Source: Lunularia cruciata
Taxonomy: Eukaryota > Streptophyta > Marchantiopsida > Lunulariales > Lunulariaceae
Direction of reading: 5' to 3'
NCBI GenBank assembly: GCA_948567375.1
Contig: OX419756.1
Coordinates: 65,610,333-65,674,332 of the forward strand
Length of the DNA: 64,000 nt
Positions 1-64,000 of this stretch are shown piece by piece (the first letter of the stretch is position 1; each line of letters starts with the position of its first letter). The notes under the pieces were generated by a model. That model worked only from the letters and a program-made list of their open reading frames with translations, had not been told where the DNA came from and searched no databases. A program made the position numbers and the translations under genes.

Positions 1-1770
1 ATTAGTGAAGGAATTGGTAGAATTAGCTATACCCTAAGAAGGAGAAGTACTTATCATGGGATTGGCTTACCATTTGAGTTTGGACTTTGCTAGACCTTTA
101 CCATTGATTGTGAGATATCATTGGTATATTTTGGTTATGGTGGAGCACTTCTCAAAATGGATTGAGTTGGTGGTACTTCTTGACAAGTCCATTGAAGGGA
201 CAAATTAATTGTTCATAGATCAAGTTCTTAGTCATTTTGGTGCACTAATTAAGCTTTTGACTGATCATTGTATAGAGTTCTTGGGAGAGTTTCAGATCTT
301 GTGTGATAAGGCCTATAACACTCATTTGTGTATGTATGTGCTATTGTGATATTTAGTTTGGTATTACAAATATTTGAGAGATATTATTTATATAAAGATA
401 CAAGATGGTTGTATATTAGTCATGATTAGCTAAAGTTAATCATAGTTAAGATAGAAGGGACCTTACTTTAGAGGAAATAGAAAAGATGAGCACCATTATT
501 TTGGATTCTTGTGTATTGACTTGGTATTCTAGGTGTTTGGCTTTGAGGATAGAGTTGAAAACTCTTGGACCCACAAACCTTTTTTCTTTAGATTCTTCTA
601 TAGTCCAAGGATAGCCCATGTGAAGGAATCATTGAATTAGTGGTTGGGTCAAGATAAGACCACCTGCTTAAGGGAATATTCCTATGAGTATGAATATTCC
701 TTTAGACTTTAGACTTTATTTGAACTGTAGCTTAATAACTCAAGTTACTCTAGTGATTAGTAACTTTGGTGCATGATTATTTCACAAGTATAAAACTAGA
801 GGTGAGGAGGTACTCATCATCCTTTCATTTGAAACTATCTCTTTCTCATTGAATTCTCTAATGAGCAATGGTTTGAGTCTTGGAGTGTTAGCCTTGGAAG
901 AGTATGATGGAGTTGGGCCAATAGCCTTCTTAGCCATGGCGTGCTACCACAATAGCCATTGGAAGTTCATCTTGAGTGAGAGATAGGCCGGATCACAAGC
1001 CTTGATTGATCATTATACTACCTCCCAAGATCACCTTGAGGTAGATGGCGTGGCAAAGAGAGTGGTTCAAATGATGAGGAGATGATTGCATAAGTATGGT
1101 TTGTAGAGAGGCTACTTGGGAGATTGAGATCTCAAGATACCATGGTTGGCCATGGGTTATTGGTTCAATTGGCAAGTCTTTTTAGCATCCTTTTCTCCTA
1201 TCTTTCTACTCTATGGATGAGATCCAAATTTACCTATAGCAATTCATTGTGATGCTACTATAGTTTTGGACTTGGATGATCTAGACATATAGGTGAGTGC
1301 ATATTCTTAACAAGCAGAGATCTTTCAAAGAGTGATACCAATGGCCTTTGAAAACTTAGAATTGCTCAACATAGGGATACCTTATATCATGCTACTACAT
1401 GAGGAGGAGGTTATAGACCCTCAATCCATCAATTTCATCTAAGTGACTATGTATATCTACACTAACAAACACTTGACGTTACTATAGGCCATATTATGTT
1501 GAGAGTGCATGAGGTTTTTCCTTCTAGAGTCTTCATGTTGGAAGGATCATGTGTATTCTTGTTTGCCATGCCACCTCCCAAATATTAATGGCAGTACGGA
1601 CCCAAGCTTGGCAATTGTATGTGAATGCTTACAATGTATGTTATGTGGCTCTTTTGGTAGAGCTGCTACTATATTGGTATGTGATAACTATCTGAGAGGA
1701 TGGCATATTGGCATGTTTGACTCCTCCCCTCATGGTAGTTTCTCAAGTACAATGATTATGTCCTAGATGC
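1..1770 (+). pseudogene. integrase - PHD finger remnant of family P
   Basis: The first 313 bases encode the integrase catalytic core; phrases such as VMVEHFSKWIELV are readable and match both other copies. After the solo LTR, 1002-1480 resumes with the region carrying the third catalytic residue and the C-terminal SH3-like (GPY/F-type) domain. From 1509 an open stretch encodes the PHD part: a CHLPN pair, then CMLCGSFG, LVCDN and LRGWH. The fourth and sixth zinc ligands have become Tyr and Phe, so this PHD copy could not fold normally. It is a dead copy of a retroelement polyprotein. Confidence 0.8.
314..997 (+). repeat. family S solo LTR (copy A)
   Basis: A 684 bp element with TG...CA-type ends; the usual start tgtaac reads tataac here and the end is ggatcaca. 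It has no coding capacity. A TATA-like stretch lies about 480 bp in, followed by a conserved gaggaggtactca segment. The flanks are ggcc (310-313) and agcc (998-1001), an imperfect 4-bp target duplication. Removing the element rejoins the family P integrase at aaggc/ttgattg. Five further full-length and one partial relative are in this window. Confidence 0.8.
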
Positions 1771-1944
1771 ACTTGACTTATAGTTAGTCATCCTTTTTGT
1801 GGTATAGATTGTAGACAAGCAATTAATAGTGTGGCTTGATAGCACCTAGTCTCTTGATCTTTGCCCACCATAGGGTATATTACATACTTGGAGTAGATGA
1901 CTATCTAGAGTTAGATGGGTATAATTGCCACCTAAGGAGGCAAT

Positions 1945-2028
1945 TGCAGCACTTTAGTGTTTATGTATGAATTTTGTGTGAGTTGTGTCTCTATATTGCA
2001 TGTTTTTGACAATGACGTATATTGTGTA

Positions 2029-2090
<62 letters not shown>

Positions 2091-2633
2091 ATAGTTGTAA
2101 TCACATTTGTAGCACCAAAGCTAGTTTGCTCGGACACTAAAGTTGTAGTGTTTGCAGTCATCATTAGTTTGGCAGTTGCTCATGGACTACTTGTTGGTGG
2201 TCAGGTTTCATGTTAGGATGACTGATCATAAGGTAGGCCCTATCATTATTTGCAACTTTTCCATATTTGAATGTGTGCCATCAGCGGCACCGTTAGGGCT
2301 AGAGACCTAGGTCAAGCACAAGAATAAACCTTTAAAGTGTAGCTCCAAAGAGCTCACTTCTTTGATGTTGAGCCTTTGAGTTTTTTGCTATGGTGGATAG
2401 AGGCCAGTGAGCATCACTTGGAGTCTCTTAGCTAGAGTGGGTGTGGCCTAATTATATCAATGCCCAATTATTGCTAGATTATTGAGTGAATGATCATGTA
2501 CATACCTAATTTGAATAGAAGAAAGAACTAATTATGGTGGCACTTTAGATATATGTATAAATTCTATGTGGGTTGTGCTTCTATAGTGTAATTTTTGACA
2601 ACAATATATGTTGTGTAGCGATGTATATATGCA
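1945..2633 (+). repeat. family P terminal repeat region with (TA)n expansion
   Basis: It matches the 658 bp terminal region of the other P copies. A roughly 100 bp tg...ca unit begins at 1945, then about 450 bp of leader-like sequence follows, and the 100 bp unit repeats at 2535-2633. The first unit is enlarged by a (TA)n run at 2032-2085. A purine-rich stretch (ctaaggaggcaat) stands just before 1945 and is the likely polypurine tract. Whether the whole region or only the 100 bp unit is the LTR is not settled. Confidence 0.6.
2032..2085. repeat. (TA)n microsatellite
   Basis: About 27 uninterrupted TA repeats inside the first 100 bp terminal unit of family P copy 1. The other P copies have only a short tgatgtatata at this place, so the run expanded after insertion. 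The Ile-Tyr-rich ORF that spans it is an artefact. Confidence 0.95.
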
Positions 2634-3107
2634 TGAAAAACTTTTACTTTGACTTTTGGCTTCCTCCTTCGACAATCTTGATTTCAACAACCATACCTTG
2701 AGGTTTACAAAGTCAAGTTGCATTACTGTCTATAGTATTGTTAGTATTGTTGTTCAATCATACCTTGAGGTTAAAAAAGAGAGAGTTGCATTGCAATATT
2801 GTGTATAATATTAATATCCTAGAAATGCCTTGTCTCAATGTTTACAAGTAACTACAAAGAGAACAGAAAAATATGTACAAAAGTGTATCATGGCCTATAT
2901 AGAGGATGAAAAATGCTCTTTGGATTTAGATGACTATGTAAAGGATATATATGATTTTATTGACATGATAGACCTATTGTTGAAATGGTGGGTGTTTTTT
3001 TATTAGAGTCTGATATCTTGAACCTCAAGTTTCTTTTACTCAAGTTCTGATGGACTATTTTAGAGATCTTGATCCAAAATCATTTAAGTAGCTCAATATA
3101 ATGGACA
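2634..3107. other. intergenic, no gene seen
   Basis: AT-rich DNA downstream of the P copy. Two imperfect copies of an ataccttgaggtt...agttgcatt segment (about 2693 and 2759) suggest a small tandem duplication. No coding signal was recognised. Confidence 0.5.
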
Positions 3108-3540
3108 TTGGTTCTTTTTCATGTACTAGTAGATCTTATCAAGGGTCTTGAGGTGTTCAAGAAAATATATAGGAGGACTTGGATCCTTGTGTGGATCCAA
3201 TTAGCCCTTGCCTTGGATAGATTTGGTCATCATGGGAATGGGGCTTGCATAGCCAAAGGCTTGAATATATGGGAAAAGAGTGCAAGGTCAACAATTGCAT
3301 TCACTCAAAGAACAATGACAACCATCTTCTCTATTATGGAGAAGGAGGTAGGATGGCCAAATAAAGATGAAAGAGGATGATTTCAGCAGTAACATTAAAA
3401 GGTTTCACAAGATGTGTGGGTTTGGTGGATGCCACTTCTTTTTAGCTTGTTGCAACATCAACTATTGAAGGAAAATTGTATTTTAGTTGCAATGGCTCTT
3501 ATTCTATTAATTGACAAGTGATATGAGATGATAAAAGAAA
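3108..3540 (+). pseudogene. PIF/Harbinger-type transposase (DDE_Tnp_4-like) fragment
   Basis: The open stretch 3108-3380 contains LALDRFGHHGNGACIAK and, further on, VGWPNKDERG, the pattern of the region ahead of the catalytic domain in PIF/Harbinger-like nucleases. Downstream, in broken frames, come GFTRCVGLVDAT and a GSYSIN-QVI stretch, matching the family's CVG-hDGT and GFYSIN-Q-hCD motifs around the first catalytic Asp. Frameshifts and stops (about 3460-3535) make it non-functional. The family call rests on motif memory. An inverted second copy of the 3' part lies at 3560-3818. Confidence 0.5.
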
Positions 3541-3559
3541 CAATAGTAATAATATTCTT

Positions 3560-3818
3560 GTTATGAAAATTTTCCTTTACAACAACAACGTAAACATTAG
3601 CATTGGATTTCAAGGAGGAACTTAGATGCCAAAAGGTACACCAATGAATGTATATCATACATAATCATATACATATACCTCCCATGACTTATTTGTCTTC
3701 TATCATCTCATATCACTAGACCATTAATAGAATAAGAGCCATTGTAACTATAATACAATTTGCACTCAATAGTTGGTCTGGCAACAAGCCAAAAAAGAGT
3801 GCCATCCACCAAATGAGT
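3560..3818 (-). pseudogene. inverted Harbinger-type transposase fragment
   Basis: Read on the minus strand from 3818, this repeats the plus-strand segment 3419-3540: LVDGTLF, then RPTIE, then SYNGSYSING-VI-DDRRQIS. The two arms look about 80% alike over some 120 bp and face each other across roughly 150 bp, so a transcript could fold into a hairpin. It continues toward 3560 with sequence compatible with the next part of the nuclease. It has stops and is not functional. Confidence 0.45.
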
Positions 3819-4280
3819 GTTGTGTTGTAGTAGTAAGTAATATATCTATGGTTGTTGGATTATATTTGCAAATGCTTGTTGTAGTTGCAGTGTTCTAAAT
3901 CTTTATTGTTTTGAATTGTAAGTGTAAGAATACTTGGGTGATATGTCATGACATGACCTATTAAAGAAGTCCCTATTATAGGTTGAATTGAACCAAAAAA
4001 GAGCTTCCTATCTTTTTGAAACTAATCAATATCTCCTTGGAGATTCTAGTTATGTTCCAATGAATCATTAAGTGCAATCTTTCAACTAGGCACAATCAAA
4101 GGACAAGCAGCTTTTCAATAAATTTGTGGCAAAGACTAGGATTGTTAATGAACATCACATACAAATGCTAAAAACTAGATAGAATTCACTTATAGAATTA
4201 ATAGTTTATCTTTCAAAAACTAGTAGAATAATATAGTAGATATTATTAGTCATAGCTAATTTTTGTAGTAGAATAAACTA
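3819..4280. other. intergenic, no gene seen
   Basis: AT-rich sequence between the Harbinger fragments and a partial family S LTR. No ORF of interest, RNA gene or repeat was recognised. Confidence 0.5.
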
Positions 4281-4499
4281 TAGAATTATACCAAGTCAAC
4301 ACACTAGAATCCAAAATAGTGGTGCTCATTTTTTTACTTCCTCTAAAGTAAGGTCCCCTCTATCTTAGCTATGACTAACTTTAGCTAATCATGACTAATA
4401 CAAAACCATACTTTATCTCTATGTAAATAATATCTCTCAAGTACTTATAATACTAAACTAACTCTCACAATAGTACACACATGCACAAATGGGTGTTAC
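4281..4499 (-). repeat. partial family S LTR (copy G)
   Basis: On the minus strand this is the first ~220 bp of a family S LTR. It ends on the plus strand with cacatgcacaaatgggtgttac, the complement of the tgtaacaccca start. The rest is missing, so it is truncated at about 4281 and no target duplication can be read. Confidence 0.75.
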
Positions 4500-6930
4500 C
4501 GGTCAAAGAAGATGAGATCTCATTGAAGAAATAGAAATGTCATTCTTGGGTGACCAAGGTAGGGAGCAAGGTAAAAAAGAAACCCAAAATAGAATTATGC
4601 TGCAATGTATTAATTTCAACACCCAAGATAGATGAATGTGAAATGAAAATAAAACATTTTGAGCCTTTTGTATTGTACTCTCTATCGTAAAATGCAATAT
4701 GATATGTAGTATACTTTATTTTGTAAAATGAAATGTGATCAATACATTTATGCATGATTGTGTGTAAAAATATGAGTTTTTTTAGTTGCACTATTGAAAT
4801 GTGCTCGACACATATTTATTTTTAACGCATATTTATTTGAATTTGTTGGTATATTCACCACATGTGTATAACTTTTGTAGGTGCGTGTCTATGTTGGCAG
4901 GCGTTCCCTTGTGCAAGAAGGCAGTCCCAAGAGGTTTAGGGTCATGTTGTTTGCATTGATCATTGCTTATGTAAGTTGGAAGGCACTTGTGTAAGGTCAT
5001 GGACACTCTCAGTAACGTCATTGATGCTTTTTCTCAGGCTATTGTAGTATAGTGTTTGTTGGGTGTATGTATAGTAAGGTGTAGGAGTAGGGCCCCACAA
5101 ATATATATAAATTTATACAATTTATCAATTTCTCATGAATGAAGCATGGAACACTTTGAGCATATTTAAATTTTGGTTTCAAATTTCTACCATTCAATGA
5201 GATTTGGGATTGAGGGTGGAGTAGAGTGAGAGAGCTTCTGCCAAGTGAGTGCTTGTGCCAAGTTGTGGTTTAGGGACTGAGAGGCCCTAATCCATATCAA
5301 AAGCCATGATCATTTTTTATTCAGTTTATGCTTTGAGATTGGGAGGAGACCTTTGTTGGGAGAGAGGATTCTTGAGTAGAGAGTTTTAGAGCAGGAAAAT
5401 AGGATAGAGAAGAGAGACATTGAGAGTGAAATTGGGAGCAAGACAAAGAGAAGGCAAGGAGTGGAAAGGAAGACAAAGAAAGAGACTTTGGAAATAGACA
5501 GATTTATCTCTTTAATTTGTCATTGGACTGGTTGATTGATGGGTCTGCTTGTCTTTCTTGTTGTTTTGTGTAAGTCGCGTCTACTTTAAGTAGATTCCAA
5601 GTTGGAGAAAAGAACTTTAAGAGATACAGGGTTCGATGTGGTTTCAGAGAATACAGTGGACATGAAGTGAATTCGTGGAGGTAATCAATCTGATTGAGTC
5701 TCAATGTCCAAGGAAATCGATTGCCACATAAGACTGACGTGCCTCGTCAGGTCCGGTAAGTCTTTGCTGCCAACTTGGCCTAGATTAAGTCGAATTACCA
5801 AATATAGATATCTATCTCTACAATTCTTCCTAGCTCAAATCTTGTAATTGGCGACCGCGTAAGATAACAAGAAGGATGGGAAAGCCCCATCAAACCATCA
5901 AGAGCGGTAAAGACATAGTAGTTAAAATGGAGCTAAGCCCCATTAGAATCTACACTACGCACCTTGCTAAAATCTACCTTGGCCATTCTGTCTTTGCAAG
6001 TACAGTACAGAATTTTCATCGACATGGTGACTTGAAGGTATTCCATTGCTATCCACTATATTTATTTTACGATCGCTTATGATTGCATGTCAAATCCTCG
6101 GGCTTATGATTATCCGAGAGCCTTCTCATTAACTTACTCATTGCTCATGAAATTTTCTCGAAATGCACACCGGCATAAATTTTTTCGTGCTCTTCTCAAT
6201 GTGTGAACACGTACTCGTTTATTATAATATTTGTTAGTATTAGTGATGTTATTATAATGTGAGAAAAAATTTCTCTTGTTATATCAGAAAACTTTGGTAG
6301 AATTCTTTCAGCAGTACTGCTTATATAGAGAAAACCCCTGCATATCTTACAATGCTAAGGACATGCTAATGCTCATAGTAGCTGCAAGAACTACCAAGAA
6401 AATCAGTTGATACTTCAAAAAGGTTTTTGAGACTTGTCTGTATTATTAGGAAAATTCAAGAATCCTTGACGTAAGTACTCTCCTTCTCTACGCATTTTTC
6501 ATAATTTTCCAGGATAGATAATTCAATAAAAACTAATTTAGTGCGTGAAGGAAAGATAAGTCTAAATTTCGTGTATTGTAAACGATAGTTCTACTGCAAT
6601 AATAATTTACTGATCCAATAACTTCTAACCTTGTTGTAGAATTTATCATATACATTAGTGATCATGAGATGTGTAGAAATGAGCATATGAGGCTTCAAAC
6701 TAGAATTCCAAATTTCAGTTCAAAAGATCAAAAGAAAAATTGAAGGCTAATCAATGACGTCTTCATTTCCCTCTCCTCTTTTGTAAGAAAAGAAGTTGTA
6801 TATTAGGGTAAGATGACCATGTAAATGTGTTAAAGAATATTATAACAAAACAAAAGTTTCCTAAATTTATTGCAATTACTTCCAGTAACTCTCACCTTAA
6901 CAACTGATTTCTTAGAAGGTCGTTTGAAAG
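4500..6930. other. intergenic, no convincing gene
   Basis: Short ORFs occur (for example 5876-6082 plus and 5504-5704 minus) but none shows recognisable domains, a good start context or conservation. The part around 5100-5700 is A/G-rich and resembles a retroelement leader, without identifiable ends. From about 6900 the base composition rises toward the gene island. Confidence 0.45.
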
Positions 6931-7381
6931 AGACCTATTTTCGTTGTTTATTTCGATGACACCGACAACCACTCCACATGCATAAGGATTTGCGAACTCA
7001 ACTAGAACACCAAACGTCTGACGTGATATACTTGTAAATCAATGAATGCAACCATGTACCATTGGGGAGGCACGTCATCCCATCCGACGGCTAAATTTGG
7101 CGAACTACATCGTGTTTCTGACGACTGCAAGCTTGATTACAGCAGTACATATACCAGGAATCGAGAGAATCCAAAGGAGAAGGTAGAACGGTCAAGATCA
7201 TGCAAAGATCATGCGTTTCCGATCCGACGATTCAGATGCTTCTCATTCTCGCGGTTCAGTGACGTAAGGTTAAAAAGGGATCTATTTAGGGTAACGTAAG
7301 TAAATATGCGTCTGACGCCTGAAAGGCATCCCGGTCAGGTTCACCGAATTACCAGAGTCTCTGTACTTTGGTTGTTCTAAC

Positions 7382-7744
7382 TCACTGGGAACAGCAGGTA
7401 ACCGGACTGCCCACCGACCAAGAGAGTAAAAGTGTCGGTAACCTCTTCAGCAACTCTAGAATCCCTTCCAAGAGAATACGACGAGACCGGTACCAGCTGA
7501 ATGTGTTACCGGTGGTAGCGCGTCTGATTCGCCGGTAACCTATGTTTGGGGACTGGTTGAGGAATTTCATCGGTGAGCACACCGATGGAAACCCAAAGAA
7601 ACTTGAGAGGTCCGGCTTATGTCCGGATAACTTCGTATAAGGCTCGTTTGTCGTCCAACTTTTCCGTGAACGACAAAGGGGTTTGACGTTCGTGAGTAAT
7701 ACGAATAGCAATTGCAGCGGATTCATCTCCAGGGTAGTATCCAT
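7382..7744 (-). CDS. possible small protein or first exon, unknown function
   Basis: A 120-codon ORF with an ATG at 7744. On the minus strand it follows a TATA box (ctctatatatcctccc near 7890-7905) and a CT-rich leader, an arrangement typical of plant promoters; this is the best argument that the strand is transcribed. The protein (starts MDTTLEMNPLQLL) has no domain I recognise. A second minus-strand frame over 7619-7760 also reads protein-like (contains YYPGDESAAIAIRITHE) but lacks an ATG, so the true frame or splicing may differ. Confidence 0.3.
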   Translation of the reverse strand: MDTTLEMNPLQLLFVLLTNVKPLCRSRKSWTTNEPYTKLSGHKPDLSSFFGFPSVCSPMKFLNQSPNIGYRRIRRATTGNTFSWYRSRRILLEGILELLKRLPTLLLSWSVGSPVTCCSQ

Positions 7745-7884
7745 TCGAGATGAGGTTTGAGATGAAAATGTAGCTGATCGGAGCCGTCAGAAGCCTTCGC
7801 AGCTCATGAAGGCTGCAGTTAAGCGAGCTTGTGATGAGTATTGATGTGTGATTGCACGTAATCGAGAGGAGAGGAGAGAGGAAA

Positions 7885-7910
7885 GGAAGGAAAGAGGGGA
7901 GGATATATAG
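7885..7910 (-). promoter_or_regulatory. TATA box with CT-rich initiator region
   Basis: The plus strand reads gggaggatatatagagagagaag; on the minus strand this is a TATATAT box followed by long CT-rich runs, roughly 150 bp upstream of the ATG at 7744. The pattern is seen directly; promoter activity is inferred. Confidence 0.45.
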
Positions 7911-8362
7911 AGAGAGAAGAGAGTGACCGTTAGGAATGTTGTCATTTCCCGGGAGTGATGCATGAGTTATGTGATGTTTCGCATAGAGTGAGTCTCGGTG
8001 GTATTACCGTTGCGGCTACTACTGCTGAAGTTCAATTCCTTAGAATTTCATGGTGAAAGTGCGTGTCCAACATTGTCCTCTCACTTGCTCATTTCCTGTC
8101 GTCATATGTACAAGATTTGACCTCCGAATTCCGTTTTCTGTTCATTCACCTGGTAGACGCTTTCGACATCTTAGAAGTTTGACATTCTGTCTTGTTCATG
8201 AATTAGTTCCTTCTGGTCCTGTTCGTTCACCAACATGTTTGATACCAACTTTGAATTCGAAGGGCAGTACTGCTGAGTTTCGATCGAGTTCAAAAGGAAG
8301 GGGGCGGAGTTGAATCCTGCATTCGTACGGTGTCGTCGGAATCCTTATTCACTGTGTACAGC

Positions 8363-9737
8363 ATGGCCACTGTTCAGCTTGTGAGCAGAGAAGCCTCCGA
8401 AATTTTGTCTCGTAAGTTTTCGGACTTAACGGACGACATCGACGATGACCCAACCGAGAGATATTGCACTGCTTTCTCTCCTCGTGCTGCAGTACGGTCA
8501 ATATTCCCATATTCCCCACATCCTAGGCTCCTCCACGACGACATAGATGTCTACCCATCTACGTTCTCTCGGGAAGAGTACATGCGCTACCTTGATGAAG
8601 ATTCATACATTGTGTCCATGACTCCTCTGAGAGCCGAAATGATGATGCAAATGAAAGGCACGCCCTCGAGGGGTTTCAGACGTGGCGGCCGAGCGGAATT
8701 GAAAAGGCTGAGGCAGAAGTACTCCACAGCTAACCTCAAGCACAAGGTATTTCTGTCGTGTCTGGTCTCTACCACCTTCAGCTTCTAATGCGGCGTTCCG
8801 GTCCCTCAGCTAATTAATTGTTTCTATGCTCGAACCCGTTGTTGTGTTTCTTCTGCCTGATTCAATATGTCAAAATTCCACCAGCTCTTTTGCTGAATTG
8901 ATCCGAGTGACAATGCAATACGTATGGGTATAAATGTATGACTCGTCTTGTTCATCAACTACCTTGTCCTTACGGGAGTTTGAATTGAGATTGCAGTTCA
9001 TGCATTTGTGCGGAGCATCCAAAGCCATGTTCAGCAGCAAGCACGCCGGTGTGGCTGTCTAGGAGGGAGGAAAGATACCAGCTAGGGGCCACTCGAATTA
9101 GTTTCTGACCGAAGAATAGACTGTCCAAGGATGTCAAGAATAGACTGCACATCCAAGGATGTCAATCTAGAGCAGCATCAATACGATCAAAGCATCTCGG
9201 TTGGCTACAAGGCCAGCCCTTCAGTAACAGGACATAGATTTCGTCTCGTACAGAGAATTTTTGTCCACAACAAACTCCATTTAAGCTGGAGAATTTTGCA
9301 GTAAACGGCATGACTGTTGGTCATGGTGAGAAGGCCTTTAGCCGAGCTTTACCAGTGAGGATATCCACCATTTACATTCGGTTAGATGGGGGCATCAAAG
9401 CGCATTGCAACTAACAACGCACCAGTGCTCCGCCTGTTGATTGATAGCCTCACTGCCAGTTGTAGGGGATCTCGCCGGGAGCTCCGGCGAGCTTTGTTCT
9501 TGAGACAGAAATTCTGTACCAAAAACAAATGAAAATACACGTCACATTTGTCTGGAATCACCTATCTGGAGCATGGAGAAGAGACCATCTTGGTATGTGG
9601 GTGCGTTTTTTGGTTTGTCCATACCTCACCCGTTGTTGATTTGAGTCCCTTCCTAGTCAACTTGTTTCAGTGTCTCGGTTCCTATACCTGTTCGCATCTT
9701 GCAGGACGAAGATGATGTTGTCTGTAATTTCATATGA
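8363..9737 (+). CDS. two-exon gene for an acidic/basic small protein, unknown function
   Basis: Proposed exons are 8363-8746 and 9705-9737, giving 138 residues. Exon 1 starts MATVQLVSREASEILSRKF. It has an acidic patch (LTDDIDDDPTE) and a basic C-terminal stretch (RGFRRGGRAELKRLRQK). It ends CACAAG/GTATTT, a good donor. The acceptor at 9704 follows a pyrimidine-rich tract (...ttcgcatcttgcag) and the phase fits; exon 2 adds DEDDVVCNFI and a stop. Without splicing the frame runs to 8788. The intron (958 bp) shows no TE. I do not recognise the family; no signal peptide or membrane segment is visible. Codon use and composition differ from the surrounding repeats, supporting a host gene. Confidence 0.45.
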
Positions 9738-12700
9738 CGTTCCCATCTCAGACAGACATACTAACGAAATATATCAACTAGGATTGCTTCAAAGTTTCTA
9801 TCCTCGAAACGACTTTGTTTTTGTGGTTACCACACACAACAGCGATGACACATTCGTTTGTTACGTCGAGGATCATGTCTCTGTATCATCATAAACCATT
9901 TACAAATTCAGAGCCCATAGCCCATTTAAACGAAATAACTGACGGTTGAGTCCACATGTCTCTTTCAAATTACTGCAATGCTAGAATTTCCACACATGAA
10001 TGATGATGTCACATGAGGTTTGTCCAAACCTGTTTATGTTGGGTCCTTTTTGTAACACAAGGTTGGACGTAGAAGGAGCATATGTGATCAAGGAGCAATT
10101 GGTTAGGAGAGTATTAAGCCAACTGTTGGAATTGTTCAGCAGCATCGCCATGCCTTTTCCTTTCCAATCCGAATCTCGTGATCTTGTTCACGTGATTTTG
10201 ACTTCGCGTGGCAAAATTTGGTTAGTTTGTTGTCTTGTTGACTGTCTGTATGGTACTGCTCAAACTCCTGGTTGAGGGAGACGTTGATCGACCATGATCG
10301 AGCACGAAACGAATCTATGCCCGAGAGTAAAAAATGCCCGTTTAAGACACTACATCTCGGTAACTATTATCTACATACATACGGAATATCCACTGGCCAA
10401 GATACCATGTGTTGTACAGAGTGCCAAAGTCTTCATGTTGAAGAAGAAAGCGTTCGTATTACTGTAGAACAGGATTCTGTTTTTTCAGCCTGACAAGGTC
10501 CGCGTTAAAGTCTGGGAAGTTGCGATCTTTCCACAGAGTAGTGTGAAGCAAGATGCTATGAGGTCTTAATGATTATAGGAAACTTGCTAAGAAACTGGGA
10601 TAAACACTTTGATATTGTCAGTCAATCATCGAGTCAGAAGGCATCGCAAAGTTCGTGATTAAGCGCGTGCCAGATGTGGCAGCCGAACGACTTGGTGCCG
10701 ACGAGCCACTTAGACCCTCGAGACCAACTGTAGCTGAAATTCTGACAAGTAAAAAGGAGTCAGTACTTTTGGGTTAATTGACGGTCTTGTTTCCGTCCTT
10801 GAAATGGAAATTGTTGGTCACCAGTTTCTGGAATGGCCTGCGTCGTTGAGACGCCAAGGTGTAGGTGGTAGTAGGTAGTAGGAACGGGGAACTCTTCTGC
10901 AGTCTCCATCTCCTCTCCTGGTCTTTCTCCTCCTTTTACTCGTTGAGAGGCCGACTTTCCCGAGCCCCAGGAAACGCGCATCTGCCAGCCTTCTTGTAAA
11001 GATGGATTCGAATCACCTTGGGATCCATGCAATTAAATCTTGAGCTCTGCCTCAGCCCAGCCTTTTGGCCATACCCCAACTTTTCAAAGAGCTTCTCGTA
11101 ATGATCATATTACTGGATTACTCAAAATACAAGAGAATGTACGTGGCTATTGTATTTTTCCGACATTTGATTCTCTACTTGAAAGGATATTTATTAACTT
11201 CAAAGGTTGACGATTTATGTAGTCAACTCCTTTTTGGAAGGAAAAAATGGTATCAGAGAATCGAATTTGACCCGCCATATCTTCTTCGAATTACAGAAAA
11301 AAAAGCCAGAATAGTAGACCAATTATCCTTCAGAAAGGCTTCTAAAATTTCTCACCTTGTTTTATGAATTTAACAAGATGAGAAGAAATATGACATATAA
11401 TCTACTTATGAATTACTAGACTCATAAGAATTTATACTCGATAATGGATAATTGTAGATTCATCAAGGTCACTTCAACATATATCGAATTCGAGAAACTG
11501 ACCACTTGTTTTTCCATGGTGGGATTCCTTCATGACACATGTACAAAACATCTACTCATAACAACCAAGAACTAAAAGCTACTTTTGGTTGTAAAATACA
11601 CCTCTTGACTCGTAGAGATGTTTGGTGAAAAATATACAAAATATATCATTGAGTATAAATATAAATATATAAATTTTGATTTTTTATTAGGTTTCTTTGA
11701 AATAAAAATAAAACTTATATTCAATGTTATCTATATTCTTAATTTTGAGTTCTAACTGATAGTTCAAACATTAAAACAATCATATTCAATGTCAAGGCAT
11801 GACTCGTATGGCTCTCCTCAAAGTTGGGCTTAAGAATACCATTCGAAAGAAATATTCAGATTGATGAAAATCGTAAGTAGGGTAGTTTTTTAATTTCAAG
11901 GTATTGAAAAATATAATTTTATTTGAGGACATGGCTCTCATTTCTGAGGTTCTAAGGAATACATTGTGTCAATTTTGTAGCACGACCAAATAACTAGATA
12001 GAGAGGTGAATATCTTTACTAACAGTGGATACATATACTCAACATACGTAATGCAGACCTGTCTTTTTCTCATCCATATATGTACATATGCATAATATAG
12101 CTATTGGCACCCATGCATAACTAAATTTTGTTTTGTTAAAGGAAACTTATCACCTACGGAGAAGAACAGGTATATTTTGATACCTTAACTTTCCTTTTTA
12201 TAAAGAATAATGAAATATTTTTAATCATATAATGAAGAGAATCCAATATTAGTAGAGAGGCACAATTTTACAGTCAAGTGTAGTAAAGTATGAGCATTGT
12301 CTTCCAACATCTATATTCCTAAATTATATCTATTCTTAAGTACTTAAAATTTTAGATAGTGTATATAAGATATTAGATTTAGACCTAAAGAGTTAGAAAA
12401 GAACCAATTAATAGCAACCAGCAATATATTTTTCATGATTCTGGAAGTTTTGAGTTTGTTTAGTTTTATAAGTTTTATTTTTATATGTACTCACAAACTA
12501 AAACTAAAATAAAGAACTAAGATTTAATAGTTTCTCATAGAAGAAAAATGTATTTCTTAAGAAATAAAAATAAAAATAAACTAAGAAATAAATTAAAAAT
12601 ACCTTTTTTTAGTTGCCAAAAGGTGAGTGACTTTGAGATCACCCATGAGATGAACAACGGGAACCTTAAGAACAACCCTTATTACTTGGACAAAGGAGAA

Positions 12701-12954
12701 TTGGAGAAATAATTAGTACGTGATGAAAGACCACCAAGAACCATGAAAATAGACACAAAATTTTTAGACAAGGTGCTCAAGGATGACATCAAAGTGACCT
12801 TTGTTAAGAAGCAACAAAAGAACAATGGGTGGAGAGTCAAAAGTTAAGAAAAGAGCAATTGTTGAAGCAATTAGGAAGCTGTTCAAACATAAGCAAATGA
12901 CTTACATTGCTAACAACCAAGCAATCTTCTTTTAAGTACTTGTACCAAGGAGAA
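9738..12954. other. intergenic, becoming very AT-rich
   Basis: Short ORFs (for example 10000-10275 and 11065-11367) show no recognisable domain. From about 11400 the DNA is AT-rich and holds nothing I can name. At 12610-12800 one frame reads EITHEMNNGNLKNNPYYLDK and then PPRTMKIDTKFLDKVLKDD, which looks like a decayed coding piece, perhaps retroelement, without a family I can assign. Confidence 0.4.
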
Positions 12955-13690
12955 TGTGACAACCCAACAAATATCACTTTTGTGATAATCAGGTAAGTAA
13001 AGTTTGTTCTTGTAGAGATACGATTCAGAATTGGTCAAAGACAAAGCAAAATGATCACAATGTAGTTCTTCTTGATTGCATCTTTAATCGCTCAGGTAGA
13101 AACCACACCTAGAAGAGAGTAACAAGCACTGATTCCAGTCTCGTCACAATTATCACTCCATAATCACAATACTATCCAATCTTTCCAAACAAACTTTGAT
13201 TGTGATGATTCAGACTTTTCCAAAGATGTCTACTTCATTGCAAAATGACTTTACCTCAAATTTGTATTTCACCCTTCCACTGAAGGCACAACTTCCTCGA
13301 CCAAAATTGCTTTGCATCAACCTTGCATTGCACTCACAAATGCAGAATACTACCAACACTACAATTCCTCTCAAATCTGTTAAGGCATTGCTTTGATTGC
13401 AATTCACTCAGGATCAAACACACAAAATAAAGATCAAGGCTGCCGAATCCAACATCCAACAAGCACATTGATTTTCACTTCAAATTTCTCCTCACACTCA
13501 CAAACACAAACATAGGATTGATACTTGAAATTAAGCTCAAGCAACGAGCACTAAGAAATAACACTTTGCTTTATCTATCTTCAAAATTACAAAGTACTAA
13601 ACAACAACATATTGCAAATGCCTCCTTTAAATAGTAGAGTAATTAACAATTACTAACAAAAATACCATTCTACAACAACTCTACAAACCT
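12955..13690 (-). repeat. family T LTR, downstream part
   Basis: On the minus strand it ends ...gatatttgttgggttgtcaca at 12955, the same end as the 1.9 kb T element at 35474-37378. It shares the latter's last ~700 bp, including the conserved sentence around gtttctacctg-gag-gattaaagatgcaa. A TATTTAAAG box is present (minus strand, about 13630). It lies directly downstream, in minus orientation, of family T gag-like sequence. Confidence 0.65.
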
Positions 13691-13699
13691 ACAAATCCA

Positions 13700-15160
13700 A
13701 AATAATAATGCATTTCTTCATATCTGCCTCTTCAAATCTCAAATCTGTTCCTAATCCGATCCTATGTCTACTTCTTTACTTTGGTCAGCACCTCTTTGGC
13801 TGGTGCTTTGCCTTGAAGGTGCAATCTTTGTACCTTCAAAGTTACTCCATCCAAGCTTTCTCCTTCTTCTTCAACTTTGCTTGGCCTTGTAGCTACGACT
13901 TGCACACTTCTCTTTGATCTTGCTGCCCTTGGGAATGCAAAAGCAATATCTCTTGCTTGCTTGTCTTCTAAATCTACTGTAGGTAACTCCAAAAAAGTCT
14001 CATCTCTTCCTTCCATGCGGTTGATTGCCTCGTGGAACTCCAGTTCTTCTTTGCTAGCCTCTTCTTCCACCAACTACTAGACTTTGGGTTCTCCTTCACT
14101 CTTACTGCTAGACTCCCCACTCTACAGAGTGAACTGTTCTTATTCTCTTGAGTCCTCACACTTTGACTTGGCTTCTCCTTCCAATTCTCCCTCTGAAGAG
14201 GAATCCTTCACCACCACCATCTTTGGCTTCAGATTTAGCCTTTTTGTCTTGTATGGCTATAGTGGTGATATTCTTCCTTTGGGTCTGCTTCTCTTTCTTG
14301 GCATGGGGATGTCCACCAACAATATCTTATCCTTCTTGCTCTTGAGGTAGTGGTCATTGCCTTCACGAACCCACTTGATGTAGTATTGCTCATCTTCATT
14401 TGCATCTCTTTGTAAATTGGGGTGAAAAGTAGGACACCATCCTTCCTCTCTCCTCCAAGCGAAGTAAGTTTAATCCAAAGTAGAAATGGGCTGCAAAGAG
14501 TACAAAGTAACAGAGTGGCACATCTAGGTCATCAGACCTACTTGCTGGTGTAAAAATTTTGCACAATTCACCGCCTCTCCTACAAACATCTAGTGAAAGA
14601 ATAGTGCTTGCTGCATCATTACATAGGTGGTTTGCTCTGGCTTAAACATGGCCACCATTGTACTGACTATCCTCCTTTGTATTTGGTCTTATAGCTATCC
14701 ACCTTGTACTTGTTCTTGGTGCAAGGTCTATTGAAAGAATTCTTCACCTCAACGGTTTCTTCTAAAGAATCACATTTCCAACAAAAAGTGACTCCTCCTA
14801 CTTCCCTTGCTTCTCTCCCTAAGACTAATCTCCAATAAAACTTAGTGGATTGAGCCAAATTTCCTCTCTTCCCTTCTATCTTAGGACAGTCTTTGCAATT
14901 ACAAGCAACAATTTATGCCATGAACCCTAGAAAGCTCAAATTCTAATTCCATGCCAAAATGGTGATGTAAAGTTTGCTCAAGACTTTCATCCTTGCCACT
15001 ACATCTAATAGAAAAATTGCAAGACCCAACACCGCATTTTGCTTACTTCCCTTTAGTGGCATTGTGTGCTTCCTCTCTCTTGGTCTTTGAAAGATCAAAC
15101 CCTCCTCAAATCCCAAGATTCTAACTCCTTTGGGACAATTATTGAGAGACATGGGATATC
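13700..15160 (-). pseudogene. family T gag-like gene, N-terminal and middle part
   Basis: The minus strand carries broken but ordered coding blocks. 14943-15152 is the N-terminal block, 14667-14858 has a WRLVLGREAREVGGVTF block, then comes a LNLLRLEERGRMVSY block near 14440. The 13768-14073 block is acidic and helical (FLELPTVDLEDKQARDI, FPRAARSKRS). The same blocks in the same order occur in family T at 16334-21660 and partly at 42260-43400 and 49300-49750. This is probably a retroelement gag or extra ORF; the domain family is not one I recognise. Stops and frameshifts mark it as dead. Confidence 0.55.
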
Positions 15161-15483
15161 ATCACAACATTTTAGAACTTCCTTGACAAAGTCTCAATCT
15201 TATTGTGTTTTTTCTGATTGGTCATTCTTCAATCAATCTTCAATTGACACACAAATTTTGTGTGTTGGTTTTCTATCACTCTCAATGTAATCTTGGTCCC
15301 AAGGTAATCATTTTTTTACATGTACTTTCTTGATTGGCTAGACCCAAGGAAAAGTTATTATAGGTTCTTTGGATTGGGTTGCATATCATGATACAAAGCC
15401 TTCTTACTTTGGATCTATACTTCCATAAGTCCAACATGAGTCCTTTTGACCTTGACCTGAGGTTAACTTTAGGTCTATGCCAG
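15161..15483 (-). other. family T leader between LTR and gag
   Basis: Read on the minus strand, this follows the LTR end at 15484 and precedes the gag-like start near 15150. It holds a conserved family T segment (ttgggtctagccaatcaagaaagtac) also found at 43440-43490, 44690-44710 and 49010-49035. No primer binding site could be fixed. Confidence 0.5.
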
Positions 15484-16330
15484 CGTGACAACCCGACAAA
15501 TATCACTTTTGCGGTAATCAGTAAGTAAAGTTTGTTTCCATAGAGATATGATTTAAAAATGGTCAAACACAAAGTAAAACAATAAAAATCCATTCTTCTT
15601 GATTGTGTCTTTAATCTCTTGGGTAGAAACCACACCTAGAAGAGAGTAACAAACACTAATCATAGTCTCATCACTAATTAACAACACTCATAAATCCCAA
15701 TACTTCAAATCTTTCCAGCCAATCTTGATTGTGATGATTCAGACTCTTCTTGAAGAAGGCTGCTACAATACAAAATGACTTCAACTCAGAATTGTGTTCC
15801 ACCCTTCCACTAAAGGCACAACTTCCTTGATCAAAGTTGCTTTGCATCAATCCAATGTTGCACTCACAATTGCAAAATACTACCAACACTACATTCCTCA
15901 TAGATTTGTAAATGCATTGCTTTGATTGCTATCCACTCAAGACCAAACACACAAAATGAAATTAACATAGTGGAATTCAACATCTAATAAGCTCACTTAC
16001 TTGCACTTTGAATTTCTCCAAAAACTCACAAACACACACAAAGGATTGATACTCAAAATTAATCTGAAACAATGAGCAATGAGTTACAACACTTTGCTTT
16101 ACTCAACATCAAAAATATGAATACTAAACAACAACACACTACACATGCTTCCTTTAAATAGGCTTTGCACTTGAAAATTACTAACAAAAATACCATTCTA
16201 CAACAACTTTACCAACCTGCAGATCTGAAATGACAAACCACTTCTTCATATCTACCTCTTCATATCTCAAAATTATTTCTACTCCGATCTGATGTAACAC
16301 CAACTATGGTTTCCAAACCTGATGTATCTA
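15484..16330 (-). repeat. family T LTR, second copy of downstream part
   Basis: Same end as 12955 (minus strand ...gatatttgtcgggttgtcac) and the same internal sentence order. On the minus strand it follows the coiled-coil ORF (16334-17160) and precedes the leader at 15161-15483. A CTATTTAAAG box lies near 16155. With 12955-13690 it bounds the gag-like block 13700-15160, an arrangement expected of a deleted element between two LTRs. Confidence 0.55.
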
Positions 16331-16333
16331 CAA

Positions 16334-18128
16334 TTACCTCCCTTCTTCAAGTCTATCTAATACTACTACTTTCTCTACTATTTCTATAATCTCTTTTTCA
16401 GTCTGAACTACAATTGAAGTCTTGGGTAATCTATCAACTTCTTTATCAACTAACCCACTCTCCTTTAATGTCTCAAGTAACTCACCCAAAGACACTTGCA
16501 CACCTACTTCTATGACTTTGGACTTCTTATTTCCCTTCATCTCATTATGAAGTCTATCTAAATCCAATCTAACTAAAACTAATTTGAGACAGACATTGTC
16601 TCTTACCTCTAACATCTTTCTATCTACACGATCTTCCAAACAAATTAGAAGATTGTTCAAGTTGGTATTCTTCACCTTCCTTTTCCCTATTTCTTGCACC
16701 AACGCCTTCAATTTGTGCAACCTCACATCTTCTAACTTGACTTTGGCCTCAATACTTAGCCTCACCTTCAACTCCTCAATAACTGCTCCTACCAAATCCA
16801 ACTCCACACTTAGAACTATCTTCTCCTTTCTTTGCTCTACCTCCAATTTTTTCCAATACATTGTCAACTTGTCCTTGAAATTTGCGTTCAATGCTTCCTT
16901 CTCTTCCACATACTGGACTATTGACCTTCTACACTTTTGATCAACCCTCGCAATCAATCTTCCTCTTGATATCTATTTGCTAACTCTCGCTGCCATGCTT
17001 GATCTATTTTTGTTGCACTCTTCCTAAGACTTTCCAACTTTTGCTCCATCATTGTTGCAATCACCTTTGAGTGTATGGTTTCTACTCTTGCATCAACAAC
17101 TTCATGCTTCATCTTCTCAACCAATGAATTTTTCTCCTTTAGCTCTTTACCATGCTTCATGAAGTTCTCTTACAAGGTATCAAGGCTTTTATTCCAAAGA
17201 ACTGTTTCAGCCCAAAGTTCTTTGGCTTCCTTCTCTCCTTGGGTTAGCTTACTCCTCAACTCCAAGGCCTCTTCACTCTAGTGCCTTACCACTTCCAGCT
17301 CATCCTTCACTCCAAGATGATTTGTCTTCAACTCCACTTTCTTCTTCTATAGTTTCACTAACAAAAGACACATGATCTTTGATAGATACTCAACTCCAAG
17401 GTATCTTCCTTCATTGTCTCCCTCATCTTTGCCTTGGGTAGGTACTTCTTTGGCTAGTGCTTTACCCCAAAGATGCAATCTTCATACCTTCAATGTCACC
17501 TCATCCAAGCTCTCTCCTTCATCTTCAGCTTTGCTTGGACCTACAACTACAGCTTGAGCACTTCTTTTAGATCTTGCTGCTCTTGGAAATACTAAGGGAG
17601 CCTCTCCCACTCATTCATCTTCTAACTCAAAAGTAGGCAACTCCAAAAAAGGCTCATCTCCCCCCTTCATTCAGTCAATCACCTCATGGAACTCCCACTC
17701 TTCCTCTCCAACAACCTCTTTCCTCAATTGCTAAACTTTAGGCTCTCCCTCACTCTTGCTGCTAAACTCTCCACTTTGCAAAGTGAACTCTTCTTCTGCT
17801 CTTGAGTCTTCACACTTTGATTCAGTTTTTCCTTCCAATTCTTCCTCCAAAGATGGTTCCTTCACTTGTATTGGCGCTAGCTTCAGATTTAGCCTTCTTA
17901 TCTTTTGTGGTTGTACCAATGTTATTCTTCATTTGGGTCTACTTCTCTTTCTTGCCCTGGAGATGTCCACCAAGACTTCCGCTCCTTCCTGCTCTTGAGG
18001 TAGTAGTCATTGCCTTCTTGAACCCAATTGATATAATATTGCTCATCTCCATCGACTGTCATCGAGAAAATAGCCCACATGTACCCTTGAGGCTTTTGGT
18101 GTGATAAATTTTCTTTTCCTCTTCTAGT
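16334..18128 (-). pseudogene. family T coiled-coil ORF (C-terminal half of gag-like gene)
   Basis: Four consecutive minus-strand blocks, 17922-18143, 17731-17919, 16954-17160 and 16334-16957, form one protein broken by frameshifts. It starts with a QYYINWVQEGNDYYLKSRK block, passes an acidic linker, and ends in a long Leu/Glu/Lys-rich heptad-like region of about 270 residues (for example KLEVEQRKEKIVLSVELD). The C-terminal block recurs inside the 1.9 kb T element at about 36330-36540. No enzyme motif is present. It is split from its 5' part (21219-21660) by the family M element at 18129-21218. Confidence 0.55.
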
Positions 18129-21100
18129 TGTTGTAAGGAACATGGATTTATGTCAATATGTCTCAAGTGTAGTTTTATGCTACCTTGCTGCAGGAGATAT
18201 TTCCTATATTATTGTGCAGCGGGGAAAAGTTATGGTGTTATTAGCTCAAGGAGTCTTTTAATGTGGCTTGAGCCAAGAAATAATGTTGGATTACACTAGC
18301 TCAGGTTCTATTTTACATTATTGGAATGAAGGAGTATTTGCCTTAGAAGAGGAGAAAAAAGGAGTCTTTGAGTTGGAAATACTTGGGAGGCTTTAGAGGA
18401 GTATTGACAATGAAAGGTTTGGGGGAAAAACAGCAGAAAAAAGTTAGAAGAATGAAGGAACTCAGCTCGGAAGGAGAGGATTTTTGAGGGAAAAGGTTCT
18501 GGACAGAGGGCTGCAGGGGAAGATTTTTGGGAGATATACCTAGCTGTGCAGGGCTTTGAGGGAAGGACAGGAAGGAAAAGGGGAGAAAGGCCTGCTAGGA
18601 AAAAGGAGAATTATCTAAGGGCTAGGGCTTGGCCAGGAGAGAGAGAGTTTTTTCGAAAGTGCTTGCTGTGCATAAATTTGGAGAGAAAGCCTTGCTGGGA
18701 GAAAGGAGAATTATCAAAGGGCTAGGGCTTGGCCAGGAGAGAGAGATTTTTTTTGAAAGTGCTTGCTGTGCAGAAATTTGGAGAGAAAGGCCTGCTGGGA
18801 GAAAGGAGAATTATCGAAGGCTAGCTTGGACCAGGAGAGAAATTTTCAAAATGTGAGAGGGCAGGGCTGTGCTTGGACCAGGAGAGAAATTTTCAAAATG
18901 TGAGAGGACAGGGCTGTGCTTGGACCAGGGGAGAAATTTTTGAAATGTGAGAGGGCAGGGCTGTGCTTGGACCAGGAGAGAAATTTTTGAAATGTGAGAG
19001 GGCAGGGCTGTGCTTGGACCAGGAGAGAAATTTTTGAAATGTGAGAGGGCAGGGCTGTGCTTGGACCAGGAGAGGAATTTTTGAAATGTAAGAGGGCAAG
19101 GCTGTGCTTGGACCAGGAGAGGAATTTTTGAAATGTGAGAGGGCAGGGCTGTGCTTGGACCAGGAGAGGAATTTTTGAAATGTAAGAGGGCAGGGCTGTG
19201 CTTGGACCAGGAGAGGAATTTTTGAAATGTGAAAGGAGTCTTGAAGGGCTGAAGGCTTTTGGAGATGCCTTAGGGCTGTGTTTTGGACCAGGAGAGAAAT
19301 TTTTGAAATGTGAGGGGAGTCTTGAAGGGCTGAAGGCTTTTGGAGATGCCTTAGGGCTGTTGTTTGGACCAAGATATGAATTTTCAAAATGTGAAAGGAG
19401 TCTTGAAGGGCTGAAGGCTTTTGGAGATGCCTTAGGGCTGTGTTTTGGACCAGGAGAGGAATTTTTGAAATGTGAGGGGAGTTTTGCAGGGCTGTGCTTG
19501 GACCAGGACAGGAATTTTTGAAATGTGAAAGGAGTCTTGAAGGGCTGAAGGCTTTTGGAGATGCCTTAGGGCTGTGTTTTGGACCAGGATAGGAATTTTT
19601 GAAATGTGAAAGGAGTCTTGAAGGGCTGAAGGCTTTTGGAGATGCCTTAGGGCTGTGTTTTGGACCAGGAGAGAAATTTTTGAAATGTGAGAGGGCAGGG
19701 TTGTGCTTGGACCAGGAGAGAATTTTTCAAAATGTGAGAGGAGTCTTGAAGGGCTGTGCTTGGACCAGGAGAGAAATTTTTGAAATGTGAGAGGGCAGGG
19801 CTGTGCTTGGACCAGGAGAGGAATTTTCTAAATGTGAGAGGGCAGGGCTGTGCTTGGACCAAGAGAGGAATTTTTGAAATGTGAGGGGAGTCTTGCAGGG
19901 CTGTGCTTGGACCAGGACAGGAATTTTTGAAATGTGAAAGGAGTCTTGAAGGGATGAAGGCTTTTGGAGATGCCTTAGGGCTGTGTTTTGGACCAGGAGA
20001 GAAATTTTTGAAATGTGAGGGGAGTCTTGAAGGGCTGAAGGCTTTTGGAGATGCCCTAGGGCTGTGTTTTGGACCAGGAGAGAATTTTTTGAAATCTGAG
20101 TGAGTGTCTTCATGGCTGAAGGATTTTGGAGATGTCTTAGGGCTGTGCTTGGACCAAGAGATGCAATTTCGAAATCTGAGCAGTGCTTGAAAGTGTAGGG
20201 GAGACAAAGTGTTTTCTCTCAAAGGAATGAACAATGTGCAGGAGAGGAAGTGATTGGACAGAAGAGAAATTTTTGCAAGTGTGAAGGGGTTTGGGCAGAA
20301 GTTGAAGAGAACAAAATTTTGTAGGGAAGCAAGAGGACAAGAGATTCAGACAGTAGAGAATTTGCAGGTCTGAAGGGGATTTGCTGCAGAAGTTGCCGAA
20401 GGATATCTCCCAAAGTCAGGAAGAAGAAGAGGAGAATTTTGAAGTGGATCAGTTCATCTGGAGCAAGGGCAAGAAAATATTTGAAGTTGGTTGGCCTGTC
20501 TAAATGGAGTGAATCTGATCTGCAAAACAAGGCATAGGAGAATGAAGAGGTTTAGAGGGTGAGTTGCCTTCTCTGCTGTCGGACATAGTATATGTGAAGT
20601 GCCGGGCTGAGTTGATGAGCAGCTGCAACCTTAGGGGCAGGCATTGCCTTGACTAGAACTATTTGACTTATCTAACCTTGTGAACTTTGTTGTTGAAATT
20701 CTTGTGAATGATGAGTCTTGGAAGCGGATTTGTGTTATGAATTGTGACTAGAGTTGAGGAAAACTCCATTCTAGGAGCTCTTAGTCTGGTCCAAGTAAAA
20801 AGCATAATTAAATGATCTGAGTGCCCAGGTTTATGTTCAGTTAGATCACTCAGTTGTCATTTATTTTATTTTATCAAAGGGCCACCTGAACTAGGTCTAT
20901 GAACTGCCAGATCACAAACCATAGCTTGAACCTGATGAGAAAATAGGATATGAGACCAAGCAGAGGTAGAAACCATAACACCAGACTCACATGACAAGAT
21001 TGGTTTTGCAAAAGTCAAGGATAAAACAAAACCTTCAGGGTGAGCCAACCTCAGGGAAACTAAAACAACAAGTTCATATAGGGACAAATTCTTGACAATC

Positions 21101-21218
21101 TAGGAGTAGGTAAGGAATGTCAATCTGCAGGAAAATCCAAAAGAAAGACAGTAAGGAAAACTAAGCAGAAGCAGCCATGTGCTTGGCGCACTCTCAAGAC
21201 CAGACGTTCCCCACGACA
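18129..21218 (+). mobile_element. family M minisatellite-bearing LTR element (copy 1)
   Basis: A 3.1 kb non-coding element with ends tgttgtaagg...ccccacgaca, related to the tgttgtcggggaaa...ttccctgaca ends of the other M copies. It is inserted in a family T gag-like gene. A tandem array fills 18600-20110; downstream lies unique M sequence (20530-21218) that pairs, in inverse orientation, with 45543-46400. The plus-strand 3' part carries the conserved tail with agcagaagcagccatgtgcttgg. No retroelement genes lie inside, so it is a solo LTR of unusual size or a non-autonomous derivative. Confidence 0.65.
18600..20110 (+). repeat. minisatellite array, 47 bp and longer variant units
   Basis: The basic unit is 47 bp (gctgtgcttggaccaggaga... 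aatgtgagagggcagg) and occurs in runs such as 18860-19220. Longer units add about 40 bp with cttgaagggctgaaggctt and gatgccttaggg. The open frames across it (both strands, up to about 195 codons) exist only because the unit length and composition avoid stops; they are not genes. Confidence 0.9.
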
Positions 21219-21660
21219 CCGCTGCTCTTCATACGTTGAGGTGAGAATAAGACACCATCCGTCCCCTCTCCTCCAAGCTAAGTAAGTTTAATCTAAAGAG
21301 GAAGTGAGTTGCAAAGGGTATGAAGTAATGGGGCAGCATATTCATTCTCCAATTGGTAATTATTTTCTTGACGTGTTGGTGCAAACACTTTGCCCAATCT
21401 ACCGCCTCTCCTGCAAACGTTTGGTGGAAGAACACAGCCTGTTGCATTGTTACATAGGTGGTTTGCTTTGGCTTAAATGTGGCCACCAGCATGCTGATGA
21501 TCCCTCTCTATACTGGGTCCTTATAACTTTCCATCTTGTACTTATTTTGGGTCCAAGGTCTAGTGAAAGAATTCTTCAGCTTGGCAGTTTCTTCTAAAGA
21601 CTCATACTTCCCATAGAAGGTGACTCTCCCTACTCCCCTTGCTTCTCTCCCCAAGACTAA
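21219..21660 (-). pseudogene. family T gag-like gene, 5' part (continues from 18128)
   Basis: The minus-strand block LNLLSLEERGRMVSY and its surroundings match 14420-14800 closely, including the stretch upstream toward the CWK-CDSLEE region. On the minus strand this piece precedes the M insertion at 18129-21218 and follows the family P insertion at 21661-42253; its own 5' part is at 42264-43714. It is a broken remnant. Confidence 0.55.
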
Positions 21661-22790
21661 TTTGTCACACCATTTGTAGTGTCACATCTAGATTGCTTGG
21701 ACACTGGAGTTGTAGTGATAGTTGTTAGAGTTAATTCAATAGTTTCTCAGAGACTACTTTCCAACAATCAGATTTTGTGTTTGGGGTACTGTGAGCCAGC
21801 CTGTCCCTCACTCAAGATGAACCTATGATGGCTATTATGGTAGCGCACCATGGACTAAGAAGGCAAGGAACCCCAACTCCATCATATTCCTCCAAGGCTC
21901 AAGATATTGCTCAATAGAGAACTCAATGAGAGAGAGATAATTGCAAATGAAAGGATGATGAGCACCTCCTCACCCCTTGTTTATATACTTGTGAAATAGT
22001 TACGCACCAAAGTTACTAATTACTATAGTAACTCAAGTTACTAGACTAAAAGTCAAGTAAAGTCAAAAAGTAGAAAGGAATATCCATTCACATGGGCATA
22101 TTCCCTAAGCATGTGGTCTTATCTTGACCCAACCACTAAGTCAAGGATTCCTTCACATGGGCTATCCTTGGACTAAAGAAGAATCCAAAACAAAAAGGCT
22201 TGTGGGCCTAGGAGTTCTCAACTCTTTCCTCAAAGTCAAACACCTAGGAATAATACCAAGTCAACACACTAAAATCCAAAATAGTGGTGCTCATCTTTTC
22301 TATTTCCTCTAAATTAAAGTCCCCTCTATCTTAGTCATGACTAACTTTAGCTAACCATGACTAATATAGAACCATCCTTTATCTCTATATAAATAATATC
22401 TCTCAAGTACTTATAATACCAAGCTAAATATCACAACCACACACATGCACAAATGGGTGTTACAGTACTAACTTCACGGTGGGGCCCATTGTCACTTTGC
22501 ACCGTTTGCACCATCAAGTGTGCAGTCAGTGGGATGGTTAGAGTTTAGACCTAGCTCAAGTCACGGGGATACACTTTCAAAGTGCAGCTCTAGAGAGCTC
22601 ACTTCTCTGATGTTGAGCCTTTGAGTTCCTAGCTATGGTGGATAGAGGCCGGTGAGCGTCACCTAGATTCTCTATGCTTGAGTGGGTGTGGGTTGACTGT
22701 AATCAGTGCCAAGTTATTAGGTGTTTATCAAGTATTGATTTGAGTTGAGTTGAGTTGAGTTGAGAGTGGTAAACAATCTGATTACATCAG
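21661..22790 (+). repeat. family P 5' terminal region (interrupted)
   Basis: It aligns with the 458 bp middle of the 3' terminal region (41696-42153), from tgtcacaccatttgtag to aaacaatctgattac. The 100 bp tg...ca units that flank that middle at the 3' end are absent here on both sides. A family S LTR sits at 21790-22464. Downstream, atcagagaagtgaag may be a decayed primer binding site, since it contains the ATCAGAG core of the initiator-Met tRNA site. Confidence 0.55.
21790..22464 (-). repeat. family S solo LTR (copy B)
   Basis: 675 bp in minus orientation, plus-strand ends tgtgagcc...gtgttaca. It is flanked by an exact 4-bp duplication gtac (21786-21789 and 22465-22468). The undisturbed site is visible at 41820-41840 (ttggggtactaagttc), which proves the insertion boundaries. 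Confidence 0.9.
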
Positions 22791-24806
22791 AGAAGTGAAG
22801 TTAGGGGGAAATTGGGTGCAGGAACTTTGAGTGTTGGTGGTATTCCAAGCTCGTTGATCGTTGGTAGCTCAATTCAAGTTAAGCTATTCCCTAGTGTGCA
22901 AAAGCTCATTCAATTGATGTAGATTTGGCAATAAGGCAAACGGTGTGCGGAAGCGCTGGCCAATTTTTGAGCAAAGAAGGAGCAAATTTTGAGTAGTGGT
23001 TGTGATTTTGAGCTCAAGAGGTGAAGGTAGGACCAATTTGTTGCGAGTTGGGCTCAAAAAGTCAAATTGAAGGTGGAGATGGGAAGCTATTCTCATGAAT
23101 TTGTGATTTGGAGAAACCCGTGTTGTCAATTTGGCTTGAGTGGAAAGTTAGTGGGGGATTTGGCAAACAACCAACTTTAGGGTTTATGTCAAATTTTGGC
23201 TGGATTTTATGTCAGATTTTGGCCAGATTTGAAGGAGTTTTGCTAGTTTGGAGAAGTTTCACCAATTTTGGAGGAGGTTCAAAGTGGCAAGAAGAAAGGC
23301 CTGTAACGCCCATTTGTACATGTGTGTGGTATTGTGATATTTAGCTTGGTATTACAAGTAATTAAGAAATATTTTTTATATAAGGATAAAGGATGGTTCT
23401 ATATTAGTCATGGTTAGCTAAATTTAGTCATAGCTAAGATAGAGGGGACCTTACTTTAGAGGAAGTGGAAAAGATGAGCACCACTATTTTGGATTTTAGT
23501 GAGTTGACTTGGTATTATTCCTAGGTGTTTGGCTTTGAGGAAAGAGTTGAGAACTTTTGGGCCCGCAGGCCTTTTTTTGGATTCTTCTATAGTCCAAGGA
23601 TAGCCTATGTGAAAGAATCCTTGACTTAAAGGTTGGGTCAAGATAAGACCACATGCTTAGGGGAATATGCTCATGTGAATGAATATTCCTTTCTACTTTT
23701 TGACTTTACTTGACTTTTAGCCTAGTAACTTGAGTTACTCCAGTAATTAGTAACTTTGGTGTGTAACTATTTCACAAGTATATAAACAAGGGGTGAGGAG
23801 GTACTCACCATCCTTTCATTTGCAACTATCTCTCTCTCATTGAGTTCTCTAGTGAGCAATGTCTTGAGTCTTGGAGTGTTAGCCTTGGAGGAGTATGATG
23901 GAGTTGGGATTCCTTGCCTTCTTAGTCCATGGTGCGCTACCATAATAACCATTAGAGGTTTATCCTAAGTGAGAGATAGGCCGGGCTACAGGCCTCATTT
24001 GGCTAAATTTTGGCATTTAGAGGCTTTGAGGCATAGGGTTGTGGGCTATGAAGGCCCAAAAGAGCCAACAAGCCAGCTTGCTAGCGTGAGGCTAGCTAGT
24101 TTAGAGTAGATCTTGGTCATTGGTTGGTAAAATCTGCTTTTCTTGCTAGATTGTGTGCAATAGGGTTTGACCCCTATATCTCTTGCTCCTAGACTGGTGC
24201 CCTAGTTAACTAGTCCACCTTCACTTGTTGTCCTAGTGATTGTGCCACTATTATCTATACATATGTAGCTTTGGCTAGGAGAGGCAATTTGATCCCATTC
24301 TTGGTGATCCTGGTAGCTTAGGACTTAGAAACAAACTTCTCTTATGTCAAATGCCAAATGGTGGCAGAGTCAATCCCGTGTTGTTTTATGAGATGGAGAG
24401 TTTTTGTTTAGATTTCTTGTGATTGGACCCCCTCCATTCTCTACTTCCTGTTTGTGCACCACGTTTGTGCAAAGGGCCCTGACTTTTGAGCGTTGGTGCT
24501 TTGGTGTGCTCTCGATAGTGAGGCTAGAGTGATGACCAGTCAGACTACCTTTGTTTCCCTCCGGTGAGGTAGGAAGTGATGACCAGCAGACTGTGAGAGT
24601 GTGTGTGATGATTGCAAGTTATAGGTTGCCCTTTCTCCTAGTGTAGTTATCTTGGTTAGAGTTACATTAGTGGGTGGCGCTTAGTTGGTATTGGCACGTG
24701 GTGGTGTTGGCACTTGGTGGCATATTTAACAAGGGGTATATAACAAGGTTGCGACTTGCGGTTGCAGTTGGTGGTTCTGATTTGTTGTTGCGGTTACTTT
24801 GTCATT
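22791..24806 (+). other. family P leader and gag upstream region
   Basis: Non-coding leader of the P element up to the gag ATG at 24807, interrupted by S copy C. Repeats of ttttgg/attttgg and gtggt words occur but no ORF is convincing. This stretch has no homologue elsewhere in the window because the other P copies lack their 5' halves. Confidence 0.5.
23302..23990 (+). repeat. family S solo LTR (copy C)
   Basis: 689 bp, ends tgtaacgccc...ccgggctaca, flanked by ggcc at 23298-23301 and 23991-23994. The TATA-like motif (gtatataaac) is near 23778. It is inserted in the leader of family P copy 2. Confidence 0.9.
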
Positions 24807-25810
24807 ATGGAGTTCTTTGGGGATTCCAGAGGAGATAGCCCTATACTACGCAATGGATTTACTTGGAGTGGTACTCAATATCAGCTTGTATCTTAGGTCC
24901 CAATGAGGGAGGAGATTGACTCTGAGTTGGAGTTTGACACAAGAGCTGATTCAGTTGAGAGTGCACTTGGTGTGTTTGCACCGTCATTGTGGGACATAGA
25001 CTAGATTTATGAGGCCTCCAAAGGTCCTAGGCATTACTCTGGTATAGTGGGTACCATTGAGTTGGATGACTTCATCTAGGAGTTTGATAGTTGGTGTGAT
25101 CTGTAATAGATGCGGAACCCAAATTTGTTCACACCTTTCATGGCATGGAAGGGGGTGTTTCAGCACTTGGAGGGTCCGCCAATGGATGACTACCATGAGT
25201 TTAGGAGAGCTCATTTGGAGGAGATTGAGTTATGGAGACAATATTGGTCTCCAAACTATGTCTCTATCACTTTAGGCTTGGTGTCTAGGAGTAGATCGGC
25301 TGTACCTACGAGTTCTAGCTCAAGTAGTGTTGGTGGAGCTAGTGGAGGTGCACTAGCTAGAGATAGTGTTACCACAAGTGGAGCTACCGCTGCAAGAAGT
25401 GGTGTGGTACCGGGATTTAACCCCATGGTGGAGTTCTTCCTGTGTTTGAGGTAGAACTACCAGGGAGTGCGGATTGACAAGCTGAGGAGCTTGCAAGAGT
25501 TCCAATGGAAGGCTAGAGAGAGCCTACATGAGGCATACACTCGCATGAGGCGGCTGATCAGTTTCACTTAGGGAGTTATTGAGGCCCAAGCAGTCCAATT
25601 TTGGTATGGGATACTAGATAGGGAGTTACAACATAGAGTTCATGATGTTACTTTGTTGCAGGCTACTTTGCCCACTTTGGCAATGGTCTTTGGTTTGGCT
25701 GAGCATATTGAGCTCAACATGGTGGAGGAGAGAGTGGTGACATCTGGATTTGGTAGGGAGATCTCATCCACAACTGTGACTTCTTCTAGAGTGCAATAGA
25801 GTGCACCACG
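24807..25810 (+). pseudogene. family P gag, N-terminal and capsid part
   Basis: One frame from the ATG at 24807 to about 25800 without frameshifts, interrupted only by stop codons (mostly TAG where Gln is expected). It has an N-terminal region (MEFFGDSRGD), a Ser/Ala/Gly-rich linker (about 25290-25400) and a retrotransposon-gag capsid block: LQEFQWKARESLHEAYTRM, then AVQFWYGILDRELQHRV and LAEHIELNM. The C-terminal zinc-knuckle part lies beyond the M insertion, at 32078. Gag forms the virus-like particle in the cytoplasm in this class of elements. Confidence 0.7.
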
Positions 25811-25851
25811 CTATTGGGGAATTTGTTTGGCCTTGAGAGTGCACCGGGCTC

Positions 25852-28612
25852 TGTCGTCAGGAAAAAGCCAGATGAGAGTGGTAAGGAGTGGTTGCAGGAT
25901 TTTGAGAAGAGGAGGGCTGGACAATAGAGGGTTTTTTTTCAGTGAAAGTCTTGCGGGAGGGCACATGCTGACATGGTATGAAAATTCGGGACAGATGAGG
26001 ACTGGACAGCAAAGAGCTTTCGGAAAAATGTCAGATGAACTTGGTAAGGAGTGGTAGCTGGAATTTTTGAGAAGGGAAGGAAAGGAGAAGATAGATAAAT
26101 CTGAAAGGGCTTTGTTGAAGGATAGATAGGTATCGAGCACTTTTGCAAGGGGAAAGGAATCAAAGAACAGAGCAGCAAGAAGAGGGGACTCCTAAACGTA
26201 AAGGGGTTTGAGGAATCAAGAAAGGAAAAGACAAAAGGGAAGAGGGACAGAAACAGAAGGAAAATAGGAAGATCATGGGCAGAGAAAGGGGAACGGGGAA
26301 AGAATGGAAGGCAAAGTTGGGTAGCAGCAACAAAGGACAATCAAGGAGACAAGGAGGTCGAAAGAGGTTTTTGCGAAGGACAGGAACAAGAAGGGGGTTT
26401 GAAGTGACAGGAACAGGTCAAACGGTTTTGGGAAGGACAGAGGATCGAAAAGGGTTTTTCTAGAAAACAGGAAGATATAGATCAAAGGGTTAGAGTTGGA
26501 AGAAAAAGAATCGGAAGAGGGGTTGGGGTGAGAGTGAAAGATTGAAAGGAGTTTGGAGACAAGGGAATTGAAGTATTGAAAGGTGAGAAGGGCTGCCAGT
26601 TTTTGAGAAATGAGGAGAAGAGTTTCGGGAAAGTGCAGAGGATTTCGAGAGAAGACAGTAGAGAATTATCAAAAGTGAGAAGAGCTTGCAGTTTTTGGGA
26701 AATCAAGAGAGGAGTTTCAGAGAGAGAAAGTTGCAAAAGATTTCGAGAAAGGACAGTAGGGTTTTCAGGAAAGTGCAGAGGATTTTGAAAGAAGACAGTA
26801 GGGAAGTATTGAGAATTATTGAAAGGTGAGAAGGGCTGCCAGTTTTTGGGAAATCAAGAGAGGAGTTTCAGAGAGAGAAAGTTGCAGAAGATTTCGAGAA
26901 AAAGACAGTAGGTTTTTCGGGAAAGTGCAGAGGATTTTGAGAGAAGACAGTAGGGAAGTGATGGAGAATTATCAAAAGTGAGAAGAGCTGCCAGTTTTGG
27001 GAAATGAGGAGAAGAGTTTCGGGAAAGTGCAGAGGATTTTGAGAGAAGACAGTAGGGAAGTGATGGAGAAATATCAAAAGTGAGAAGAGCTGCCAGTTTT
27101 GGGAAATGAGGAGAAGAGTTTTGGGAAAGTGCAAAGGATTTCGAGGGAAGACAGTAAGGCAGTGATGGAGAAATATTGAAAGTGAGAAGAGCTGCTAGTT
27201 TCGGGAAATGAGAAGAAGAGTTTTTGGGAAAGTGCAGAGGATTTCAAGAGAAGACAGTAGGGAAGTGATGGAGAATTATAGAAAGTGAGAAGAGCTGCCA
27301 GTTTTCGGGAAATGAGGAGAGGAGTTTCAAGAGAGAAAGTTGCAGAGGATTTTGAGAGAAGACAGTAGGGAAGTATTGAGAATTATCAAAAGGTGAGAAG
27401 GGCTGCCAGTCTTTGGGAAATCAAGAGAGGAGTTTCAGAGAGAGAAAGTTGCAAAAGATTTTTAGAAAAGACAGTAGGGTTTTCGGGAAAGTGCAAAGGA
27501 TTTTGAGAGAAGACAGTAGGGAAGTGATGGAGAAATATTGAAAGTGAGAAGAGCTGCCAGTTTTGGGAAATAAGGAGAAGAGTTTCGGAAAGTGCAGAGG
27601 ATTTTGAGAGAAGACAGTAGGGAAGTGATGGAGAATTATTGAAAGTGAGAAGAGCTTCCAGTTTTGGAAAATGAGGAGAGGAGTTTCAAGAGAGAAAGTT
27701 GCAAAAGATTTTGAGAGAAGATAGTAGAGTTTCAGGAAAGTGCTAGAGGAATTCTCAAGAAGAGAAGACAGAGGGTTTCAGAAAGTATTGAGAATTATCA
27801 AAAGTGAGAAGGGCTGACAGTTTGGGAAATGCCAGAGGATTTTGAGAGGGAAGTTGGCAAGGTTGGGCAGGAGTTGATTTTTTCACAGTGAGAAGGACTG
27901 ACAGTTTTTGGGAAATGCCAGAGGAGTTTCAAGAGAGAAGTTTGCAGGAACTTTCGAGAGAAACAGAGGGTGTTCAGAGGAGAAAGCATTGATGGGAGTG
28001 CTGCTGGGAGGTGAAGGAAGAAGTCCGGAGGGTGAGTTGTCTTTACTGTTATTGGACAGAGTGCGTGTGAAGGCGCCAGCTGAAATGATTTTCTATCATA
28101 ATTTAGTGCATACACTGTATGAACTGGAGTTGGTTGGCTTTTCCAAAATTGTGAACCTTGCAGCTGGAATTTTATGAATGACAAATCCTGAGAAAATGAT
28201 GTGTTTGATCTGTGACTAGCACCGAGGAAGTTCCATTTTAGGAGCTCTCAGTCCATCTATATGAATGGTTTGGTTCAGTAGGCTGGGTGCCGGGTTGAGC
28301 CGAATAGAATACTATTTGTTGTTTTTGAAATTCCCAGCCATTCCTAGGGACCGTCGGGTCCGAAACCGTAGCAGAACCTGCATGAACTAGCCAGTTTTGC
28401 AAAGGCCAAAGACAAACACAAACCCTCAAGAAGCCCAACATCAGGAAACAAAGGAAAACCCAAAATTTTACAGAGTTGAGATTTCCAACACACTAGGAAT
28501 AGGAAGAGAATGATAGTCTACGAGAAACTCTAAATCAACTACAATAATGGCAAACTAAGCACAAGCAGCCAGGTGCTCGGTGCACTCTCGAGGCCAAACA
28601 ATTTCCCTGACA
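25852..28612 (+). mobile_element. family M element (copy 2, plus) nested in copy 3
   Basis: 2.76 kb, starting tgtcgtcagg and ending ttccctgaca. Its last ~570 bp are the conserved M tail and match the complement of 28613-29160. The outer element's first 41 bp are found immediately to its left (25811-25851), which is why I read it as an insertion into the outer copy and not as a simple duplication. Its 5' start is not clearly the canonical one, so it may be truncated. An array lies at 26570-27960. Confidence 0.55.
26570..27960 (+). repeat. minisatellite array, ~102 bp unit
   Basis: Units of about 102 bp run gatggagaattat...aaagtgagaagagctgccag...gaagacagtagggaagt, nearly regular between 26930 and 27680, with shortened and rearranged units at both sides. 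The sequence is A/G-rich on this strand. Long frames in it have no protein meaning. Confidence 0.9.
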
Positions 28613-30129
28613 GTGCCTGGCTGCTTGTGCTTAGTTTGTCCTTGTAGTAGTTGAATTAGAGTCCTTGTAGATTGACATCCTCTTCCTATTTTGGGTGTGC
28701 TGGGAAATCTCAGCTCTGTAAGAATTTAGGGTTTTCTTTGTTTCATGAGGTCAGGTTTCTTGACAGTTTATGTTTGTCCTCGGCCTTCACAAAAATGGCT
28801 AGCTCATGTGGTTTCAGCTATGGTTTTGGGACCTGACGGTTCCTAGGAGAGGCTAGAATGTTTACAAACAACAACTAGTATTCTATTCAGCTCAACCCGA
28901 CCAAACTATTGAGTTAAACCATTCATATAGATGGACTGAGAGCTCCTAAAATGGAGCTTCCTTGATGCTTGTCACAAGTCAAACACACCATCATCTCAAG
29001 ATTTGTCATTCATAAAATTTTTAGATGAGAGGTTCACAAGATCGACAACCCAACCAGTTCATATAGTGTCTGCACTAAATTATGACAGAACTTCACTTTA
29101 GCTGGCGCTTCTCACACACACTCTGTTCAATAACAATAAAGGCAACTCACCCTTTGGGCCCTTTCTTCATCTCCTAGTTGCACTCCCATCAATGTTTCCT
29201 TGCAAAAGTTTCTGTTATCAACCAAGATCCTTCATGAAATGTTCTCAGCTCTCCCTTTAGAAAACTTCTATCAGCAGCTTAGTGCACAACTATCTTTGAC
29301 CTCCGTTCTCAAAGTCCTGTGCCAACATTAACTCTGTCTTTCATGTCACATGTTTGCCTTTTCCCTTGAAATTTCACCTTGCATTGACACCCATCAGCTC
29401 TTCAATTTCAAAATTTTCTCCTTGGTCATGTCATTGCCAATGGCCTCTCAAGGCATCTCTCTCTCTCCTTCCTTTGTCTTGTCGCAGACCAGCCAAACAA
29501 ATGCTTGAAACTACCCTCTCTTTCAATCTCCCTACCAATTTGTGAAGCTCCACACTCAGCCCTACTGCCCTTCTCTAAACTTTTGCTGTCCAAGCATCAA
29601 CTCCTGGGGAACATTCCTTTTGCAAGCCCTTTCTCCTTCCTGAACCCTCTCTCAGCCCTACTAGTCCTGTGCAATTTTCTTTCCTGTCCAGCCTTCTCTC
29701 TCTTGCAAGGTCCTTCATTCTCTTGCAAAGAACCCCATTTTCTGCTTGCATTCTCAAGGCCTTTGCTTTCCTAGGAAAATTTCTCTCCTCTACCTTGCAC
29801 ACCTTCAAGGCATACTCCTTGCCATTTTTTCATCTGGCCACTATCATGCTCAATAGCACTTTTGAAAGTTTTCTCTCTCCTTTTGTCACAGACCAAGGCC
29901 AAGCAACCTTTGAAAATCTCTCTTTAATAGTTCACTCCCGTCTAGACTCTTATTTGCTTTGTCTAGTCTCTCATTCACTCTATCTAGTCTCTCTTTTGTG
30001 AGAATTCTTCACTGCAACATTTTCAACACCACATCCTCTACATTCAAAATTCATTCCATGTCCACTTCTTCACAACAAACATTCTTCATTCAAAATTTGC
30101 TCTCCTATCAACATTCTCACAATAAACAT

Positions 30130-31430
30130 CCTTCCACATTCAAAATCATTCCTTGTCCAACCCTAAGGCATCTCAAAAATTTCCTCTGGGCCTGCAAGAG
30201 TCCTTGTCAATTCTCAAAAACCCTTCTCTCCTATCACAGCCCTAAGGCATTTTGAAATTCCTCTCAGGCCTGCAGCACTCTCACTCAACTTTCTAAAATC
30301 TTCTCCTGGCCCTATCACAGCCCTAAGGCAATTTGAAATTTTCCTCTGGCCCTGCAAGAGTCCTCTCTCAACTCTCAAAAACCTTCCTCTCTTGTCACAG
30401 CCCCAAGGCATTTCAAAAATTTCCTCTGGCCCTGCAAGAGTCTTCTCTCAACTCTCAAAAACCCTTCTCTCATGTCATAGCCCTAAGGCATTTCAAAATT
30501 CCTCCCTGGCCTGCAGCACTCTCACTCAACTTTCCAAACTTTCCTTTCTTGTCACAGCCCTAAGGCATTTTGAAATTCCTCCCTGGCTTGCATCACTCTC
30601 ACTCAACTTTCCAAACTTTCCTTTCCTGTCACAACCCTAAGGCATTTTGAAAATTCCTCTCTGGCCTTGCAAGACTCTCTCTCAACTCTCAAAAACCCTT
30701 CTCTCATGTCACAGCCCTAAGGCATTTTGAAATTCCTCCTTAGCCTGTAACACTCTCACTCAACTTTCCAAACTTTCCTTTCATGTCACAACCCTTAGGC
30801 ATTTTGAAAATTCCTCTCTGGCCCTACAAGAGTCCTCTCTCAACTCTCCAAAAACCTTCCTCTCTTGTCACAGCCCCAAGGCATTTCAAAAATTTCCTTT
30901 GGCCCTGCAAGAGTCCTCTCTCAACTCTCAAAAACCCTTCTCTCATGTCATAGCCCTAAGGCATTTTGAAATTCCTCTGTGGCCTGCAGCACTCTCACTC
31001 AACTTTCCAAACATTCCTTTCTTGTCACAGCCCTAAGGCATTTCCAAATTCCTCCTTGGCCTGCAGCACTCTCACTCAACTTTCCAAACTTTACTTTCCA
31101 GTCACAGCCCTAAGGCATTTTGAAAATTCCTCTCTGGCCCTGCAAGACTCTCTCTCAACTCTCAAAAACCCTTCTCTCATGTCACAGCCCTAAGGCATTT
31201 TGAAATTCCTCCCTGGCCTGCAACACTGTCACTCAACTTTCCAAACTTTCCTTTCCGGTCATAGCCCTAAGGCATTTCCAAATTCCTCCCTGGCCTGCAG
31301 CACTCTCACTCAACTTTCCAAACTTTCCTTTCTTGTCACAGCCTTAAGGCATTTTGAAATTCCTCTCTAGCCCTGGAAGACTCTCTCTCAACTCTCAAAA
31401 ACCTTCCTCTCCTGTCACTGCCCTAAGGCA
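30130..31430 (-). repeat. minisatellite array, ~77 bp unit
   Basis: On the plus strand the unit reads cacagccctaaggcattttg...ctggcctgcagcactctcac...ctttcctttcttgt, about 77 bp, with variants that carry gccctgcaagagtcctctc instead. Related words (agccctaaggcat, ttcaaaa-ttcctctc) occur in the 47 bp array of M copy 1 when that is reverse-complemented, so the arrays share ancestry. Confidence 0.9.
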
Positions 31431-31865
31431 TTTTGAAGCAGGCTCTTTTTTTTCCCCTAAACTTTTCTTTTCCCCTTCAGCCTTTTCTCTCAAAGCATAA
31501 ACCTCCCTGCTGTTCCTGCCCAAGCCTAACTTTTTTTCTTGAAGCATCACCTTTTCATAATTCCCCAAAATCATGCCTCTAATTAAAATACTCTTGAAAC
31601 CCCAATAACATAACCCCAATAACAAACTTCCCAATAACAAACTCTAGCACTTAAGTGACATGCTAATAAATCCCAAGCTTATGTAACCTTAAAGAAAATC
31701 CACCACTCAATTTCCTCCCTCCCTTAACACAAGAGAAAATCCTTGAGCATACAAAAACACAAACAAATACCGGTTTCACCAGAACATAAACTCTTGAGTT
31801 CAATAACATGGAAACTCACACCCAATGGCACCAATACTACATGTAGATTATTTTCCCCGACAACA

Positions 31866-32400
31866 ACACCCAATTGGTTTTTGAGGACAGGGTGGACAGC
31901 CCAAATCCGATGGAGCGAGTGGAGGGCCTTGTGGAGTTAGACCCTTACCTTCATTTTTGGGTCAACAACAGCCAGTGAGTGGTGGTGTTGCTTGTTGGTG
32001 GACCTCACCATAGGAGAGAGTGTACTCAGGGCAGCAGACCTGATACCTCTGGTGCATCACAACCAACATAGAGGCAGTGTGAGCATTGCCACAAATTTGG
32101 TCACACTAGTGACTGGTGTTTTGACCTACACTCGGAGTTATGAAGTGGTAGGGCTGCTATGGCAGGTAGTAGAGGAGCTCCAATTCATGGAGGAGGAGGT
32201 GGTAGAGGTGGTGGTAGAAGATCTACACCTAGTAGGAATGCAATACCCACCCTTACTTCTGATACAACTATGGCTACTCGGATTGAGCAGTTGGAGCAGA
32301 GATTGGATAGTATGGCTATTGCTTAGAGGAGATCAGATTGGGTGCTGAGGCTTCCACCTCATATGTTGGTGATAGAGATGCTTTGGATTTCATGTGCAGA
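31866..32400 (+). pseudogene. family P gag, zinc-knuckle part
   Basis: After the M insertion, gag resumes near 31905 (MERVEGLVELDPYL). A CCHC zinc knuckle lies at 32078-32119 (CEHCHKFGHTSDWC: Cys-x2-Cys-x4-His-x4-Cys), the nucleocapsid signature for genome RNA binding. A Gly/Arg-rich tract follows (32180-32225) and then a short predicted helix (TRIEQLEQRLDSM). Stops and a frameshift are present. Confidence 0.7.
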
Positions 32401-33282
32401 GTAGCACAGGTGGATGCATAAGCAGCAGTGACTAGGAGTGCAATACGTGCTCCAGAGCCTAGAGGAGCATCAATGGAGTTGGACCCCCAAGAGGAGAGGT
32501 TGGGAGACAGGTCAGACTTCCCCAGTCTTTCACGCTATTTGAGGCATTGCAGACAAAATCCATGGTTCCTAGATGTCCTAGTGCAGGTTTGGTAGGTAAT
32601 GATGGAGTGCATGATGGACTACTTGCTAGTAAACCACCTACTACTACACAGACTGAGTCTAGCATGATGTAGGGGCAGCTCAGATGATTATGAGGCGTCC
32701 TTTGTTTTTTGCCAATGATATGTTTACATTGGGAGTTGACCCAACCCCAACATTCCGGTTGGCTGCCACGTTGTGTGAGAGTAGGGATGGTGTGGTTCTT
32801 ACTACTAGAGCAGAGGTGGTTGGTAGTGGAGCTGACTTGGTTGAGGAGCATGGAATCTGTTCAACGACCAATGGTTTGTGGTAGGTAGTAGCGGCTAGAC
32901 TAGAGGAGTTGCCAACTAGACCGGCATTTGAGAGAGCGTGGTTCACACCCAGTGTTGTCCTATTGGATAACTAGAGGAGGATTTTCTGTTTGGTGGGACC
33001 TTCAAGGAAGGTCTATACACCATAGAGAGTCTTGTTAGACTCTAGTGCGTAGCCCCTTATGTTGGGGAAGGTGGCAATGGTCAGTCTAGAGTTACGGAAG
33101 ACCGATGTGGAGAGGTGTCTATTTCAGATCTAGACATCTCTAGGTAGTGGTTTGACACAATACATCACACATGGGGAGCTTGTGGTCCAAGTTCAGCCTG
33201 GTCATCCGATTGATAGCTCGGTGGTGAGAGCTTAGGCTATTGCAACAATAGCTGAGTCATATGATGTGCTAGTTGGGGGAGT
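32400..33282 (+). pseudogene. family P protease and preceding region
   Basis: The region 32680-32940 reads RRPLFFANDMF, then AATLCESRDGVVL and ELPTRPAFERAW, a block of unknown role. The retropepsin motif is at about 33029-33070: LLDSSA, stop, PLMLGK, where the family expects DSG/DTG; the Gly has become Ser and a Gln is a stop. Downstream AESYDVLVGG (to 33282) is the flap-to-end region and continues after the S insertions at 34661 (VLYSMGF). The protein would have cleaved the polyprotein. Confidence 0.6.
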
Positions 33283-34656
33283 TGTAACACCTATTTGTGC
33301 ATGTGTGTGGTATTGTAATATTTAGCTTGATATTACAATTACTTGAGAGATATTATTTATATAAAGATAAAGGATGGTTCTACATTAGTCTGTGAGCCGG
33401 CCTGTCTCTCACTCAGGATGAACCTCCGATGGCTATTATGGTAGCGCACCATGGACTAAGAAGACAAGGAATCCCAACTCCATCATACTCCTCCAAGGCT
33501 AACACTCCAAGACTCAAGACATTGTTCACTAGAGAACTCAATGAGAGAGAGATAGTTGTAAATGAAAGGATGATGAGTACCTCCTCACCCCTTGTTTATA
33601 TACTTGTGAAATAGTTACGTACCAAAGTTACTAATTACCGTAATAACTCAAGTTACTAGACTAAAAGTCAAGTAAAGTTAAAAAGTAGAAAGGAATATCC
33701 ATTCACATGGGCATATTCCCCTAAGCATGTGGTCTTACCTTGACCCAACCACTAAGTCAAGGATTCCTTCACATGGGCTATCCTTGGACTAAAGAAGAAT
33801 CCAAAACAAAAAGGCTTGTGGGCCCAAGAGTTCTCAACTCTTTCCTCAAAGTCAAACACCTAGGAATAATACCAAGTCAACACACTAAAATCCAAAATAG
33901 TGGTGCTCATCTTTTCTACTTCCTCTAAAGTAAGGTCCTCTCTATCTTAGCTTTGACTAACTTTAGCTAACCATGACTAATATAGAACTATCCTTTATCT
34001 CTATATAAATAATATCTCTTAAGTACTTGTAATACCAAGCTAAATATCACAATACCACACACATGCACAAATGGGTGTTACAAGTCATGATTAGCTAAAG
34101 TTAGTCATAGCTAAGATAGAGAGGACCTTACTTTAGAGGAAGTGGAAAAGATGAGCACTACTATTTTGGATTCTAGTGTGTTGACTTGGTATTGGCTTTG
34201 AGGAAAGAGTTGAGAACTCTTGGGCCCGCAAGCCTTTTTTTTGGATTCTTCTATAGTCCAAGGATAGCCCATGTGAAGGAATCCTTGACTTTGTGGTTGT
34301 GTCAAGATAAGATCACAGGCTTAGGAGAATATGCCCATGTGAATGGATATTCCTTTTTACTTTTGACTTTACTTGACTTTTAGCCTAGTAACTTGAGTTA
34401 CTCCAGTAATTAGTAACTTTGGTGCGTAACTATTTCACAAGTATATAAAAAAGGGGTGAGGAGGTACTCATCATCCTTTCATTTGCAACTATCTCTCTCT
34501 CATTGAGTTGTCTAGTGAGCAATGTATTGAGTCTTGGAGTTTTTGGAGCCTTGGAGGAGTATGATGGAGTTGGGGTTCCTTGCCTTCTTAGTCCATGATG
34601 CGCTACTATAATAGCCATCTGAGGTTCATCTTGAGTGAGAGACAGGCCGGCTCACA
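33283..34656 (+). repeat. family S solo LTR (copy D) interrupted by copy E
   Basis: The pieces 33283-33390 and 34087-34656 make one S LTR in plus orientation, starting tgtaacacct and ending ccggctcaca. It is flanked by gagt on both sides (33279-33282 and 34657-34660). It sits in the protease region of family P copy 2. Confidence 0.9.
33391..34082 (-). repeat. family S solo LTR (copy E) nested in copy D
   Basis: 692 bp, minus orientation, tgtgagcc...gtgttaca, flanked by agtc at 33387-33390 and 34083-34086. It is inserted head-on into another S LTR, showing at least two rounds of S activity after P had inserted. Confidence 0.92.
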
Positions 34657-34660
34657 GAGT

Positions 34661-35127
34661 AGTGTTATACTCCATGGGTTTTCTGTATTGACTATTGGGA
34701 AGAGACAACCTCCTATAGACCTGGTTGGCAGTCTGGTGAGGGATGGGTATGTTGCCTACTAGTATGCTTCAGTAGTGCAGTCTTGGCTCACTATAGTCCG
34801 GGACCATGGTAGCATTAGTTTTAGCTTTCAATGGTGTAGTTTACTTGGCCTAATGACTTGTTGGAGGGGAACGCCCATGCAGAGGATACTCCAATACCAG
34901 AGAAGATCATTTGGATTTGGAGTACAAGTGGGATTGTTCCATCCACCTTGGATGTTCCATTGTAGAGTTCCAAGGAGGCATTGTAGCAACATACAGATCA
35001 GTTGGTGCAATAGGCTTAGAATGGAGCCTTCGTACCATTAGGAGATTAGTGTGAAAATGAGCCTCCAAAGGTGATTGCTTTGACACCTTTGGATACCACA
35101 CTTATTGCTTGGCAATATCCAATAGAG
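34661..35127 (+). pseudogene. family P region between protease and methyltransferase
   Basis: Broken coding sequence in the polyprotein. It begins with the protease-end phrase MGF, passes degenerate stretches, and ends with PPKVIALTPLDTTLIAWQYP, which runs directly into the methyltransferase start. No domain of its own is recognised. The frame is lost in the middle. Confidence 0.5.
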
Positions 35128-38010
35128 GGGATATGCCTATTGGAGTTGTTTGGTGGGATTAGCACCGGACTAGTTGCGGTATTATAGGCGGGTATACAAG
35201 TATAGAGGTACTTGTATGTAGAGAGAGAAGAGATTGCTAGGCAAGTCTCTCTACATCATGTGGCACACTTGGCCTATTGGTATCCGGAGTTATTACCAAT
35301 GTCAACTGTCAGACGTTACCAGAAGGTCCTACCAGCTGACATTTCCTTATTGGGGGCGCATGACCTAGAGAGACATAGGGCTATTCACTTGGTAGTTTCT
35401 AGATGGCCTTGTTAGGGACATACATGTGCGGGCCGCGGTTTGGGTATTTAGGATCCTCATTTTGGTATGTTTTTGTGGTACCCATATTTTTCATTTTGGA
35501 TGAGTTCTAAAGAAGAAATGCCTTGTTGGAACCAAATTGAAACCAAATGGAAAAAAATGAGTGGAAACGTGTGTGCAAGCACCAAGCTCAAGGGAGTCAA
35601 CTTTGTGTTAAAGGACGAAGGGTTCAGACTAGATTAGACCCAAAGAAACTTACTTTGCGTCAGAGGAGGAAAAAACTTGGATCAAGCGCTGAAGGAGGGC
35701 AGACCCGAAGGAAGAATGAAGGTTACAGTCAGGAATACTGCGGGAGCCATATCTCAGTGACCACAAGTACACATCAAGCGTGCTATATCTTGTTGGAAGC
35801 GTCTTGTTCAAGGCTTTCCATTTCCACCAAAATTGCAAAGTTTAGAGGTCTGTACAAGAAGTTACAAACATTTGAAGTTTTAGGAGTAGATGTATAAAGT
35901 ACTTTGGTGTCTTTGGGTCAATGTGACTTCGGACTTCGTACTTTGGACCTTGGGTTTACATGAATTTGGGTATAAAGACTTTACCTCAAGACAAATATAT
36001 TGTACCCAAAGAAGTCGGACCTTGGAATGCAGTGAAGGTGACTTTGAGAGTTTTGCCCAAGGGATCAGAGGAAGTTAGAGTAGAGAAAGAAGATAGTTAG
36101 GATACCCATGACTTCAATTTCAATTTTGATTGAAGATGGAATATGAATTGAAGGAGAAGTAGCAGTAGTGAATAAATCCAAAGTGCAAAATCAGACAATA
36201 AGTGTCTTTGTGTCAGTTACATGAGTGATTGTGGGTTACAAATTGAAGGTGTAGATAGTGTATTCATACTTTCAATTAAAATTCTTGATGATGACATAGT
36301 AGAATTAGTAAAGTAATTGATAGTAATTAAGCCCAAAGTAAGAGAGATAGGAGTGTATGTGTCTTTGGATTTGACATTTGACACTTTAGAGAAGAGTGGG
36401 TTGGGAGATAGAGATTTAGAAGGATTACTTGTGATAGGAACTGTAGATTAGAGTGGAGAATTAGTAGAATTAGTAGAGGAAATAAGAGTTGTGAAACCTA
36501 AAGATAGAGTAGTAGGAAGTGAAGTTACTTCAGGATTGGGTTTGTAAGCCAAAGAAGAAATAGACATTGGATCAGATTATTAATAGAATTGAGATTTGAA
36601 GAGGTAGATATGAAGAGGTGCATTGTCATTTTGGATCTACAAGTTTGTAGAGTTGTTAAGAAGAGGTACATTAGGAGGATAACTGTTGATTGCTTCACTA
36701 TTTAAGAGTGTCATTTGCAACATTATGTTGTTCAGTGCTCATTATTTTTGAGAAAAGATAAAGCAAAGTGTTGTGAAGCAGTGCTCTTCGCTTGAGCTTG
36801 ATTCCGAGTATCAACTTTGCAATTGTATTTGTGAGTGTGTGGAGAAATTTGAAGTGCAAGTCAATGTGCTTGTTGGATGTAGAATTTTGTAGCCTTGATC
36901 TTCATTCTATGTGTTTAATCCTGAGTGAAGTGCAATCGGAGCAATGCCTTGATAGATCTGAGAGGAATTGTAGTGTTGGTAATATTTTGCATTTGTGAGT
37001 GCAGTGCGAAGTTGATATGAAGCAATTTTGATCGAGGAAGTTGTGCCTTCAGTGGAAAGGTAGAACACAATTCTGAGGCAAAGCCATTTTGTAGTGAAAT
37101 GCCATTTTTGGGAGAGCCTAAATCATCACAATCAATATTGTTTGGAAAGATTTGATGGAATTGTGATTAAGGAGTGTTAATTTGTGACAAGACTATGAGT
37201 CAGTGCTTGCTACTCTCTTCTAGGTGTAGTTTCTACCTGAGAGATTAAAGATGCAACCAAGAAGACCTGCAATTGTTACTATTTGACTTTGTATTTAGAC
37301 ATATCTAACTTGTATCTCTACAGGAACAAACTTTACTTACCTGATTACCACAAAAGTGATATTTGCCGGGTTGTCACAGTTTTAGGAGATGTTACAAAAA
37401 CTACGACATCTCCAAGTTCATCAATCCGTTTCTCCAACTTACCTTTTAGAGAACGTGCCTTTGATGGGTGATTCTTGCACAAGAGTGGTGGTGAGTATAC
37501 ATCAAGTCCATTCTTGGATGGGACCTACTATATTGTTAGATGCAGCCAGAGTGGGATCACGGGCTCATCATCTTTGTCTTTGGTGGAGAAACCTCTTACC
37601 CAGAGTGGTTTCACAACGTGCTTATGATGAGATTCAACAACTTGAGCACATCCTTGTTGATGACATCTTAGATGTTGGGCATCAGTCTCAGAAAGTGGTA
37701 GTGGCTGATGGGTCACCTATGGCAGTGGTGAACCTAGTTGGACAGCCTAGAGCAGTATTTCTTACACTCATGAGTTTCCTAGGCTCTCATGCATTTTGAG
37801 AGGGAGGACTTGGACTTGTTTGGGATTCACAGTTACAATAGTTAGTGGAGCCCAATGTTGATAAGAGAGAGAGCGGGCAATGGGTTTTGATATTGGTATT
37901 ACTGCTGTTCTAACAATGTCAAAGGCATCCAAGTGTCAAGTGTTAGGTCAGGCTATGGACCTGAATTGTTTGACCTTGATTGTGAGCCTTGGCTTGGCAA
38001 AGCAGCGTAG
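35128..38010 (+). pseudogene. C5 cytosine DNA methyltransferase domain in family P
   Basis: About 320 codons when the insertion 35474-37378 is left out. The cofactor-binding motif I is LLELFGGISTGL (35140-35178). YVERE follows (motif II). Motif IV, WPC then a stop then GHT (35404-35424), keeps the catalytic Cys at 35410-35412. Then come ENV (motif VI, 37449-37457), AARVGSRAHHLCLWW (motif VIII), and, after a likely 2-bp frameshift near 37875, MGFDIG and VLGQAMDLNCLT (motifs IX-X). Such enzymes transfer methyl from S-adenosylmethionine to cytosine C5 in DNA. It lies in polyprotein order between protease and RT on the same strand, so it is element-borne. Several TAG stops disable it. Confidence 0.78.
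35474..37378 (+). mobile_element. family T element inside the methyltransferase (1905 bp)
   Basis: Ends tgtggtaccc...gggttgtcaca, with an exact 5-bp target duplication gtttt (35469-35473 and 37379-37383). Removing it restores the methyltransferase frame across motifs IV-VI apart from one TAG. It contains a TATTTAAGAG box near 36700. It also has a decayed piece of the T coiled-coil ORF (36330-36540), so it is either a long solo LTR that includes the end of that ORF or an internally deleted element. Confidence 0.85.
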
Positions 38011-38430
38011 GATGCGCTTGATAGGCATCACCATTTGGACACTTATGAGCCTTGTACCTATCAGATGATTCAGGCACATGCTGGGGGTGATGGACTGAAT
38101 GGACTTGGTATTCTTTGGACACAACCAGTAGATACTAGGGAGGGTGGTCTACTTGGAGTCCATCCAAGTGACCATGAGCTACTTGGATTACATCCTTGGT
38201 CCACTTGGGATGCAGCTAGAGGACGTGTGGAGCTTGCATCCAGAGTGGAGGGAGTTGTTCGTACAGAGGTTGGGACCTCTAGTGGTTGGAAGCATGACAC
38301 TATTGCTCCCAAGGGCCTAGTGTAGCAGCCAGTTAGTACGTCTTCTACTCCTACAATAGTTACAGAGGAAACTTGGGAGCCAAATCTTGGACCCAAGCTT
38401 ATTGGAGAGGAAAGACGGAGGGTTTGGAGG
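38011..38430 (+). pseudogene. family P linker between methyltransferase and RT
   Basis: The stretch after motif X has one readable frame over 38035-38325 with Gly- and Trp-containing segments but no known domain. Toward 38400 the sequence turns into the conserved approach to RT (KTEGLEVLKESHELFCL in the correct frame). Confidence 0.4.
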
Positions 38431-39170
38431 TTCTTAAGGAGTCACACGAGTTGTTTTGCCTTAGGTATGAAGGATTTGGATACTCCAAAGGGACTTGGTA
38501 TACAGATTGAGCTGACTAGCGATACACCAGTTTTACGGCATCCTTATTGCTATAGTGACATGGAGAGGACATTGATTTAGAGCCGTAATAGTGACCTTTT
38601 TGAGGCTGGTTTGGTGGAGATTTCACATGGAGAGTATGCATCAGCGACAGTGATGCCAGCCAAGAAGGATATGCATGGCAACTATACAAATAGGTGGATG
38701 TGTGGAGATTACCATCCTATCAACCAATAGACTAGGGCTGATTGGTATGCCATGCCTATAGCAGAGGAGATTTTTGATGCAATTGGGCATGCAAAGGTCT
38801 TTAGTACTTTGGATCTTTGAGCGGGATATTATCAATTGCCAATCAAGGAGGAGGATAAGTCCAAGACAACATTCTGGGCTATTGACCCTCACGGCAAGGA
38901 TGTGTTATATCAGTGGAGGTTCTTACCATTTGGGTTGAAGAACGCTCCTATTGAGCTCTAGAGGATCATGGATAGGATCCTAGCTGGATTGGATTTTGCT
39001 CAGTGCTATATTGATGACATTTTGGTCTATGGCAATAATGTGGAGGAGCATGAGAGATAGTTGTTGGAGGTGTTTGAGAGGTTGAGATCTCATGGACTCA
39101 AATTACATATTGGGAAGTGTAGGTTCTTCCATGAGCAGGTTGAGTATTTGGGTCAAACTATCTACCCTGG
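38430..39170 (+). pseudogene. family P reverse transcriptase
   Basis: Readable motifs in order: MKDLDTPKGLG, VMPAKKD, WRFLPFGLKNAP, and the catalytic YIDD at 39007-39018, then LLEVFERLRSHGLKLH and KCRFFHEQVEYLG. This is the Ty3/gypsy order. Compared with the minus-strand copy at 63216-63812, several Gln codons there are TAG here. The enzyme copies the element RNA into DNA inside the particle; this copy is dead. Confidence 0.9.
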
Positions 39171-39800
39171 AGGACTTGGTGTTTAGCAAACCAAGGTGGA
39201 GGCTATTGCACGTATTCCTTGGCCTATGGATATGAGCAGAGTGCAAGCATTCCTTGGGTTGGTAAACTTCTATTGCCGTTATGTTAGAGGATTTAGTGCC
39301 ATTTCCAAGGCCTTGATGAAGCTGACCAAGCTTACATAGGAGTGGTGCTGGGGAGATGAGCATGAGAGAGCTTTTGTAGAGCTCAAGGAGAGGTTGACAT
39401 TTGCTCATATTTTGAGGAGACCAATCAGAGGACGACCATTTCAGGTTCATACTGATTGGAGTATGTTGGGGCTTGGAGCGGGGCTCACCCAACATGATGA
39501 TGAGGGGAAGGAGTTTGTGGTGGCCTATGCTAGTTGCTCCAACAATTCAGCGGAAGCAAAGTATAGTTCATATGAGGGAGAGTGCTTGGCAGTAGTTTGG
39601 GTAGTAGCACATTTCCAATGTTACCTATTTGGTAACCCCTTCACTCTCATCACTAATCATCAGCCGCTGAAGTGGTTGATGGAGTCCGACAAGCTTGCAT
39701 GATGTGCTTTAATTTTATAGGAGTATGATTTCACGGTTGTTCACAGACCTGGAGTGGTGAACCGTGATGCAGATGGGTTGAGTAGAAACCCATGTCCTAG
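39170..39800 (+). pseudogene. family P RT connection and RNase H
   Basis: The connection region has VQAFLGLVNFY and RAFVELKERLTFA. The RNase H domain (about 39418-39790) shows FQVHTDWSMLGLGAGL with the first catalytic Asp, YSSYEGECLAVVW with the Glu, and ITNHQPLKWL. The third acidic residue is in the VNRDADGLSRNP tail. RNase H removes the RNA strand during reverse transcription. Confidence 0.88.
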
Positions 39801-40940
39801 CTAGCAGGATCAAACCAGAGTATGTTGGCATGGTGAGATAGATGAGGAGATGGTGCCAGGTTGGCATACATCTGCCTTTTTGTGCATATTTTCTGAGGCT
39901 TTGGTGGTATCTCTCTCAGTGCATACAAGATGAGTTATTGAGGTCACAAATCCAAAGAGTGAAGATATTGGTACAGTTCAGCGAGACATTCATGATGATA
40001 TCTTAGTGATGGACTATCTTTGCACTGGTGTTGTGGGTGGCATATTTGGAGCCAAGGAGAGAGATCATGTCCTTCAGCAAGCCAAAAGGTTCAGATTGGA
40101 GGTAGACACCTTTTGCATATACGGGAGGATGGTAGAGTACGAGTAGTACCACTTCCATCTCAAAGACCACAGTTGGTTTGTCATGCTCATGAGGAGCTAG
40201 GACATTTTGGAGTCAAGCATACATATAGCTTACTCCATAGTCATTATTGGTGGCACGGTATGCAGATTGAGGTACAACAATTTTTTGCCAGATGTGTGGT
40301 TTGTGACCAAGTTAGAGCATCATTCAATGCTCCCACACCACAATTACATCTATTACATATCATGGGATTGGGTTATCATTGCAGTCTGGACTTTGTTGGA
40401 CCTTTACCGCAAACTGTGAGGCATCATCAATATGTTTTGGTGATGGTGGAGCACTTCTCCAAGTAGATTGAGTTGGTGGCACTTTTTTACAAGTCTAGTG
40501 AAGGGATAGCTTACTTGTTCCTAGATCGAGTTCTTAGTCATTTTGGTGCACCAATTGAGGTTTTGACTGATCAAGGTACAGAGTTCTTGGGAGAATTTTA
40601 GGTCTTGTGTGACAAGGCTTTGATTGATCACCATACTACCTCCCGAGATCACCTTGAGGCAGATGGCTTAGTAGAGAGAGTGGTTCGGACAGTGAAGAGA
40701 GGATTGTAAAAGTATGGTTTGCAAAGAGGCCACTTAGGAGATTGGGATCTCTAGTTACCTTGGTTGGCCATGGGCTATTGGTTCAGCTGGCAAGCCTCCT
40801 TAGCATCCTTCTCTCCTTACTTCCTACTCTATGGACGAGATCCAGATTTACCTACCGCCATTGGTCGAGATGCTATTGTAGTTTTGGACTTGGATGACCC
40901 AAATATATGGATGAGCGCATGTTCTTAGTGGGCAGAGATC
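39800..40940 (+). pseudogene. family P integrase
   Basis: The zinc-binding HHCC region reads CHAHEELGHFGVKHTYSLL, then CVVCDQ (40180-40320). The catalytic core has SLDFVGPLPQ (first Asp), VLTDQGTEFLGEF (second Asp) and the HLEADGLVERVV stretch with the Glu. Stops interrupt at K/W and Q positions that are intact in the 61-62 kb copy. Integrase inserts the cDNA in the nucleus; it runs straight into the SH3-like and PHD part. Confidence 0.88.
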
Positions 40941-40949
40941 TTTTGGAGA

Positions 40950-41430
40950 GTGATGCTAATGGCCTTTGAGAACTTGGCAATTGCTCAACATAGAGAAACT
41001 TTACGCTATGCTACCATTCAAGGAGGAGGTTATAGACCCTTGATCCGTCAATTTCATCTAGGAGATTATGTATATCTACAGCAAACAACACCAACAACAC
41101 TTGACTTTTCTACAAGTCGCACTATCTTGAGAGTGGGTGAGGTTTTGCCATCTGGAGTCCTTGTGTTGGAAGGACATGATGGTGTTATTTGGAAGGATCA
41201 TGTGCACAATTGTGCGTCATGCCACCTCCCAAACATTGATGGTACAATAGATCCAAGCTTGGCACTTGTACATGCAAGCTTGAGGTGTATGTTATGTGGC
41301 TCTTTTGGTGGAGCTACTACTATGTTAGTGTGTGCTAGCTGTTTGAGAGGATGGCATATGGCATGTATGACTCCTTCCCTCACGGTGGTTCCTTAGGGAC
41401 AGTGGTTATGTCCTAGATATATTTGAACTA
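40950..41430 (+). pseudogene. family P integrase C-terminal domain fused to a PHD finger
   Basis: The frame is open without a stop from before 40950 to 41393. Residues 1-75 are the integrase tail and SH3-like domain (FHLGDYVYLQQ, ILRVGEVLPSGVLVLEG). Next comes a CASC pair, then a C4HC3 PHD finger: CMLC (41286-41297), CASC (41331-41342), GWHMAC with His 41355 and Cys 41364, then WLCPR with Cys 41409. The eighth ligand is Tyr here but Cys in the copy at 61213. Spacing Cys-x2-Cys-x12-Cys-x2-Cys-x4-His-x2-Cys fits PHD. PHD fingers bind histone H3 tails; in this position it may steer integration. Confidence 0.85.
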
Positions 41431-41595
41431 TAGCTAGTTCATTCTTTATATGGTATAGATTGCAGAAAGGCTACTAATGATGGGGCTCCATAGAACTTGG
41501 CATCTTGATCTTTGCCCTTCATAGGATATACCATATAATTAGAGTAGATGGCTATCTGGAGTTAGAGGGACCTAACCGCCAGCTAGGGGTGCAAT

Positions 41596-42253
41596 TGTGG
41601 CACTTTAGAGTCTATGTATGACTTATGTGTGAGTTGTGCTTCTATAGTGTATGATGTTGATAGTGATGTATGTTGTGTAGTGATGTATATACGCACAACA
41701 ACTATCACGCTATTTTGTAGTGTTGCATCTAGATTGCTCAAACACTAGTGTTGTAGTGATAATAGTTAGAGTTATTTCAGTTGTTTCTCAAAGACTACTT
41801 TCCGACGGTCAGATTTCATGTTTGGGGTACTAAGTTCATGGTGGGGCTCACCGTCACTTTGCACCATTTGCACCATCAAGTGTACTATTAGTAGGACCGT
41901 TGGGGTTCAGACATAGCTCAAGTCTAGGGGGTATACTTTTGAAGTGCAGCTCCAAAGAGCTCACTTCTCTGATGTTGAGCCTTTGAGTTCCTGGCTATGG
42001 TAGATAGAGGCCGACGAGTGTCACCTGGATTCTCTATGCTTAGTGGGTGTGGCTTGACTGTAATCAGTGCCTTGTTGTTGGCAGTTTATAGAGTGACAGA
42101 TCAAGTACTGATCTAAGTTGAGTTGAGTTGAGAGTGGTAAACAATCTGATTACTGTGGCACTTTAGAGTCTATGGATGACTTATGGGTGAGTTGTGCTTC
42201 TATAGTGTATGATAGTGACATTGATGTTTGTTGTGTAGCGATGTATATACGCA
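41596..42253 (+). repeat. family P 3' terminal region with 100 bp direct repeats
   Basis: It starts tgtggcacttt right after a purine-rich tract (agctaggggtgcaat). A 100 bp unit beginning tg and ending ca (41596-41695) recurs at 42154-42253, with 458 bp between. Family P copy 3 has the same 100-457-100 plan. The right neighbour is family T gag-like sequence after tgaaaaattt. Confidence 0.75.
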
Positions 42254-42263
42254 TGAAAAATTT

Positions 42264-43714
42264 CCTATCCAACTCAGTCCATTAAGCTGGATTGCCTCTC
42301 TTCCCTTCATGCTTGAGCCCATCTCTACAATTGCTTGCAGCAATTTTTGCCATGAAACCTAGAAAGCTCAAATTCCAATTCCATGCCAAAAATGTGATAT
42401 AAAGTCTATTCAAGACTTTGATCTATGATCAAGCATGTCTTTCACTCAAGATGAACCTCTGATGGTTATTGTGGTAGCGCACCATGGACTAAGAAAGAAA
42501 AAAACTCAACTCCATCATATTCCTCTAAGATTAACACTCCAAGACTTAAGATATTGCTCACTAGAGAGCTCAATGAGCTAGAAATAGTTGCAAATGAAAG
42601 GATGATGAGTACCTCCTCAACCCTAGTTTATATACTTGTGAAATAGTTATGCACCAAAGTTACTAATTTCTAGAGTAACTCAAGTTACTAGGCTTAAAGT
42701 CAAATAAATTCAAAAAGCTAAAGGACTATCCATACTCATGGGAATTTTCTCCTAAGTATGTGATCTTATTTTGACCCAACCACTAAGTCAAGGATTCCTT
42801 CACATGGCTATCTTTTGACTAAAGAAGAATCCAAAACAAAAAGGCTTGTGGATCCAAGAGTTCTTAACTCTTTCCTCAAAGCCAAACACCTAAGAATAAT
42901 ACCAAGTCAACACACTAGAATCCAGAATAGTGGTGCTCATCTACTTGTAATGAGCACTTCTTTTCAACTTCCTCTAAAGTAAGGTCCACTCTATATCTTA
43001 GCTATGACTAAATTTAGCTAATCTTGACTAATTTAGAACCATCCTTTATCTCTATATAGATAATATCTGTCAAGTACTTGTAATACCAAGCTAAATATCA
43101 TAATACCACACATATGCACAAATGGGTGTTACAGATCCTTGCCACTACATCAAATCAATGAATTGCAAGACCCTTCATGCACTTTGATTGTTTCCCTTTG
43201 GGGCCATTGTGTGCTTCCTCAATCTCAGTCTTTGAAAGATCAACCCCTCCTTGAAACCTGATATTCTAAGTTCTTTGGGAGGCATAGGATGTTGTCGTGA
43301 CATTTCAGAATGCCCGCAATGACGTTTCAATTTATAGTCTTTTGCTGATCTATCATTCTTTAGTTTATCTTCAATTGACACAAAAGTTCTATGTGGCTAG
43401 TTTCTATCACTCTCAATGTCTTCTTGATCCTAAGGTAGTTGCTTTCTTTACATGTACTTTCTTGATTGGCTAAACCCAAGGAAAAGTTATTACAAGTTCT
43501 TTGGATCGGATTGTGCATCTTGCTACAAAGTACTATGTCTTCAACTTTATGCTTCCATCCATCTGACCCAAGTCCTTTTGACTTTGATCTATGGTTGACT
43601 TTGGGTCTATGCTAAACACATAATTCTTCTTGTTTCTTCCCCATTTAGCTTTCCTTTGGCTTTAACAACTCACTTTTTTGTTAAAACTCATTAAAAAAAA
43701 TAATGTGGGTACCA
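42264..43714 (-). mobile_element. family T 5' part: LTR start, leader and gag start (minus)
   Basis: On the minus strand it begins tgtggtaccc at 43714, passes the conserved T leader (ttgggtttagccaatcaag) and reaches the gag-like start (43175-43381), which is then cut by S copy F. The remaining gag piece runs to 42264, where family P is inserted; it continues at 21660 and 18128. The leader follows the LTR start after only a few hundred bases, so most of the LTR seems deleted or the LTR is short in this copy. Confidence 0.55.
42424..43133 (-). repeat. family S solo LTR (copy F)
   Basis: 710 bp in minus orientation, with plus-strand ends tatgatca (canonical tgtgagcc, mutated) and gtgttaca. It is flanked by gatc at 42420-42423 and 43134-43137. 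It interrupts a family T gag-like gene. Confidence 0.88.
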
Positions 43715-43853
43715 CAAGATGCATGCTAGGGAAGCAAAAACCCTTGTAGTAAGATCTAGACCATATACTATGGTGGAGGGTATTCTATTTCACCAAGGAG
43801 TAAATGGTCTACTTTGAAGAGTAACGGGCAAGGAGGAATCTATTCAATTCATG

Positions 43854-44262
43854 AAGGAATTTCATAATGGTTTGGTGTGTGAAGGTCACTCTGTAGGAAA
43901 AGTAACTACATTCAAGTTTCTAGATGCAAGTTACCATTGGAGGATGATTTTCAAGGATTTCCTTGATTATTTGCAAAACTTGTAACATTTGTCAAGTTTT
44001 TGGTAGAAAATCTACCTCCACTTTGCTCCTTAGATCAATTCCATTGCTTCACTATTTAACACAATTTAAAGGAATTTCATAATGGTTTGGTGTGTGAAGG
44101 TCACTCTGTAGGAAAAGTAACTACATTCAAGTTTCTAGATGCAAGTTACCATTGGAGGATGATTTTCAAGGATTTCCTTGATTATTTGCAAAACTTGTAA
44201 CATTTGTCAAGTTTTTGGTAGAAAATCTACCTCCACTTTGCTCCTTAGATCAATTCCATTGC
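43854..44262 (+). repeat. tandem duplication of 194 bp in integrase
   Basis: The block 43854-44047 is repeated at 44069-44262, separated by 21 bp. I found no difference between the two by eye, so the event is recent compared with the age of the element. Confidence 0.9.
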
Positions 44263-44452
44263 TAACACCTTTTGAGAAATAGTGAGTTGAATTTGCAAGT
44301 CCTCCCAATAGAACCTCAAGGACAAATCTATATATTGTGATAAATATTGATTACCTCACCAAATGGGTTGAGTCCTAGACCATTTAAAGACAAGAATGAA
44401 GATGAAGTGGATATATTCCTTTATGAATGGATCATCATTAGGTTTGGTTGCT

Positions 44453-44795
44453 TGTGGTATCCATATCTTTTGTTTTTAACGAGTTTTAAAGAAGAAGTGT
44501 GTTGTTAAAGCCAAAGGAAGGCTAAATAGGGAGAAAACAAGAAGAATCATGTATTTGGCAGACCTAAAGTTGACCTCGGGTCAGAGTTATAAGGACTTAG
44601 GTTGGACAAATGGAAGTATGAAACCAAAGATAGAATACTTTGTATCAAGATGTGCAACCCAATCCAAAGAACCAGTAACAAATTTTCCTTGGGTCTAGCC
44701 AATCAAGAAAGTCCGGGCAAGGAAAGTGACTACCTTGGGATCAAGATGACCTTGAGAGTGACAAGAAATTGACCCACAAAATTGGTGGGTAAACC
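44453..44795 (+). repeat. family T LTR/leader fragment inside integrase
   Basis: Begins tgtggtatccatatc and runs through the T leader (ccttgggtctagccaatcaag) to about aattggtgggtaaacc. The integrase core reads up to its left side and resumes on the right, so it interrupts the gene. No clear target duplication could be fixed. Confidence 0.55.
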
Positions 44796-45385
44796 TTAAA
44801 TTTTGAATAAGATGACTATTGATTATGCATATGATTGGGACATAAATTTACCTACAACTTTGTGGGCATATCAAACCACCAAAAAGATTACCATCAAATA
44901 GAATCTATATTTCTTGACATATGGATTGCATCCCATATTACCAGTTGACTTTGAAGTACTAACATATTGGATCTTTTTTGAGGAATGATTATTGGAGGAA
45001 GAAAGTCAAGATCTTTGGATCCATCAACTGATCTGGTTAGAAGAGAAAAGAGACGATGCAATGCAAACCACAAACAAAGTACAAGATTAGCAAAAAGTTT
45101 GGCATGATAATCAAATAAAGCTTTTTGCTATTCAAGAAGGAGACTTGGTATTAGTATATGACAATTGCCAAATATTTTTCCAGGCAAGCTACACTTAAGG
45201 TGGATGGAGCCATATCTTGCGGTGCACATTTATGAAAATGGCTCTATACAACTTGTAGACCTAAACGGCAATCCCTTTGCCACTTGAGTGAATAGGTGGA
45301 GAGTTAGAAAATATTGGAGTGTGGACTTTTATAAAGAACCCAAAGCTGATGTTTGTGGGGATGCTCACATTTGAAGGAGGGGATA

Positions 45386-45542
45386 TGTGGTACTCACATT
45401 TTTTTAACAAGTTTTAAAGAAGAAGTGTGTTGTTGTTATAGCCAAAGGAAGGCTAAATAAGGAAGAAACAAGAAGAATTGTGTGTTTGGCATAGACCCAA
45501 AGTAGACCTCGGGTCAGAGTTAGAAGGACTTGGGTAGGCCAA
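45386..45542 (+). repeat. family T 3' LTR start, cut by family M
   Basis: Starts tgtggtactcacat directly after the polypurine tract. It resembles 44453-44600 closely. It is broken at 45542 by M copy 4 and appears to resume at 48897 with sequence like 44610-44790. Confidence 0.65.
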
Positions 45543-46439
45543 TGTCAAGGGGAACATTTGATCTTGAGAGTGTGCCAAGCACATGGCTACTTGTGCTTAG
45601 TTTGTCCTTATTGTCTTTCTTTTGGATTTTTCACGTAGACTAACATTCCTTCCCTACTCCTGGATTGTTGGGAATTTGTCTTTGTATGAACTTGTTGTTT
45701 CAGTTTTCCCTGAGGTTGGCTCTCCCTAAAGGCTTTGTTTTATCCTTGACTTTTGCAAAACTAATCTTGTCATGCAAGTCTGGAGTTATGGTTTCTACCT
45801 TTGCTTGGTCTCATATTCTATTTTCACGTCAAGTTCAAGCTATGGTTTGGGATTTGGCAGTTCATAGACTTAGGTCAAGTGGCCCTTTAATAAAATAAAA
45901 TAAAATAAATGACAACTGAGTGATCTAACCAAACATTAACCTGGGCACCCAGATCATTTAATTACGCTATTCACATGGACCAGACTCAGATCTCCTAGAA
46001 TGGAGTTTTCCTCAACGCTAGTCACAATTCATAACACAAATCCGCTTCCAAGACTCATCATTCACAGGAATTTCAACAACAAAGTTCACAAGGTTGGATA
46101 AGTCAAATAGTTCTAGTCAAGACAATGCCTGCCCTAAGGTTGCAACTTCTCATCAACTCAGCCCGGCACTTCACATATACTCTATCCGACAATAGACAAG
46201 GCAACTCACCCTCCGAACCTCTTCAATCTCCTATGCCCTGTTTTGCAGATCAGATTCACTCCATTCAGACAGGCCAACCAACTTCAAATCTTTTCTTGCC
46301 CTTGCTCCAAATGAGCTGATCCACTTCAAAATCCTCCTCCTCTTCTTCCTGACTAGCTCATATCACTGCCTGTTCAGTCACTCTTCACAACATTTTCCCA
46401 AAAAAAAATCTTTCTTCTTCACTCCTATCCTCACCTTCG

Positions 46440-47400
46440 AGAGATTATCCTTTGGCAACTTCTGCAGCAAATTGCCTTCAGACCTGCAAAATTCCTCTCC
46501 AATTTTGTCCTTCATCACTCTATCCACATTTTTCCGCAGAAATCTTCCTTCTTCAGTCCTGTTCTCACCTTAGTGAGAGGTCCCTTTTGCAACTCCTGCA
46601 GCCAACCCTTCAGACCTACAAAAATCCTCTCCAATTCTGTCCTTGATCACTCTCTATCACAACATTTTCCCAGAAATCCACCTTCACTCTCCCATCCTCA
46701 CCTTCGTGAGATTATCCTTTTTCAACTTTTGCCCCAAACCCCTTTAGACCTGCAAAATTCCTCTCCAATTTTGTCCTTCATCACTCTATCCACATTTTTC
46801 CACATAAATCTTCCTTCTTCAGTCATGTTCTCACCTTAGTGAGAGTTCCCTTTTGCAACTCCTGCAGCCAACCCTTCAGACCTACAAAAATCCTCTCCAA
46901 TTCTGTCCTTGATCACTCTCTATCACAACATTTTCCCAGAAATCCACCTTCACTCTCCTATCCTCACCTTCGTGAGATTATCCTTTTTCAACTTCTGCCC
47001 CAAACCCCTTCAGACCTGCAAAATTCCTCTCCAATTTTGTCCTTCATCACTCTATCCACATTTTTCCATATAAATCTTCCTTCTTCAGTCATGTTCTCAC
47101 CTTAGTGAGAGTTCCCTTTTGCAACTCCTGCAGCCAACCCTTCAGACCTGCAAAAATCCTCTCCAATTCTGTCCTTGATCACTCTCTATCACAACATTTT
47201 CCCAGAAATCCACCTTCACTCTCCTGTCCTCACCTTCGTGAGATTATCCTTTTTCAACTTCTGCCCCAAACCCCTTCAGACCTGCAAAATTCCTTGCCAA
47301 TTTTGTCCTTCATTACTCTATCCACATTTTTCCACAGAAATCTTCCTTCTTCAGTCCTCTTCTCACCTTCGTGAGAATTCCCTTTTGCAACTCCTGCAGC
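46440..47400 (-). repeat. higher-order tandem repeat, 266 bp period
   Basis: Three near-identical 266 bp units begin at about 46573, 46839 and 47105; the same frame opens in each, which is why three look-alike ORFs appear. Each unit holds two half-units that share tcaccttcgtgaga-tt and agacctgcaaaattcc words. Confidence 0.9.
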
Positions 47401-47489
47401 CAACCCTTCACCTTCACTCTCCTATCCTCACCTTCATGAGGTTATCCTTTTTCAACTTCTGCCCAAACTCCTTCAGACCTGCAAAAATT

Positions 47490-48260
47490 TTCCCACTGTT
47501 CAGCCCTCAATCTCCTGTCCTCTTGCTTCCCTGCCAAAATTCTTTCTCTCTTGCTGCCACTCACCAGCCACACCCTTCTTTCTTGCAAAATTTTTCTCCA
47601 CTGCCTCAATCTCCTGTCCTCTTGCTTCCCCACAAAATTTCATTCTCTCTTGCTGCCACTCACCAGCCACACCCTTCTTTCCTGCAAAATTTTTTCCACT
47701 TCCTCAATCTCCTGTCCTCTTGCTTCCCTGCAAAATTTCATTCTCTCTTGCTGCCACTCACCAGCCACACCCTTCTTTCCTGCAAAAATTTTTCCACTGC
47801 CTTAATCTCCTATCCTCTTGCTTCCCTATGAAATTTCATTCTCTCTTGCTGCCACTCACCAGCCACACCATTCTTTCTTGCAAAATTTTTTCCACTGTCT
47901 CAATCTCCTTTCCTCTTGCTTCCCTGCAAAATTTCATTATCTCTTGCTGCCACTCACCAGCCACACCCTTCTTTCCTGCAAAAATTTTCCCACTGCCTCA
48001 ATCTCCTGTACTCTTGCTTCCTTGCAAAATTTCATTCTCTCTTGCTGCTACTCACCAGCCACACCCTTCTTTCTTGCAAAAATTTTCCCACTGCCTCAAT
48101 CTCCTTCCTCTTGCTTCCATGCAAAATTTCATTCTCTCTTGCTGCCACTCACCAGTCACACCCTTCTTTCATGCAAAAATTTTCCCACTGCCTCAATCTC
48201 CTGTCCTCTTGCTTCCTTGTGAAATTTCATTCTCTCTTGCTGCCTCTCACTAGCCACACC
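47490..48260 (-). repeat. minisatellite array, ~98 bp unit
   Basis: About eight units of ttgcttccctgcaaaatttc...gctgccactcaccagccaca...cactgcctcaatctcctgtcctc. All three frames stay open for long stretches because of the T/C-rich composition; no protein is implied. Confidence 0.9.
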
Positions 48261-48896
48261 ATTCTTTCTTGAAAAATTTCTCTCCTCCTTGCTGTCCATT
48301 CCCCTCCAAACCCTTTTCCCTCTCCCAAAAACCCTTTTGCTAGCCCTCTCATCTCCCAAAACTTCTCTTTGTCAAAAAATTCCCCTCATGGCTAGCATTG
48401 CTCCCTCAAAAACCCCTTTTTCCCTTCCCAAAAACCCCACTGCCAGCCCTTCTGCCTTTTAAAAAAAAAACTCCTACTGTCCAAAAACCCCAAAACATCC
48501 CTATTCCTGCCAAGTCCTTTGAGACTTTTTTGTCTCTCTCTTCCTTGCAGAAAACCCTTGAGATTTTTCTGTCCTGACCAAAAACACTTTGAGATTTTCT
48601 GCCTGCCAAATCTTCCCCTTTTGCTATTGCAGCTAACTAAAATACTCTCAAGACCCCAATAACATAAACAAACTCCAACGCTTAAGTGACATGCAAATAA
48701 ACCCCAAGCTTACGTAACATTAAAGAAAATCCACCACTAAATTTCCTCCGTCCCTTAACACAAGAGAAAATCCTTGAGCTTACATGAACACAAAACAACT
48801 ACCAATTTCACCATAACATAAACTCTTGAGTTCACTAACATGAAAAACTCACACCAATGGCACCAATACTACGTGTAGATTATTTTCCCGACAACA

Positions 48897-50318
48897 ATGG
48901 ATATAACTAAAGATGGACTACTTCATATGATGGAACTGAAGACGGAGTACTTCATATTGGGATGCGCAACCTGTTATAGCTTCTTTACAAGAAGCTATAA
49001 CAACTTTTCCTTAGGTCTAGCCAATCAAGAAAGTACAAGCAAGGAAAGTGACTACCTCAGCATCAAGATGACCTTGAGAGTGATAGGAAATTGTCCCATA
49101 GAATTGGTGGGTAAATAGACAATAGATTGAAGAATGACCAATCAGAAAAGGACTATAAAATTAAGATTTTGACATAGAAGCACTACAATGTCTAGACAAT
49201 ATCTTGTTCCTATCAATAGTTGTCTCAAAGGAATGAAAATTGAGAGCATGCAAGAGGGTTTTGTTAGAATCTCAAGTTTGATATTTTAGCAAAGAGTGAT
49301 GAAGCACACAATGGCCCCAAAGAGAGACAAGCAATATGGTAAGGGGTCTTGCAATTCATCAATTAGATATAGTAGCAAGGATCAAAGTCTTGAATAGACT
49401 TTGCATCACATTTTTGGCCTGGAACTAGAATTTGAGCTTTCCAAGTTTCATGGCAAAATTGCTGCACATATTTGCAAAGATGGACCCAAGCATGAAGGGA
49501 AGAGAGGAAATCCAACTTGATGGATTGAGTTGAATTGGAGATTAGATTAGTCTTGGGAAGAGAATTAGGGAGAAGTCACCTTTTAGAGGAAGTGTGATTC
49601 TTTGGAAGAAACTACTAAGGTGAGGAATTCTTTAAGCAAACCTCGCACCAAGAATGGGTACAAGGTGAAGAATGGAAGAATGGAATTTTATGTTAGGCAA
49701 GGTCACACAAGGGTTTGAGGTGATTATAGACATTGATTTGAAAATAAAGAGTTTAGAATAGAATTTGATAAGAGTGTAGAGAAGATACTAAAACCTACAC
49801 CACTTGGAGGAAAGAATGTTTCTAAGTTGTTTTATATAAAGAGAAGATAGATAAGGCACTTTCATGGTCATTGAACTTTGAGAGTAAGAGATTAAGTGAA
49901 AGGAGAGGCTAACTTGACTTGGAATTACATGTTGGATCTTCTTCACCAATATTAGGAGTAAGGAGATCTAAAACAAAGGAGTTGTGTGAGGTTTGTCGGG
50001 TAAAAGGACTTGCAAAAGTGCATATGTGTAGTGGAGTAATAGCACTTTTGGAGGCTTTGGTGAAATATCTTGGGGAGAGTCTTAGTACCACTATGGAGAA
50101 ACCATTCTCATCAAATAGTTCTCAAGATTAGTGATAGAGATAACTTTCAATTGATGGATAAACTATCCGTGAGAGTTTGGCTAATATGCACCTTTGGATT
50201 TGATCATGTGGTGGAAATCCTAGAGCAACTTGAATCTTTTGTGTTGCTTATGTTTGACTACTCTAGAAATGTATTAGTCATGTTTGTACTTTTTGTTTAC
50301 TTGTAGTTATAGGGTGAG

Positions 50319-50386
<68 letters not shown>

Positions 50387-50430
50387 GGAAAGGTAATGAG
50401 AGATTAAGATAGGAAAACTTCTAGTTTTCT
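48897..50430 (+). pseudogene. family T leader and gag-like 5' part (plus copy)
   Basis: It continues from the broken T LTR with the leader (ccttaggtctagccaatcaag at 49013) and then, in broken frames, the same gag-like blocks seen on the minus strand at 14660-15100 (MAPKRDKQYGKG near 49310, CDSLEETTKV near 49600). The section 49740-50320 has no recognised domain and ends in a (TA)n run. Confidence 0.5.
50322..50383. repeat. (TA)n microsatellite
   Basis: About 30 TA repeats between the gag-like 5' part and the capsid-like block of the T copy. Confidence 0.95.
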
Positions 50431-51350
50431 TTGGCAAGAATTAGAGAGGATGTGGAGGCTTTTGTGAGAGACTTCAAGAGGGCTTGCATAGAAAACAATG
50501 AGAGGAGGAAGAATGAGTGGACCTCATTGGTACCGGATTTCTTTGAGGATGTAGCTCTTATATGGTGAGTCAAAATATAAAAAGAAACAAATGAGCGAGA
50601 GGAGTCTTGGGAGAGTTTGACTATAGCACTTATTGAGAACTTTCCTTTGGATGAGATTTATGAGAGATGGATGAGTGAGATTACCTTCCTCAAGCAAGGA
50701 GATGTAGAGAAAGTGAGAGTCTAGGCAAAAAGAGTGGAGAAATTAGGATCCAAGTTTCATATAGTCTTGAGGAAGACTAGGGATGATGTGGAGACTATCA
50801 TGAGCAGGATAGAAGCCATGCTCACCAAGAATTTTGTGGGAGGGTTTGAAACCAAAAATTCAAAGTAAAGTGAGATATGAGAAACCTTCTTCCAACGTGG
50901 AAGCTGTCAATTTTATGATTTGTATGGAGGAAAATTTAGAAGGAGATGAGAGTGATTTGGTGGTGAAGGAGGTTGTACATACTCCACAAGTCCATAAGTA
51001 TGGTAGGGCTTTTGATCCTTTGGTGGATGCAAACCCCAAACCATGGTAGGCTTGTGAGAACACCTCCAAGATTGATGTAAGGGTGAATGGTCATAATATC
51101 AAGGATGCACTTGTTAATGGAGGATCTATGGTGAATGCCATGTCAAAGAAGTTGAGAAATAAGTTCAGTATGATACCCTTTGGATCTTCAACATTTGTAA
51201 TGAACAAACAAGCAACAAGTTTGACCGGTGGGTGTGCTAGACATGGTGGTAGTATCAAGTATGGGAGTTCAAAATCTCATGAATTTCCAAGTCTTGAAGG
51301 ATGCAAGTTATGATTTGCTACTTGGGAGGCCATGGTTGAGAGCAGCTTAA
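50430..51350 (+). pseudogene. Ty3/gypsy gag capsid and protease remnant
   Basis: Capsid-type phrases: IREDVEAFVRDFKRACIE, LTIALIENFPLDEIYERWM, FLKQGDVEKVRV. Then LKPKIQSKVRYEKPSSNVEA and NFMICMEENLEG (from 50834), a typical gag C-terminal block. The protease follows: ALVNGGSMVNAMSKKL at about 51100, where the catalytic Asp of the expected DGGS motif has become Asn, and ASYDLLLGRPWL near 51310. Decayed. Confidence 0.65.
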
Positions 51351-51399
51351 AAAAGTAATCAATGGCACAAAGGGTACTTGAGAATTGGGTCATCGTACC

Positions 51400-52640
51400 A
51401 TTGGGTTATAGTTCAAATAATCAATACCAACCATACCTTACATTAAGAAATATCATGAGACTAAGAAGAAGGAGCTTAAGGTATGGACAACAACATGGAG
51501 GAAGAGATCTCCTTAAATAAGGATGAATTTACATCCAATTTAGATGTGCATTCTTTATATGCACATGTACTTTGTGCCTAAGCGTGAGGTCTTAAAGGAC
51601 CTTGATAAATTGTTATTGACACTAGAGGACACAAAGAGGAAAATATCTATATTTCAGAATGGTTCAAATGTTACCAAGGAGGAGAAGGCAAGATTTGAGG
51701 AGATTTTCCACAAGTTTATCCATATGTTTGCTTTTAGTTACAAGGATCTCAATGAACTCACCTTGGAGGAGCACCAAATAAAGATGGAGGCACATGGAAG
51801 ACCACTCTACCAAAATCAAGGTCACATTGTTCCACCAATAACTTTGGTTGTGAAGGAGGAGATTTATAAGCTCAAGGATGATGTATTCATTTTTGAGGTG
51901 GAGAATTCAAAATGTGTGTCTCTAATTATGATTGTGAAAAAGAAGAATGGAAAACTTTGGGTATGTATTGATTACAAGAAGCTTAATGTCATCACCAAGA
52001 AGGAATAGTTCCCCTTGCCATTCATTGATGAGATCTTGGAGGAGGTTGTGAGTCATGAGAGGTACAATTTTGGAGATGGTTATAATAGCTATAACCAAAT
52101 CAAGATTACACCAAAGCATCAACAACTCACCATATTCACCACACCTTAGGGAACTTACACTTTCAAGGTCATACTTTTAGGGATTTGTAATGCTCTAGGT
52201 ACATTTCAACACTTTATGAACAAGGTGTTTGAACCTTACATTGAAAAGTTGTGAGAGATTTCATTAATGACTTTTATGTCTTTGGGAGCAAGGAAGAGCA
52301 CTTTAAGCACTTGATCAAGGTCTTGCAACATTTAGATGAGGTAAATGCATCACTCAACCCGAAGAAGTGCATCTTTGGTTATGAAGAAGGTCTTCTTTTG
52401 GGGCATATAATTCCCAAGGATGGAACAATGAGGGATCTTGAAAAGGTGAGGAAAATCTCAAAGCTTTTATTCCCTTCAAGCTTAACAAGGTTACTCTACT
52501 TCTTGTGGATGAATGGGTACTATAGGAGGTTCATCTTCTCATTGTTCAACAAGGCTTATGCATTGGCCATTTACATGAAGAAGGGTGTACACTACATAGT
52601 GATTTTAGTAGAATATGTAGAGTTCTTTGTGAATTTATGC
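51400..52640 (+). pseudogene. Ty3/gypsy reverse transcriptase remnant
   Basis: The frame 51544-52008 carries the approach to RT: FSYKDLNELTLEEHQIKME, then SLIMIVKKKNGKLWVCIDY and KKLNVITKKE. Further on, QQLTIFTTP and GTYTFKV (52120-52170) precede a degraded catalytic region. 52251-52694 has FINDFYVFGSKEEHFKHL, where the -DD- of the catalytic motif has become -ND-, and LNPKKCIFGYEEGLLLGHII. It breaks off near 52640 in AT-rich DNA. Confidence 0.75.
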
Positions 52641-52690
52641 CTAGGTACAAGTGTAAAACATTTTTCTCTCTGTATACAAAAATGTCATAT

Positions 52691-55371
52691 TTGAGAATGT
52701 CAATTTTGATTGCTTAAATTTTGAACATATTTATGGTAAACTAACTCCAATTCAAGGAGAAATTACAAGATTGATAATAGGATCTCTTGTTTCACTAATA
52801 TATATCTGCTCAATATTTCTTGAGACAGAAAGAAATTATGCATAAATAATTTACCTAACATCAAATACATATGATATACCATCTTGCAAACTTGTATGTA
52901 CTATAGAGCATCCACAAATTATCCCTCTTGTCCAACCACTTGAATTAGAGTCCGCTTTCAACTAACCAACCCATACCTTATCTCATCCTCTCTTTGCCAG
53001 TCCTCTTGAGAAAGTTTTTTTGTTTTACCCTATGGTACCAAGAACTTAAAAAAATAAATATTCTTGCTCAAATATTTGTTGCTATGTCTTTCATCTCAAA
53101 TCTGAATAATTATTGATATGGTGGGTACTCTTAGTTATAAGAACTAAATATTTAAACCAAACATTCATACTTCTATGTTCATCTAATACAAAGAATTTAG
53201 GTTTTGGATGATATGAAACCTTATGGAAATTATCAAAGAAGGCAGGGTGAATTATATTTTATTTTCTTAGTCATTTGTTGATATAAGTGGATATTTGATC
53301 AACTTGAATTGAACAAAAACAACATGCACTCCAACTTAGACAAATTTTGTCAAAAGATTTTGGGATAATGATTGGAGTTTTTGGCTTTGACTATTTTCTA
53401 GATTACTTTTCCTATATATCTTTTAACCTCTGTAAAATCCAACTTAGTTGTTTCTTTGAATTCTTATAACACACAAAAAGCTTATAGTTTACAATTTATG
53501 CAAGAAGAGGTAATTATTTGTAAAACTAGATGAGAAATTTGATTGGTTATTAAGCATGTATAATCTAAGTGTGACTAAGGCAAAATAATATTTCAATATT
53601 ACATGTAGGTACAAATCTAACCATTTAGATAATCAACAATTAACAAAATACCAACACCATATATTCAAGTATCATTTATCACAGTAGTGAATAGAATATA
53701 GACCATCCATGCTTATCCTCACGAAGGATAATACGGTCTTGTTCAACTTTAGCTTTGCACAATCTTTATACAATGTAGAAACTTAATTTTTTATTAGAAT
53801 TTTGAAATTTGCAAAATCTTTGGATCATATCTCACAAGATTTAATCAACTAAACTAGATCACTCATTTCTGGTATTTTCCACTAATGTTTTATTTGTTAT
53901 AATCATACATCTTCTTCTTTATTAATTTATAGAGAAGATTAAAATTCTCAACCTTGGGACTATATTTGTAATAAACAAGATATCTAACCATTCCTAAAGT
54001 AAAATGCTAGATGTAGTGATGTTCTGCCTTTGTGCTACTCTAGAAAACCAATGGTGTTTTGGAGAGACAATAACAAAGATATTTTGATTTTGATTTTGAT
54101 TACAACATTTACTTCTTGTATTACTTGTGTATAGTATCTTCTAAAGTTGTATAACGTGAACCTTTTGTTCTGGTCAATCTCCATAGGCTATCAGAAAAAG
54201 CACTCTCTTACTGTGTTGAGTTGCTTGGCTAGCATGAATAACAATCAATTATATTCACAACAAGATGTATATTTCAATTTTTGGACTTTTCTTAACATAT
54301 CAAATTAGCAGACTGCTTTGTAAATTGATATGTCAAATGATTATTTGTTCTATGTTGACTTACATTGATTCTAGTATTACTTTAAAATTTTGGATTATAA
54401 TACTAAAATTTATAAACTGATTCAAATTAGCAGTGCACAAACTTTAATTTTTGAAAAATAAAAAATAATTAATTTGATCAATATTGACCTTAAATTTTTA
54501 AAATTTTTATGTTTATTGATATTCAATGCTTGATCAATTCAATGAGTAATGAATTTTTCAATGCTTGATTCTAATATTATTTGTATATCAATTATAAACA
54601 TAGAATCAATCTTCATCCATATTCACTCATTCTACATTTATAATGCATAATTATGATATTATTTAAAAAAAATACAAACATTAAACCAATGTTTATTTGA
54701 TCACTTGCATTTTCTAGTGTGTGATTTCTATGTCTTTTACATCAGATTTTAATAGTCACTATTAATTCCCTCATGACAATACATCAAATACTATTCTCAT
54801 TTTTTTTTAATAAAAAAAAAAATTGGTAATCTACTTATTTGAATGTATGTTTTCAATCTTCTACATCAGATATCTAGATTGAGTAAACATTATCAATACA
54901 TGATTTTAAGATAATTTTCAGTTTTTGAAGCATATGATAAGTATAGTCAATATTGAATTATGGTGACTTATTGTTGCATTAATACTAGTAAATTTGGAAA
55001 GAAAAGGTAGTTCCTTCAAATATCCAAGTGACCAAAAGTGAAGAGAAATCACTAAGCTATAATTAATTTGTTATTTTTTGTTTAAATTCTTGGAGAGAAA
55101 CCCTCCCAAACGAGTGTAGTGTTACCCTATGATCCACTGTGGAAAAGGGACAACTAAAGATCATATTCACTACAAATAGCTTCCAAATTAATATTGAAGA
55201 TAATGGTTCACTTCAAATTCAATTTCACTCTAAAAACTTCTACTACAAGGACGCGAACTACCCTTCAAGTCGAATCAATAACGCTCAGGTTAGTCCAAAA
55301 CCAGAACGATCTTTGTTCAGGACTTGCAAATTACGGAGTTCGGGGTCGCATGGTCTGGACAAGTTTACTTT
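52691..55371. other. AT-rich intergenic DNA
   Basis: No ORF or repeat family was recognised. The part 54116-54600 is a direct duplicate of 59990-60387. From 55080 the composition begins to rise. Two overlapping ORFs at 55139-55412 have no recognised content. Confidence 0.5.
54116..54600 (+). repeat. segmental duplicate (partner 59990-60387)
   Basis: Long shared sentences, for example ctcttactgtgttgagttgcttggcta and caatttttggactt-tcttaacatatcaaat, in the same order and orientation about 5.9 kb away. Small indels separate the copies. Confidence 0.8.
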
Positions 55372-56051
55372 CTAGACGCTGTGAGAAGTACAAGTACAGT
55401 TGGGGAATGTAATTTCTCTTGAAGGATCTCATGCAATTGTTGCTTTTATTTTTCTATAACATCTCATATATCTCAAAAGGTCAAACCGTCCGGATCTTAG
55501 AAAGGAAAGGAAAGATAATTCAAGCAGAGTGAACTTTAGTCCAATTATGAAAGACATCACATGAGCGGTATTCCACGCTTATTAGTGACAGACCCGAAGT
55601 GCTCCTCGGTATACCGAGGAGCAGCATTCATTCAGGCACCCGTTTAAGCAAACTTATTTCGACAAATAGTTACGCATGCGACCTATGAGCACAGGATTCG
55701 ACGAGTAGGTTTCTGCAGCTAGACGCTGTAAGAAGTACAATTGGGGAACGTAATAGCTCTTGAAGGATTTCATGCAATTGTTGCTTTATTTTCTCTTTAA
55801 TATCTCATAAGGTCAACCCATCCAGATCTCAGAAAGGAAAGCAAAGATAATTCGGGCATAGTAAACTTTATTCCAATTCCGAGAGACATCACATAAGCGG
55901 TATTCACGCTTCTTAAAGACAGAACCGAAGTGTTCCCCAGCAATGTGTACCGTGTACCGTGGAGCAGCATTTTGAGCAAACTTATTTCAATGAATAGTTA
56001 CGTATGCTGCGACCTATGAACACAGGATTCTACCGAATAGCATCTGCAGCT
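55372..56051 (+). repeat. tandem duplication, ~347 bp units
   Basis: Unit 1 (55372-55718) and unit 2 (55719-56051) both begin ctagacgctgt-agaagtac and end with a ttctgcagct-type phrase. They share the gcaattgttgctttt, gagcggtattc-cgctt and acaggattc blocks but differ by many point changes and indels. No coding content recognised. Confidence 0.85.
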
Positions 56052-56491
56052 ACCTATCTTGGCTCATCCTAGAGTCATGTGCTTAGCGCTTATTTCATTT
56101 CGAATTTCGGTGTACTCTTGAGCACTGAGCGCATTGCTACCTCAGTTCATCCACGCGGTTGGTGCCAGTGTTAGTCGGCGAGCCGAAACTCACAGAAAGG
56201 CAAATCTGCAGACGGATCCAAGCTCTTGTAGCCACCATCACAGCACTCAAACGAAAGCTTAAATTCGGACTTGTAAACTTTGCATCTGTAAACCAACCGC
56301 GAGAGCAGGAAGCTCATCTAAGAAAGTCAACCAATGTGCGGATGAGTTAAGCAATAAGGCGTCCGCATCAGTAAATCTACAAATATGAGACGGCTGATGA
56401 TCATCCCCGGTGTGCAGTAGGAACCGTTGCAGAATTGTCAGCAGAGTCTCTGAAGTCTCACCTTGACAGACCCAATACACATTACGGACGA

Positions 56492-56968
56492 TCACCCGCT
56501 ATGAGAGCTGGGAGCCCTGGCAGAATGATCATGAGATTCCGGAGACCGAGCAGGAGACGCATTTTGTGGAGGAGGAGGGGAATGTGTAGCTCTGGGAGAA
56601 GGAGGTGGATGGGGGGGGAGTGGGACGGAAGGGATAGAAGGTAGACGGAAAGGAGGTAGACTCGGAAGCTGAACGATATTGGGTAGCGGGGGCAGTGTGG
56701 GGGAGGCAGGACTGGACTTGGAAGATGGGGAAGGGTGCGCAGAAGGCGGATTCGATCCAGGAAAGGTATTGGGTAGAGGGGGGAGTGTGGGTAAACGGGG
56801 TAGATGGAAATCAGGATCGGAACTGTGCGAGGCTGGTGGTGGTGCTGATGGATTATCCGCCATGAGAACGCGGGATGCGATTGCTGTGGGCAACAGCATT
56901 CCTCCGATGCACACGCAACATACCAAAACCATGAACGAGCCAGTAGTGAAGTGATTCATCTTCCCCAT
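56492..56968 (-). CDS. secreted proline-rich cell-wall-type protein
   Basis: The ATG at 56968 (MGKMNHFTTGSFMVLVCC...) is preferred to the in-frame one at 57016, because it puts a hydrophobic signal peptide at the N-terminus, likely cleaved after the Ala-Ser of TAIAS. The protein is then 158 residues. The rest is rich in Pro and Ser, with repeated LPPLPN, LPSLPPF and SPPPP patterns, resembling plant extracellular Pro-rich or extensin-like proteins; SPPPP is the hydroxyproline-glycosylation type motif. No Tyr cross-linking repeats are seen. A TATA-like box lies about 95 bp upstream. Intact frame with no stop, unlike the nearby elements. Probably a real single-exon gene. Confidence 0.65.
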   Translation of the reverse strand: MGKMNHFTTGSFMVLVCCVCIGGMLLPTAIASRVLMADNPSAPPPASHSSDPDFHLPRLPTLPPLPNTFPGSNPPSAHPSPSSKSSPASPTLPPLPNIVQLPSLPPFRLPSIPSVPLPPHPPPSPRATHSPPPPQNASPARSPESHDHSARAPSSHSG

Positions 56969-57039
56969 GTTGGCAATAGTCCCGATTTCCGCAAGTCCTG
57001 CGTCTACAATCGTCACTCAAAGTATGATGAAGGACATAC

Positions 57040-57090
57040 TGATTGCTAACGGTGATCATGCAGTATATGTAGCTTCGAAGCAGCACTACC
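57040..57090 (-). promoter_or_regulatory. core promoter of the proline-rich protein gene
   Basis: On the minus strand gcttcgaagctaca-tatactgcatgatc holds a TATA-like box about 95 bp before the ATG at 56968. A related copy with a stronger box (ctctatatactgcg) lies at 58310-58345 without a gene behind it. Confidence 0.5.
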
Positions 57091-57169
57091 ATTCCCTTAC
57101 CAGCCAGCGTGCTTGCGAGACTTTCAATGTTTATTGGAACTAAATCATGTCTATGATTGCTAGACTCCA

Positions 57170-58256
57170 AGCATGAATGTGCATCGCATTTACCTTGAAA
57201 GTTCTGAACACTGAAATTCGAATTCGGTAGTGTTATTCTTTCGGAACATTCATTCGATTGATTCTTTTCTAGAGGGCTAGTCGGTACTTTCGACTTGTAC
57301 GGACTGTACAGGCATCACCAATCATCTACAATAGACGGATTCTGGATTCTGCTATTACTGTACTCAGAAATTAAAGGAAGTTGTGTGATAAAAAAGTTGA
57401 GAATCTGTATCATTCCTAGAGGACTGTCTATGGAAAGCCCGAAGAAGACAAGTGAATATAGCTAAACGTATACGAAATCTATAAACGGATGATTGATACA
57501 AAAGATTAGCGTAGCGTCGACGAGGAACGAGGAGAGATAAGAGAGACGTGAAAGAAATTTCCAGTGTACATTTGGAGCCTATAGGATAAAAGTATATAAG
57601 AATTTATTTTGGTTTGGTTTTATTCAAGTTTGGTCTAATTTTTATTTAGAATGAAAGTCATAATAATTCTAAAAAAAGATAGGGTGTAATTAATTTCTTT
57701 TAGTATTTAAATACTTATTCAGAATGATGTGTCCCGGTCTTTTGTTATCAATTTTATTTGTGTTCCTTAGTTTTAAGATTACGGAAATGAGACGTTAGGA
57801 TCTATGTTGCTTTTATTCTTTGGACAATTAACATTTTCGAATGTGAAGTGTGATATAAATGAGTTCTGGTTTCATAAAGAATAAAGAACAGAACATCTCA
57901 TTGTGAGGATCGCGGGAAATAATCACATAAGAGCCCACGGGGACTGGACCTGGAGTGTCCAGAGCGGAATAGACAGGTCCTAGAGTGGACCAAGCAATAG
58001 GGCATGATAGACTACAGAATGAACGAGACCATAGAGCTCAAAGTTGGGGAACAGGGTTGCAGAATTACTAGCTGCAGGTAGAACAAGAAAGCTAAACAAG
58101 AAAGCCCACATAAAATTCTATAGAAATGTAATTAGATAAATCTATGGAAATGCATTTCAATGGTTGATAGATACAATCAATTTTGGTGCTTGATTTCGAA
58201 ATGATTTTGCGATGAATGTGTTAAGGGCATTGATATTAACTAGTATGATATCCCGA
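57170..58256. other. intergenic, no gene seen
   Basis: Mixed composition. No ORF, repeat or RNA gene was recognised. It separates the proline-rich gene promoter from its partial duplicate. Confidence 0.45.
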
Positions 58257-58510
58257 GGCCTCGGAACAATCGTCACGCAAAGTATGGTGTGGGGATACTG
58301 GTTGCTAGCTTTGACCACGCAGTATATAGAGCTTCGAAGCAGCACTACCGGTAGGCGTGCTTGTGAGACTTTGCATATTTTGGGAACTTAATCATGATTT
58401 CTGTGGTTGCTGGCAGAGACAGACACGACAGGAATGTGCGTCTCATAAATTCTTAAACAATTGTAATCCGGAAGTGTTATTCTCACTAAAAAAAATTCGA
58501 CTTTCCTGTT
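58257..58510 (-). repeat. duplicate of the proline-rich gene promoter region
   Basis: It shares blocks with 56999-57240 in the same order: caatcgtcac-caaagtatg, gcagtatat-agcttcgaagcagcactacc, gcgtgcttg-gagactttg and agtgttattct. On the minus strand the duplicate diverges just before the place of the ATG, so no gene follows. A further short echo (atgtgcgtctcat) is at 58735. Confidence 0.75.
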
Positions 58511-59989
58511 CTTACCAAAATCTAGACCGCAAGTTCGTACTTTCGACTTGTAATCACTGTCCTAAGTTCACCGTATTAGCTTAGAGAATAATATATTACC
58601 CCAAGGAATGAATGATATATATAAATAGTACCCGAAGGGAGACGGCACTTGTTTGTCCCTTGTACAAGTGTGAAGAGTAAAAGAGTACAAAAGAAAAGAG
58701 TACAAAGCGGCCAAAATAGACATGACAGCAATGTGCGTCTCATCTACCTTAAATAAATTCTTAAACCATTTATAAAAAAATAAAATAATTTATTTACTTT
58801 GAAGCAAATACGTTGCAATGATCCTGCCTCCTACTCACTCACTCTATGTACGAAGCTCTCTTACCTTGGTACATAGATTGATAAGCCGACTAGGTGATGG
58901 ATTTGTATAAAAGTGATACATATGGATTTCTTCCTCCTCCTAAGCTCTTCTTTTTATAATCTCCAAAATTACCATATCAAATACTTCAATACAATGTTTA
59001 CTTTTTAGTTATAACTTCTGGATAAAGAAATCTTAAGTCATAGGCGTCCGAATAGGTTTTTGGTCTCACATGCTTTTTTAGAGTGAAGAATTATCACCTA
59101 CAATAAGAAAGTTTCAAAACCTATACTTGGTTTAGGGTTTTATTTTGTAAGAATGATCCCTAAAAAGTGTGAAAAAATATGCAGGAAATAGTTATGAAGA
59201 AGCATATCTTTGATTTAATTATCTTTTATATCTATATGATTTGTTGATTTGATGAATATATAATAAAGCTTAATCTAGAATTTCTATGGTACCCATGATC
59301 TGGACTGTCCCTTTTTCTTTCATTGTGTATAAATAAGTCCTAAGAAGCCCTGTAGATAAAATGTAGATAGATAGGATGCATTTAAGCATCTATGAGTTTT
59401 ATAGAAGAAGGTGCATAATCCAAATATTTATTATCATCATTATTCTAAAGGTTTGTATGGACACTCTTTAGGAATACCATATGTTCTTTGGAAGAAATGG
59501 TACCATTTTGAAGGACGGGTATCATTCTGAAGGAAGGAAAAATTGTCTAAGCAAAAGAAAATATTGAATATTATATTTTCTTGGGAATGCAAGGACTACC
59601 GCCATAAGAATTCATTCATGCTAGTATAGTAGTTGCTCAAAGAATCTCCCGTGAGAATGTCAATGGAGATTGATTGAATAACAGTACAAGGCAGAGGTGT
59701 GACTTCAAATTGGTCATGGGTTGAATGAGACAAATCACCAATTCACTTTTGTCGTATTTTGGAGGGAGTTCAAGAGATTAGAATTTGCCTTGTCCAAGTT
59801 TAGTTTCAAATCTATATTTTGTATGAGATCGGTTTACCAAAAGCAAAAGGAGAAGAATAGACATAAAAGAAATCATATGAATCCGGTAAAATCTAATAAA
59901 TTGCAACCTATATAGTGTAATACTGATTTAGTCGCTCAATTTTGAACAGATTATATACTCAAAATATTCTGCTCTTACTATTAAGTTTT
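58511..59989. other. AT-rich intergenic DNA
   Basis: No gene or repeat family recognised. The ORF 59721-59915 shows no domain. Confidence 0.5.
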
Positions 59990-60387
59990 ATACTTATGTA
60001 TAGGATCTTCTAGAGTTGTATAAACGTGAACCTTTGTTTTGGTCACTCTCTTACTGTGTTGAGTTGCTTGGCTAACATGAATATCAATCAATTATTTTTA
60101 CAATAAGATGTATGTTTCAATTTTTGGACTTCTCTTAACATATCAAATGAGACTGTTTTGTATATCGATATATGAAATGATGATTGTTCTTTGTTGACTC
60201 ATATTGATTCTAGTAATAATTTAAAATTTTGGATTATAATATGAATAAATAAATAAATTTAAATATCTAAATAAATAAATTGATCAATATTGACAGTAAT
60301 TTTTTTCTATTTTCATCTTTATTGATATTCCTTGGTGATGTTTTTTCAATTCTTGATTCTAATATTGTTTGTACATCAATCATGTTG
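59990..60387 (+). repeat. segmental duplicate (partner 54116-54600)
   Basis: Matches the 54 kb copy until the family P element begins at 60388, in the middle of an attgtttgtacatcaat phrase. The P element therefore inserted at or within the duplicated block. Confidence 0.8.
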
Positions 60388-61044
60388 TGTGTATATACAT
60401 CACTACACAACATACATCGCTGTCAACATCATACACTATAGAAGCACAACTCACACATACGTCATACATAGACTCTAAAGTGCCACAATAATCAGATTGC
60501 TTACCACTCTCAACTCAACTCAACTTAGATCAGTACTTGATCTGTCACTCTTTAAAATGCCAACAACTGGGCACTGATTACAGTCAAGCCACACCCACTC
60601 AAGCATAGAGAATCCAGGTGACGCTCACCGGTCTCTGTCCACCATAGCCAGGAACTCAAAGGCTCAACATCAAAGAAGTGAGCTCTCTAGAGCTCACTTT
60701 GAAACTATACCCCTTGGACTTGAGCTAGCACTGAAACCCTAACAGTCCTGCTGATGGCACACTTGACGGTGCAAACGGTGCAAAGTGACAGTAGGCCCCA
60801 CCGTGAAGTCAATACCCCAAACATGAAATCTTACCGTCGGAAAGTAGTCTCTGAGATACTGTTGAAATAACTCTAACTACTATCATTGGAACTCCAATGT
60901 TTGAGCATCTAGATGCAGCACTACAAATGGTGTGACAGCTGTCCTGCGTATATACATTGCTACACAACATACATCGCTGTCAACATCATACACTATAGAA
61001 GCACAACTCACACATAAGTCATACATAGACTCTAAAGTGCCACA
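60388..61044 (-). repeat. family P 3' terminal region
   Basis: 100 bp unit at 60945-61044 next to a purine-rich tract (minus strand ctaggggggcaat), 457 bp middle, second 100 bp unit at 60388-60487. Same plan as 41596-42253. Confidence 0.75.
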
Positions 61045-61212
61045 ATTGCCCCCCTAGTTGGCGGTTAGGTCCCTCTAACTCCAAATAGCCATCTATTCTA
61101 AGTTTATGGTAAACCCTCTAATGGGCAAAGATCAGGAGGCCGGGTGCTATGGAGCCCCATCGTTAGTGCCTGTTTGCAATCAATACCATATAAAGAATGA
61201 ACTAGCTATAGG

Positions 61213-61650
61213 TCAAGTACATCTAGGACATAACCACTGTCCTTGAGGAACCACTATGAGGGAAGGAGTCATACATGCCATATGCCATCCTCTCAAACAA
61301 CTATCATACACTAACATAGTAGCAGCTCCACCAGAAGAGCCACATAACATACACCTCAAGCCTGCACGTACAAGTGCCAAGCTTAGGTCCATAGTACCAT
61401 CAATGTTTGGGAGGTGGCATGGTGCACAATTGCGCACATGATCCTTCCAAAAAATACCATCACGTCCTTCTAACACAAGGACTCCAGATGGCAGAACCTC
61501 GTGCACTCTCAAGATAGTGCGGCCTGTAGAAACATCAAGTGTCGTCGGTGCTGTCTGCTGTAGATATACATAGTCGCCTAGATGAAATCAACGGATGGAG
61601 GGTCTATAACCTCCTCCTCAAATGGTAGCAAAGCGTAAAGTATCTCTATG
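61213..61650 (-). pseudogene. family P integrase tail with PHD finger (copy 3)
   Basis: The minus-strand frame 61512-61213 is open and ends at a natural-looking stop after WLCPRCT. It has the SH3-like piece (HEVLPSGVLVLEGRDG), the CAPC pair, CMLC, a third pair with one Cys changed to Tyr (VYDSC), GWHMAC and CPRC. Seven of eight PHD ligands remain; the one lost here is intact in copy 2. This copy fixes the C-terminus of the polyprotein. Confidence 0.85.
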
Positions 61651-62640
61651 TTGAGCAATTGCCAAGTTCTCAAAGGCCATCGGCATCACTCCCCGAAAGA
61701 TCTTTGCCCACTGAGAACATGCGCTCATCCATACATCGGGGTCATCCAAGTCCAAAACTACAATAGCATCTCAATGAATGGCTGCAAGTAAATTAGGATC
61801 TTGTCCATAGAGTAGAAAGTATGGAGAGAAGGATGCTAAGGAGGCTTGCCAGCTGAATTGATAGCCCATGGCCAACCAAGGTAATTGGAGATCCCAATCT
61901 CCCAAGTGGCCTCTCTGCAAACCATAATTTTGCAATCCTCTCTTCACTATTTGAACCACTCTCTCTGCTAAGCCATTTGCCTCAAGGTGATCTCAGGATG
62001 TGGTACAATGATCAATCAAAGCCTTGTCACACAAGACCTGAAACTCCCCCAAGAACTTTGTACCCTGATCAGTCAAAACCTCAGCTGGTGCACCAAAATG
62101 ACTAAGAACTTGATCCAAGAATGAGTAAGTTGTCCCTTCACTAGACTTGTCAAGTAGTGCCACCAACTCAATCCACTTGGAGAAGTGCTCCACCATCACC
62201 AAAACATACCGATGATGTCTCACAGTCAGCAGTAAAGGTCCGGCAAAGTTTAAACTCCAACGGTAACCCAATTGCATGATACGTAATGGGTGTAACTGTG
62301 GCGTAGGAGCATTGAATGATGCTCTAACTTGGTCACAAACCACACATTTGGCAACAAACTGCTATACCTTGGTCTGCATACCATGCCACCAATAATGACT
62401 CTAGAGTAAGCTATACGTATGCTTTACTCCAAAATGTCCTAGCTCCTCATGAGCATGACGGACCAACTGTGGTCTTTGAGATGGAAGTGGTATTACTTGC
62501 ACCCTACCATCCTCTCATACACACAAAAGGTGTCTACCCTCCAATTTGAACCGTCTGGCTTGCTAAAGAACATGGTCTCTCTCCTTGGCCCCAACTGTGC
62601 CACCCACAACACTAGTACAAAGATAGTCCATCACTAATCA
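61651..62640 (-). pseudogene. family P integrase (copy 3)
   Basis: Frame 62343-61993 holds CDQVRASFNAPTPQLHPL, the first core region (SLNFAGPL, where the catalytic Asp is Asn), HFSKWIELVALLDKS and VLTDQGTKFLGEFQVLCD. Frame 61959-61771 holds the region after the catalytic Glu (VKRGLQNYGLQRGHLGDWD, YFLLYGQDPN). The zinc-binding part lies at about 62343-62520. Few stops, but the first Asp change and frameshifts make it inactive. Confidence 0.85.
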
Positions 62641-63240
62641 TCATGAATGTCTTGCTGAACTGTACCAATATCTTCACTCTCTGGATCGGTGACCTCAATA
62701 ACTCCTCATGTATGTGCTGAGAGAGATACCACCAAAGCCTCTACAAATATACACAAAAAGGCTGATGCATGCCAACCTGGCACCATCTCCTCATCTGTCT
62801 CACCATGCCAACGTGCTCCGGTCTGATCCTGGTGGCTGGGACATGGGTTTCTACTCAACCCATCTGCATCACGGTTCACCACTCCAGGTCTGTGAACAAC
62901 CATGAAATCATACTCCTGTAAAATTAGAGCCCATCATGCAAGCTTCCTTGAAAGCTTATCTGACTCCATCAACCACTTCAGTGGTTGATGATCAATGATG
63001 AGAGTGAAGGGGTTACCAAATAGGTAACATCAGAAATGTGCTACTGCCCAAACTGCTGCCAAGCACTCTCCCTCATTTGAACTATACTTTGCCTTTGATG
63101 AATTGTTGGAGCAACTAGCATAGGCCACCAAAAACTCCTTCTCCTCATCATCATGCTGGGCGAGCACCGCTCCAAGCCCCAACATACTCCAATCAGTGTG
63201 AACCTGAAATGGTCGTCACCTGATCGGTCTCCTCAAAATA
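62641..63240 (-). pseudogene. family P RNase H and linker (copy 3)
   Basis: The minus strand carries the WSMLGLGA region near 63190, the YSSNEGECLAAVW type block near 63070, TFLIIDHQPLKWLMESDK near 62960, and the VVHRPGVVNRDADGLSRNP tail near 62880. Order and content match 39418-39800 of copy 2. Confidence 0.8.
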
Positions 63241-64000
63241 TGAGCAAATGTCAACCTCTCCTTGAGCTCTACAAAAGCTCTCTCATGCTCATCTCCCCAA
63301 CACCACTCCTGTGTAAGCTTGGTCAGCTTTATCAAGGCCTTGGCAATGGCACTAAATCCTCTAACATAGCGGCGATAGAAGTTTGCCAACCCAAGGAATG
63401 CTCGCACTCTGCTCACATCCGTAGGCCGAGGAATACGTGCAATAGTCTCCACCTTGGTCTGCTGAACACCAAGTCCTACGGGGTAGATAGTGTGACCCAA
63501 ATACTCAACTTGCTTGTAGAAGAACCTACACTTCCCAGGATGTAATTTGAGTCCATGAGATCTCAACCTCTCAAACACCTCCAACAATTGTCTTTCATGC
63601 TCCTCCACAGTAGTGCTATAAACCAAAATGTCATCAATATAGCACCAAGAAAAATCCAATCCAGCTAGGATCCTATCCATGACCCTCTGGAATTCAGCAA
63701 GAGTGTTCTTTAACCCAAATGGTAAGAACCTCCACTGATATAACACATCCTTGCTGTGAGGATCAATAACCCAAAATGCTATCTTGGACTTATCCTCCTC
63801 CCTAATCGGCAATTGATGATATCCCGCTCAAAGATCCAAAGTACTGAAAATCTTTGCATGCCCATTTGCATCAAAAATCTCCTCCACTATAGGCATGGCA
63901 TACCGATCAACCCTGGTCTGTCAATTGATAGGACGTAATCTCCACACATCTGCCTATCTGTATAGTTGCCATGCATATCCTTCTTGGCTGGCATCACTGT
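63216..64000 (-). pseudogene. family P reverse transcriptase (copy 3, partial)
   Basis: The frame 63812-63216 is open for 198 codons: FWVIDPHSKDVLYQWRFL, PFGLKN, the catalytic YIDDILVYS, KCRFFYKQVEYLGHT and RVRAFLGLANFYRRYVRG. The N-terminal RT motifs continue toward 64000 with frame breaks, and the window ends inside RT. This is the longest intact retroelement frame here and the best query for the family. Confidence 0.92.

Follow-up and report, generated by a model that had tools for sequence, protein, structure and literature searches.

A predicted DNMT3-type cytosine methyltransferase inside a decayed Ty3/gypsy element of the liverwort Lunularia cruciata

Cytosine methylation is the main weapon of the host against transposons, and for this reason an element that itself encodes a methylation enzyme is a paradox. 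Such an element was predicted in a window of 64,000 nucleotides of the liverwort Lunularia cruciata (contig OX419756.1; all coordinates below are those of the window), where a C5 methyltransferase gene was placed at 35128..38010, between the protease and the reverse transcriptase of a Ty3/gypsy polyprotein. Is the enzyme really there, of what kind is it, and what could a retrotransposon do with it?

A C5 methyltransferase block is present inside the Ty3/gypsy element, which we call P. A family HMM was built from 10 relatives, with the window sequence excluded, and run against the six-frame translation of the window. Three pieces were retrieved, corresponding to HMM positions 1-113 (35137-35475, E 2.5e-43), 112-276 (37380-37874, E 3.2e-68) and 272-324 (37862-38020, E 2.3e-18). 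The pieces are colinear and all lie on the plus strand, which bears out the original prediction of C5 motifs arranged in order on one strand. In 20 shuffled windows (base by base, 1-kb blocks), the same HMM gave no match at E<=100. The absence of any methyltransferase HMM match, named beforehand as an outcome that would speak against the gene, was thus not observed with the family HMM, but Pfam PF00145 missed both P pieces when each was searched apart (0/2 at E<=1). PF00145 scored above its cut-off in 3/6 relatives of one set, in 9/10 of another set and in L001, an intact relative described below.

The first part of the gene, a linker followed by motifs I to IV, occupies 34672..35473 (+; HMM 1-113; tblastn with P0024, 48.2%, and P0021, 58.8%), and the second part, with motifs VI to X, occupies 37379..38065 (+; HMM 112-276 and 272-324). 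Between them lies a 1905-bp sequence (35474..37378) that starts with TG, ends with CA and has the 5-bp duplication GTTTT on each side; related copies are located at 12955-13784 and 15485-16270. This is a solo-LTR-like element that arrived in the methyltransferase gene later, exactly within the limits predicted for a later interruption, and it is the only other DNA that interrupts the domain. As for the gene itself, the domain is present where it had been placed, but its true end is different, since tblastn with relatives extends it beyond 38010, to about 38065; moreover, the reading frame differs between the pieces and changes again near 37865-37871. The catalytic Pro-Cys, described as kept, is there, but the codon right after it is a stop, which is Gln in relatives (PCQ is kept in 10/10 relatives of the family HMM). 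The P copy is unable to make the methyltransferase.

Among the C5 enzymes compared, the methyltransferase of the P lineage is nearest to DNMT3, with DNMT3A/B being the best match both by sequence and by fold, and the motif order in the enzyme family (I, IV, VI, VIII, X) is canonical. Judging from its sequence, the enzyme is of the DNMT3 type. A PDB sequence search with piece 1 retrieved a weak DNMT3A match alone (E 0.015), and the search with piece 2 produced no match at E<=10. Solved DRM chains scored below DNMT3A against the P enzyme family; PDB entries 4onj/4onq represent a DRM. DRM methyltransferases belong to the same C5 superfamily and are related to DNMT3, but their motifs are rearranged, in contrast to the canonical order of P (PMC12344493, PMC6453930); no rearranged order was found in the P enzyme family. 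Host DNMT3 proteins of non-flowering plants, e.g., PpDNMT3b, resemble P in having a DNMT3-type domain with unpermuted motifs but, compared by their published description, carry DUF3444, whereas the P domain sits in gag-pol (PMC6453930).

The whole of P spans 21664..42256 (+; limits approximate, set by terminal repeats and empty paralogous sites); the copy is old and dead and holds nested insertions. Its left terminal repeat A1 (21664..22785, +) is split at 21790-22464 by a repeat called X and matches 41714-41831 at 84.7% and 41827-42153 at 83.5%; region 21673-22785 was also considered as a separate P copy, which was rejected since it is this left end. The N-terminal part of gag is at 24792..25775 (+; tblastn with P0048, 51.7%, and P0037, 58.8%, E 9e-82), and the C-terminal part, with a CX2CX4HX4C zinc knuckle from about 32078, is at 31942..32579 (+; tblastn with P0030, P0037 and P0048). 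The ca. 6 kb between them (25776-31941), which include tandem arrays at 26.6-28k and 30.1-31.4k, are probably nested insertions. Gag is followed by an aspartic protease whose active site reads LDSSA (32678..33286, +; tblastn with P0030, 44.7%, and P0024, 49.5%) and by abutting partial, full and inverted copies of X (33283..34657). Downstream of the methyltransferase are reverse transcriptase and RNase H (38338..39699, +; RVT_1 4.3e-27, RT_RNaseH_2 1.3e-28), an integrase with an H2C2 zinc finger and an rve core (40020..41160, +, right limit approximate; H2C2 2.2e-14, rve 1.8e-7) and, at the integrase C-terminus, a PHD finger (41280..41430, +, limits approximate; PF00628 1.5e-7). The rve match has 31.8 bits in P, slightly below the Pfam cut-off of 32.6, and is well above the cut-off in L001. 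In tblastn searches, the RT-to-PHD region of relatives matched P over 38338-41417. The order PR-RT-RH-IN, the gypsy-type RT and a predicted DDE integrase assign P to Ty3/gypsy.

The ends of P do not carry two LTRs of identical type: the left end has A alone, and the right end has B-A-B, where repeat A2 (41704..42153, +, start approximate) is flanked on both sides by the 100-bp unit B (B1, 41596..41695, and B2, 42154..42256, both +), B1 being 92% identical to 42154-42253. The B-A-B arrangement was found at 3/3 right ends in the window (P, 60383-64000 on the minus strand, and 48-2644), and the full A-coding-B-A-B set was found in copy P. The flanks of P match two paralogous sites without the element (14.7-15.0k and 49.4-49.7k), and comparison with these empty sites did not fix a target duplication. 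Patterns for a tRNA-Met primer site matched at one place in the window (11 bases, at 11248), which lies outside P, and nowhere in L001. That P is old and dead follows from the ca. 16% divergence of A1 and A2, from low CpG (observed/expected 0.24 in 37379-41420, 0.30 in the whole window and 0.82 in L001), from in-frame stops spread through its domains (7 in 454 codons of the RT-RNase H stretch) and from at least one frame change within the methyltransferase.

Several other features were observed in the window. The X repeat is 675 bp long, has TG...CA ends and occurs in both orientations (21790-22464, 23302-23991, 33283-34657, 42424-43133, 316-997 and 4283-4499); 4-bp duplications GTAC, GGCC, AGTC and GATC were seen at four places, with GTAC at the X within A1. 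Tandem repeats also form long, strongly base-skewed arrays at 18580-20200 and 46370-48280. A second, distant gypsy-type RT stretch (51661-52565, +) is 23-34% identical to ORF2 of L001, and an ORF of 174 aa (56492-57016, -), hydrophobic in an N-terminal stretch and rich in proline in its tail, may be a host gene of the cell-wall type.

Protein searches gave 19 and 52 matches, with 52 distinct relatives in all, named ones being from Marchantia polymorpha, M. paleacea, Riccia sorocarpa and Sphagnum troendelagicum; all were found via the methyltransferase, and these counts are blind to sister elements without it. Marchantia proteins P0031, P0037, P0046 and P0048 combine gag, zinc knuckle, a DSGAQP/DSSAQP protease and the methyltransferase, which is incomplete at its end in the last three. 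P0030 contains zinc knuckle, protease and methyltransferase, P0024 contains protease and methyltransferase, and in Riccia P0041 the end of the methyltransferase runs into RT. Together with L001, the Marchantia and Riccia proteins thus support the predicted setting of a C5 methyltransferase between PR and RT of a Ty3/gypsy element. A tree of methyltransferase piece 2 was built from the 36/54 rows with at least 110 aligned residues; the 18 rows outside it include Riccia P0041 and Marchantia P0046 and P0048. The window falls into a 26-row group with Sphagnum and Marchantia (support 98/87), on a long branch whose exact position is unsure, and L001 and P0045 stand apart (100/100). A long-polyprotein search with methyltransferase piece 1 returned none of 225 candidates at E<=10, and scans of viral contigs with P0009, A3, part of L001 ORF1 and L001 ORF2 detected no relative. 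Since related elements are found in liverworts and a moss, the sequences suggest that the range of retrotransposons equipped with a DNA-methylating enzyme of their own includes land plants.

A scan of genome contigs retrieved one locus, L001, of 9285 bp, which is an entire contig with ends overlapping by 127 bp. Its ORF1 encodes gag, protease and methyltransferase, and ORF2, in the same frame, encodes RT, RNase H, integrase and a PHD finger (E 4.3e-10). L001 is 40-51% identical to the window in the methyltransferase and 53-61% from RT to PHD. Both P and L001 show gag-PR-methyltransferase followed by RT-RH-IN-PHD and a single stop between the ORFs, the end repeats being shown for P. L001 is filed under an uncultured cyanobacterium (Synechococcales MAG), and its content looks eukaryotic, from which we infer that it is misbinned, likely a contamination of the reference bin. 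The presence of both the methyltransferase and the PHD finger in members as distant as P and L001 suggests common inheritance.

The stop between the two ORFs deserves attention. UAG followed by CARYYA is a leaky stop context in plant RNA viruses. In P, the candidate leaky stop is a UAG followed by CAGCCA (38323..38325, +), and this TAG is the only stop in the RT frame over 38034-38570; at the L001 junction, TAG is followed by CAATCA. Both DNA sequences that show the junction (2/2) therefore fit UAG-CARYYA, and on both strands overall this context follows 6/2122 TAGs in the window and 2/190 in L001. Motif X is reached by 14/52 relatives, and HPWxxWD comes next in six, whose proteins end 31, 34, 38, 41, 58 and 70 residues further on, a stop and a contig end looking alike in these data; in the window, 37 residues separate HPWxxWD from TAG. 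The protein ends of relatives thus agree only partly with the position of the stop, and in the decayed P copy the TAG at 38323 might instead be a mutated CAG.

The original prediction mentioned methyltransferase-carrying retrotransposons in some algae, and this precedent proved right: PMC5890265 describes KnitGypsy-Dnmt3 of one charophyte, Klebsormidium nitens, which has a DIRS-like layout of repeats and a Ka/Ks of less than 0.2. Like P, KnitGypsy-Dnmt3 has gypsy domains, a DNMT3-type enzyme without the DRM rearrangement in the polyprotein and DIRS-like repeats, and by its text it likewise departs from the two-identical-LTR layout (PMC5890265). Likened by description rather than by K. nitens sequence, P is of the KnitGypsy-Dnmt3 kind, with a DNMT3-type domain in a gypsy polyprotein and A-coding-B-A-B ends. 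The text on KnitGypsy-Dnmt3 contains the word PHD 0 times and mentions no stop between methyltransferase and RT, and judged by that text these two features may set P apart (PMC5890265). Retrotransposons with a cytosine methyltransferase are also described there from Symbiodinium (SymbioDIRS-Dnmt3 and SymbioLINE-Dnmt), and A-coding-B-A-B, shared with P, is spelled out for SymbioDIRS-Dnmt3; these elements, however, are DIRS with a tyrosine recombinase or LINE, whereas P has a DDE-type integrase (PMC5890265). A 2025 paper returns to retrotransposon-borne DNMT3, naming streptophytes and dinoflagellates (PMC12344493). In the open-access literature, searched mostly by titles and abstracts, no description was found of a DNMT3-carrying gypsy element in land plants, of a PHD finger on a gypsy integrase or of a retrotransposon CARYYA. 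The kind is therefore already published, and the land-plant range, the placement of the stop and the PHD finger are possibly its new parts.

The explanation we lean towards, as somewhat the more probable, is that P belongs to a lineage of the KnitGypsy-Dnmt3 kind that makes methyltransferase at the level of gag, marks its own cDNA and uses the PHD finger to guide integration. A DNMT3-type cytosine methyltransferase would have become part of the gag-side polyprotein of a Ty3/gypsy lineage. Normal termination would yield ORF1 in excess and occasional readthrough would yield ORF1-ORF2, so the methyltransferase would be supplied at the gag level and enter the particle. There or in the nucleus, cytosines (most likely in CG) of the double-stranded cDNA of the element would be methylated before or at integration, while the PHD finger would help integrase to pick chromatin by the H3 tail. 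New copies would arrive pre-marked, like resident silent DNA. Methylation of cDNA is an idea already discussed in PMC5890265. Counted in favor of the proposal are the colinear pieces, the L001 architecture and its parts in Marchantia, Riccia and other relatives, the kept PCQ, the DNMT3A/B match by sequence and fold, UAG-CARYYA, the A-coding-B-A-B ends and the retrotransposon DNMT3s from Symbiodinium, which in yeast carry out de novo methylation of CG (PMC5890265); counted against it are the inactive K. nitens enzyme, the Pfam miss on the P pieces, a candidate leaky stop known from two DNA sequences and a set of relatives gathered through the methyltransferase itself. Hiding, self-limitation and cDNA protection could all be roles of the methyltransferase.

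The enzyme may also have another task or none on DNA. It strikes us as unlikely that in this lineage the domain has stopped methylating DNA and persists either as a particle component that is structural or binds nucleic acid, or as an RNA methyltransferase. In favor of this, no activity was seen in yeast for the gypsy enzyme of K. nitens, a result that its authors judge inconclusive (PMC5890265), and motif IV reads WPCQGH/Q vs SPCND in DNMT3A. Against it, those relatives whose sequence covers the catalytic Pro-Cys, ENV and SAM-site motifs, among them L001, have kept them. Somewhat less likely still, the enzyme of the same element would act mainly on host chromatin or at the integration site, with IN-PHD bringing the complex to selected chromatin and flanks or host genes, not free cDNA, becoming methylated. 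The PHD finger on the integrase of P and L001, closest by sequence to those of CHD4, PHF12, UHRF1 and KDM5, fits this reading; a gag-side methyltransferase, apart from IN-PHD, would however mostly sit in cytoplasmic particles, and the K. nitens methylome is described as ordinary (PMC5890265).

Two further explanations concern the identity of the element. A-coding-B-A-B ends could point to a DIRS-like element with a tyrosine recombinase, yet P has H2C2 and rve matches in place of such a recombinase and a gypsy-type RT-RNase H, and the DDE-type integrase already contradicts this very improbable view; the longer inverted repeats near 33-34k and 42-43k, considered as DIRS-like ends of P, were rejected as nested X copies in both orientations. 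Least credible of all is that a piece of a host gene landed once, in a single retrotransposon copy. Within the window 1/3 P copies reaches the methyltransferase region, since one of the others is cut off by the edge of the window where it matches 38647, and the other starts in integrase. The same setting in Marchantia, Riccia and L001 already contradicts a one-off event, and nothing except the later TG...CA insert interrupts the domain.

For a lineage of the KnitGypsy-Dnmt3 kind, a specific sharing of tasks is suggested by the gag-side enzyme, set before a candidate leaky stop, and by the PHD finger of the integrase. The published gypsy case comes from one alga (PMC5890265), and the relatives in Marchantia, which is grown as a laboratory plant, make the question testable: what is methylated, when, and who gains. 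We tentatively consider it possible, short of probable, that one ancient capture, before the land-plant elements and the L001 lineage split, gave a gypsy lineage its own writer (a gag-level DNMT3-type enzyme with a conserved leaky UAG) and reader (IN-PHD), both kept through land-plant evolution. If true, this single capture would mean a retrotransposon able to set up an epigenetic state of its own.
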